A stretch of DNA of 64,000 nucleotides from Tubiluchus corallicola. Taxonomy: Eukaryota > Priapulida > Priapulimorpha > Priapulimorphida > Tubiluchidae. The stretch lies in contig JAQGDQ010000104.1 in the NCBI GenBank assembly GCA_030141605.1, positions 534,001 to 598,000 on the forward strand. Direction: 5' to 3'. Made by a program: the position numbers and the translations under genes. This document shows positions 1-64,000 of this stretch, one piece after another; the stretch's first letter is position 1; every line of letters starts with the position of its first letter. The notes under the pieces were generated by a model. It was not told where the DNA came from and searched no databases. It saw only the letters and a list, made by a program, of their open reading frames with translations.

Positions 1-76
1 TACCACTCACCTTACGTCCAGGATCACCACTCACTCTACCTCCAGAATCACCACCCACACTACCTCTAGAATCACT
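1..76. repeat. Degenerate 24-bp tandem repeat cut by the window edge
   Basis: About three copies of a 24-bp unit beginning gaatcaccactcac are visible. The array continues off the left edge, so its true length is unknown. Nothing suggests that it is coding. Confidence 0.6.
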
Positions 77-3000
77 GTGACAAAAATGTCACTCACGATA
101 TTTTAAAATGGTGAAAATTCATCATACGGTGCAGACTTTGCAGTTTTGTCACCACTCCATAAATATTTTACAAAATCACAAGATAATAATCTAACTGCAA
201 CAAAAGTTCCGTCATGTTTAAAACTTGTACCAGTTATGATACATGTATGTATGTACCAGGCATATATTTATTAGGCTGGTTCATATATACCTCTTGTCAT
301 TTACACTACAATTTTTTAACTTCTTCTGGAGTTTCCTTTCTTCACTTCCTTCTAGTTTTGATCCATCATGATTTGAAGGTATTGGCTCTTTGCGTTTTTT
401 CCCGCCTGATATAAAAAAACAACACGTAACAAAACAGTGACTGCCTCCTTTTTCCCAAAATTGATCAACTCGCAAGGTTTTTCGTCATTGTCAAGAACGA
501 ACCAAAAACTAAAGGTAATTGCAGCCAGCATATTACTGAGCACTGAATTCAGCTATTGTAGGATACGATACATGCATAATTACAAAAAAAGATTATGATA
601 ATAAAAGGACAATAAAGATTAATCATAATTATTACAAACAAATAATAATTATTTAAGATGATAATGAATGCACGTCTGCTCAATGGTCTGCTTGAGCAGC
701 AGAATGATGATGCCATTTCATCGGTTTTTAATCATTTATTACTTCATAAATCTTGCTATTATTGGGAGGGATTTCTAATGGTAATATATATGCTATGGCA
801 TGAAAAGTCAGTAGATTCTATTACGAAATTTTGATGAGTAGATTTACATTAATACACGTTTTGTTGTGAACATTTATCAAGTTCATTTCTTTGATGATGC
901 CCAGTGCACAGCAAAGAAAAATTTACTATAAAATATTGATTAATAGTGTAATGACGGCAAAATGCCATTTGTTTCCACCTCCACCCCTGCATGGTTCAGT
1001 CCATTCCAAAGCCATTGCATACCGGTATCTTATAAATACCATGAGATGTCATGGTTTTGGCGGTCCATAGTGTTTTACCATCTCAGCAGTCGCCACTTGT
1101 TCCACTAGCATGGAGGACACAAGGAGAGCAACCTGACAGTTATCAAATAAATTTTGCTGTTCTACACGCGTTTACATAACAATTTTCTGTCTAATGAAAT
1201 TACAATATTTTTCTTGCACGACTTATGTACACTTATTTCGTCGCCGTTGCTAAAATCGTTAAGTTTATTTTCGAAAATTTTCTCATACAAAACAAATGAC
1301 ATTATGGCCCAATAGGGCCAAGTACTCCAAGGAATGGTAAGTCCCACCAACGTAGACTTTGGACAGTCACAAGTAATAACGTATCCACCTCCAAAATTAC
1401 CAAAACAGCACTGACTAAAAACTCTGGGATCAGCAGCAAATTACCTCTGCACTAACTTACTAATTCGATCAGCTGATTTAAATGATTTTGACTAAATCTT
1501 CATTGACGAAATTGAAATGTCTGCAAAATATCAATTTACCTTGCGCGTTCTTTGTCATGAGTATGGCAGTTTAGAAGAATGACGTTTAGTTTACAAACTA
1601 CCTAAAAGCTTATTACCGTTCCAGTAATTCAAACCTTCAAAAAACAGGCCATATATTTTCACGTATTTCTTAGTGAATCAAGAACAATTTCTGGCTTTCA
1701 ACTTTGCAGAAGGAGGAAATACCATGACAGTACGGGATGCTTCGCCCTCTTGTGAGCGTGATTTGCACTAGTTACTGTTTCGGTCGTGCCTGCGAGTGCG
1801 TTACTTGCTTTCAGATCCAGAATCCAGGGATGTGAATAATGTTATTTTATCACTCATGCTTCAATTGTTTTATAGCAATCATACATGTTGCAGATATTAA
1901 TTTTATTTGTCAGACTTAAAAATCTACTTATTCAAATTATAAAGATGATTTTCTTCTGTCTTTTTCGATTTGTAATGGTTTTATTTAGTAAGCCTTGTAC
2001 AATTTATTAGGACGTGCTTTCAGACAGTGATTTAGTTTTGATGTTTGCTGAACGATATGGAAAGCCGATCACATCTCTAGAAGCTATGCAGAGCCCCATT
2101 TATGGGAACATATAGCAGAGAAGGCAGATTGGCCCATTGATGCTACAATGATTTGTCCAGGTTCAGTTTTCTCGAATGCTCTTTAGGCAGCTTACACACA
2201 TCAGTTAAACTCGGTTTGACAAATATATCAATTCAAAAGAGAGTAGAATTAGCACAGAACTGTGAGTGAAGTGTAGGTGTTAGCGTAACCTTGACTTCTT
2301 ACCATGTACTTCAGGTAAATTCACCAGAAAGTTTGGTCTAGTGGTAACACATCTGCTTCACGTCTGGGAGTTTGTGAGTTCGATACCGTTCCTAGTAATG
2401 CCAAAAACTATAAAAAATTTCATGCACCCACTATTGTCCTGTCTGGCGCCTGATACTTTAGGCAAAAGTGGGGTAAGTGTTCTCTGCTATATGGTTGTAG
2501 TTTGTTATTTACAATCGGTGGTAATAGCTCTTTGAGCTAGTTCATTTTTCATTATTATATATGCCATGGCTTCTGAAAGGGCTGAAAATGATTGTTTCCA
2601 AAACAGTGAGTGAGAAAATGTAATGCATGATTTTATTATTGTTGCTCTTGTTGTCAAAATTAATGGGTGTACATAATTGTATAAATGACCTTTTTTGTTG
2701 TGTTTTCAGAACTTGATTATCATGTGATCAACTACAGTAAAACTTATTGCACCCCCCCCCTTTATAATGCTAACGTCCCTTACTGCCCAAATTTTTAGGA
2801 AAACAAAATATCTACATTTGCATCATAAGACATGTATATGTTAAGGCACTTCGTTATGATGCCAAACTCGCTTAATGTAAACTTTTTTTGCAGTCCCAAA
2901 GTGCTATAAAAAAATTGACTGCATTTTGTGTTGACTTTATATTATTGCACGTATTTAAATGCTTGAAGTTGTAATCTATCAAACATTTTACACAAAAAAT

Positions 3001-3464
3001 AAAACGAAGCATTTTCAATAGAATATCAATGGTTTACTTTGTCATAATTCGACTATGTTAATTTGTAGTATGCACAATTCATATAAGTTTATGTTACTAA
3101 TATGTTATGATAATTAGCCAAAGTGCATTAGTGAAAAATTGCTACCAACTGTTAACTGGACTACAATAAGGCAAAAAGAAAAAATTGTAAATTTAAATGA
3201 AAAAAGTGTCTTTATCATATTTTTTATTAACTACTACAAAAAGAATAATGTTTCTATAGTTAATGTTGACGAAGTTGTTTTAAGCTCTTTCCTGACAAAC
3301 AATTGCTATTAATTGACATAAACATGCAGCATGGGCATGAAAACTGGAGGAATGCAAGAATGCAACTGGATTCAAATTCACGGAAAGCAACATATTGCAG
3401 CAGCAGCAGTTCTCATTGCCTTCTAGGAAAAAAACCAAATTCGCAGCTCAATTTTTTAAAATAG
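77..3464. other. 3' flank of POMT1, no gene recognised
   Basis: AT-rich sequence with only short chance reading frames. I found no conserved protein motif on either strand. It holds a tRNA-like SINE fragment near 2326-2400. An AT-rich stretch from about 2729 begins with CAGTAAAAC after a TA, which could be the end of a decayed TA-targeted transposon, but I could not find the matching other end. Confidence 0.5.
2326..2400 (+). repeat. tRNA-like sequence, probable SINE head or tRNA pseudogene
   Basis: An A-box-like TGGTCTAGTGG (2333-2343) is followed about 33 bases later by a B-box-like GAGTTCGATACC (2376-2387). This is the spacing of an internal RNA polymerase III promoter. The A-box side resembles tRNA-Glu. 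The acceptor and T stems do not pair, so it is not a functional tRNA. A SINE head or tRNA pseudogene is the best reading. Confidence 0.5.
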
Positions 3465-3470
3465 TTTATT
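3465..3470 (-). promoter_or_regulatory. Candidate poly(A) signal of POMT1
   Basis: AATAAA on the minus strand, about 140 nt after the proposed POMT1 stop codon at 3611-3613. The position is reasonable for a 3' UTR end. It is unconfirmed, because the hexamer is frequent in AT-rich DNA. Confidence 0.4.
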
Positions 3471-3610
3471 TTCTCCAGGCAAAGCAGTTCAGAAAAATAA
3501 ACAATAGAAACAATAAGATGATCAGTAGGAACAATCACTTTAGTGTTGTCCTATAATTGACTGTCCACCATTCACAACACCATGTGACCATAATCAATTT
3601 TCGGAAAGTC

Positions 3611-6600
3611 CTAATCTCTGTAATGTAGCTCTTGATGCCACTCGCTTTTGGCAAAGGTCTCTGGTGACAAGGCCCTTGGCATGGTTTAAGGGCCGGCGAA
3701 GGACCTGCTTTTCTTCCCCAGCGATCACATTTCACTTAACACATGGTCAACTACACTAGCACCCTTTTTTGGTTGTGTCCAGTGCAGTTTGCCATCACTG
3801 ACCAGAAAATGTGTCATGTGTTGATGTTAATGATAAAATCCCATGACTGCTTTAAAGTCAGCTGGTGCAGCTCGGAATTGGAAAATTTCATTGTTCCGGT
3901 GCTGATTCCAAAAAGCCTGCAAAATTGAAAATAGTTTTTTTATGGGGAACGAAAATTTTTATGGGGAGCAAAAATTGAATTGCTCAAGTGAAAATTTTCC
4001 TATGTAAAAGCCTACTTTAGTTTTATTAAAAAAAACCTTTGCAAAAATCGTATTATAAATGACAGCAAGAGTTAGTAAACCGTCATCTGGTAACTCATCT
4101 TACATGCTCAACTCAAGTTGTATAACGAAGAAATTCGTATCAAGAAAAAACAAATTTTCCAAAAAAAAATCTGGGAAAAATACAAATTTTACAAGATCTA
4201 AAATGTCTGAAATACGCAATGCAGCACAAAAAGTAAATTTTACAAAAACTCCTACAAAAAATAGGAATTTTATAAAAATCCTAAAACGTGTGAACTGTTC
4301 ACAGCCAACACAGCACAATTACTTTTTTGGACATGCATCTAGGCAACTGGAAACAATTTTGCAGAAAGCATCATTACTTTAGATTCTTGGACATTCATGC
4401 TGGGATATTATATGAACAGCCAATTCCACAGTTCGTTCTAAAGTGTAATTTATACCCTGTTCACTCTTGAATGCTTGCTATGAAAGAATGTCAACAATTC
4501 ATCAGCGGATCACAAACCCTTACATCCAAATACAGCACAACTTTGCCGCTGGTCCTTCGTGACAAAATATCAAAAAAATATGACTTAAAGATTTTGATGC
4601 TTGGATTATGTGAGGTTTGTTGCAAACCAACGTAGCCTTAATTAAAACGCTCACCTGAGATATGTCCTAACGACCCATACAAGGAAGAGTGACAACAAAA
4701 TGTTGAAAGTGTGACACATCCAAGATGTCCTGCAAGAAATGGAACAAACATCAAATAACAATCCAAAAATGACCTTAACGAAAATCAGTTAATGAAGGAT
4801 CATAAAATAAGCTCAGTATTGCCATTTCAGTATAAAAACAATTCAGTATTGCAGTCCGATGACAGGCTAGCGCCACCTTGTAGTGACGTTGGATTTCCTT
4901 TTCTTGTATTTGATTGGCTAGTACATCAGTTAAGATAATGTTATAAAAAGAAGTTGAGTGGGCTGATGTTGATATTTTAACATGGCTTACAATTTGAGCT
5001 TTGGCAAGAGTCCAAATGCATGCTCGCACATTACTTGAAGCAAACTTTTGCGAAATATCCTGCCACGACATACATTATGGTAACTTTGGTTATTGAAACA
5101 TCATCAAAAAAATCTTGCCGAACGCAAAACCTTGGTGACAGACGTCAAAAAGTGATGAGCATTTACCTTTCTTTCTTTGCACTGCAACATGATGTGATGA
5201 AACTGTATTTCAGACATGTATGCCATAATAACAAAAATATGATTCTAGTATATCAGGTTGTTAATTTTATAGAAAATCATGCACTCCAATACTTGAAACA
5301 ACACTAATTTTTATAGTGAATAAGACTTTGCGGCGTTTGCGAGTATGTGACAAGTGTGATCGAAGTTCTAACCACTCTGATTTGGTACCTCTCACCCTTA
5401 CAAGCCCCACTCATAGAGATGAGCTGACAACAGCTTGGCACTCTGATTTGGTACCACTCACCCTTACAAGCCCCACTCATAGAGATGAGCTGACAACAGC
5501 TTGGCACTCTGATTTGGTACCACTCACCCTTACAGGCCCCACTCATAGAGATGAGCTGACAACAGGTTGGCACTCTGATTTGGTACCACTCACCCTTACA
5601 GGCCCCACTCATAGAGATGAGCTGACAACAGCTTGGCACTCTGATTTGGTACCACTCACCCTTACAGGCCCCACTCATAGAGATGAGCTGACAACAGCTT
5701 GGCACTCTGATTTGGTACCACTCACCCTTACAAGCCCCACTCATAGAGATGAGCCGACAACAGCTTGGCACTCTGATTTGGTACCACTCACCCTTACAGG
5801 CCCCACTGATGGAGATGAGCTGACAACAGCTTGGCACTCTGATTTGATACCACACACCCTTACAAGCCCCACTCATAGAGATGAGCTGACAACCGCTTGG
5901 CAGAAAATGCACCTTAAACATGTAACTTTCATTTATCAATGCTGATATGCTGTCTACCAAATTTTCAACATTTTGAGGAACACTGTTTAAGGAAAGCCAA
6001 TCCTCGAACAACATTTATTGCATTTTAATATACAATTAAAAGTATTGACATCAACACACAATATACACCATCTCAGACTTGGCTTTTGCTTTCGGCTGTT
6101 AGATGAAAAGCTATGTATGTAAAGAAGCCAAAGGTAAACATACCTCATTAATGAATAAAGATGGTCTAGCAATGACGCCAGAAGAAGAATTTGGAACACC
6201 AGAGCAGGTAAATACTGATGAAGAAACAGTGAAGCATCTGTCGTGAAGTAAACGGCATAGTTGCAGATGTATCCGACCAACAAAATTTCGCCTAGCTGGC
6301 AGAACTGTATCCACGACTCTAAATGACAATAAAAAAATGAAAAGTATTATATAATACTTTCCAAATTAGTTTGCAAATAGCCAGGATTATCCAGGTTTAT
6401 CCTATATGTTAGTACAGGCTGCCTATAGTCCTCAAATCCAGACTGCCATCCTCAAACTTAGACGGCCCTCAAGTTTTGGTAAAATTTGGTGAAAAACCTG
6501 TTTACCCACTACGGTGGTAATGAAATATGTCCTTTAGTACTTGATTTGCAGTAAATAGTAAAATAGTGGCATTTCTTAAAGAATATTTTTAATGACAAGC

Positions 6601-9600
6601 AAAAAGATAGCTGTTCTAGTTTATTTAAAGAGTTTGTAATAAGTTTACTTCAAGCTACACAAATGTTGCTAAAATGGGTCATGAGTAGAAAATATTCAAA
6701 ACAGGTACGGGTGAGTTAAAGGGTGGTTCAGTTTGAGGGGCCCCAAAAGGTTATAATCCAGTTCTGGTCATAACAAAGCTGTTTCTCATCATGTGTAAAA
6801 AAATAGATGCAGCAAGAGTTACCTTCACTGATGTCGTAATGCCGTCGTCGGCGCCGCAACAAGTAGAAGACCATCAGTAAAACAAAAACTCCTACGGCTG
6901 CAGTTCCCGCATACCAAATAACATAGTTTCCAACAAGATGAATCTGGGCCTGAAATGGGGGATTTAAATGCAAATTTAATTTCAACATTGTTAACTACAG
7001 TAATCATTCATCAATAAGCCTATTCACGGTTTTGCTATGCCCACGAACAGTTACTGTTGGTCAAAGATTAAGTGAACCCCAGCAATGCGTCTTAATTACA
7101 ACTGTCACGTGACACACAGGTGAAGCAAAATCGTCTGCCACATCAGTTCAGTAACTTCAGTTGCGACGCCATTTCCTCATCGTTTTAGCTGAGCATTAGT
7201 CTGTGCACAGAGTGATTTACTAGTAGAATCTTGCTTCGGAACAAGAAAAATTAACTAGGTAAGGCTCTAGCTAGCTGTTGAAATGGTTACTATTATAACA
7301 GCATGAGCTGCAAGATGTGGTCAAGTCTACATAAATGTGTTGCCTAGTTCACTTAACCTCTGACCTTTTCACGATCATCATCAATCACTGGAAGTGCAAA
7401 ACGGCCGATTACCAATTCAAGAACATGAGCAGAGCATTATAAGAATGAGCTATCAATCAGAGAAACAATACACTATCTAAAGGATGTGTTATTCACTGGC
7501 ATCGGGCAACACCAAGTAGCATGAAGCAATTTGAAGGAACAAACAGGAAACATTAGAAAGTGTTAAGAATGTCAAGGGAAAACCTGAGTTAAGGACCACC
7601 AAGAACAACTAGAAATAAGAAGGTTAATTTTTGACCTAAAATGGTTTATAATACTTGTAATAATCATATAGTATTACTGTTTGATGAATTTTTCATGTAT
7701 GTTCCCCCATTGTTTATGCTTAGGGGACATAACTACAAATTATGTAAAAACTATTGTAGACTGAATATTAGCAAATTTTCTTTTTGTAACAGAATCGTAG
7801 ATATTTAGAATTCTTTAACTTCGGCACAGTTAATGCTTCTACTGTCAAAGTTTTTACATCATTGTTAGAAAAGGAAAACTTGTTGCAACACTGTAAATTT
7901 GATTGTAACTTTTAACAGAGAGTCACCTATAAGTGCTTCCCCTAGCTGGCTTTTCCCTTTTCTCTTACATTACTATGTAATACTATATTGGAAAGAATAA
8001 AATCACGCATTAAAAAGCTAAATAGAGTAAATGCCAATGATTTGAGTTCTACTAATTATCATACTCAGCATTGTATACAGTGAATACTAGATGTTTTTTG
8101 TCTATGACATTGTTTAAAAGTTCGGCTTAATCTTTGCGATCATTCTTGACTCTAATTTCATTACTTGACACTCTTGGTGCCAGCACCGATGCAACTTGAC
8201 ACCCTTGAAACTTTTCATTGATGATATCTGACATCATCTGATGCTTCTTTACACTCCCAGATGCTGCTTGACGTTAATTAGTAGGAAAAATTAATAGGCA
8301 GCCTAAAGCTACTACTTTGATTTGACCTGAAAGTGGAAGAGAGTCAATGGTTTTTGAAATGGAGGGAGTGTACCTTACTGTCTTTTGAGACTAGAAACTA
8401 AATGTGTGCTTGCAAACCAAAACCATTCATAAGGCACTATAGTTAAAACTATTATTACAATACCTCAAAGTAAAATGCACCAAAAATTTGGTCAAGGGTC
8501 AATTTTTTGTTTTTTATAAAAACAAAAGCTAAATATATTGGACTTTTACATTCTAGTTTCAAATCATCAGGAAAATGCTCTAAAAATAATAAAAATTTAT
8601 TTTATAACCCCTTACTCACTTCTCTGTCTAAAACTAGTGCCGTAATTGTGAAAAACTCGGTATTTTCAAACTTCGATAGTTGTTCATGCTAGCAATCTTT
8701 TTGCTTGGAGCTTTTTCTGTTGTCAAGCCCAGATCTTCATCTGAAGGAGCTATCTACTGGGTTTAAACATAACTTCAATATGTTTTTGCAAAATCCATAG
8801 CAACCAGACTTTCGATTGGTTGCTAAGTGTTTTTGTAGAAGAACAACAAAAAACAATGGTGAACTTTAACAGCAATTTTCTCAAGATTAAGTTTTCCAGT
8901 GCTTAGAATGCACCTCAGCTTCAACGTGGATTATCTCAGCTTAGAAATAACATAGAGCAATGAGCTTGGTATCAAAATGATCCTCATGAAATGGAGATTC
9001 GTGATGTGTGAATTACTAGAAAAGCTTAATTTGTCGAGTTATAGAAATATGTTGAATTAATTGCCATTTTGCCATTCAAGCACACACGCATGCATGCACG
9101 CACACACACATACACAAGTTATGTACATAAAAACTATTCCTCGTATCACTCGAACTGCTTTGAATATTGCATCACAAGAAAAGCTTACTAAAGACTTGCG
9201 AAAAGAAGGTCCAAAAAAACTTACATTTGACTCTCCGTCCACCCAGTACGCTGTCGTGCGGTCAAGCAGTGGCCACTGCAAGGGTGCAGAACTATACATG
9301 TGTTCTATGGGTTCTTCCATTTTGGCCAGTGCAGCAAGCACCTTTTTCTGAAAAAAAGTTTATATTTAGACGAGTTTACAGCGATAGTCTAGTTTAGATT
9401 AATTTATTATGGTTTATTCAAACTTACAGCACAAAGTTTTTACAATTACAAGTACAATATGAAATAAAATCAAAAAATTAACTTAAATCTTATTTAAAAT
9501 GATGATGCCAATAAAAAATCACATTGAAACTAATTCAATACATGAAACAGCCAGAGTCTAAGAATCAACATGATGTTTATTAAGCACAGACGATCGTTTC

Positions 9601-12600
9601 CACGGTAACCATCATTGTCAATGATTTGGCTTCTTATTTCTAGAGTTGATAATGACAGATGCTGTTGAAACGACCATATTAACTTTAATAAGTACGTTGA
9701 AACTAATTCAGATTAAACAGTTCCATTTTACAATGATTAGAGTTTACGAAGTTTTGTTTATTAAAACGCGATGTTAAAAGTATAAGTATCTTTATTTTTC
9801 ACATTTTTACAAAAGAAACAGTGCATAAAACAATAATGCAACAATACTACTATAATGATTAGTATATCTGAGATATGACTGGCGAAGAACTAAAAGTTAT
9901 CAAGGTCAACCACCCTGAGGAAATAAAAGTATCTTTATAAAATTATCTTGACGTTGTAATTTTTGGGTAATATAAGCTGGTAGCCATGGTGATCAGAATA
10001 ACAATGATTTGGAAGCAAACTGAATTCTTGTTTTCTAAGTTTCATTAATTATAATTTTTGCATCGTGCATTTCTGATATGCAAGTGTCATCGCCAGTCTA
10101 AGTAAGGAATGGCTATATGTGTGCAACGGCAGAAAGATAAAAGACATCATAAAATCTGGCTTCCTCGTTAGTAGAGTTTGCGTAATAATAAACAATTAAG
10201 TGTGTTCGTATTTCATATGTTACACCATTTGGCACAATAGTTTATAATCGGAACCTGCTTCCCTTTAACTAAGTCAGTTTAAACCAACATTAATAATAAG
10301 TAACTGAACTGTATAAAACTTAAGTCACGCATTCTATCATTAGCAAAATGTACTTAAAAATTAAATGACTATTATAATTATGAATAGTTATAATATTAAA
10401 AAGTGATAAGCAGATAAAACAATTTTTATAAAACCCGGAACATACATGCACTTCCACAAACTTTTCCCAAAATGACAGAACAGTCGGACGAGTGGGAATC
10501 AGATCATCATCTCCAATTTTCATTTCCCTTTCTTCTCGGCTTTTGAAATCTGCAAAAAAACAAAATGTCTGCCATGTACAAGTAACTAATCAACTAATCA
10601 GATAATAGCTTTTATTCCTACACTAAAATTTTCAAGTGAAAATCAAGAGCTAGATACAAAAATTCACGCTGCTGAAAAATGACGTTTACTAGATAAGATT
10701 TCCATAAAAAGGAAATACGGCAGTAGCCGCTTAATAGACTCAGTCACTTAATTGACTTAAAAATGGCTGGAACGGGCAGCTTCTATTCAAATGTACATAA
10801 AAACTATCGGTAATTGACTCAAATAATTTCGCTTAATTGATTCAATATTTTTTCTTCATGTACTTAAAATAAGACATTTGTATGTACCCAAACAGCCTTT
10901 CCTACTTTTATGTCATCTTTACTTCATTTTTGTGCATTACCTATGGGATGCCCACACTGTATCTCGACACTAGGCGAAGGAGCTGCACAAACAGCCAACA
11001 GCTAGAGGGCGGAGGAGGTCAAGTGACCCAACAGCCATGTGTAGAGGAGTAAATCTTCAAAAGCAGGAGTGGAGCCCCGAAGGCAGACTGCTGCAGCATG
11101 CTCACTGACTCTGGCAGCTCCTGCAGCCAACCTGGTGCCAAACTTATAGCTCCGCTTTCCTTTGGACTACACCAGGGAGGAAGAGAGCGGGTACCTGTTG
11201 TCTGGGCAACTCAGAATCTCCATATACCTTGCCCAGGCATGCGCCCTGGAGTGGTTCAAGGATCGGACTGCTCAGCCACAGTCGACGCTGCAGCTCCATC
11301 AATGTGATCAATAACTGACTCTCTTGGCGCACACTCCATTGTCTTCCGAGACAGAAGGATGCCAACAATGTAGAAACAATCATGTTAAGTACCGTTTTGC
11401 TTGTAAACAGCTAGGCTAGCATATTAGCGCATGACAATTAAACATGCTTGCGAACAAAGCAGTGCTTAACAATACTGTTTCTACGTACATTACAGTGCAC
11501 AAAAGCGAGGCTGGTGAGCCTACACAGAAACAGACTGTTGCATTTTGCTACTGGTAGGCTGTCACAGTATAATTAATGACCACTGACCCCTTGCTGACCA
11601 TTCTGTTACATGCATCTAAAAGTACACTACTTTGAAATACACATGAAATATTTGAATTAATGGCTTCATAAGTTTCTTGTCAAAGCAGCAGCTTCTCTGT
11701 CTGACTTTCACATTTGAACGCCGCGAGGAGTTTGAACTTGAACAATTTGACTTTTAGTAGAACATACACATCACTGTAAGTTTTGCACATACCTTTTGTA
11801 AACCTATGTTCCTCCACGTTCCATATAACCGCGTCACGATTCCGCGTGCTCAGTCCCGCAGTGACTTCGAACTGATTGAAAGCCCATTCAGGTAGATGCT
11901 TTCCAATAGTCTAGCAAAAGTAGCATCATAAGTTAGTTTCCATGCCAGATTTCTGACTCAGAAACTGACACACAAACAAGCTCGCATACTACTAACAGAA
12001 TACATGAAATGCAAGTCTGTGAGTGCAAAATGATTTGACCGTGCACTGGGTTCGATATTACGCTTGGCCGATCACTGTAATGCTTGAAATAAAAAAGGAT
12101 CTAGCCAATTTGGACAATTTATTTAATTGCTATTAATGACTCAGTCATGTTAGCAATTAATAACTTTACACAAACTAAGACCAAAATGCAATTACGTACA
12201 AAGAGAAGCAATTTACTTTAAGTGCCAGATGACTTGTTTCAGTTCAAGTAATTGTAAGCTAGGCAATTTTATTTTTAAACCGAAAAAGTCATCTAGTCAA
12301 ACAATGTAGAAAATATGGATAGTAATTGAATAGGTAACCACTACTTCTTTTTGGCAGCTTGATCTCACCTACCTAGTTTGTTGTGGAAACTCTACAAGCA
12401 TTGAAAAGTGGATATAACATCTCCACTGGTTCAACATCTTTGCTGAGAGCTTTATCTGTCATCATAAGTAGATTCTGGTCCGTCCACAACCATCAATATT
12501 AGTTGTAATCCCTGTCATTCTGTGCCAGATGGATACATGCTTAAGGGATTACGTTATTTCCAAATGCCAAATTATATTAAAGAAGACATAAATTGAAGAT

Positions 12601-15600
12601 TACCATCAATTCACTGGATGTGTTCACATGTACAAAGCGCACGTGAGAATGAACTGCCTTCCACGTATTGTCCTTCTTCTGACGATTAATGATCTCCTGC
12701 AAAAACCAATGACAACGTCCAGTGAAAATCATTAGTTTCAATACAATAAGCCGGCAGTGATTACATTTATAAAGGAAATTTTACTTAAAAATCAAGTATT
12801 TTTATTGCTGTAAGGAGATATGAACTATATAAAATTTTAAATTATTTGACAATTTGTTGAGACAAAAATGATGTTTTTTTTATAATTATTTTACTTTGCT
12901 TTAACAAATTAACAAACTTTTTTCCCTTAGCATGTAGAGCTTGAACAAATTCATTGTAATTCTTGTCATTTGTTGTTTTTCTTTGTGTATTTATTGAACT
13001 GTAAATGAGTACGAATAAATCGTATAAATAATATAATGATAAATAAATAAATAACAAATGAATGAGCGTCAATGTAAGTGAGAAATCACATAAAGCACAA
13101 GAAAACACTCTTCATAAATAAATTTAACAAATTGGCCTCGAAATTTCATATCGCTGTCGCATACAGAACTTGCATTAGCAGTAACGCTGTATAAAACTGT
13201 ACCATTAGGTACAGCCATTTTAAGGGAAACAAGTTTATATAACATTGTGTAAGGTTTGAAAACAAATCAGAGCATTCGCGGCACATTCTTTATTAACAAG
13301 CAAAAGTTTTAATTAGTTTATATTGTTAAAAAGACCAATAACGAGTATCTTGGTGAATCAGTGATGCATACTGGGATAGCAACAAACTGTCATTTTACAA
13401 GGTGGTGCGAACATTTTAAATTATTAAGAGTTTTCTCTTTCAATTACATAAGTCTTTCAAACAGGTAAGTGTAATTCTAAGTAATATAACTTTATATAGA
13501 AAGTTCTTTGCAACAAGCTTTTTTCTTCCCATTAAAAAAAGAACCACACAGAACAACTGCAAAAATATCATACAAATAAGTATATGCAAACTAAACTAAC
13601 CGAGTTATTAGCAAGTTAAACAAGCTGAAGCAAGCTGAAAACTAGTTTCAGTTATTGGATTTGCAAAATTAATACATATAAATAGCGTATATACTTATAT
13701 AACAGTCGAATTTTTGAGAGGCGATTTTAAGGTGAAATTTTTGGGGTTGACTCATACTCATATGTTTTTGGGAGATGTCACTAAAGAGTCGTCTACGATA
13801 CGAATATGTAAAGAAATAATCCTTCATTATACGCTGGACTGAATGAACACTCATACTGTGATACTTCACATCAGAGAATGTTCGCCTCTTCACATTACTT
13901 CACAAAATTAACAAATATTACTGTAATTTATTTTAATGTATGCGAGAAAGTGAGAAATCAGCCACTGAAATGTTACGACAGATCCTGGCCGCGATATCCT
14001 AGGGTTAAAAGCATTACAAGGAATTATGTGCGATGAAAGGCCAGGCTGCGTTATCATGGATTGCAGTGAGGGCCCTCAACACATATATATACATCAGGTA
14101 GGTATGATATACTCGGCCCAGGCACTTGCACGCATCTTACACGCTAACACAGTAGGCTATTGATTTATTACTCGGCCATGAATGACATCATTTACTCTGG
14201 AAGATCTTAATATTTTATGGTCGACTTATACACAGGTAATATATAAAATGATGCAATTTTTGGTCTCAAAATGCACGTCGACTTATACAAAGGGTCGACT
14301 AGTACACACGTATGTACGGTATATTTTATCTAATATGACATACAGGTGCTGTATTATTTTGTATTTTAAATCTACACTTATCAGAAAAGTTAAATCATCG
14401 TAAGACACAAGTCACTTTAACGTGCAGAAGATGATCATAAAATTTAGTGGAAACTCATCACTGCATTACATCTGTGTAATCTGTGAAGCGTATTGCATAC
14501 AGATTCGAAAGTGATTGCTATCTTCCGAATATGCATCATGCAGCAATACGCAAACAGATTATTCAGCTTATGAGATTTAGCAAGCTTCAAGTTTACGAAG
14601 AACATTTTTGCTGACTGTCTTCTTGGAAAGGTGAGTTTTGGTCGCTTCAGGATCGTACACACAATAATATTTCTTCCATTTGAGTTTTTGAGAGGTGAAG
14701 AAGCGTATAGACATATGTTGTTCTAAATGCAGCTGAAGTTCTTTTATTAAGTAGTGAAACACGCAGTGATTGTTTTTCCCCCTGTAAAATATTATGCACC
14801 CAAACCTGTGCCTTCTTTTTCATTTTTGCATAGTTGTAATGATAGGCTAACACCACTGCTGTGATTATTTCTTGACCACTGTCACACGGAAATTTTTTAC
14901 AAAGACGTGACTTCCAAAAATTATTACTTCTAATATATAATTATATCTAATTATAACAGCAACCAAATGTGGCGGAAAGACCGTTGTGAGCTTTTGCTAA
15001 TATGCATAACATTCAAGGACCCAAGGAAATAATCAATATATATATATCACACATGACGGATCACACAACATGCGCATGTGGAGTCTGAACTTAAGACAAA
15101 CGTACTCCATATCGTCCACGTTTTTCAGCTTACAACATAAAATGAGAACGAACTCCGTAAACAAACACTTTTATTTGCGATGTGAGCCCACACAAAAAAC
15201 ATTTTTACCACCTATTACCCAAAATGCACTACAGCAGCAGAAAGCAGAAGAAATAAAATAATAACAGGTTTTCAATATGTGACCTATTCAGATTCAGTAT
15301 CTATGGTAGGTACTTACCACCCTCCACAGAGGCTGTGCAGGTTGAGAGAGCTGGTAATCAACGTAGCATGTCACTTCTTGTTCGGTGGGAGTCAACGGTG
15401 CTGCCACATTGTGAGTGTGTAATTGCCTACTGGTCATGCCATGAACTAAATTGATGACATCACCGTGCTTGATGGGTTCCGGTCTATCCCCAACCGCTTC
15501 AACGTCCCTTAAAAAATTTAAATTATAAGTAAAGATTGGTAAATATACAGTAAAACATACAGTGCAACAGTTGTATGTTTGTTCGACAGGGCAGTCACAG

Positions 15601-16915
15601 TCTTAAAAGGTCATTAAAATTTTAAATATAGATTCGAGAAACTGACTTCTATTCCTTGCATGTAAATTATATAAACTTGCTGTTAGTGGGAATTTATTAC
15701 TGGTAAATACCAAAGTCAGAATATATCTTCTTTAGATGGCTCATACATATGGGCTTGTAATGGTGTCATAAAAAAAATAACAGAGAAAACCTTATGTGAG
15801 GCTGTGTGAAAAGGTGACATCAAAAGTGTTTTTATAAGACTTTTTGTCTCTTAATTAAACACGTTTCTATGTTTGACCTAACATGTTTTCATTCAGAACT
15901 AATTCTAGAAAATTTGTTTTTGTTTTGACAGATGATAATACCGATTGAAGAAAAATTGTACTACATTCACTACTGTACTACATTCTTTGTTCACATCTAT
16001 TCTACATTCTATATTCACATCTCTACCGCATTCTAGATTCACTTTTGTACTACATTCTATATTCATATCTGTACTGCATTCTATATTCACATCTCTATTA
16101 CATTCTAGATTCACTTTTGTACTACATTCTATATTCACATCTGTACTGCATTCTATATTCACTTCTGTACTACATTCTATATTCACTTCTGTACTACACT
16201 CTATATTCACTTCTGTACTATATTCTATAATTCTATATTCACTTCTGTACTACATTCTATATTCACTTTTGTACTACATTCTATATTCACTTCTGTAATA
16301 CATTCTATATTCACTTCTGTACTACATTCTATATTTACATCTATGCTACATTCTGTGTTCACATCTGCACTAAATTCCATATTCATATATGTTTAATGAA
16401 TGAAGAATTTTTTGCCTATTTTATGACTGATTTGCAAAGTTTTTCTTAAGTGAATTTTCCACGATATTATTACTGGATACATAACAGCATTTTTATTATT
16501 CACGTTGTATTGTAATCAGTCAATACACTACCCAGCACTCATACCATCCATGTAAGATAAAGTACAACACAAACTATGTAGTTTTGCGCCTTACCTTCTT
16601 TTTCATAAAGGTAAAAAACGAAAATAGCGAAACACTGCATACCTGTCTGGATGCTTAACAATCCACCAGTTATTTGCATCTTTATAGGTGTAGCATGTTA
16701 CCTGTTGTTGATGGCTGCTGCCTCTGGAAAGCAAAACAAAATTGTAAGGTGATATTCAAACTTAATACAATAAGCAACTGCAAATATCATGTAGACAGCA
16801 CAAACATAGGTACTTCTATTTTCTTTATTAATGGAGAAAGAACAAAGTTGTCATAATTAAAGAGAATGTGTGTGTGTGTATGCGTGTGTGTGTGTGAGAG
16901 AGAGAGGGGGAGATA

Positions 16916-17000
<85 letters not shown>

Positions 17001-19394
17001 CTCTCTCTCTCTCTCTAGAGCGAGAGAGAGAGAGAGAGAGATAGAAAGAGGGATAGAGGAGGAAGAGAATCAATCATCCAGTGACCAACAGCAACTGCTA
17101 CAAGTTTCCGAGATTTAATTAATTGTTTGTTTAAATGGAAAATAAATTTCGTTTTTTATTACATCACATGCCTCGTATTCTCCAACAACATATGCTTCGC
17201 AGGATATTTGCAGAGAAAAGGAGCACAGAACTCGCTAAGTCAAGAGAATAAGTTTCACTGCATATGATTCCTATTTGGTATTCCAAGTGTCATTATCATT
17301 ATATTATTACTTATTATCATTATTATTGTTCATTTATGTTTATATATTTTATTTTATTAAATATACAAATTGCAATATTATTTATTATCAATTGTAATGT
17401 TATTGTATTATTTATATCTATTTGCGAACGCATATATGTGACAATATGCGAGTAAAGATAGTGCATATTATAAAATAAACAAAAAAAATTGGCAACGCAA
17501 CAATATTTAAAGCAACTGGTGGATAACATCAGAGCACTGAATTATGGTAAACAAACAAACAAACAATTAAAGAATGAAAAAACTGTCCGACCATCATAAA
17601 ACTGACCAGTTACAGTGGTTTTAATACAAAAAAGTTTTTAATCTGCTAACGTAGCATATAGGTCCATTAAATAACATAATAGACTTAATCAAATCAAACA
17701 ACACGAATTTATATACATAATTTAGCAGCAAAATATGAAATTGTAGTACCGTTCGTCTGGATAACGGATGGGGTACACAGCCTGGTGTGAATGCAACCAG
17801 CAGGGTGTCCCGTGTGTGTGCCGCAAAGTGATCTGCGACCCGTAGACGACTGTCTGCGGCTGTCCCTTGATGATGGACGCTAAGCCACCCTAAACAGCAA
17901 AAAAATGCGAGTTCCGCGAAAGAGCATTAAACACTTATTAACTACTTGGAGAATAATAACAGAACTTGAAAAAACTTCAAATTAGGAGAATTCTGTTCTA
18001 CGTATTCGAACAGGAAGATTTCCTGTATGACATGTTGGCAAATTTCCAAAAGCACTGAATGAACTCCTGGCCAGCAAAGGCCAAAACAATTTAAAACATT
18101 TTTCCAGGGCAACGTTTTATTTTTATTAGTCTTTGATCCAATAAAATCTGATCGACTAGGTGTAGTATTCAGATTACAACAAAAATTACATAAAAAAGCA
18201 TATCAAAATTATAGCAGATCTTATAATAAAATTGGAATTTTGTAGCACTAGTTTTGAAGTTTCAATAATAAAGAACACTAAGTTTCAATAAGCTTGGGTG
18301 AGCAGTTAGTTATAATGTGTATTTAAAAAACAACATAAGTTAAGCAGCACTGAATGTGGTCAGTAAACGGATCAGTGATAGCAGAATTCAATACTTGTTA
18401 TCGATGAATACAGCCAGTTTCAATATGATGGGGTTGTTCATCTGCATTATCACCTGTGACCCAGTGACCGGGACAAAAATTGATCAAGTGACCCGAGACC
18501 AGAGATATCTTTGATACGCCGGATGTATATGAATACATGTTTAAGACATACAGCAGAAAACTAGAAATACAACCAAGTCAGCCTTATGTGATCCAATGAC
18601 CCAAATGTTGACATACCCCGTGACGCCCGTTACCTGCAGACTGGCCTGAAATGCACTCGTCATGTGGTTATCGTGCGGTCCGGCTTTCGTAAGCAGCAGA
18701 AAATGAACGTAGAAAGTGGCGACATAAATGAATGCGGGAAGAACTACAACAAGAACCGCCTCAACAGCAAGCTGAGTAATTAAACGCGACTGAAATAGTG
18801 ACAAAAATAGTTAGTTACAAAGATGAAATAATAATAAACAATCGACAAAGCAGAATTCTATTGGTAATATAGATCATTGACAATAAATACACTGTAACTA
18901 ATTAATATTTTTGACTACCAATAATCCAACAAAAGGTAGTTAAGGTTTTTTTTGTAAGCAAATGTAATCTTAAATTCTGCGCAATATAATTATTTTATAT
19001 GAAATATTTGTAAATGGTGTAAATAAAATTTGTTTTTATAAAGGAGCTACACACTATGCTTAAATGTTACACTGCAGCTTTATTAGATTTATTTATTTCT
19101 CATAAGAAGCAAAACAATGTACAAAACAATAATTACAAAATGGCAGGCGAAAAAAACTAATTGATTACAAAAAAATGCTTCAATGTGTGCTGAAGGAAAA
19201 TCTTGTAAGAACAACGTTGATAGTGAGAACGGGTTAGGTAATACAAGGCAGGGTAAAAAATTAGGGTGTGTATAGGGAAGAATGCAATTAGAGGTGCAGG
19301 TTAGTCAAGGGAGGTTAAGTAACGTGCTATGTACATTATATATGGGAAACCTCGTGAGGTTAAATACAATACATTTTTTGTATATATCTATCTA

Positions 19395-19428
<34 letters not shown>

Positions 19429-22400
19429 CTTGTATATATATTATACATAATACAGATATATTATACATTATATGCTGCTTGTTAAAATACATATAAGCTA
19501 TATACATTATGTTATTTATATGTACATATAAATATAGCTTATATGTATTTTATATGTATATATGTATATATATATTGTATACATGCTACATATACATAGA
19601 TATATATATATATATTACACAACTGCTCAACAAAATATACATAATAGACGACAATATATAAAGTTAACATTTATAACAGCACATGGTCAACCTGCAGCAT
19701 TGTTAATTATACAATTGAGAGTATGCTGCATCGAATTTCGACAAAATTTCTGGAGATACTTAATTGGTCTTTAACAAAACATTACAAGAAATTTCAATTT
19801 TTGAGCTAATCTCACAATAAACGCATTTTGCTTTATGCACTACATTTGACTGTTTAGGAAATGTGAAAACATTGATTACATAGGTGCTCTAATACAGGAA
19901 ACAAACATCACAAACAAACAGGAAAAGTACAAAAGACTTTTAGTAAGTACTTACACAGGTATAAGAAGTATCACAAATTCGTTTCCATGATTCCTCGGTG
20001 AGTAAAACAAGAACCAATAGTATCGTAACTATGCTTATATATTTTATACTGAAATACAAAAAACGATGTATGTAATAGGAAAACAGTGTACTATTAAAAA
20101 AAACATAGCATAAGTGGTTAAAGGAGCACACACACACACACACACAAATATGCGCAAACATGTGTAGACATACATATTAGCCGCACATACACATGTCCTT
20201 ACACATGAAATTTGCTTTCCATATTAAATATTAACCCCTCAATGAGGCAATAAATCAAATTGACAATCTTGTGTGCAAATGAAAATGTATACAAAAATCT
20301 TGTTCTCAAACTAACCCATTTAAAAACCAATCTGCAAGGAAACCTACCTAAAAGCAATTCCGACAGAGGAACCCAGCAAGGACAACACTAACCACCAGTG
20401 CAGTGAGAACTCCCTAGAACACAAACCCAAACATTGAATTAACACATTCTTTTTTACACGAACTTAAATAATAAGAAACTTCCAGAAACATGCAAAAAGC
20501 TCTGCAAACGTAAGTTGTCAAAAATAGCTTTCCGAAAGGAAACAGTTATTTTATATGGGAAACTTGAATATGCTGAAAGTTAGGTTTAAACGAAAGTACT
20601 TAACCTTCTTACTATATAAAATATTTTCTAAATTGCTTTCTGAATGTTTAAAATTAGGGTTAAATGAAAGTTTTTTTAAGCATCTTACTATATAAAGTAA
20701 CGTAAATTGCATTCTAAATATTATTATCATCATGTGAATCACAAGGTCACCATCTATTAATGCGGAAATTTGTTCATTCATGTAATAGGACTATATAAAT
20801 TAGCCAAGGAAGTTTTTTTCCTGGAAAACCTGTTATGATGTGCTAAAAATTATATAACAGGTTTTTCCCCACTTTGGCCACTCATGGATTAATAATATGT
20901 ATTGAAATATGTGACATGTCATTGTATTAATTATATAATTTATTGGTAGATACATCGTACTAACCCATAACGTGATGTCTAACTAAGTTTATATCACCTT
21001 AATAATTATTTTATAACATGTTTTAATTCAATGTATATTGCTTTTGTTTTTTGCTGTAGTAATTTGTAATTGTAATTTTAAAGAAGCAAACATATGAAAA
21101 TTTATACATGAACTTGATAAAACAATAAAAAATGTTTTTTTGCTTACTAATAGCCTAAATTGACGCAGTTCAAGCATGATCCATTCACAGTAAGTACGTG
21201 ACAACTGACAACAATCCGTGTTAGCGACAGTACTTTCTCTACCTGGGATCAGACATGTGCACATGGCCGCATGCGCACAACAGCCAAACACTGCGTTGCT
21301 GAAGCGCACTATGCTGGGCTGTGAAACAAAGAGTGCTACACTCATGTGCTCTTGTTCCGTACAAATATAAAAAAAGAACTAAAGAAAAAAGGCCTATTAT
21401 ATTGAATATTATCGATAATAATGAGTTGATTGAAAATAGGGGGTGCTGTAGTTGACCAATACACGAGCTGCCACTGATCATGTCTCAAGCAAAAAATTTG
21501 TCGCCTGTTCGCTCAAAAGCATCTTGCAAGATCTTAGGTACAGAAGAATGGTAAGTCGGTCAAAGATGCTAAGTGTAAGTAAGTAGGTAATAATTTATTT
21601 TGAGTAAGTAATGCGAATAAAGATATATTGAATTTAAGCTTGTTATAATATACCCAGGATAGTATAATAAGTGACGTCATGTACGTAAAATTCTGTGTAA
21701 GAATTTTTATTTAAGATTTTTGCAGAACATTTACATCTCTGGAAAAAACTTTATTACACTTAACTATATATATATATGGTTAGCCCAGTCACATATTAAT
21801 GAGTATAAAGCACGTTTAGCTATCTGGCACATCTGTTGAACCAAGGCAACAGTTAATAATGTATAAAAATTCTTTTTTACTTTTTTTATATTGTAATTCT
21901 GCTTCGAAAAGCATGCAATTTTTCAACTTTCAGCACGAACATTTTCACACAAAAAAGGTTGAGCTGAGTAGAACGATTATCAATCAAAATCAAAAGCGAA
22001 ATCAAAATCGAAAGTTTAGCTGAGTTGAGCTGAGTAATATTGTCGATCATATCCTAATATTGCGTAATATCAAAATCATTTACCGGTAACATGTTCGGCG
22101 GAAACGCAAAGTGCACAAAACTGCTAGCATCAAGAAAAGTACGTACATGGGCTCCATAAACATGAATCGAGACTGCGTCATCATTGCATTGTCTGTCAAT
22201 AAAATATTCGATAAAGTAAAGCGTGTTTATGGAAAAGGTTGTAGCCTATAGAGACACGGATCTAAAACCCAAGGCTGAAAATCATCAATAGAAAAAAAAT
22301 CAAAAACTTATAGAGGTACATTGAAAGGTCCTGATTTCTTTTTCAAGTTTCTCAATAATTTCTTCTCTTTGTCCAAGAAAGACTAGTAGTTAGTTTGCTG

Positions 22401-25400
22401 ACTAAAATAACGACATAATAGGGAGACTAATGCAATATAACAATGGGTAATCAGAAAAGTAACTATATTTCAAAAAGGAATTAGCAATATATCACATCAA
22501 GAACAGACAAAGATAAAATAAAAAGCTATACAGTTAAGCACACCAAATCTATGCCTACACACTACTGTCATAAAAGGTACAGTGCTATACATAACAAGCT
22601 CGAAAATAAACAACATGAAGATGGTTGAAATTTTATGAATGATTTATTTATACAAGACAAAAGTCATTGGCCTAGTCTCAAAATAATATTAATCAACCCG
22701 TACATAAATTAAATACTTCATAACAAATTTTAAATTTGTGTTAATTTTCTATTACATCAATAATACTATAAAAATGAACATTCTCGAACTCATTTCTGAC
22801 TCAATTCAATTCAATTTTCATTCATTTATCTCTTTATAATACTACAATAAAACATGATTAATAAAAGAATCGCTAATAAGTTTTGAAGAATGGTTAAAAT
22901 GAATAGATAGATCTAGAACTAGAGAAAGGATAGCGAAAAGACTATAAAGTCTCCTAGTCTGCTATGCTAACTATATTGCATGGAATCACAGGCGGCTTCG
23001 GGGTGGGATTTAATTGTTTATACGTCATCCTCTTTGATGAAGCACTTGCTCTAACTGAATCTATCAACTTTTCGGTGCTCTTTAGCTAAATAATCCAAGT
23101 GACTACCTGTCAGTAAATTGACAAAACACTTTGCTAGGTTCGCATTCACATTTCTCCCGTTGCACAGAGCAGCATTGCATCAGTGGTTCGTGCTGATTTG
23201 CACATTTATTAGTTCAAACTGTCCTTAAGTCACAGTTTCTCACATTTCTCACTCTAGCAGCAGAACATCAAGAAATGTTCAAAAAATACTAAAAATCTAA
23301 TTTTATAACCCTGTACCCACTTCGCTGGTTAGAAATTGTACTGCAATTGTAAAAAAAACTTGTATTTTAAACTCCAGTAGTATCTAGTGGAAGCAGTAAT
23401 TTTGCTTCAGGTTTTTTCTGTTGCCAAGCCCAGATCTTTGTCAAGAGAAGCCACCTACTGGATTTAAACATAACTTCAATGTGCTTGTGAGGTGCGTTTT
23501 GCTAATTTTGATAGTAAATTGCTTGCTTGGCTTGCATTACTGTGGTTCTTTCATTTCATCATCTCCTCACCCCTGTCTCTTAAAATGGTATGTACTTACC
23601 TGTTGGAGTGCTTCGTTTGCTTATGCAGAAAAAGCAATACCTGTTCTGGATAGTTGAGTTGATACTGTTCACTGGTACAGACGTTCATTGTTGGTCTGAC
23701 CAGTAGGCATGTTCCTGCATACCTGTAGTTAACGTATTTGTCTGGAAAGGCTGGTACACGATCTGTGATGTAACTTCTTTACCATGGAGAACTGAGCTAA
23801 GTGTTGTTTTGGCCAGAAGGACAGTGTTCCTGTTGCATAGCCTGTCTTACTCATTCTCGCTGCTGTTACATGGTTTGAAGAGCTGGTCAAGCCACAGAAG
23901 TGTGATGTTATTCCATTCCAGTCACCTGTTGGTACGTTGGTGTTGTAGACTACAAGAGGGTTGCTGGAAGTTGTTGATTAGCTGTCGTCATCTGCATTGT
24001 TATGGCTCATGGAGGATTGTCATGTTGCCGGCGTCAGCGTTGTCATTGTGGGACGATCGTCAAGTTGTGCACAACATCGTCATGAACATTCAGATAAGTT
24101 ATGCGCATTCATTTTCCTATCCTCGTCTTTCCTTGGGGGTTTTCACAGCAAGCCACTAGTAGTAATTCTGAGCTCTTATTGTTGATGTACTCTTCTTTTG
24201 TAATAATTATAGCTTTAAAATTTATGTTTCATCTTGTTTTGTTTTCAACTAAAAAGCCTTAAAAAACAGCAGACGAACCCGTGAAAATACATGTAGTATA
24301 TTTTCCTGATCATTATATAAAAATTAGGAATGCAATAGCCCTCAAAACGTTACAATGGTGGCAGTAGTTATTTTGTTTTTAACCAAATAACCCACGGCAC
24401 GTTACAATGGCGGCAGCGGTTACAAAACGTTACAGTGCTCTTGCAAATGAAAATTTGTTTGGTTGCTATGTGTTTTCTGGAATCACGACGAAAAACAATG
24501 GCTGACTTTAACAACGACTCTCTCAAGATCATGTTTTTCAGTGCACAGTGTGCACCTCAATTTCAACGTGCATTAGCTCAGCTTAGAAATAACACAAAGC
24601 GATGAACTTGGTATCAAAATGATCCTCGTGAAATAGAATGTTAATTGCCGACTTATGGATGATTTTGCTATGCAAGCACACAATTACTCATTCAATCTTA
24701 CATTCAAAATAGTAACAATTAAATGACAAATGGTGTGTAAAGGCTTTGGTAACTGTACATACCAAATATTACTAACATTGCAGCAATGCAGGCAGACCAA
24801 AAACTACAGTTGAGTTCTAACATTATGTAGAACATTGCAGGAATGATGAAACCTCCACATACAGCAGGTATTAGCCTCATGTGCCATACTGGAACGTTAG
24901 CTGTATATTCTACAGGAAAAAATATGAAAAATATTAAAATTTTGTCAACAAAAACTCGATTTCATAACTATCTTGCATTTACAAAACTAAGCCCATTCAT
25001 TTTTGTTCTGTTTAATTTCGCTAATACTGAGTGGAGTGGTCACGGTGTGCGTTTGCCAATCAAAGTTAATCAATACCAACTTCGATCAATAAACACAAGA
25101 CAAAAATATTGCCGTCACTGACAGAAAATGTATATACTAGGACACATATGAATGAGAACTAAGACACTTCTACTGGTTCAATGCCCCATTCCAATAGATT
25201 ATCGTTGAGCTAGATCCCAGTCTTACTACAACCACTTGCGTATTTAATAGGCTCTGTCAGTGCATGTTAGACACCAGCCTACAGTGCTAAATAGTGCTAA
25301 AATGGTTTATCTAAGCCTATTTAAAACAAAAGAAACATAGACAAACATATATACAGTAGGAGCCACTCAAGTCACTCACTTTGGGACCGAAGTGTTTTGA

Positions 25401-27648
25401 CCCAATTAACTGATTGAACCTATCAGAAATTCTAACGCAACTGGTTAACATATTCAAAGCAAAACTGCTATGCTACAGTATTAGCGCACGATAAGCCTAC
25501 TTGCTTACAAATAAAACGGTTCTTAACATGATTGTGTCCTCATATATTATAGTGCACAAAAGCAAAGCAAAGATGACATGAAAGTAGGAAAGGCTGTTTG
25601 GGCACATACAAATGTCTTATTTTAAGGATCTGAAGGAAAATATTGAGTCAATTATGCGGAGTTATTTGAGTCAATTACCGACAGTTTTTATGTACATTTG
25701 AATAGGAGCCGCCGTACCAGACGTTTTTGAGTCAATTCGGCAATTGAGTCTGTTAACCGTGAGTCTATTAAGCGGCGCCTACTGTATTCTGTATATATAC
25801 AGACTACACATATATATATATACAGTGTTCTCTCGCTACTTTGCGGTTCGTTTATCGCGGACTCACTGTTTTGCGGGTTTTCAAAAATATTAGTGTAAAA
25901 TATTTATCGTGGTATTTTCGCTGTTTTGTGGGTTTTTGTGGTACTCCGTCTAAAATATTTTTGCACATGCGTAGTATGTCTTGTACAGTAATGATGAATT
26001 TCGCATAAAAAATCACAAAATGTAAAAAAAGGTACAGTATGGGAAAAGTGTACAGTATGGGAAAAGTTATTAAGGGAATGGGAAAAGGTTATGTATAAGA
26101 TTGTGGGGAGGGTTTATAAAGACTAAAAATAAACTACTAAAATAAGTATAGCATCCCTACTTCACGGAGATTCACTTATCGTGGGTGGGCCTGGAACGGA
26201 ACACCCGCGATAAATAAGGGAACACTGTATATATATATTTATATAGTTATATATATATATTTATAAGTCATCATCAATTATGTTGTTTTCGTGAATAATT
26301 TAATCCAAGAATAAAAAAACACTACCAATACCTCCGCCAATTCTTTCAAATGTGTAGTTTCCATCAAAACCACCTGTCCAAGCTAAAAAAGAAAAGCAAT
26401 TTATATCCAATTTGCTGGTAAAGTTAAGTATGATGGTTTTATACATAACAACAATATTATCTTTTTTTACACGTTTTCATAAAAACAGTTGTTGAAAATA
26501 TCGCACATACCTCCGAGAGCAATTAACTGCTTTCCTAGCGGCGGCTGAGCATCAAAGAAAAAGATATTTCTCAGATACATTGCGGCATATTTTCCGAAAT
26601 GAAGCTCGTCAAACCTACAGAACAAAATGTAGAAAACGGGATAATACAAAGAAAACATAGTTACATAATTGTTAAATTATAGAAGCGATTATGAAATAAC
26701 TGTCAAATATAATTTGTTTATAACTAGGGATGGCAGGAATTTGAAATTACAGCACTGTATCTCATATTACAATAATTTTTGAATCTGGATTAAATCCAAA
26801 TCATAGCTTAAAATAATTTTCTAATCTAGCAGTTTAAATCATAATTGTAATGCATGCTTTCACATCGTGAGCTTGACACATACTGAAACTAAATATGGCA
26901 ATATTTACTGATTTCAAGTAGGGCAAAATTACCAAAAGGTAAGAAGTGTATAAGTGCTTTTGTAATGCTAAGTGCTACCGAATTGCCTATGCAGCAGATG
27001 CTAAAGTAATCTTTTTTTTAAAAAAACTCTGCCACATTTTGGATCAGATCTAAGGTGACACAGATATTCAGGAAATCAAACTGTATCAAAGGACCGATTG
27101 GATTCGGTTTTGAAATTCCATTTCTGGCATTGTTTTGAGACATCCTTATTTCACACGCTTAATGCAGGGAAATGAACGATGATACTGTTGGTGATATGGT
27201 GATAATTATGTAAGTGCTACTAAATTTAGTGTTCACATGTTTAGTTCATGATATTTTTAGTTTTATCTTCAAAATATTTCTCTAATTTGACTTTCGGAGC
27301 TTCTTTATCTTTTTGCCTATCAAATGACACTTTTGGCAAATGCAGTTGATGTCATTCTGGGAGATTATAACTGAAAAACATGAAAACTGCTTACACTATG
27401 GCATTTGGATAAGTTAAATTCCACAATCGTGTAGCCACGCCCAAAGCAAATAACAATGTCTGCACCAATAACGTATGATGTCTTGAGTTGCTGATGTTAT
27501 CTACATTCAGAGTCTTGCTTTCCCTAGATTCCTCACTGTATTCTGACAAGTTATCATTCACATTCTTGCTTTTTCTACATTGTTTTCTGGGTTGTTTTAC
27601 ATTGTCATTTACAGTCTTGCTTTTCATAGCTGGCCCTCTGGATTCCAT
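3611..27648 (-). CDS. POMT1: Protein O-mannosyltransferase 1 (POMT1), 19 exons
   Basis: ER membrane enzyme (GT39/PMT family) that transfers mannose from dolichyl-phosphate-mannose to Ser/Thr; in animals it works with POMT2, classically on dystroglycan. Minus-strand coding exons in transcript order: 27648-27395, 26614-26511, 26382-26332, 24909-24763, 22192-22084, 20413-20348, 20048-19955, 18789-18634, 17889-17750, 16723-16643, 15507-15318, 12696-12604, 11910-11793, 10549-10446, 9347-9225, 6949-6823, 6318-6144, 4729-4655, 3674-3611. All phases agree and total 2271 nt, 756 residues, close to vertebrate POMT1 (about 750). Landmarks: the luminal Asp-Glu motif ([11 protein letters not shown]), [26 protein letters not shown], the MIR-domain signature [12 protein letters not shown]...[11 protein letters not shown], the post-MIR segment MYSSAPLQW...AQIHLVGN, and [23 protein letters not shown] and RGSSHQQQ favour POMT1 over POMT2. 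The start is the first in-frame ATG. The last two exons are the least certain: they are short, and the final acceptor has a weak pyrimidine tract. Confidence 0.93.
5373..5900. repeat. 66-bp minisatellite, exactly eight copies, in POMT1 intron 17
   Basis: Eight head-to-tail copies of a 66-bp unit fill 528 bp with no net length change between copies. The variation is a few substitutions, such as aagcc/aggcc. Because 66 is a multiple of 3, long frames stay open on both strands (22-residue periodicity), which mimics a gene. It lies between POMT1 exons 17 and 18. Confidence 0.9.
8490..9030. repeat. Interspersed repeat 'C', intact copy, in POMT1 intron 15
   Basis: This stretch matches 23290-23485 plus 24435-24640, with shared blocks such as caagcccagatct, ggtatcaaaatgatcctc and cagcttagaaataacac. 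It contains no recognisable protein or terminal repeat. It serves as the uninterrupted reference for the copy near 23.3 kb that carries an LTR insertion. Confidence 0.7.
9760..9916 (-). mobile_element. LINE-type 3' tail copy, reverse orientation
   Basis: On the minus strand 9881-9916 gives AGGGTGGTTGACC, then TTGATAAC, then TTCTTCGCC. This parallels the conserved tail block of the retrotransposon at 29723-29760. The A/T-rich stretch at lower coordinates is where the element's 3' end would lie. The 5' limit is not defined. Confidence 0.5.
10721..11570. mobile_element. MITE family 1 copy, interrupted
   Basis: It begins CAGTAGCCGCTTAATAGACT, the reverse complement of the right end of the element at 25354-25784. 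It follows that element through gtaattgactcaaata and aagacatttgtatgt. From about 10945 to 11335 an unrelated GC-richer block interrupts it. After that, family sequence resumes with aatcatgttaagtaccg and a central imperfect palindrome. The far end is eroded, so the right limit is approximate. Confidence 0.6.
10945..11335. other. GC-richer block inside the MITE at 10721, unidentified insertion
   Basis: Composition changes sharply from the flanking AT-rich DNA to roughly balanced base content, with ctgcag-type words. Short frames are open on both strands, but I recognise no family motif. The family 1 copy at 25354 has no counterpart for this block, so it looks like an insertion. No clear target-site duplication was found. 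Confidence 0.4.
13683..14320. mobile_element. Probable decayed DNA transposon remnant in POMT1 intron 11
   Basis: The left end (gcgtatatac then cagtcgaatttttgag) loosely resembles the reverse complement of the right end (ccgtacatacgtg then gtcgaccctttg). A gtcgacttata word recurs near 14219 and 14277. No transposase frame is recognisable. The termini are too diverged to be certain. Confidence 0.35.
15958..16390. repeat. 24-bp minisatellite in POMT1 intron 10
   Basis: About 18 imperfect copies of a 24-bp unit (ctgtactacattctatattc plus actt). The unit length is a multiple of 3, so frames run open on both strands. These frames are chance products of the repeat. Confidence 0.85.
16868..17054. 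repeat. Compound microsatellite in POMT1 intron 9
   Basis: GT-rich and GA-rich runs are followed by about 21 copies of ATCT (16917-17000), then (CT)n and (GA)n. The CT and GA runs are self-complementary and could fold back. Confidence 0.95.
19075..19175 (-). mobile_element. Probable LINE/SINE 3' tail copy, reverse orientation
   Basis: On the minus strand the block aattagtttttttcgcctgc, followed further on by gagaaataaataaatc, resembles the tail at 55574-55695. It is weak on its own and is called because of the other copies in this window. Confidence 0.35.
19380..19615. repeat. AT-rich low-complexity tract with (TA)n runs
   Basis: Runs of TATA/TATC and a palindromic arrangement of tatacatataagc and gcttatatgta words around 19480-19560. 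Intronic to POMT1 (intron 7). Confidence 0.8.
22797..22975 (-). mobile_element. LINE-type 3' tail copy, reverse orientation
   Basis: It begins with caattcaattcaatttt, the reverse complement of the AATTGAATTGAATTG end of the retrotransposon near 29832-29844. Further in, gagataaatgaatg and cttttcgctatcctttctct (minus strand) match the corresponding tail blocks. It lies in POMT1 intron 4. Confidence 0.55.
23290..24640. repeat. Interspersed repeat 'C', second copy, split by an LTR insertion
   Basis: The left part (23290-23485) and right part (24435-24640) together match the intact copy at 8490-9030. The interruption is the element at 23486-24434, so this repeat predates that insertion. Confidence 0.7.
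23486..24434. mobile_element. Probable solo LTR (949 bp) with 5-bp target duplication
   Basis: The insert starts TGTGAGGTGCG and ends AACGTTACA, the TG...CA termini of an LTR. It is flanked on both sides by GTGCT (23481-23485 and 24435-24439), a 5-bp target-site duplication. Its limits are confirmed by comparison with the uninterrupted repeat at 8490-9030. Near its right end, CGTTACA followed by atggtggcag or atggcggcag occurs twice, which resembles LTR-end/primer-binding junctions. No gag or pol frame is present. Confidence 0.65.
25354..25784. mobile_element. MITE family 1, complete, pogo/Tigger-like
   Basis: Terminal inverted repeats CAGTAGGAGCC on the left and GGCGCCTACTG on the right, flanked by TA at 25352-25353 and 25785-25786. 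CAGT termini with TA target duplication are typical of the Tc1/mariner-pogo superfamily. At 431 bp it has no transposase. The interior is partly self-complementary (gttaac to gttcttaac). Confidence 0.8.
25823..26227. mobile_element. MITE family 2, complete, pogo/Tigger-like
   Basis: Starts CAGTGTTCTCTCGC and ends AAGGGAACACTG, with TA on each side. It lies only 38 bp beyond the family 1 element, inside the same TATA-rich tract of POMT1 intron 3. It has no protein-coding capacity. Confidence 0.8.
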
Positions 27649-27790
27649 TAGGTCGATATTCACATTACAGCTTATTATACTCTGGACTAAGTTGTCCTCA
27701 TTCACATTCTTGGCTTTTCGGATTGTTCTCTAGACTCTGCTATAACATTAACGTTTTTGTTTTTTCTGATGTGTTCCCTGGACTCTATCG
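27480..27790. repeat. Degenerate ~51-bp tandem repeat overlapping POMT1 exon 1
   Basis: About six diverged copies, each starting around attcacattcttgcttttc (plus strand), spaced roughly 42-57 bp apart. The lower copies are translated in POMT1 exon 1 as SKxVNDN-type repeats. The upper copies are out of frame with the proposed coding sequence. Confidence 0.6.
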
Positions 27791-27999
27791 TTTTAACTTG
27801 AAAATCTGAAGTTGTTAGCAATATCCGACACACAAAGTAGAACTATCTGAAACAAAATCCTAAAATCGTAAATTAAAGCAGACTAAATCATCTGCTTGTA
27901 AGTGTAGTCACTTTAGCTTTGCATTTGACAGCAGTTAGTGCGCACAGAATGTTATACTTCCATTTTTAGAAGAGGCGACGAAAACGTTGCACAGGCATA
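27649..27999. other. Upstream region of POMT1, between its first ATG and the LINE
   Basis: No gene is seen. It carries the out-of-frame upper copies of the ~51-bp repeat. It must contain the POMT1 promoter and leader unless a non-coding exon lies beyond the LINE. I see no convincing core promoter motif. Confidence 0.4.
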
Positions 28000-29845
28000 A
28001 TATTGAATATTGATAAGGGGAAAACTACTTGTGCTATATTTTTAGATTTATCGAAAGCATTCGACACGGTACAACATGACATTTTGTTATATAAGTTATC
28101 ATACTATGGTATCAGGGGACGTCCTCTTGCGCTTTTCACGTCTTACCTTACTAATAGGAAACAGTTTACGTCTATTGACTCATCGGAATCTAAACTTGCT
28201 GATATAACCTGTGGTGTCCCACAGGGTTCTACATTGGGTCCATTGTTATTTCTTTTATATATTAACGATCTGCCATCCTGTTCGCAATTTAACACCAGAT
28301 TGTTTGCAGACGATACAAACTTATTTTTATCACACCAAAATATCAAAACATTAGAACATTCAGTAAATGTAGAACTGGACAATATTAATAAATGGATGCA
28401 AGCAAATAAGCTATCGATAAATTATAAAAAAACAAAATATATGTTAATTGGAAACAAGCAACATAACAATAGTTTAAACATAAATATGGGAGGTTGTACT
28501 ATTCAATCTACACAAGAAATCAAATATCTTGGTATATTTATAGATAGTAGAATTACTTGGAAAACACATGTTCAGCATATAGTCAACAAAATTAGCAAAT
28601 TAAGTGGAGTATTAGCTAGAATACGACACTACATAAATGTAGATGCACTACGGCTCTTATATTCTTCTCTTGTCATGCCATATCTGAGTTATGGCATTCT
28701 CGCCTGGGGTAGTGCTTCAGCATCGGTCTTAAAATCATTGGTTTCTAAACAAAACAAGATTATCAAACTTATAACATTTACTAGCAAAAGGGAACATGTA
28801 ACACCTTTGTATTTGCAACTAAATCTACTAAAAGTTCATGATCTGTATAAATTAGAATTGCTCAAGTTTGTACATAAATTCAAAAATAATTCACGTCCAG
28901 ATCTCTTCAGCAATTATTATACTTTAGCATGTCACATGCATCACCACTCTACTAGGTTTGCTACAACCCAATCTTATTTTATTGAAAGATTCAACTCATC
29001 TAAAGGCCAGAATTCTTTAAAACACCAAGGATCTTTGCTGTGGAATTCATTACCAGACCAGTTAAAGTCCAGTAACTACAAAAAGTTAATTTTAAACTAT
29101 AAAAAACAACTTATTGCAGGATACAAATAAATGAGACATTTTGCTTATATACTTGTAATACTATACATATTTTTTTCATTGCTACGACACTTAAAGATTT
29201 TGTTTAAGTTTTTGTTATATTTTGATTTCATTTTGTCTGATTTACAGTTGAAATAGTTTTTCGATGGTTTAATTTATTATATTTTCTTTCTCGACAAATT
29301 CAGTCATTGATGTTATTATTACAACATTTCAGTTTTGTTTTTCTTATTTGCTTCTGTTTCTTGTTTTGTTTTGTATGATTTATATTTGCCTTATTTTTCC
29401 TTGGTTTAATTTATTATATTTTTTTCTCGACAGCTTTGGTTGATCATTCTACTGTTTTTTTGTTTTTTTTGCCGGATTTTTTAGTTAATGCTCAAATTAT
29501 GCATATTCTGTTATCTTAAAAATCTCAAGTTATTTTTATTGTGTTTGCTTCGCATGATTCATAGTATTTTAGAATTGTAAATCTTTCGTTATTTAAACTA
29601 TATGTTCTACAGTATTACGATACCTATCATTCAATTGCCAAATTAACACACATCAACCGAATACAAATTTAAATTGATAACGACGCCATAATTAAGTTTA
29701 TTTAATCATAACTATTTAAGGGTGGCTGACTTGATAACCTACGGGTTCTTCGCTGCCCTTCTCCTTTGCTTTAAAATATTCCATGTAGTCTTTATACTGT
29801 ATTTTTATCGTTCTAACGGAGATAATAAATAATTGAATTGAATTG
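28000..29845 (+). mobile_element. 5'-truncated non-LTR retrotransposon
   Basis: It comprises a reverse transcriptase 3' portion, an AT-rich 3' UTR (29131-29720), a tail block (ggtggctgacttgataac then gggttcttcgctgcc) and an end in AATTGAATTGAATTG. The endonuclease and the N-terminal RT are missing, as expected for 5' truncation during target-primed reverse transcription. The 5' limit is approximate. Confidence 0.8.
28003..29130 (+). CDS. Reverse transcriptase fragment of a non-LTR retrotransposon (CR1/jockey-like)
   Basis: A 375-residue open frame. RT motifs appear in order: AIFLDLSKAFDTVQHDILL (motif A, metal-binding Asp), VPQGSTLGPLLFLLYINDLP (motif B), LFADDTNLF (the catalytic Asp pair, FADD) and IKYLGIFID (motif E). 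The C-terminal region with SLLWNSLPDQLKSS is typical of CR1/jockey-group LINEs. The first RT motifs and the apurinic endonuclease are absent. The start used is simply the first codon of the surviving frame. The frame has no stop, suggesting recent insertion, but the copy cannot be autonomous. It sits just upstream of POMT1 in the opposite orientation. Confidence 0.88.
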   Translation: MNIDKGKTTCAIFLDLSKAFDTVQHDILLYKLSYYGIRGRPLALFTSYLTNRKQFTSIDSSESKLADITCGVPQGSTLGPLLFLLYINDLPSCSQFNTRLFADDTNLFLSHQNIKTLEHSVNVELDNINKWMQANKLSINYKKTKYMLIGNKQHNNSLNINMGGCTIQSTQEIKYLGIFIDSRITWKTHVQHIVNKISKLSGVLARIRHYINVDALRLLYSSLVMPYLSYGILAWGSASASVLKSLVSKQNKIIKLITFTSKREHVTPLYLQLNLLKVHDLYKLELLKFVHKFKNNSRPDLFSNYYTLACHMHHHSTRFATTQSYFIERFNSSKGQNSLKHQGSLLWNSLPDQLKSSNYKKLILNYKKQLIAGYK

Positions 29846-32033
29846 CATAAGACCTTAGTCAACGCCCGTTAAAGTAAATTAATTAAATTTACATAATTTC
29901 GTCTCTTTTGTAACATCTCCTGTTTTATTTATAATTTAACAAAGCATTAAACTACACTATCAAGTCCAGTTTACAAAAAAGCGCAAATTTATTTTTAGAA
30001 ATTCTACACGTGAGGATGGTGCCAAGAGGAGAAATCAGTGTTAAAGTTAACTGACACGACCAACATCTGCGACCGCGAGAGGAAGATAACAGTTCCATTT
30101 CCAGAACTAGAACTCGAACTACAACAATGAATGAGCAAAAATAACAGCATAATATCATCATCATAATGCTTTCTACTTCTACTGTATGTACCGGGCAGGC
30201 AGAATTGAAAATAAAAGCCAAGTAAACACAGCAGCAATCCAACAAAAAACTACACACTGCTATGCCAGTACTTCTCAGTACCAATTAAGTTAACAACAAC
30301 AACACTACACTTTGGCTCCACCATTTTGCAAATAAAACACTGTCTTGTAGACTGTGAGACCTATAGTCAAATCTACTCGATGGTTATTAGTTATTTTATT
30401 TATTTATTATATATATCCACAATGATCATTATAGCATTGTACATAAAAGTATTTAATAACATATTTGTTATTATGTACACAAGATGCCAAGCCACAAATG
30501 ACCCGTGGGGTACTCAAGAAGTAATTATTTGTTTAGAGCACCTCAAATGAATGTGGATTGAGTGTAATAGAAAAGAGCAGTAAATGAGTAGAAAGAAAGG
30601 TTAATAGAGAATAGAAAGAGGAGAAAGATGTGATGGTATCTGTATGAAGTAACGCGAACTATAGAAATGTAAAAATTGACATAGTTATTACCACTCGATC
30701 AAGTCTAGCATGTTGTTAACTAAAATCAAGGCAGAACTAGGTAAATAACATGTAATCGTGTTGATGCTGATGCCCAGTAATGCATCATTCGACTTCTGTA
30801 ATTCTTTTTTCACAGCAGAAAATCAACTTCAATTATTGTCTCTTGATATTTAGATGACTATTATTGATCATTTACATTTTTGTATGGGCTGATGAGAATT
30901 TTGAGAATAATTGATGAGAAAGGTATAAAAATACCATATATAAGTATATGGCAGGGGAGAGAAGTATTCACAAATTGAAGTTCCATGGCTTCTTATATGC
31001 TACCCCAAGTGAACTATTTTTTCATCTACAAATTTGGACCTTAAACAGCGATTATAGTGTTACCAATTCATTTACAACACATTTTTTTAGAACTGTAAAA
31101 CGGTTGCAGTAGTACCAATTCAATAAGCACCACTAATTTTTTTTACTGTTAGTTACAATAGAAACTGACAAATTTTTCTATAAGCAGAAGTGTATTATTC
31201 AATTTTAATACATGTGCTGGACAAACTGATCACAGTTGCTTTACTAACTATTTTTAACATATATTCTTGAGCACACTATACCAAAACATGTGCTTAATTA
31301 ACATTAAAACATAAAGTACAATGACCAGTTTATGATGATATGTAACAATATAATATACAGTTAACCTTGGATATAAGGGACACCACGGGAGACACCACTT
31401 ATATCCGAAGTTCAGTCAGACCGAGGGCGTATCTAGACCTGTATATTTCTGTACTTTACTCATATTTTTATGGATTATTGCTACACATTCAGTGCAAACG
31501 GTATGTAAGAAGCTCCTTCAGTGATGCGAGATGTATGTGATCACGGAAACCGAGCTGTTCGAAGGCCGAGTTTGCGAAAATTGAGGTTAAAAACTGATCA
31601 ATTTCGCTTTGATCACATGGTCCCTTATATCCGATAATTTACCAGGGTTTCTATTAGGCGGGACGTAAAGATATCGTCCCTTATAACCGAAAGTCCCTTA
31701 TATCCGAAGATTTTTGCATAGGAGAAATGTTAAGAAAAATCGGGACTAGTGTTGATTGTCCCTTATAGGCGAGTGTCCCTTATAAGCGAGTACCTTATAC
31801 CCGAGGTTGACTGTATCACCTTATAATAGTGTATCTTTGTACAACATAAAATCAATAGATCCTGGAAAATAATTCCTAAAGTAACTGTTTAACATTACAG
31901 TACATCAGTTATTTTAGTGGTTAAAAGGACTTAGTGTTTCTTTGTAATATTATAAACAGCAGAAACTTGCTTCAGAAATTGTTTACAAATTGTTTAGAAC
32001 ATAATAAAAAATGCACACAAAATACACACATCA
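29846..32033. other. Intergenic region between the LINE and the NUP62 3' end
   Basis: No gene is recognised on either strand. Apart from the MITE at 31358-31813 it is AT-rich single-copy-looking DNA. A frame near 29952-30284 (minus) has hydrophobic segments but no family resemblance. Confidence 0.5.
31358..31813. mobile_element. MITE family 3, complete, pogo/Tigger-like
   Basis: Left end CAGTTAACCTTGGATATAAG; the right end, reverse complemented, is CAGTCAACCTCGGGTATAAG. TA flanks both sides (31356-31357 and 31814-31815). The interior repeats the word cccttatatccgaag several times. Part of it recurs at 39388-39539. Confidence 0.8.
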
Positions 32034-33683
32034 TCAGTCGTAAGCAAGTTTAAAGCTTCTTTCCTGTTCCTTCCGTCTGGTGTCGTACAGTTTTCCAACT
32101 TCATCCACTTTCCTTCGGAGCAAGGCCGTGTTTTCATCTACCCATTGCAATGAATCCATATGGGCATTCAGAATTTTTGTAATCTGCCGCATTGGGTTGT
32201 CTGCATCTTGGCTTTCATTTGTTCTATTGAGATGGTCAATGATTTCTTTTAGATCACTCACCATTCTCTTCAACTGTCCATCTATGTTTTCAGCCAACTG
32301 ATATGTGTGTTCCCTTTCCAGATCTGCATGCTGGGGGTAAGAAAGAGCAGGCTGCTCTTCAACAGATTTTTCAAGATTCACCAGCATGTTTTCCAGCTCC
32401 TTCTGTTCAGCCAAAATAAAATCTAGTTCATGATCTAGTCTTTGTTGATCTAATTTTACTTTCTCTACATTTGCATTCAACTGTGTGATCTTTTCACCAT
32501 TATCTATGAGGACGCGATCCCATGTGTTTATCAGAGTGGCTTGATTCAAGAAACTTTTTTCCTGTTCTTCCAATTCCAAAGTCCATTTATTAATGCATTC
32601 TTCCAACTGTCGGTAGTTCATTGCTGGTGGAACAGTGGCAGTAGATGTTACTGTGGCTGTAGTGAGAGCAACTGTGGTCGTAACAGGTGCACATGTGACA
32701 GCAAAAGTCAATGCAACTGTCGGTTTCGGTGCGGAAGTTGTTTGAAATGTGGGCTGCACAGTGGGTGCTGTAGATGTTGCCTGCAAGCTCAAAGGTTGCA
32801 CTTCTGCTGCTGGAGTGGTCTTGGGCATTCCATATGTAGCTACTGTAGTGGATGCAGTGACTGATACGTCCTTACTTGCCGCAGTCGGTAGACCTATTGA
32901 TGTTGTAGTCTCTAACCTAAGACCAACCGTAACTGGCGTACCAGTAAAGCCGCTTCCCAATTGGAATCCTGTACCTGCTGATGTAGATGGCGTACTTAGC
33001 AAAAAACCAGTGTTAGGTGCACTCGCAACAGTGGATGTAGTAGAAAAAGCATTCTCTGTAGCTCCTGTAGTCTGAGCCGAAACGTTTGGTGCCACAGCTG
33101 CTTGGTTAAAATTTAGTGTAGGTGCTGCCTGAATAGTTTGTAATCCCAATGCTGAAGTTCCTGGTGCCACTGCAGTAGGAGTGACAGCTGAACTAGTAAA
33201 ACTGAATCCAGTACTTGGAGTTTGCTTGATCCCAAATGAAAATCCACCACTATCTGCTGGTTTGGTCGGTGCGTTTCCAAAATTGGAAGAAAATAATCCA
33301 CCAGTAGGTTGTGTAGTTGAAGAAACACTGGCACTGCCCAATGCAAACCCAGTAAAGCTCTGAGTTGCTGGTTTTGTCAAACCAGCTCCAAGTTGAAAAC
33401 TCTGAGTTGCTGGTGTTGTCAAGCCAGCCCCTAGTTGAAAACCACTAACACTCTGTGACTGGACGTTAGCTGGTTTTGGAGCACTGAACTGAAAACTACC
33501 AGGTGTTACTGCAGAACTCACTGAGGTACTAGCGCCAAATTGAAAACTAGTTGAAGAAGAGCCAATGCTCTGTGCTGCTGGCATTGTACTGGCTCCGAAC
33601 TGAAAACCACTAACAGCACTGGTAGTCTGTGGAACTGTTGAAGGCGTTCCAAATGTAAACCCCCCTTGCTGTTGTGAAGCCAT
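32034..33683 (-). CDS. NUP62: Nucleoporin p62 (NUP62), coding region in one exon
   Basis: 549 residues. NUP62 forms the FG-lined central channel of the nuclear pore in complex with NUP58 and NUP54. Residues 1-220 carry GFxFG, FQFG and FQLG repeats in a Ser/Thr/Ala-rich, charge-poor matrix. These include a tandem SFQLGAGLTTPATQ / SFQLGAGLTKPATQ pair. A Thr/Ala/Val-rich linker follows. From about residue 355 the Nsp1_C coiled coil begins MNYRQLEECINKWTLELEEQ and continues with ENGEKIT-like DNGEKITQL, VKLDQQRLDHELDFIL, YQLAENIDGQLKRM and RRKEQERSF. Order and spacing follow vertebrate NUP62 (522 residues). The start is the ATG before ASQQQGGFTFG. A 5' non-coding exon is possible. Many internal FG units have degenerated to FQLG or FALG. 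Confidence 0.97.
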   Translation of the reverse strand: MASQQQGGFTFGTPSTVPQTTSAVSGFQFGASTMPAAQSIGSSSTSFQFGASTSVSSAVTPGSFQFSAPKPANVQSQSVSGFQLGAGLTTPATQSFQLGAGLTKPATQSFTGFALGSASVSSTTQPTGGLFSSNFGNAPTKPADSGGFSFGIKQTPSTGFSFTSSAVTPTAVAPGTSALGLQTIQAAPTLNFNQAAVAPNVSAQTTGATENAFSTTSTVASAPNTGFLLSTPSTSAGTGFQLGSGFTGTPVTVGLRLETTTSIGLPTAASKDVSVTASTTVATYGMPKTTPAAEVQPLSLQATSTAPTVQPTFQTTSAPKPTVALTFAVTCAPVTTTVALTTATVTSTATVPPAMNYRQLEECINKWTLELEEQEKSFLNQATLINTWDRVLIDNGEKITQLNANVEKVKLDQQRLDHELDFILAEQKELENMLVNLEKSVEEQPALSYPQHADLEREHTYQLAENIDGQLKRMVSDLKEIIDHLNRTNESQDADNPMRQITKILNAHMDSLQWVDENTALLRRKVDEVGKLYDTRRKEQERSFKLAYD

Positions 33684-35102
33684 AACGTGATATTATTCGG
33701 CAGTCAAGAAGATGGCATAAAAATCTAAGAGCGACAGAATTTCTACAGAAACATTCTTGAAACAATTCGCGCAAAAAAGCGACGAATACGACAAGCAATA
33801 AGGGAAATCGACTCAGATCGTTAAAACGCACACTAAACGGCGAGGATTTCTACGTTCCCATCACTGACTATCTGAGTGATACCGCGTGACATACGTGGTC
33901 TGCAGCAGCCAGCTGTTAGGTTGTTGCTTTCAAAGTGGTGGTTAGTGAGCGAGTCTTATTCGTCACGTTTGTGACGATGATGATACCACACGAAGAGATT
34001 CATAATCCATTAGGATGTCTCTAGATATTGATTATTAAAAGCATCGGCGTCGATTGATCAGGACAGCTGTTTAGCATTTTGACAACCATAACCGATGGTA
34101 ACAGTGAGCACGTTGTAAGATGAGTTGACGTCTTTTATCATTTTTCGCGCTTTGCACATTTAATCGTATCAGCCTTGGTTTAATTTGATTTATAATTTAA
34201 CTTATAGAAAAACATGAAATACAGTCACAGAGCTTAATAATGGCAACGATTGAAGTTGTTCACATATATGGCATGGCAAACTTCATAAATGGCTAAACTC
34301 TTTTCAGTTTTTGGATTCTGTTGGTAATATCTAAATTTACGTATTCGTACATCCACATGTCATTGCATACTGGATGAATGGTGTTAGCTTACATGCGTCA
34401 AACATGCTCTGACTGCTCCTAAACTTGGTACTTATTTTATGATCAGCTTCAGTGTAATAGGTTAAACTATAGAATAGTCATATAGCCTGCCCATCATGCT
34501 GAGAATTTTCAGAATAGACAGCTTTAGAATAACTGAGATTCAAGTTTGAATGACAAAGTCTCCAAATTGGCACAGGTGTGTTAGATTTAGATATGTATAG
34601 ACTCCCCCAAAAGAAATAGCTGGAGACAGTGTTCCAGTTAAAAAGTTAAAACCACATAAAAATATTTTTTCTGGCTCTCACAGTCACCCATCAAATTAGT
34701 AATCAGATCCAATGCAGCTTAACTTTTGTAGCTACTACAATTGCTCAGTTATTCTCCTCACCACAGTACAAAAAGCTGGAAATCTTACACAGCATTTTGT
34801 TTAAGAGAGCAAAAACGAGCTAGTAGCTGACAAAATTTTTGAAATTTGACTATTTTCCATTTTTGAATGCCAAAATTTTGACTAGTTTCCAATTTTTGGT
34901 AATTGTGGACTATGCGGTCTGTGCTGTCGTGACATACCCCAGGTTGAGAACTTCTGCATTTCACAGACTTGTCCAGGTTTACCATTATGTGTTCCAAGTA
35001 AAAAACTGTTCATGTGTACGTGGTTTTTCAGGTTTAATTTAGCAATGTGATACTGACGTGCTTTTTTCTGTGTTGCCTAGCAAACACAAAATACATTGAG
35101 AC
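33684..35102. other. Divergent intergenic region between NUP62 and the Eph-like gene
   Basis: The two genes are head to head, 1.4 kb apart, so this interval should contain both promoters. The NUP62-proximal 300 bp are noticeably richer in CG dinucleotides (for example gcgacgaatacgacaag). No TATA box could be assigned with confidence. Confidence 0.45.
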
Positions 35103-36600
35103 ATGTTCTTTTCTTTGAGTTCTTCCAAGATGTGGTGGTGCATAATTCTGTTTAGCTTGGCAATTTACCCTGGTTTTATTTTTGCCGTTGAATATGGTAA
35201 GTCGTTAATCTTTGTATATGATTAACTGTGCTTTTCTTCTGGACATCAGTAAACTATATAATGATGGAATAAACCCATAACTCATTAAATCGTTTAATCC
35301 TAACACTGTTAATTAAAGATACGAAAAGTGACAAAATTGGAACCAGGCACCCTTGTGTTACAAACTTGAAACAGCTTTGGTTGCTGGACACAGTCGTGTG
35401 CGATCAGTGTCTGTTCTGAGTCAAACCTGATGACTTGCCAATTTTTATAGCATTTGAAAATATTTGTTTACTCACAGTAAGATAATTAATAACCAATTTT
35501 GATTATTTTTTTTCATTTAATTTTAAACCTCTTCAATACTTGTCTATGTCTCTAGCTCTACTATCTCTTTAAACACCTACAAACTCTGCAAAACAATTTA
35601 TCAAGCATTGGGTTTATTTCATTGTATTTATAATTCACGTAATTTATAATAGTGCAATTGAAATTCTATGTACAATTAAATGTTAAATTAATTTTGTTTT
35701 GTGATGACTTCTTAAAACTGTTCCATTGATTTAGTAATACTGCAATTGTGTGTTTCAAATAAACTCTTGAAAAACCACATTCTGGGATACCATATTTTGG
35801 AGAATCGTGTGAAATTTCACAAGTGGAGATATAGGATCATAGGAGTCACCCACCAGAACCTAAATTGCTGTCTTTGTTTAGATATTAGGACCTAATCTTG
35901 TCCCATTACGCACATGAAGTAACCTTTCTTGGAATGCTAGATACTTTGAATGGGGCGAATAATAGGAAAAACAATGAGCTGCTGCCAGTAATATGGGGTG
36001 ATAACCTGCAGGTGATATCCCCCCCCCAGAAATTGATAAAAAAATCTGTAAGCGATGAGAGTAATAACAGTCATATCTTACATGAAATCAGTGTTGTGTA
36101 AGATGGCAAACTCATTTACTGAATATTAGGATTTTAATCATTTTTAGACCATCCAGACTCTAAAAGTGGTCAAACAGACATCACCATTATCACCAGTGTA
36201 AGCCATTTTGAGCTACAGAATGTTATGTATTATATTTTGTATCATTTTTGAACAATTTCATTACTAATATGTTACATACTGACTGCAGCTTAATATGAAT
36301 GGTTAGCTTTATGACATGTTTTACATGTGTACATGATTTAGGAACGCTACTTGATACTGCTGCTAGCTTTTCTAAATGGACATTGTATGATAAGGATGGA
36401 GACGGCATTGGCGTGAGTACTTTAATTTATGTATTCGTGTTTGTTAGTTTTTGGGTTCCATAATGTTTGCATTTTATTTTGCTTGCCCATGGGCACTAGG
36501 CAGTGTCTTTGAATTTTAGTTTAAATTTTATTTATTTATAATTGTTTTATAATTGTGGCTGTAAAAAACAGAATATATATATATACTATTTAAAGTGATT

Positions 36601-36641
<41 letters not shown>

Positions 36642-36967
36642 AAACCTTGAATGCTTTTTATAGTCTCTTAATGATCATTTATTGATTTCAGGTATTTTGT
36701 TTTACTTTCCCCCTTAAATAATAATTGCAAGACTATAGAAGGCATTGAACACTGAACATTTATGTGAAAGATTGCAAGTCTCAGGAGACCGCGCCATATT
36801 TTCAGTAAACTTTTGACTTGCATATACATTAGTGCTAAGCCTAGTCTTCGAGCAAGCTACCCTTATAGCACTGTTAATGTCATACATAGTCCTTAGCTGG
36901 GAGTTATCCGTTATCTGGTTTCATAGGTGGCTTGCTGCTCTTTCACATGTGTCTCTCTCTCATGCAT

Positions 36968-37064
<97 letters not shown>

Positions 37065-40000
37065 CTCTCTCTCTCTCTCGTTCTTTTCTTTCTTTCTAAT
37101 TATGACTATTTTTCTCGCGAGAATTTCCCCTTGTAACTGTGCTAACATGTAATAAACAAACAGTAAAACAGGCTTACAGGACTGCGGAAACGTTTACAAG
37201 AGATAAACATGTGGTAAAAAACATTTTGTCAGAATAACATCATGAATGGGAATGCAGGATGCAGACTGTATCTGTCTTTTTATGGCAACTATTTTTAAAA
37301 GATTTTTTAGTAGGAAACACTTCCTGTTGTGTGCATACACAACGTAATTTTGCTGACCCGAAAATTTGTTGCTTGCACGTGGTGAAAGGCAGGGCTAATA
37401 TTCTGAGCCTGGGCATTAACACATGATACATATTTATATTACTTCATTGGAAAAGTTTGTTTCAAACGTTTCTGTCATTAAGGTATAATAAGCTGCTCGG
37501 TTTTATAGCATTGAACAACCATAAATGCTAAACATTCTTCTGTAGGCTGTTCAGTATGAGAATTACATGTTAACAACACAGACACATTTGTAAACTTATT
37601 CTAGAATGAGACTGTGTTTAAAGCCAGTTATACGTGCTAAAGCATTGCACTTTTAGTTAACAAGCAGTTTAAACACATTGGTAAAAAAGCACTGTGTGCT
37701 TTCTTAAATATATTTATAGACTGATAGATTGTATGACACTTTTCCTGTATGGCAGCTACTCATCCATTTACTATCCAGGTTCAGTATCTGACCGTGGTTG
37801 ACAAAAGAATGCCTTGACTAGTCAGCTGTTCTCCTGCTCCCAAACTATAGCCTCATTTATTTGCATAATTTTCTAATCTACTTTAAATTGTAACAAATAA
37901 AATGCTCTTCTTAATTTTTAGTGGGACGCTGATGAGACCACAAAAAGTTTTCTCACTCGAAGCTTATACCATAGAGGTCAGATGAATTGGCTGATTTCGC
38001 CTTACATAGACCTGCATGGTGTTGGGATGGTTGACCTGCATTTAACAGTGAACTTTACTTCATGTCATTTTGACAAGTTACTGTTTGACAATTGCCGAAT
38101 GTCTCAAACTGTTAAACTCTTGAGTCAGAATCAGACGTCGTTCACCCTTCTCAAGAACCCGTCAACGCTGACCGACGATTTTGAAGCGGTAGCAGAAGTT
38201 CTCCCACACGACTATGATGAGGCCACGGAAGTTAACATTTACGATGTGGCGACTCCGATGGCGACAACCGGTATGTACGTCGCCTTAGTTGACTATGGCA
38301 CCTCCGTAACTTTGAGCAAGATTACGATCCGACACAAATATTGTAGCCATGAGATTCATAAGCTTGTCATATTTGAACAAAGTGTGCCATCTCTCGAACC
38401 GCACACGGGGCGGTGTGCAGACAATGCCGTATCTGCCGCACCTGTGCAACGCACTTGTAACAGTGAAGGCGATTGGTCGCCACTTCGAGAGGAATGCAAA
38501 TGCAGAAGTCGTTTCGTTGGTGTTGGAAATCGATGCATTGGTAAGACAACGACTGAGAAATGGTTGAGATTTTGTCTTAAAATACATTTAGAGATGACTT
38601 TAAATTTTGAAAAATGTTGCTTTGTCTCTGAACATTATTTGTGGATGTACCTGTGGTCCTCTTGCCCATTGCTAGGCCACTCCTTGTTACCTGCTACTCA
38701 ACTGCATGACCAAGTACTCAATTATGGCTGACAGTGCAAGCAGTCGGAGAGTCCTGTTCGAGCCATGTTCCAAACGAACAAACTTCTCTAGTTTTAGGTT
38801 TATTGAGTACTTGATCAGTAAGTAGAGGATGACCACCTGTCTTCATTGTATGCTGAGGTTATGAATACAGACCCAATACCATCTATCCTTAAGCAGTTAT
38901 GTATGGCACCATTACTTTTCTTTTTCTCTTTTGCACTCATCCACCCATATACCAACAGGAGCTGAATAGTGCATAACTGCATGAACAAGCTCTTTTTACC
39001 CTAACTAAACTACCCTTAAATCTCCAAAATATGAGTTTGCAAACTTTACTTTTGTCACAGTGGTAAATAAAGGCAGCAGAGTTTGTAAAAACTAAGAATT
39101 TGTTCTGGGTAGTACATGTATTTTTGTAGTTTGTAGAGCTTGTAATGAATTAAATATGACAAATCAAGGCAATAATCATTATATTCATTTATGAATGTAC
39201 ATGTATTTTTGTACTACATTGTAATACAAATGACAATTATAAATGGGCCACTGCATTACAAATGAATAACCCAATATACTATAACTATAACTATAACCCA
39301 AGGTTGACTGCAATATTATTTTTATATCTCTTTGTTAAAGATTTTTAGCATTTAATCTTTTGTAACTAACATAGTGCATATTACGCCGAACCTGAAGATA
39401 TCGTCCCTTATAACCGAAAGTCCCTTATATCCGAGTACCTTATATACGAAGATTTTTACATAGGAAAAACGTTACGAAAAATCGGGACCGGTATTTGTAG
39501 TCGCCTTATAAGTGAGTACCTTATACCCGATGTTGACTATAATATTATTTTTATATCTCTTTGTTAAAGATTTTTAGCATTTAATCTTCTGTAACTAACA
39601 TAGTGCAGATTAAAGCTGTGCATTCACCAAGCAAATTTGTCTTCATGGAGATTTTTGTTTTGCAAATTTTTTCTGTAATATCCAACTCTTGTTACAACAA
39701 AAAACGTCTAACCATTTTGTCATAATCAAATAAGAAACATCTGTCCACAAAACCCTATAACTATAACCTATACCAAATTGAATTAGAAAAGTCGGCTAAT
39801 TTTTATGTTTCTGATGTTGTTTTATATTCACTCTTCAATGAATTATTTACATGTATTTATTGCTAATAGTGATTGTCATTTCAGCTCAGAAGTGTACAGC
39901 GTCAACGTGCAAAAATGGCGCCACCTGTTCTGAGAATTCTGGAACTTTCGTTTGTCATTGCACTGAAGGATACACCGGACAGATGTGCGAGTCAGTATGT

Positions 40001-43000
40001 GAGTAACTGACATAATTTTTGCTGTGTAATTTTCTGTAGACTGCATTTTTAGAGCTCTTTTAGCTCGCTGTAGTTTTAACTTCTTCTGTTATAATGAAGG
40101 ATTTATATATGTAACGCAAAACGGTTAAATCCAACTCATCCTAATGTTTGTGTACATTGGTTTATCTTAATTATGCAAGCAACAAAGGCGAAGCTGATTT
40201 TGAGAAATAAAGTGTGTGGGTTCACAAACGCATGCATTGTACTACGAATGATACTTATTGGTGATGGGGAAAACAAATTCTTAAAATGAAAATAACAGTT
40301 AACGCCCACTTAAGCAAAGACATGGTTTTTATTCAGACAACGTATACTTTTATTTAGGTGGATTGCTGCATGAGTATGATCGTAACTGGTCAAAACGTTG
40401 TAGGTGCTGCTTGTGTCTGAATAAAAGCCATGTCTTTGCTTAAATGGGTGCTGGCTTTTATTCTCATTTGAATGGCATTTGTACATGCAGTGGGAGCTAT
40501 AAAAATTTTCTAGCTTTTTCTTACATTATACGTTGCAAAATTTTGTTAGATTTCAAGCAAGCTTTTTTTATTTGTTGCATTACATGTACTTTATTGGCAT
40601 ATGTTTGTACGTCAGTTCTTTATCTTGCTTTCCCTTTCTTTTCATTCTTGTTTCTCCTCTTTATGTTTCTTAAATCTGGAATGTTTGTACTGTGAAATCA
40701 AAAAACATAGTTTGATATTATTTAAGTTACTATGGTTGTAACTTGTTCCATCATATATGTCAAGCAAATACTTTAGTGTAATTACGTGGATGTATTTACA
40801 ATGTTTTACAGTAAACAGTGGACCCGATGAAATTTCTATCGTATTCGGTCACTCGAGTCGTGAAGGAGAATGCGTGTCCGAGGGTCAGCGGGTCAGTTTC
40901 CGCTGCATAGCGTCCGGCGGTTACGAGCCGATATCAATCGAGTGGTCTAGGGATCAACATGCACTGAATGTGGGAAACAAGGGCAATGTGGTAAAGCAGA
41001 CTGATGGAACTTACGTGAGTGGTAAGATTTTTTTAATTGATTCTTATCAGCTGCTAAAACGTGGCACCATTCCTGCTTTACTGTCCTGTGCCTCTAAACT
41101 TCTTTTTACATTTTGACTCGCCGAAACTGGGATTTGTCATTCACTGGGGCTTTCTAAATGATGATGTCCGTACCGAAAACCAGAAGTCGGTACATCAGCA
41201 AAAAGATATCCTCTAAAATGAGCCACTGAACCAGCAGAGGCATCTTATCCATGTTATGATGCATATACATCCTCCCTCTATGAGGTAAGTAGACGTAATC
41301 AGTATGTCGAGTATAAACACCTGGAGTGAGTATCGAACCTAGGCTGTAGCAAACTATTTAAATGAAACGTAGATGTAAGACTGCTCGAATATTCGCTCCA
41401 TGACAAAATTGCCAAGTGTTATCATCGCTTTCATATGTTCAAGATTACATTTAAATCTGAGCAAAATATAGTGTGTATCCCATAATTCTTCGGGCAGAAC
41501 TTTGGACCTACTGATTATCACGCTGTGGAAATGCACTAAAAGAGTCTTTAGAAGCAATATATGAACAAATATCGGAACATTTTTGACATGCTTCAACTCG
41601 TTACTAAATTTTGGGTTCTGTGTTTACTAACTCAGACGACTATTCCATTTATTTCTGTGCAGATGTGTTATGTACATACACATTTCCCTACCTGTTAAAT
41701 TTGGTCTTGCCACTTCTGTCTTCAGTCATGTGACCAGGCAGTTGGCCAGGTATGCAATTCAAGTTGATATGGCGTGAATGTTGTGAATTGATATCTATTG
41801 TTTTTTTGCAAGTTATAAGCGCCAAAACTCAGGGAGACCACATGTAAGTGTCTAATTATATTTATTGAACTGCTTTATACAATTAGGGGTATTTTGCTGT
41901 TTTTTTTTGTATAATTATAGACAAAAATCACGTAACATAATTAGGTAACTTACCTGTATCAAACTTGTGTTTTTCGCTAAAAACTTCATGCTGTAATTTG
42001 TTATTACAGATAAAATGACAATTGCTGCATATTAAACATATTTGGATGTTCTCGAGTTTAAATGTAGTACAGATGTAGCAAGAACCATTATTTCTCTTTC
42101 ACCGATACAGTTTTAAGCCGATTATTAGTTGCTACAGTCAGCTGTGTTGCAGTCGCTGTCACGTTTCTTACAGCTAATACTCCATGATTGTTTCAGTTAT
42201 GGAATCTCCGACGCTAACACTGTCGTCCCAGCATCATGGTTCAGTCATGACCTGTGAAGCCTACAACAGCTTCAACATCATGACTCCACTAGAAGCCAAT
42301 CAGACACTTCAAGTTTGTTGTGAGTTTTGCATGGTTAATTACTCTCTTATATTTACTGTGTTTCATTTTTTATGTTTATTGTTTTTATTCATACTCATCT
42401 ACTGGCTAGCAACTGATTCAGATATACAAGTCACAAAGTTCGTTTTTGTGCAGAATATTTAACTGACACAAATGATAAAATAAGTAAATTGGCGCAGTTA
42501 TAAGCTGTATGTACTTTCATAATGGAATCTGTTTATACCGTTTACCAAGGCTCTAGGTGAAACAAACACATTTAAGTTTCAGTTTCCTTTGCTGAACATA
42601 TTGCAATGATGCTGGGTATTCGCTGCCAAGGAGTCTGATTGGTCGCACATCTAGTCAATTTGTTTCTTAATATTTCGGATGCCATGTAATCCAGGTTCAA
42701 TGCCAGGTTGATGAAAAACTTTATAAAGACAGACAGAAATTTGTAGAATTGCCAGTAAATTTGTCCCGTGTGCATCATTTATTTTTATTGTTATTAGTAC
42801 TCTTTGTTGCTAAAATGTTACATACAATGTTTATTTATCCATATTTACATTAAAATTTGTATTTAAGCAGTTTTAAAAACTAATAAAAGCAATAATGTCG
42901 TATACTTGAAACCAAATTAAAACTATATACAAATGAATTGGAAATTTTACAAAATGCGCACAACATAATCCCGGTTATCATGCTAGTTGTGTCTACGGAA

Positions 43001-46000
43001 CAGGTGCAGTGATGGTAAAAACACCTGTCCATTCACCTGCTGAATCGACAAGACCATTCCATATCAGCAGTTTTACACGGGGTAGCAAAGCTGATATGCA
43101 AAGGCTTCATAATGGATCGAACTATCACATTATAGGGGTAGGGGGTGAAAATAAATGGTGTTTTACCGTCGTTACAATATGAAGCATTTACATGAAACAC
43201 GAGCTTTGTTGTCTGTACAGTGGAAGCACCAACAAAGCAATTTTTTTACTTTGAGAGAAGAAATTTCAAGTCTGAGCATATGCTGACTACTTTTTCTTTA
43301 ACTGTGTCTGTTAACTTTAGTTCTACTAAGGGATTTGATTTAAACAGCACCAGTGATACAATTGGACTTTGTTGGTGGGGGCAGGTCAGGAATTTGACCT
43401 CTGAACACTGCTGATGACTTTTTAATCTTTACATTTTAGAACAAAACAAATTGTATGACTCTCTAACCTTAAGCATGAATAATAAAAAATAGTGACATAT
43501 GGTAAATTGTGATTACTTAATATTATATTTATTCTTGTTCCAGTTGGCCCTAAAGAAACTGATGATATACACATCCAGCATAAAGTAATAGCTGACGGCA
43601 TCGAAGATTATGTACTTGTGCATTGCTCGCTGGCAAATGTGTTTTCGAATAGTTTCAAATTTGAATGGAAATTTAATAACAATGAACTGCCGGAATCAGC
43701 AAAACAGGTATGTCAGTAAACATCTGGGCCATCTAGATGGGTTTTGCCCTAATTTTGATGAGTTATGGATAGTATGAATAGTGTGTTGTACATTACATGA
43801 GTTTCTTTGACAGTTCGAATTGGGTAGATCTAATTCTATTGCTTTTCCCTGAAGAAAAAAATATAAAACACTATCTTAAACTGCTAATTTTATTCTGAGG
43901 TTTGAAATATTTTGACATAATTTACCTCTTTTTGCTTTTGTGCTAAGAGAGACGAAGGTCAGAGAAGCTTAGTTGAGATTTTGAAGTCGGAACTTGACAA
44001 GAGTATTATGAGCGGGAACACTGCAGATTTCTCCTGTGCCGTTAAGAATCTCAAGGTCGTCGGAGGAGAAACTGTCTCCCAGTATGCAACCTATGATAAA
44101 ACAGTAGTAGCAGACAGACATAAATCAGGTAATAATTGTTAATTAGCAGGTGAGTGTGGAGTTAGTGTAGTTGGTCTGAGTTTAGTTCTAGTGGGGGATT
44201 TGATTTAAACAGCTTCAACAATGCAATTTTTGAACTTTGTTGGTGGGGAGGGGGGAGGAATTTGATCTCTGAACACTGTTGATAACTTTTTAATCTTTAC
44301 GTTTTAGAGCAAAACAAATTGTGTGACTCACTCTCTAACCTTAAGCATGATTAATAAAAAAATAGTGACATATTGGTAAATTGTGGTTACTCAATTTTAT
44401 ATTTTTTCTATAAAATAGAACTACATGTAATCACACTTGTTTTTGCATAATTCTTTTCAACTGAAATTGTCTAAAATTATTGTCTTATAGCTTTGGCATT
44501 CACTGCCATAGTGACTAAACTTGTCATTTTGCAGTAGAATAGATTTTTACCTTGTCTGTATTTAAACAAAGGTAACATTTTAGTAAGAATGTAATGTAGA
44601 AGAATGGTCAGCTTATTGCTCAGCAGCCAAAGTTAAGCAATGCAGAGCCTCCTCTGTAAATGAATAGGTGCCTGCTTCTATACTTCATTCGTCTTATAGC
44701 CTGTAGCTGTTTACTTCTTTGAGGGAGAATGCTTAAGCCAAGACTACTTTTCTATTCAGTGCGACATTAATCTTTGATAACGAGCTAAGTTTTGCATGTG
44801 CCACATTAAATCCTGGATCTGGATCTCAACTTGCTGAGTGGTAAACTGTGTAAGAAAACAACACTTTGTTCTGCATATTGCAAAATTTTAAGCTAAGGTT
44901 CTAATTTATTGACCTTTGTTGCTTTGTAAGAAACCTCTACTTACCCTGTTTGCCTTCTTTTACTTTCTAAAAATGCGAACGGGATGATTTAAATACAAGA
45001 TGATGACACAAAATATAATTTAGTTTTTTTATATGTGTACATTTTATATGTCAAATCAAAGTGGGCCAAGCAACGATCCCTGAAGAATACCTTTTTTGTA
45101 TTCATCAGGTTTAGTGTTACGCTGTTCCCGTTTATTCATTTATTACTCTCAGATAGAAACTGAAAAGTTTGGGACTGCCTCACCCAGCTAGTGATTGATT
45201 GCTCTTGGTGGCTTCATTATTGTTCATTTGTTTATTATTTACAGACAAACGTTGGAAGGTTTGGGTTGCCGTGCTCGTGTGTGTTGTTGGTGTTGCACTT
45301 GGTATCATTCTCGTGGTTTACTTTGTGAGAAAGTAAGTGTTACTTTTGTTGTCGAGTCTTCACTGTCAAAGTTCAAAAGGGCTCACAGTCCAAATCTTAA
45401 CTGAGTTTGTTATTACCCAAGCCTGAGTACAAATACGAGTCTGTAAGTTTTATTGATAGCTAAGAAGTAACTACTAGATATACTCTTGGTGCAGCTTTAG
45501 TAGTTACTGAAAATCGTACATTTACTAAGCCATACCCCCTATCGAAGACGCGGTTCTTAATTATCATTGAAGCCTTAGTTCTTAGTAGAGCCATAGTTCT
45601 TACTGAAGGCTTAGCTTCTACTAAAGCCATGGCTTTTGCTGAAGCCATAGTTCCTATTAAAGCCACAATTATTACCGAAGCCTTAGCTCTTTCTGAAGCC
45701 ATAGCTTTGACTGAAACTGTAGTCCTTACTGATGTCATAGTTCTTACTGACACCATAGGTCTTATTGAAGCCAGAGTTATTACTGAAGCCATGTCTTACC
45801 AAAGTCACAGCTCTTACTAAAATCATAGATATAAAATTCAATAGAAGCCATGAATCTTACTACAGCCTCAGTTTTTATTTAACCCGTAGCTTTTACTGAA
45901 GTGACATCTTATAGTGAAGGTATAACTTTTACTGAAACTGCAGCTCTTATTGAGCCATTGTTCTTACTGAAGCCATGTAGCGCCTATTAAGTTGATAAAA

Positions 46001-46321
46001 ATGTCAAACAGACAAATTAAACATACTACCTACAACCAGGAGCTGATGAAAGTGTCACACAGACAAATTAAGAATACTACTTACAATCAGGAATTGACAA
46101 GTTGCAGAGATGATTTTACCATACTACTGTTGCATCGGAAAATTAAATGTCTTACTTGCAACCAGAACATGATGCAAAAAAACACCGCAGAGACAAATTA
46201 AGCATACTACTTGTAACCAGTATGTTAATTCTTACTTTGCTTCCACTTTCTTTTTTCTAGGAGCAGAAAGAAGATCTCGGATAAACCAGATGTGGAAACA
46301 GAGAACGTGCCACCAAGCTGA
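35103..46321 (+). CDS. Kinase-less Eph-type receptor: Eph LBD, sushi-like, EGF, two Ig, TM
   Basis: Exons: 35103-35196, 36342-36412, 37922-38540, 39885-39998, 40812-41021, 42197-42319, 43544-43707, 43948-44128, 45245-45332, 46261-46321. Phases agree; 1725 nt, 574 residues. Residues 1-30 are a signal peptide. The Eph-type ligand-binding domain starts at about 33 (GTLLDTAASFSKW, then MNWLISPYIDLHG, FTSCHF, GMYVALVDYGTSVTLSKITI, KYC). Next comes the Eph sushi-like module (GRCADNA, TCNSEGDWSPLREECKC). Residues 262-299 are an EGF domain with six Cys. Two Ig domains have Cys-Trp-Cys cores (SFRC/IEWS/VMTCEAYN and VLVHC/FEWKF/ADFSCAV). The TM helix (WVAVLVCVVGVALGIILVVY) is followed by a tail ending NVPPS. 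The tail has no tyrosine and no kinase. Some canonical Eph LBD cysteines are absent. Start: first ATG after a stop; ATG at 35130 is an in-frame alternative. A ligand-binding, adhesion or decoy role is inference; the ligand is unknown. Confidence 0.85.
36597..36640. repeat. (TA)n microsatellite in intron 2 of the Eph-like gene
   Basis: About 19 TA units, preceded by a shorter TATA run near 36573. Confidence 0.9.
36969..37080. repeat. (CA)n followed by (CT)n microsatellite
   Basis: An almost perfect CA run of about 46 units, then about nine CT units. It lies in intron 2 of the Eph-like gene. The long frames it creates on both strands are not genes. Confidence 0.97.
39303..39613. repeat. 229-bp tandem duplication containing a MITE family 3 remnant
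   Basis: The block gttgactgcaatattattt... (39303-39384) recurs as gttgactataatattattt... (39532-39613), offset by exactly 229 bp. Between them lies a partial family 3 MITE (39388-39539) with the words cgtcccttataaccgaaag and ttatacccgatgttgac. It lies in intron 3 of the Eph-like gene. Confidence 0.75.
40284..40469. repeat. Long inverted repeat (hairpin), ~56-bp arms
   Basis: The left arm (40284-40340) contains cttaagcaaagacatgg and attcagaca. The right arm, reverse complemented, contains tttaagcaaagacatgg and attcagaca with few mismatches. The loop is about 75 bp. A fold-back MITE or a transcribed hairpin are both possible. It is in intron 4 of the Eph-like gene. Confidence 0.75.
43318..43530. 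repeat. Intronic duplicated block, copy 1 (just upstream of Ig2 exon)
   Basis: It matches 44182-44402 over about 215 bp, for example gggatttgatttaaacagc, gaactttgttggtgggg-like and ccttaagcatga words. Copy 1 ends 14 bp before the first Ig2 exon; copy 2 lies just after the second Ig2 exon. Confidence 0.8.
44182..44402. repeat. Intronic duplicated block, copy 2 (after Ig2 exons)
   Basis: Counterpart of 43318-43530. The offset is about 870 bp and the orientation is the same. No third Ig-like frame was recognised downstream of this copy. Confidence 0.8.
45480..45975. repeat. Degenerate 18-bp minisatellite in intron 9 of the Eph-like gene
   Basis: Many diverged copies of an 18-bp unit close to gaagccatagttcttact. 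The 3n period keeps frames open on both strands, yielding repetitive Ala/Thr/Val-rich translations without meaning. Confidence 0.75.
45990..46220. repeat. Four imperfect ~60-bp repeats
   Basis: The words acagacaaattaa, catactac and caaccag recur four times at about 60-bp spacing, directly before the last exon of the Eph-like gene. Confidence 0.6.
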
Positions 46322-49300
46322 AGATACGCATGGCATTAGCAACCGAACACACTGTAATTGTTCCAGATTTATGCTGCATTAACCAAAAACAACATTGAAA
46401 TTAAAACATGGTCGAGATTATGATAATTATTATATTGTTGCAAAAAGTGTTGCTTCAACATGGCTTGAGGCATCTTGTACATAGGTGAAACTTTAAAAGC
46501 TGAACATGTGCCAAGTACTAATTTCAAGCATGTGGTTTAATTTATAGGGCAGTTGCACATTGGTTGGCTGATTGGCTGCGTGCCTTGTATATTGACGTTA
46601 AACATATTGGTCTATCGCTCCGCCCCCGCTGCAACGTAAGCACGCTCAGCAGCATTTGGGATATCAGCTCATGCAGGACAACTGTTTAAGCTAAACTAAA
46701 CTAAACTAAACTAAACAACGTGACACCCCCCTCACAACTAATATCTTATTAGCAGATAAAATGATTGCTCTTTTTCATAAACACAAATTTGCAGAGCAGC
46801 AGCTATTTTAGCACAAAATTAACACTTCAATTAGCCAAAAAATGACTTTTCAATTTAAACAGAATGTAGAGACGAAGTTTCAAAGCACTACAAAGTACAG
46901 AGACACAAATATAGTAAAGAAACTAAGCCAGTTAGCCTTGCTTTACAATAAATGAGCAACAAAAAGATTAAGTCTCTCTTGCCTTTAAACATAGGAACAT
47001 CAAACCTGCGATGTATTTTTCTATATTAATTGATCATGTGCTTGTCTGCAAGATTTACTGAGATTTTTTTGTATTTTTCCATTTGTCAGGCTACGGAAAT
47101 GGAATAAATTTGACTGTTCCATTCCATAGATGACCCTTATATTGAATGCCTGAGTCCCAATGGTATCTTTTAACCTTGATTATAACCAGAAAAATAGCAT
47201 AAAATTAGCTAATATTACATTGATCTATAATATAAGTTTTGACCACATTTGAATTGATTTTGACTGTGAAGATCTCGTTGAAGTATAAAAACTGGCCTGA
47301 AAAGAAAATATTTTTTGTTTTGTCTTTATTTAAAGTTAATCAAATAGTTGTTTTTATCTAACTTGCAAAGCCATAAACTAAACTAAACTGCGTATTTTCT
47401 TGATTGCAAAATGGTTTAATCAGCAACTTGTAGATGTAAGCGTTGTGCATTTCTTACTATAAACGAAAGTAGACTATATATTTCCACTAATTCACTTGCA
47501 ATTTCAGTTGACGATATTAAAATCTAGAACAGAAATCTGACAATATTTCTCCCGCTAACTAATGAAAAGTTGAGCATTTTTCATAACAGTGTTGGACGGA
47601 GCTGTAGCTAAATGTCCTGAGCGTACCTGCTGCAGGGGTGTGTGAAATAACTTGCACGCTGATTGAGCAGTTAACAAAAAAGATTGACATTATGTTAGAT
47701 GTCAGTTGTCTAACTGTCAGTGCTCTTGCACATCAGCAAATTGACCAGTGCACTTGTACATTAACCAAGTGGACAATGCAATTGTGCATTAGTTGGCTGG
47801 AGGTGCGCTTGTATATTGACTAAGTGAAGATGCAATTGCACACATCAGGGTTCAAGTTACCTAGACATAGACATAGAAACACAATGTGTTCTTGAAGAGA
47901 CAATCATGTTTTCACAAAAGAAAAAACGATTGCTGTCATTAGCTGAAAGTATAAAAATTTGGATTACGAAGTGTCAGATTAGTGAGGGATTACTATAATA
48001 AGTTTTTAGTTACATTACGAGCTTTTAGTTTGTTTTACATAATTAGTATTGATTACTTAAGAAAATTTACATACTTTTGGGTATGACACTTGCCTTTTAA
48101 ACTACTAGTAACTTGTGTGTATTAGTGATTCTACGTAGTACAAAAGATTTGTGCAAAGTGTATGTACTGTTGTAAACTATTGTTCAAACACTACTTCTCT
48201 TCTTGTCTGCTGTGATAAATTTGTTGCCGTGAATTTTGCATCCCTGTTTAAAAAGATGGTATTTATAGATTTGTTAGTTTTATATATATAAAAAAAGTTA
48301 TACCTGTTTGATGTAGCAAGATCTGAAGATTACTTTGTTTTTTGTTTACTATTATTTTGCTTTCATGGAAAATGATCCCATGCATTCTTGAAACGTATTT
48401 CAACTTGAAGTATTTTGTCATAAATGTGTAAAAGCAAGTCTTTTAACTGAGCAACTAAAACTTCAATTTAAAAACAGTCCCAGCCGCACCTGAAAATAAT
48501 ACAGAAGCGGTAAAATTAATGCTCAAATTGCTCAATTGGTATTGACCAATTCAATTTTGATTTTTAAATGTTTTATTTAAATTTTAAGCAACTTCATTGT
48601 TGGTTATGTGGTAACTGTATAAAGTAGTTATGTCTTTTTGTGCTTTTAATTGCACTCCTTTTGGGTTTTTATGATTTATTCAGAAAGACCTTCAAAATTT
48701 TGTTGACCATGTACTTATGTTACATAGAAACAACATTGTGGTGTTTTGCTACCTATATTATCAATTAAATAGGTAATGATTTTATAATATTATTTTGTGA
48801 TATTGCTGAACTATTTGCTCAGTTCTGTTATTTCAGTCATTAAGCTTTTACATATTTTTGCAATTTGATTAACCTGTGTGTGAGCTTGGCAAACAAATCA
48901 ATTGTTAGATAATTAAACCAAATAGAGCTAATGTAAATTTTGTTTTTTTGCCTTTTGAATTTTAATAATGATCTCATTGTGATTTTCTGCAAAGTGATAA
49001 TGAAATGTTTAACTTTTGTAATATTTTTTACTTATACACATTATCTCGTTTATGGACTATGGATGTCATATTTCATTATAAAGTTTTGCTGGCTATGTTA
49101 AATGCAGTTCGTGGTGATTACCAAGTGATGCTGACAGCAAAAAATGTCTTTAAACAGCTACAGCCCTAATGCTGCAATAATCAAGCTAGGTACAGCTAGT
49201 GTCCAAGGACTGGCAATTAAACCCATAATAGCTAAGAGCAAAATTTAATGCTACCTGAGTGAGAGCAAGGGTGATTTATTACTGTAATTTGTCCTAGCCC

Positions 49301-49698
49301 TAAGCTTAATGAGTACACCCCTGTACGTATCCATTATATCCTGTTAATCACGTTAGACACCTTTAGTTCAAACTGTTACTAGTACCTTAGAAGACCACTG
49401 AAACGGAACAGGGTACAGCCAAATGGACAAAGAATTTACTGCATTAGTATACCGTGCATGCAAGTCAGGTGTAGAAAATTTTTATTATTATTTCTTTTTC
49501 CAACTATGGTGTAAGTTTGGAGATAACTCAGTTTGCAGAATATTTTCCAAAAAGTAGGTGCGTTAGTCTGAGGACTTAACACAGTATAGTACAAAGTATA
49601 TACATACAGTATAGTACAAATACAACATAGTACAAATGCTTTATTTTAGTGTTTAGTGAACACAGTAAAAACTGCAATAAAACAATAAAAAGCGTAAA
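46322..49698. other. 3' region of the Eph-like gene and intergenic space before the lectin
   Basis: A candidate AATAAA lies at 46947-46952. A (CTAAA)n run is at 46688-46717. A short block (tggttggctgattgg ... cttgtatattgac) at 46555-46605 recurs at 47775-47821. No protein-coding exon was recognised on either strand. Confidence 0.5.
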
Positions 49699-50543
49699 AT
49701 GGATAAGCTCTTCAGTCTTCTGGTGCTGACTGCATATTATGTAGTGTGGTCGAATGTCATTTCTGCACACCTTACATCGCCTGGCCAACCAAATCCATCA
49801 GAGCAAAACATGCAAGATTTGCTGACCAGAACAGCCAAAAAAATCCACACCTTGGAAAGAGAACTGACACAAATAAGCCATGCTGTAGATAAACTGCTTC
49901 AGAAAGTGGAGTTGATTGAGCGGAATACTGCTTGCGGCTGTGGATTTGAGAAAATAGAAGACGGTTGTTACAAGGTGTTTAGTGGAGATGCTAAGCAATC
50001 CTGGGAAAAAGCAAAGACCACATGTAATGCACTTGGTGCCAGACTGGTTTCCGTAGAAACAGCCGAGAAACTGGCGGCAATGTATCAAAGGCTCATTGTG
50101 CATGGATATGCGTGTAAGTTTCCTGTTAGAGGCATTTTGTGGTTTTTTTTTACCTTAGTTTGGTTTAGAAAAGGTACATCCTACAGATGGCAGAAACTTT
50201 GTAGCATTTGCATTATAAAGGGGTACAAATATCAACTTTATCTATTATTTAAACAAAAAATGTCACAGTTTGCTGGACTGATAAGCTCTTAATACCCTAA
50301 CGAGTAATTATTTTTTCCCTTTCAGTTTGGTGGACAGGAGGTAACGACATAGAAGAGGAAGGTTCGTGGGTTTGGGATGGTCTGAAGACTCCATTTAATT
50401 ATACACAATGGGCTGGAGGGCAACCAAATGATGTAAACAATCAAGACTGCTTGCGGATTAGCCCCCATAGCAGTTACCCGAGGACATTGATATGGTGGGA
50501 CGATCCGTGTGATCAACTTGCTAACTTCGTTTGTGAAATGTAA
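49699..50543 (+). CDS. Secreted C-type lectin with coiled-coil neck, two exons
   Basis: Exons 49699-50113 and 50326-50543 (phase 1 intron), 210 residues. The N terminus (MDKLFSLLVLTAYYVVWS) is a signal peptide or anchor. A heptad-like neck follows (LLTRTAKKIHTLERELTQIS, then VDKLLQKVELIERN), which should oligomerise the protein. The C-type lectin domain begins near CGCGFEKIEDGCYKVF and has WEKAKTTCNALGARLVSV, WWTGG, WVWDG, QWAGGQPNDVNNQDCLRI and a final IWWDDPCD...FVCEM. The Ca-site motif reads QPN instead of EPN (mannose type) or QPD (galactose type). The second Ca-binding motif is WDD instead of WND. Calcium-dependent glycan binding is plausible, but specificity cannot be read. A likely poly(A) signal is at 50792-50797. 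Confidence 0.92.
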
Positions 50544-51189
50544 TACATAAAGTAATGACAGTCCAATTCAACCTTGTTACATTATGTTTGTGTCAGTATA
50601 GATGACAGTACTTGTAGTCGAACATCACAAACATTGTGGCATGACTGACAAATTGGTACAACTGTGCACGTACAACGATGTTATCATACAGAAATACTTG
50701 TGCTTTTATCTAGTTTATACCAAGCACAAACTGGAGACTTAAGGACCTTTCTGCACAGTGATGAGTATGGGTTTGATTTTGCAAAGGCATTAATAAATTT
50801 AGCGCATAATTTTGGTACAATGATATTATTGATTGTTTTTTATTATCCAAAATATGTAATTATTACCACAGATATTAAAATTTAAAATCATTACATGGAA
50901 AGCAGGAGTGATAATAAAGTAGCTAAGAAAGTTGGTATTGAGAATACCGCGACAAGTTTTGAAAAAAAGTCTTGCCATCTTGCAAATTGTGCTAATTTTA
51001 TTAATTGCCAACGGCAATTAATAGTTATACACTTACTATAATAGCTTTCTAAGCAATTTTTAATAATGAACAAAGAATTCCACACGTTAGAACTATGGCC
51101 ACGGAGGTAGGAACATTGGGGCAGGCAAAAGAAAACAGTGTTTTATTTTGTGTACTGGCGCTAGGTGGGGCAGTTGTACTATCAACAAA
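50544..51189. other. Lectin 3' UTR and upstream region of the SHB-like gene
   Basis: Contains AATAAA at 50792-50797 (likely lectin poly(A) signal) and a short upstream reading frame at 51095-51208 that overlaps the next start codon. No other gene is seen. Confidence 0.5.
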
Positions 51190-51208
51190 ATGGCTAAATC
51201 AATGTTAA
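51095..51208 (+). other. Candidate upstream ORF overlapping the SHB-like start
   Basis: A 37-codon frame beginning MATEVGTLGQAK ends at a TAA 16 bases past the SHB-like ATG (51190), in another frame. If it is in the mRNA leader it would compete with the main start. Alternatively ACGGAG|GTAGGA near 51104 could be a splice donor. Confidence 0.3.
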
Positions 51209-54200
51209 AAGGAATATTTAGCAACAAGAAACCTCCGCCGACACCGCCAAAACCAGATTATAGAGGAGATAGAACCAGTGAGACTAGCGCGGACGATTAT
51301 GCTAACGATGACTTTGTTACAGAAGCTACAGTTTGTCATCCAGTCTCATGTTTTGATCTCAGTCAGCTGAAATCTAAGCAAAAACCACCTGTGGCGTCTA
51401 AGCCCGTTTCTGTCGAAACGATGGGTGGTGCAAGCGGCAACACGGCAGCTATTCTCAATTTCAAAGCTGTTACAGCCGAACTGAACAGGAAGGGAATAGG
51501 TAGAAGTGGTGGTCTGAAGAAACGCGCCCTTGATAAATCTACTTCCGGGACTAGCCTGACTGGTAGTACAGTTAGCGTGGCAACCGGAAGTGTAGATCAT
51601 AGCAGTGCTTATCACACTCCATGCGCAAGTAGCCGAGACCTTTCTGTTCTTTCAAGTTCCCGGGACGACGTCACGGGATTGCCCGATACGTCAGACTTTA
51701 TTGGGGAACTTCTTGAAGTTTGCGATCAGTTAAAGCGAGGAAAAATGGTTCTTCCAGGTGTGAAGGAAGGTGTATCTTCCACGTCTTTAGCAGACAGTAA
51801 ACTTAACGAGGTGAAAATGAAATTACCTAATGTATCATATTGACTTTTCATTTGTTTAAGGAGGGAAAACTAATTCATGCATTAATGTACAACTGCAATG
51901 TATTTCAAGAATAATTTATTTGCTCATGAAAAAGAAAAACTTCAGTAATTTTTTTGAGTTATCACCAGCTGATAATGGAGTATTCTCATGCCTTTCAAAA
52001 CTCGACAACTCTTTGAATAAAGTTGTGATTCAATTTAATGTGAATGTGACAAAAATAACTACGTTTTTCAAGCATAATATATTCAGCTTTGCAAAATAGA
52101 TGATACTATGACTTTTCAAAGTTTAATTTTTAAGAAACATACTGTTTTAAACAAATGCAGTGATTTTACATTAAATAACACATAGGCTAGCCACACTGTA
52201 AACATATCAGCAGATGAATTGAAATGCTCATAATCATAATCATATACTGCACCTGCATAGCTATTTAAATAAAAACTAGCTGTATTTTCCACCCAGGCAG
52301 ACGTGTAGGGTCTTGCACAAGATTTTAAATGATTTAAACATCCATGTAAGACACACTCAGAAATTGCCACAATGAATCACAGCTGTGGTGTAGAAAAGCA
52401 ATTTGCGGGACAGTTTTATGCAGGAATTTATTGCATACTGCCTTAATCCTAAAAAACACAAAGTTTAAACATTATAACTCACCTCTTTTGTGATAAAATA
52501 ATTGTTTAACAGTGGGATTCATTAAGAAACTTTCGCCAGTTTCAAAAGAAAGTGCTCTTTTAATTGTTACGTCGTATCTGTACCTTATAGTTTCATTTTT
52601 ATTTTGCACATACATTGAAACACTTTACATCTTGGCTGTAACGAGAAATAAAGACCATTTTTACAGTGGAAATTTTAAGTGAATTTCATTGTCACTTTGT
52701 CCAGTCAGAAAGCCATCGGTCCAGTTGTTTGGGTTAGGTAATTTCTGCTTTTCTGCCCATCCAGAGCTTATAGGACATTAAAATGTAATTAACACCAGAG
52801 TCAACTAATTAATGTATCACGCTACCCCCTGTGGATTGAGAATGAAGATGGTAATTTTATATAGTTTCAGAGTCTGAGTCTTGAAAGTAGCATTGCATGT
52901 CAAGATGTTGAAAGCAATGCAGTATGTCAAGATGTTGAGAGGAACAATATACAACAGGGTAGTCAAGAAAATCTAGTCATTTCCCCAGATGATGAAACCA
53001 GCAGTGCATACGATGATGTGATGTACACAGAACCATTTGAACTGCAGGCTGTGATACTTGAGCAGAAACGAGGCAAGTATCTCATACATTGCTGTTATAA
53101 CATGATTAGGTGCTTTTCTTAAAACTCATATGCTGTTTTTAAACAAAAGAATTTGAAAAAGTCTGTCTTATATACACTCATATTTCGGTTTGCCAGACAA
53201 AAGCGGAGATAAGTCGGCCCGAATTTGGCGATTGTCAGTGTTTACCGACTGAGCTAATATAGTAGGCGCTATGTATTAGATTCATTGTAATGTAGAATCA
53301 ATTGCCTAATTGTTTCAAAAACGTCTAGTATGGGCCGCTTCCATGCAAAAGTTTATAAAAACTGTAGGCAATTGATGCAAATAACTCTACATAATTGACT
53401 GTAAACCACTTAAATACACTGCTTAAACTGCTAAACACACTGACATTCAAGGTACACACACGTCGTTACATATTGTTTGGACGTGAACAAAGTGACAGCC
53501 TGCCATCTAGCGGTCAGTTTGCGAAACAACAGACTGTGTCTGTAGTATGTAGGACATTTTAACGGACTAGATTTTGTCTGAATTTTCCGATATCCGTAAA
53601 AACGAGGTCCGGCAAACTGAGATGTGAGTGTAGTTACAATTCTAACATTACATACTAAGATAATAAATTTACATAAAATTATAAAATGTATAAAGTGGGT
53701 CCAAAATACATCAAGAAAGTAAAACTATTAAAACCAATGAGTGTATTCCTTTATTTATCACATAACATTACTCTGTTAACCACCATTTTAGTTACCCACC
53801 ACAAGCAGTTATTGTCAAAGTTAGTTTGTGAAGGAGAACATTTTCTGTTGTACTGTTGTTTTCAAGAGTTTGCATTAGAGAAAGAACATTATTCAGGAGG
53901 AAGTAAGGTGTGCTCATCACCAACAAGTTAGTACAACGGACAATTAAATTTTCAAAAGATAGTCAGAGTATCTATGTAAAAGTTCTCTAAACTTAGAATT
54001 TGTGTTCATAAATTGTACATATGCTTCATATAAGCTGCAACTGAATTATGTGATAGTAATGGTATTTAAATTTTACGCTCATGCCTCTGATATGAAAATA
54101 TAGTTCGTAGATTGCTAAAAAACAAAAACTTTTACGCTCATGCCCCTGATATGAAAATATAGTTCATAGATTGCTAAAAAAACAAAAACTTTTACGCTCA

Positions 54201-57200
54201 TGCCCCTGATATGAAAATATAGTTCATAGATTGCTAAAAAACTAAAACTTTTACGCTCATGCCCTTGATATGAAAATATAGTTCATAGATTGCTAAAAAA
54301 ACAAAAACTTTTACGCTCATGCCCCTGATATGAAAATATAGTTCATAGATTGCTAAAAAACTAAAACTTTTTGTCTTGTTTACTTGTAATTTACTTCCAG
54401 TTGTTTAAAATGATCCTAAATTAATGTTTCTTAACCAGAGAAACTGTCATGTTCTGTACTGATGGTATCATGTATGATGGAGTGTTTCTTTTTTTGTAAT
54501 ATTGCTGCTGTGTGTTTAGTTGGTGTAATGAATTCAACAAATTCATGTGTATAAATATACCCTGTAGCAGGAAATCTATAATCTCAAAATTTTTCACGGT
54601 TGCTCAGTGTTATACATATCATATACAGTGTTTGCCCTGGTTTTGTGGCGTATACCTGGCCTGTGATTCTAAAGGCTTGTTGATTTTTAGCCTAAATACA
54701 AAGTAGAAGTGCGTTAACAGGTTTACTTGTTCAGTATTAAGGCTTAGAAATTTTTGCAGTATGAAGCTCCTTACAACCAGGATACACGTAATTAATCAAC
54801 CCCTGTGAGAGGAAGTACAGTGACGGTATTTCCTTGAACTTTGTGTAATCAATCAACATTTTACAGTGTAACCGTATTAGGTATTGAGTATCTTCATTCA
54901 TAGTACCACACACGTGGCTGGTGTTATAATTAGTTTAAATTAGGTAACCCCTATCCTAGTTGTCAATGGAGACTTTTGTTTAATATCGGCCTCTAGCTCA
55001 GCAAACTTTAAATTGTAATTTAACTAGCATGATCTGTGGTTGGATAAAGATCAGAGTGATGTAAAGTTTTTTTTCTTGTGGTTTGTCACTGCTGATAGGA
55101 AATTGTTCTGTTCCTATTTTTAGCATCAAGCATAAGAAGTTCTACTATTGAGTCCCCGGTAGAAGAGAGGTACCACAAGTACGACACGCCTTACGATTCG
55201 GAAAGTTCGGGTATGTGAATTATTCAGCTAGAATGCTATATTTTGCATTAGTATATCAGTCTTGAATTTTCATATCTTTATCTCTCTTGTGTGAACCAGC
55301 TTTAGATGTTACCCTTACGAAATACAAAATTTGCTCGGTCTCCTTAATGAGTAAGGGTTAGCATTCTCTACCTGAAATTGAGTTTGAATAGAATCAAATT
55401 TGTGACTTTCAAACTAGAATCAAACCAAATGTTGAGATTATGAACCACCTCTGTAAGTGAGGTTTTTGGAATCACACTGAAATAGCATTTACCGTGTTTC
55501 TTGGATAATAATGACCTTATTGCTGATATTGAGCCTGGCTTTTTGCTAGATTTTCTTGTACTAATGTTAACTAAAAGGGTGGCTGATTTTCTAACCTCTA
55601 GGGTTTTTTCGCCACTCTTTCTCTAACTATTAGTGACTTATTTTCTATGTACTTGATTTTTTCATGTTTACAATCTTGAGATAAATAAATTTATCTGGCT
55701 GTGAATCTGGCTTAAGATTTTTTCATAACACTGCTTATGTGCCTTTGTTAGTTAAATTTTAGAGTTTGTTAAAGAAATTTAAAAAAATCGAGTTGATGAG
55801 GTTGTTAATGTGATGACTTGGAAGTCACAGGTTTTGCACGAATTATGAATATATATATTCATCTAGCATCAAATTGATTATCCATTTATTACCAACTCCT
55901 CTCCCTAAATGAAGGTTTATTCCTGGTTGCTCCCATAAACCTGTCAATCAAATGATTTTAGGTCGAATTGCTTCGTTTCACATATAATTTAATGGCCAAA
56001 TGTTTATGTTAAATGAGGAAATTGTACAAATATGTCAGTAGAACAAATATTTATTAGGAGTACAAGATATTAATGCTTTTTACTAAACATTGACACAAAA
56101 ATGCCTTTACTATTTTATTATATTCTTTCGTTTGAATTTTCAGCCCCAATTCCTCCATCTGAAGACACCAGACCTCCCGAAGAGTATGACGAGCCCTGGG
56201 AATGGGTGAAAAGACGCACAATCGCAGCATCGGAGGCTGACGCTAAAACTTCCAGTCTCCGGGAATCTTGCGCATTGTCTCCTGAATCTCCGAGCAAGAG
56301 CAGCGCCATCTCGTCCAAGTCTTTTGAACTATTTACTCTGTCAAGTGACGCTAAAGTAGATAGAGATAGCGATTCGCATTGCTCGCTTCTAGACGAGATT
56401 AATAAAGCATTACCTAGCGATTCTCCTCAAACAGAGGTTCCCGCATCAGGTTTTGAAGGTGCATTTGATGACAACGCTGTTTCTGTTGCCTCTCCTGATA
56501 TTGTCAAAGAAGAGGAGACGTTCGATCACTTCTCCGAAAGTAAGCGGGTCGAATCATTTGAACAGTTGAGTATTACACCAGAGCAAGAGTCAAAGTCAGC
56601 TTTGACGGAATCGAATTCCGAGTGTGACTTGGACAACACTGAACCACAGGAGGCAGTGCATTTAGAACTTGAGTCCTCGGTACAAGGCTTGGAAGACTCG
56701 GTAGACTTGACGGACAGTCCTGTTTATAAGGACAAGTCGTTATTGGATAAAACTGAGTCGCAGGCCGTGCAATCAAACCTCGAGGAAGAGATTTTGGGGG
56801 ATCAAGCAGTACAGGTTCAGCAAACAACACACATGGAGGTAACCAAGCCTGTAGAGACTGCTGCACCCAAGGTGGCGATCACGAAGCCGCCTCTCAAAAA
56901 GAAGCCTCCCGTGAAACCTCCTCGCAAAGACAAACTCGCACAACTGAGATCTCAAACCAGCGAGACTGCTGAACAGGGTAAAGCGGAACCGGTTAACGGG
57001 AGCCCTGTTCCTGTCTCTAGTGAGGAGCGGAAGGGCTCTACTACATCCTCTCAAACAGAAGTTAAGTGTTCCCCAAGAGGGAGTCCCGTTTTTGAGAGCA
57101 CATCTCGCGATACGCTGTCGCTGTCTCTAGATGCGCAAAGTCAAGATTCGTTATCGGTGAGGTCCGGAAGTAGCGGGCGGTCTCCTGTTATTTCCCCAGT

Positions 57201-60200
57201 ACATATGACGTCTCCTGCTCACGATATCAGGCCTTTAGATGACTATGATGCCCCGTGGGAGTGGGTGGCGAAGAACAAAGCTCGACAATCTATTAAAGGT
57301 ATGCTTCTGTTTTGCTTTTAGGTTTTTTCTTACTGTAATAAATCTTACATAAAGATGATCTTTATAAATGTTATTCATTTGTTTTGCTCAGCCTCCATTC
57401 TCAGGAAGGAATACTTAACGTGATTGATATTACATAATTAGTTCCTCATCTTTGTACTAGAATTAAAATGCCCCTGTGGAGAGTGTGCTGAACTGAACGG
57501 GGAATTCTCTTTGTCCCTGAATATGATTGGACTCGTCAAAAGAGTGGACTAGTTAATACAGCGGTCACAATAGCGTAGCAGTTTAATTTAAATGATTTGT
57601 GTTGTTCTTGTTTCTGAAATAAAGAGTGATCTTAATGTCTTAGTGAACGGTTCACAAAATGCAATCTTTGACAAATAAATTAAATCGAAATAAATTCATT
57701 ATAAGTAATTAAAGTTTGATAATCTCTTTTCAGAATGTTGGTCAGTAATAGGTTTTTTCTTTACTTTTTCGAATGTCTTCTATTTGTTTGAAATGCCTCA
57801 GGTTAAATTTTTGCTGGCTAAGCTATCGTTCAAATTAAGAATTGTAATTTTTGTTCACATTATTAGAGTGTAAAACTACTGAAATAAGCTGTGTTTAGCA
57901 TATGATATACCAAAACTTTTTGTGTCTGATGTCTGAGCGACCAAAGCGTCCAGCGACAGAGATGGTATATACTGTCAGTGGGTGACGAAATGAAAAATTT
58001 TGGCAGCGGACTCTGGAAGCCAGATCCTGGAAGTTCTTATTGTTTGATCATCTGGCGTCAAATGTTTTTTCATCAATCCGCCATTGATGCCTGGGCCTGC
58101 AAATTATTATTCGAATAAATAATGTAAAAAAAATGCACGCACTGAAAAAAAACTATTTTTTATTTCGTTTTTTGTCTTTCTGAAAAGAAATAGAGATTGA
58201 AGTTGTTAACTGGAAGGGAACGAAAAGGAAATGTTTAACTATACTTAAGTTATATTACTTAGCATTACGATTACCTGCTTGGAAGACTTATAAACTAGAA
58301 AAGAAAATTCTTAATAATTGAAAATGTTCCCGCCAACTGGTAAAATGTCGTTAACTCACTTTCCCAGTGTGAACCACCCATTCGTCAAAATACCTGTTTT
58401 TAATATCATTGACAAGATTCAGTGCTTTAAATTTTTGCTTAGTTAGTGTTAACTACGAAAGCTCTGATTATTTTTTCAAACTTTACACAATATTGTTTAC
58501 ACTTGTTTCAAATGACCTACTGTCTTTCTTCATGCTACTTCTACTAACACACCCTTCTGTTCGTGTTTGATCTAACCTTCCTGCCTGTTCTTTTTAAGTT
58601 CACATGTCAGTTCCTTTTTTTATCTGGTTCAAATGTCAGTGGGCGTATACAAGCTTTTGCTTTTCTAGCTTGCTGCAGTACAACGATAGTGTATGTGACA
58701 TAATTTTACCGTAAGATGCAACAATATTGATAGTTTGTCGCCGTATATTGAATGTCACTATTATACTGAATGTATTCATAATAAAGCTTCAAACTTCAGA
58801 CTTACTGTCAAAGCGAATTTACAAGTTCACAAATTTATAAGCTTTATTACAAGTTTTATACAGCATTACTGCTAATGCAAGCCTTGCCTGCAATAAGATA
58901 GCATGTAAGTGATACAAAATTTCAAGACAAATTTTTTTTATGCTTTATGTATGTGAAGGATGCTTTATTGTTCTATAATTACTCAATGAATGCTACCCGC
59001 AAGGCGGTGGAAGCCAGACGCTTTATGCTTTGTTTTTTTACTTTCTGACTGGCTTGTTTTGCAAAGTGATTTAAATGTTTTTACTTGTAGACATGGCTGC
59101 AAATCTGTCGAAGAGACCAAAGAGCAAAAGTGCCAGCTCCTATGGCTCGCCGCCTACAAATCGCAAATGCTCCGCAATTAGTCTAGGTAGCAACAGGGCC
59201 ACATCCCCTCAGGGCGCGCCATCTTTTGCGGTCCCGCCCGGAGCAATTTCTACTAGCATGACTTCTTCGGGCTTCAGCGTGATGTCGGCAACTCCGCACC
59301 AAGATCTGAGGCCTTTAGAGGATTACGACTCGCCGTGGGAGTACAATGCGCGCAAGTCCAGCCATGCAATGAGAGGTATTTGGAACTGTTGTGTTTATTC
59401 TAAGGTCAAAATTAGTCAAAATAACTCCGCTCATTTTCATTTCTTGCTGCAAAAATGCAGCACAGTTTTTTCAGTCTTGCTTTGGTCCACGTAATATAAC
59501 GAAACTAATCAGTCTTTGTTTTATTTTATTGTGTGACTCAAAAATTGACATAAATAAGAAAATTATATTTCCATGTAGTTATTTCACTATGTTAGTACAG
59601 TAAGTTCTCACTTAGCAACTGCCCGGTTAGCGACGTTTCGTTTTAATGACGCTGATCATTTGACACCTTTTTTCTCACTTAACGAACGCATGTTTTATTT
59701 TAACGACAATTTTTTGCTTTGTTCAAGCCCATTTCTATTTTATCAACAACATTTTTACCTAATCTGAAGTATTAAAACGGTATGTTTTCTTCTAAAAATG
59801 CATTAGTAATCTAAACGGTACAAATAGAAGAAAAGAAATAAATCAATAAAAGTATGAATGAAACTCAGAAAACGTTTAATTCATATGATTTAGACAGCAT
59901 TGATTTTTGCCTCTGTAACATATCTCAGTTCTTTTACATTACCTTCTATGAAAGTCTTGGTTTCGTTTAACGACGTTTTGCTTAACTTCGCGTTTTGCTG
60001 GAACGCATTAGTGTCGTAACCAAGGACTTGACTTACTGTAGTATGAAAATCATACCAGAGTTTTTTCAGTACATATCCGCAAACTTTTATTTTACTTTCG
60101 TCCATTAACATACTAAGAAAACATTGTTTTAGTTTTTGTTTTTATTCTGTTATGCCAGCAGAGATGTTGTTCAAGCTTTCACAAATCTACATAACAAAAA

Positions 60201-62856
60201 AACATTTTATTTCAGTTATTACTCAGTCGCTGTCAGAGAATCAGGCGTCACAGCAAGCAAGAAAGCCACCAAACCGCTCAGCTAGCCGGACCAGTCAGTC
60301 GTCCGGTCTTTCAGGTCTTGGACTTCCATCAGCATCTTCCCCTAAACCTAGTCACAGTCCCGGGGCCTCTTCCGCCTCATCTGATGCCTTCAACTCCCCG
60401 CCTGTCCTGCGACGTCAAAGAAACAGGCATTCCCCTGGAGCACTTCGCAGACACGGTCCTCCCGTTGTCGATGACGTAAAGTCGCGACCGCCCAGCACTC
60501 CTCCCCCTCCTCCTCCAAATAGTCATTATAGTCCAAAGCACGTGAGGCCGCAATTCAGTGTGGAGGGCAGAGGGTTGATTGAGAGAGTTGATCCGTGTAT
60601 TCCACTAGATAGGCAACCGTAAGTTTGTAATTATTTCATTTGTATTATTCTGTTTTTTCAGCTCATTAGCTTTATAACACACATTTGTTTGTTAATTTCT
60701 TTGCACGATCGTTCATTCATTCATTCATTCGCTTTATTTCGTTTATTTCTTCTTTCATGCTTCTCTTGTAATACTTTTCTTGTAATCCACACAATTCGGG
60801 GCGGAATCTTGCACATAGATGCAGGACCGATTCAATGAGATACATTGTGACAAGACTGGAACTTAGCTCATAAGTGTTTCTTTAAGATGAGCCACTGAAC
60901 TGTATCAGTCATGTTTAGATGTATATAAGTGCTCATGTATATTATTTACTAATTTTTCACTAATTTGTTTACTTAAATGTTAGAAGATAGTTTTAGATTT
61001 GCTGATTGAAGGTGAAAGAAGCTTTTAAGGTGAAGGAAAAGAAAATTTTAAAGTAAATCCCGAAGAACTTTCTATACAAAGTTATATTAGTTAGAATTAT
61101 GATTACCTGTTTGAAGAACTTATGTAACTGAGAAACAAAATTCTTAATAATTTAAAATGTTTGCACCACCCCGGTAAAACGTCACTGCATCGCCACATTC
61201 CAGGGTGCACCACTTCAACAAGAAACACATTATTGACCTTATTCATAACACAAAGTGAGAAAGCTTTTCCTTTGTTAGCGAAGAGTCAGTATGAATGCTC
61301 TTATTATTTTTTCAAGTTTTATGCTGTGTTGTCTAAACTTGTTTCAAACAAGTTCTGAATTTTTGGAAGACCAGTAGTGCCATTTTTGTAAATTGCGTAA
61401 ATTCGTTGAGAATATTTTTACGGACCCAGTACATTATTTCAAAAGCTGACCGCTAGTTGACAGGCCGTCACTTTGTTTACATCACGTACTTCAGTGTAAC
61501 CACGTGTATATCTCTATGTATAAAAATATAGAATCAATTGTGCGGAGTTATTAGAGTCAATTGCAGACAGTTTTTATATACTTTTGCATAGGAGCAGCCA
61601 GTACTTAGGCGTTTTTGAGACAATTAGGTATCATGTATCCTTGATAGCTGGGTATTTTAAATTATGCATAAAACAAGGTAACTGATATTTTAAGTCCACT
61701 TAGAGGCTCTCTATGGTCACAAAATTGCAATTTGTTGCTGGCTCCAAGGGGCTCCTTGAACCCCCATGGGGCCCTATGCGGCCCCCAAACCCCCAGCCTG
61801 TTTCAGAGTTTTGCAATTTGTCATTCTCATCCCTGCTAATTTTCATTGTGGGGGTTTAAATTTACCCTTTTTTATACAGCATTTGTATACAATAAGACAA
61901 CATGTAAGTGGTATAAAGTTTTAAGATAATTTTTTACGTTTATGTAGGGAAATGGTTTTCTTGTTCCTTTAATATTTGCACTTTTTGTTCAGAAGAGCTT
62001 CTGATAAAGTGCAAAGTGAAATGCATAAATGTCAATAACTAAGTTCATGTGCTGTTTTATTTGCAGTGAGTGTGCCAATTGTTGAAGCTTTCTTCTAGTT
62101 TTTATTACTTAGAGTTCTATTTCTTGTACGTTTCTATTCTAGTTGGTATCACGGAGCAATTTCACGGAATCATGCCGAGGACTTGCTGCGGTTTCAGAGA
62201 GAGTGCAGCTACTTGGTTCGTAGAAGTGAGAGTAACGCAAACGATTATTCTTTGTCTTTAAAGTAAGTCGTGTATCTGACCTTGGCGAATAAACAGCATC
62301 GTTTGTCTCTCAATGAAATTAGTTTAAAAAGCTTTAAATTTCTTTTAAGCAAGACGGTATGTTTCCGAAATCGCGAAAATAAAACTGCTTCAAGTATCAT
62401 TTGCAGGCATTTTATCATCTTAAATTTCGTAAAGCTTCTGATTCCAGTGACGGTGCCTTGCTCCTTTTGCTAAGAACGTTGTTCAGTTCATCATTTTGAT
62501 AGTCAGTTGATTAGAATACATTCTGTTGTTTGCATTTTCAGCATTGCCAAAAAACTCTGAAACACATAATAAGAGATTATATCCATATTGTGGCATCAAA
62601 CTCAATTTTTTTCAATCACCTTCCATTCATTTTTACATTCTTTTTTAAAACATAAATCTTGAATTTTAGGAGCATAAATGGCTTCATGCACATGAAAATC
62701 GTTTCCACGGCAACCGGCAAGTTCATCCTGGGTCAGTTCAGCAAGCCGTTCGACAACATTCCGGAAATGATCCACTTTTACACACTCCACAAGCTTCCCA
62801 TCCGAGGGGCGGAGCACATGTCACTCGTACATCCAATCATAGACGAAGTTCTCTAG
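51190..62856 (+). CDS. SHB: SHB-family SH2 adaptor with repeated YDxPWE motifs, eight exons
   Basis: Exons 51190-51810, 52871-53072, 55124-55210, 56144-57298, 59091-59375, 60216-60618, 62143-62262, 62670-62856. Phases agree; 3060 nt, 1019 residues, about twice vertebrate SHB. The family (SHB, SHD, SHE, SHF) links activated tyrosine kinases to downstream effectors in the cytoplasm. The C-terminal SH2 domain (918-1019) has WYHGAISR, the phosphotyrosine-binding Arg in SYLVRR (R944), GFMHMKI, and KPFDNIPEMIHFYTLHKLPI. Family tyrosine motifs are YDEPWEW (Y318), YDAPWEW (Y671) and YDSPWEY (Y767), with YDTPYDSE (Y294/Y298) and a YTEPFEL segment upstream. Proline-rich candidate SH3 ligands are KKPPPTPPKP at the N terminus and KKKPPVKPPRK in exon 4. 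The linkers are Ser-rich and probably disordered. Intron 2 appears to use a GC donor (CGAG|GCAAGT). Start: ATG before AKSMLKGIF. Confidence 0.93.
51844..52860. other. Intron 1 of the SHB-like gene, no further feature
   Basis: AT-rich. No exon or repeat is recognised. Confidence 0.4.
53175..53630. mobile_element. MITE family 4, TA-flanked, carrying a nested family 1 MITE
   Basis: Left end CACTCATATTTCGGTTTGCC; the right end, reverse complemented, is CACTCACATCTCAGTTTGCC. TA is on each side (53173-53174, 53631-53632). It lies in intron 2 of the SHB-like gene. Its middle (from 53261) is family 1 sequence in reverse orientation. Confidence 0.75.
53261..53550. mobile_element. MITE family 1 copy nested in the family 4 element
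   Basis: Starts AGTAGGCGCTATG, one base short of the family CAGTAGGCGC terminus. It continues with the words ttgtttcaaaaacgtctag, aaaaactgtaggcaattg and ctctacataattgact, shared with 25354-25784 and 61445-61640. The far end is not resolved. Confidence 0.6.
54071..54366. repeat. 60-bp minisatellite, five copies, in intron 2 of the SHB-like gene
   Basis: Five near-identical units containing ttttacgctcatgcccctga and atatagttcatagattgct. Differences are mostly the length of the A-run and single substitutions, so the expansion is recent. Confidence 0.92.
55574..55695 (+). mobile_element. LINE/SINE 3' tail copy in intron 3 of the SHB-like gene
   Basis: Begins gggtggctgattttctaacc, then tagggttttttcgcc, and ends ttgagataaataaatttat. 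This parallels the tail of the retrotransposon at 29723-29845. No RT sequence precedes it, so it is a SINE or an extremely truncated LINE. Confidence 0.55.
59598..60038. mobile_element. MITE family 5, TA-flanked, in intron 5 of the SHB-like gene
   Basis: Left end CAGTAAGTTCTCACTTAGC; the right end, reverse complemented, starts CAGTAAGTCAAGTCC. TA flanks both ends. Subterminal gcgacgtttcgtttta and cgtttaacgacgttttgc words are partly repeated. No transposase is present. Confidence 0.7.
61440..61640. mobile_element. Partial MITE family 1 copy in intron 6 of the SHB-like gene
   Basis: Shares gctgaccgctag, gccgtcactttgtttac, gcggagttatt, agtcaattgcagacag and gcgtttttgagacaatt with the other family 1 copies. 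Termini have been lost. Confidence 0.6.
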
Positions 62857-64000
62857 TAATGTGAGGTCTGGTTTAGTCATATTTTTAATTAGAATCATCA
62901 TCCGTTGATATAATTCTTCGCCGTGAAGTGTGGGCTGTTGCAGTTCGTAGTTTTTTGTGGTGTATATGGGTTGTACAGTAAACTACGTATAACTCAACAC
63001 GTTATAACTCGAATTCTTGCGTATCTTAAATGAATCTTGTAGAACAAATTTGCCCTTTCATTTTTCTCTTTGCCAAACATTGCGTAACTTGAAATCTGTA
63101 ACTCGAATTATATTGTAACTCAAACTGCCTTTCCGGTACAATTTATAAGAATCTGGCTGAAATTGCCACACCTATCTTGAACAACCTCCCATGCGAGAAA
63201 TCCTACGTGAAAGTGTGCACCACATTATGATTTTTACTGCTGGTTTGAGCAAAAAGGCTAAGATTCTTGCATTACCTTAGCAGAATGCCGAACACAACAT
63301 AGCTTAACAAATGTGGTTTATTATTATTATAACATTATTATTGCGGAGTACTATTAGCCGTGCTACTCAGAATACAATAGAGGTGGACCTGTTATTTCAC
63401 TTTGATTATTCATAAAAACTGTTGTTTGATATTTGATTAAGGGCTCAGTTTGTCATTTTCACAGGCTGCAGTGTATGTCCAACGTTTGAAAAGCGAATCA
63501 CTTTCGCTTCCTTACAAACATTGTCGTACCCCCGCATAACTCGAACAAATTTTCTGATCCCAAGGTGTTTGACTTGTACGTTGTTTACTGTATTTTCTTA
63601 TTATTGCTTTTTATCAACCAAACATCTCTTGCCTATAATACAAACTTTTTACAAAAGCTGTTAGTTATTTTTTATCTGTCATTTTATTTTAATGAAGTCA
63701 AATTAAGTATTTCAAGAAGTCATATCATTAAATTGAATCACTGTTGTACAAGTTTGAAATGTTTAATTTCTGCGTAGTTATTATTTGTTAGATTAAATGC
63801 GAGTTTAGATGTGCCTTTAGCGTTTCCTGTTAACGATCAAGTGTATTGTAGGTAGATTGTAAGAGAGGTTTAGTTAAGTGATTAGTGTTCATAGACATAC
63901 ATACACCCTAGACAGCAAAGCATATCTTAATGCAAAAAAACTGCATTTGCCATCTTTTCTTTAAAGTTATTTTGCCACTTTTGATGTTGTAAATTCATAT
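62857..64000. other. 3' flank of the SHB-like gene
   Basis: 3' UTR start, then the MITE at 62976-63590, then AT-rich sequence with no recognised gene up to the window edge. Confidence 0.5.
62976..63590. mobile_element. MITE family 6, TA-flanked, downstream of the SHB-like gene
   Basis: Left end CAGTAAACTACGTATAACTC; the right end, reverse complemented, is CAGTAAACAACGTACAAGTC. TA is on each side. The interior repeats the phrase taactcgaat. It has no coding capacity. It lies only 120 bp past the stop codon and so may be part of the 3' UTR. Confidence 0.75.

Follow-up and report, generated by a model that had tools for sequence, protein, structure and literature searches.

Gene structure of the locus

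The window, a 64,000 nt stretch of Tubiluchus corallicola contig JAQGDQ010000104.1, carries a gene on the forward strand at 35103–46321. Its ten exons yielded a single open frame of 574 amino acids, closed by a TGA stop codon at 46319–46321. All introns (9/9) were of the GT-AG type and the phases fitted at every junction. Exon 1 (35103–35196) supplied the start codon and the signal peptide with its hydrophobic N-terminus, and ended in phase 1 at a GT donor. Exon 2 (36342–36412), ending in phase 0, encoded the N-terminal portion of the Eph ligand-binding domain (LBD), while the bulk of the LBD and the sushi module (Ephrin_CRD) were encoded by exon 3 (37922–38540), which started in phase 0 at AG|TGG and ended in phase 1. 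These were followed by an EGF exon with symmetrical 1-1 phases (exon 4; 39885–39998), by two exons for the 5′ and remaining parts of a first Ig domain, each running from phase 1 to 1 (exon 5, 40812–41021; exon 6, 42197–42319), and by two exons for the corresponding parts of a second Ig-like domain, which scored below the Pfam cut-off (exon 7, 43544–43707, phase 1 to 0; exon 8, 43948–44128, phase 0 to 1). The EGF exon and both Ig exon pairs were thus bounded by phase-1 introns. Based on hydropathy, exon 9 (45245–45332) encoded the transmembrane (TM) helix, and exon 10 (46261–46321) encoded a tyrosine-free cytoplasmic tail together with the stop codon. A candidate poly(A) signal, ATTAAA (46400–46405), began 79 nt past the stop on the same strand. 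Base composition analysis revealed a G+C fraction of 0.452 in the exons against 0.339 in the introns, and a CpG observed/expected ratio of 0.93 against 0.45. As part of an overall explanation that we hold to be probable, the locus is taken as a real gene, the product of which would be expressed as a predicted type I membrane protein at the cell surface.

Domain content of the predicted protein

The predicted protein consisted of a signal peptide, Eph LBD, Eph sushi module, EGF domain, Ig domain, a weaker Ig-like domain, TM helix and tail, and this order, which the initial annotation had proposed, was borne out by the gene model, Pfam and hydropathy. A profile search had been named there as the check on the Eph assignment, and it returned a significant Ephrin_lbd match at residues 33–196 of the full protein (E = 1.6e-9; 38.6 bits; cut-off 27). 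The full-protein scan also matched Ephrin_CRD at residues 209–249 (27.2 bits, barely above the cut-off of 27), EGF at residues 265–293 (25.9 bits; cut-off 21.5) and Ig_3 at residues 319–393 (31.2 bits; cut-off 30). Two Ig domains had been claimed; the first was confirmed by the Ig_3 match, while the second was weak, since its region scanned alone reached 16.7 bits for C1-set, under the cut-off of 21. The call of the second domain therefore rests mainly on its C438 / W / C495 pattern.

The twelve top hydropathy windows fell into two stretches only, residues 528–556 (TM) and 11–29 (signal). The cytoplasmic tail, previously described as 20 residues long and tyrosine-free, did lack tyrosine, but its length was 21 residues when counted from residue 553, taken as the end of the TM helix. 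No recognised PDZ motif could be found at the tail end, where the last residues were VPPS. FN3 was not among the 16 Pfam families matching the full protein at E ≤ 1, and the stalk pieces were also scanned alone. Within the gene model, kinase and SAM gave no Pfam match to the predicted protein, and the frame ended after the TM helix and tail, in agreement with the earlier suggestion that the catalytic parts are missing.

When the whole protein was compared with the PDB using phmmer, Notch/Delta EGF chains took the top two places and EphB2 came third (1.5e-11; residues 38–273). A structure predicted for exon 3 by itself (206 aa, without an alignment) had a mean pLDDT of 31.5, which is too low for use.

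Homology of the ligand-binding domain

A search of the 343.5 Mb genome with Ephrin_lbd revealed at least four matches, all above the cut-off and two of them divergent. The second divergent LBD, L003, was the one sister of the window gene found. The Ephrin_lbd score of the window gene was low (38.6 bits) compared to the 173.8 bits of a typical Eph-like locus. A profile named A2, built from the window gene and L003 only, retrieved 28 distinct PDB sequences at E ≤ 0.001, comprising 24 Ephs and four Notch chains, the latter on the EGF part. The best match was EphB2 (3.7e-18), in an alignment spanning the LBD and CRD. Alignment A1, which combined the window gene and L003 with two typical loci (L001 and L002), also retrieved PDB Ephs; A2 is the fairer test because the typical loci in A1 would be expected to retrieve Ephs by themselves. 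A family search for Ephrin_lbd gave no match in the control genomes (0/14); with the E value of 1.6e-9 and the matches in the genome itself, this places the LBD of the window gene outside what chance would produce. LBD relatives sought in viral contigs and prokaryote genomes produced 64 and 14 pattern matches, respectively, none of which was upheld by tblastn.

The borders of the LBD exon were compared between the window gene and the two typical loci only; in all three, the exon started at a W codon (AG|TGG) in phase 0 and ended in phase 1, with a length of 619 nt in the window gene and 685 and 676 nt in the typical loci. As judged from the profile searches, the LBD of the window gene is a true homologue of the Eph LBD.

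Cysteines and binding-face motif

LBD cysteines were numbered according to EphA2, as in a published survey (PMC6485061) in which the C70-C188 disulfide is called invariant. The initial annotation had noted changed LBD cysteines, and the alignment revealed which ones. The C70 and C188 positions were occupied by R and S in the window gene and by N and E in L003, and by C and C in both L001 and L002. Both cysteines of C105-C115 were retained in all four aligned loci, and the aligned CRD (sushi) cysteines were likewise retained in the window gene. Read from these residues, one of the two LBD disulfides is lost as a unit, with both partners of C70-C188 replaced; in the alignment, the cysteine retained by the window gene in this part is the one after C188. 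Next to the binding face, all loci (4/4) retained an N-W-L motif; it was preceded by Q-x in the window gene and L003 and not in L001 or L002. Because one of the two LBD disulfides is gone, the ligand of the window gene is possibly an ephrin bound differently or a non-ephrin molecule.

The sister locus L003

L003 was identical to the window gene at 66/199 aligned residues, compared to 38/194 and 36/196 for the typical loci. It was nearly as near to the typical Eph-like loci (62/211 and 71/267 identical) as to the window gene. Ephrin_lbd was the sole Pfam match of L003 at E ≤ 0.5, and its CRD and EGF-like parts were assigned from aligned cysteines. Judged by eye, its LBD was intron-free, and roughly 108 nt farther along could belong to the next exon. 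Beyond the part that was read, L003 may carry another architecture, even a kinase.

Origin and proposed function

Taken together, we consider that the window gene probably encodes an Eph-derived head on EGF/Ig modules; the resulting receptor, lacking a kinase, would serve in adhesion at contacts or act as a decoy. The head (LBD and sushi module) would descend from an Eph receptor gene. The Eph parts beyond the phase-1 intron of the sushi exon, namely the rest of the cysteine-rich region, FN3, kinase and SAM, would have been swapped out for EGF and Ig modules lying between phase-1 introns, a TM exon and a short inert tail, with exon shuffling as the presumed route joining head and stalk. At cell-cell contacts, binding of a membrane ligand by such a protein would give adhesion; alternatively, it would compete with true Ephs for ligand as a decoy. 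Either mode would operate without a tyrosine-kinase forward signal. Since the kinase is missing, the protein probably adheres to or soaks up its ligand rather than signalling in the manner of an Eph. The initial annotation had left open whether the molecule was ancestral or derived. Derivation from an Eph gene is favoured, as the LBD exon borders and phases are common to the typical Eph-like loci and as the lost disulfide is reported in choanoflagellates (PMC6485061). A broader proposal, to which we give somewhat less than even weight, is that the Eph head is a mobile module, exon-shuffled onto an EGF/Ig stalk, and that this gave rise to a small family of kinase-less contact receptors (the window gene and perhaps L003) in which an LBD disulfide was dropped and a new ligand adopted.

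The loss of C70-C188 in both the window gene and L003, the Ig and EGF stalk, and a C-type lectin gene adjoining at 49681–50540 would also suit a receptor that mediates adhesion or recognition in an immune or allorecognition setting. In such a receptor, the galactose-binding-like jelly-roll LBD would now bind a ligand other than an ephrin, with the Ig/EGF stalk as the working context. However, the genome did not present a large variable family, with at least four LBD matches and only two of them divergent, and the retention of N-W-L in 4/4 loci, with Q-x ahead of it in the window gene and L003, also speaks against such a role, which we regard as unlikely though worth consideration. A true Eph receptor with its kinase part farther downstream, the TM and tail exons being those of a truncated isoform, would be in line with known truncated Eph splice forms (PMC6993872, PMC7717530). 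The EGF and Ig domains, however, occupy the place of FN3 upstream of the TM helix. Moreover, Pfam did not match a kinase in the 13/50 downstream forward-strand ORFs (≥50 aa) scanned, where C-type lectin and SH2 alone exceeded the cut-offs; a small kinase exon may lie among the other listed ORFs or past the end of the window, but alternative splicing of this kind seems very improbable. The chance that the model is decaying or chimeric, joining the LBD of an Eph-like pseudogene to an unrelated neighbouring Ig receptor gene, appears slighter still. The LBD is divergent (38.6 bits against 173.8 for the typical locus) and the model was predicted from genomic sequence; yet the frame is uninterrupted over ten exons with phases fitting throughout, the LBD and CRD cysteines are retained bar one pair, the GC and CpG values of the exons are unlike those of the introns, and one signal stretch with one TM helix suits a single protein.

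Relation to known Eph-containing proteins

The window gene has an LBD and sushi module homologous to those of Eph receptors (EphB2, EphA4 and EphA2; the typical Eph-like loci L001 and L002), sharing with the latter two loci its LBD exon borders and phases. C105-C115 and the aligned sushi cysteines of Eph receptors are likewise present. In contrast, the window gene has EGF and Ig in the place of FN3, gives no kinase or SAM match and has lost C70-C188. Two surveys (PMC6485061, PMC6993872) describe the domain layout of Ephs as almost constant among animals. Differences generally concern no more than how many FN3 domains there are, how long the cysteine-rich part is and whether SAM is missing, with numerous partial gene models also noted (PMC6485061), and the LBD seems Eph-specific in vertebrates (PMC6993872). 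Among the papers listed by searches of open-licence literature, none had a title that pointed to an Eph LBD combined with Ig and EGF domains, which is weak evidence of absence. If the preferred reading of an Eph-derived head on an EGF/Ig stalk is true, a genomic receptor that is not an isoform shows the Eph head to be usable apart from the kinase, and it offers a natural test of the head acting alone, be it in adhesion, as a decoy or in reverse signalling into ephrin cells.

A published precedent for an Eph lacking its kinase is the splice form EphA7-T1, a protein of 610 aa with its own 11-residue tail, which is described as binding full-length EphA7 and reducing its phosphorylation (PMC7717530). 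Like the window gene product, it combines an LBD head, a single TM helix and a short tail without a kinase (PMC7717530). However, EphA7-T1 arises by splicing from a complete Eph and retains FN3, whereas the window gene itself encodes a different stalk and a predicted product with no kinase. An Eph-like sequence of the choanoflagellate Salpingoeca urceolata also has an Eph LBD without a tyrosine kinase, but it is a transcriptome fragment, unlike the genomic window gene (PMC6485061). Choanoflagellate Eph-like sequences are described in that survey as having FN3 repeats and the LBD disulfide cysteines and no sushi/EGF-like region (PMC6485061). Further, Ephrin_lbd is reported in ADIWIN_0470, an uncharacterised protein of Winogradskyella psychrotolerans, where its presence is ascribed to gene transfer (PMC6993872). 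Like the window gene, ADIWIN_0470 carries an Eph LBD outside an Eph receptor, but it is bacterial (PMC6993872).

Structure and domain content of the predicted receptor

The predicted gene at 35103–46321 on the forward strand consisted of ten exons with GT/AG at 9 of 9 introns and could be reconstructed as one 574-residue frame closed by a TGA stop, in agreement with the initial annotation. An ATTAAA motif starts 79 nt 3' of the stop on the same strand. G+C content was 0.452 in the exons versus 0.339 in the introns, and CpG was near expectation in the exons (0.93) and depleted in the introns (0.45). Hydropathy analysis revealed maxima at the signal stretch and at one transmembrane helix (best window 535–553), followed by a tail of 21 residues; the single helix and the tyrosine-free tail proposed earlier were thus confirmed.

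Pfam analysis identified, in order, Ephrin_lbd, the ligand-binding domain (LBD) of Eph receptors, Ephrin_CRD, the sushi module (27.2 bits; cut-off 27), EGF (25.9 bits; cut-off 21.5) and Ig_3 (31.2 bits; cut-off 30). The Ephrin_lbd search, a check suggested in the initial annotation, was significant (38.6 bits; cut-off 27). The second Ig-like part taken alone reached 16.7 bits as C1-set, under the cut-off of 21; the annotated order of LBD, sushi, EGF and two Ig domains holds, with the second Ig weakly supported.

The last intron contains an 18-nt repeat ladder at 45550–45941, with 13 overlapping 81-nt copies, much of which is open in frame (118 aa on the forward strand, 111 aa on the reverse). 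Two adjacent stretches of intron 6 (43316–43464) recur in intron 8 (44181–44332), 865–868 bases on, being 81% and 87% alike.

Homology of the ligand-binding domain

Judged from Pfam and PDB profile matches, the LBD is a real homologue of the Eph LBD. A profile was built from the window gene and L003, a second divergent LBD locus, alone, excluding any typical Eph. At an E-value limit of 0.001, it matched 28 different PDB sequences, namely 24 Ephs and four Notch chains, the latter aligning to the EGF part; the best match was EphB2 (3.7e-18), with an alignment spanning LBD and CRD. When the single window protein was used in phmmer, Notch and Delta EGF chains ranked first and second, and EphB2 third (1.5e-11).

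The Ephrin_lbd search of the genome (343.5 Mb, 2344 contigs) revealed four places: contigs C44 (175 bits), C28 (172 bits) and C1477, which carries L003 (51 bits), and the window gene (37 bits). The same family search matched 0 of 14 control genomes. The two typical loci, L001 and L002, are termed Eph-like on LBD and CRD alone (L001 by Pfam; L002 by genome search and alignment).

L003 (C1477:267325–270795, positions 1429–2311) was characterized by genome search, Pfam and reading by eye. Unlike the window gene, it has, as read by eye, a single uninterrupted exon that contains the start codon, a hydrophobic signal-like stretch, the LBD and a cysteine-rich region and that ends in phase 1. Ephrin_lbd was the one Pfam match in L003 (50 bits), so that its CRD and EGF-like parts were assigned from aligned cysteines. 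Roughly 108 nt of what may be a further exon were visible 3' of the LBD exon.

Exon structure ties the window gene to Eph genes. In L001, L002 and the window gene (685, 676 and 619 nt, respectively), the main LBD exon has a phase-0 start at AG|TGG and a phase-1 end. The EGF exon of the window gene is phase 1-1, and its Ig exon pairs have phase 1 at their outer borders. Modules bounded by phase-1 introns can be exchanged with the frame intact; the EGF and Ig modules would thus be exchangeable.

Cysteines and domain architecture

EphA2 numbers were transferred to the columns of the four-locus alignment (window gene, L001, L002 and L003) by our own assignment, from an EphA2 alignment and the EphA2 numbering. 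Two papers, which we take to be by Arcas and others (PMC6993872) and Krishnan and others (PMC6485061), provided the background on Eph receptors. The latter survey terms the disulfides C105-C115 and C70-C188 invariant, and reports that choanoflagellate sequences also carry these cysteines (PMC6485061). The C105-C115 pair and the sushi cysteines that align were kept in 4 of 4 loci. The C70 and C188 positions were C/C in L001 and L002, R/S in the window gene, bearing out the altered LBD cysteines noted initially, and N/E in L003. Since both partners are jointly absent in the window gene and L003, the pattern is read as loss of this bond, either as a single event in a shared ancestor or as two events, rather than random decay. 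Because choanoflagellates, too, are reported to have the pair, its lack is probably a derived rather than an ancestral state.

The LBD is described as apparently Eph-specific in vertebrates, with one bacterial LBD ascribed to gene transfer (PMC6993872). The Eph layout is likewise described as conserved, with many partial models (PMC6485061). A literature search of open-licence papers, judged largely from titles, retrieved nothing on an LBD carried by an EGF/Ig stalk; comparable proteins may be present in databases.

Proposed action

The Eph LBD-homologous head, inert tail and adhesion-type stalk suggest that the protein would act by binding where cells touch, with no forward phosphorylation. 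Its most likely role would be adhesion or action as a decoy, the ligand being either an ephrin or a changed one, and a non-ephrin recognition role ranks second. The nearest tested analogue is EphA7-T1, a kinase-less splice form reported to interact with full-length EphA7 and reduce its phosphorylation (PMC7717530).

Surroundings of the gene

No kinase was matched downstream in the 13 ORFs scanned, out of 50 forward-strand ORFs of at least 50 aa; only a C-type lectin (49681–50540, +; second exon over the Pfam cut-off, first under) and an SH2 exon (62099–62263, +) passed the cut-offs. Upstream, the reverse strand carries protein O-mannosyltransferase exons, PMT_4TMC at 6731–6994 (over the Pfam cut-off) and MIR at 15297–15602 (under it), and an Nsp1_C exon at 32034–33692 (107 bits), presumably a Nup62-type nucleoporin. 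The latter is one long open frame, while the window is otherwise intron-rich. A LINE-type reverse transcriptase (RVT_1, 82 bits) occupies 27970–29127 (+), and the element may be young because its 386-aa frame is open. A tandem repeat at 5265–6014, whose unit by visual count spans about 66 nt or 22 residues, is open on both strands.
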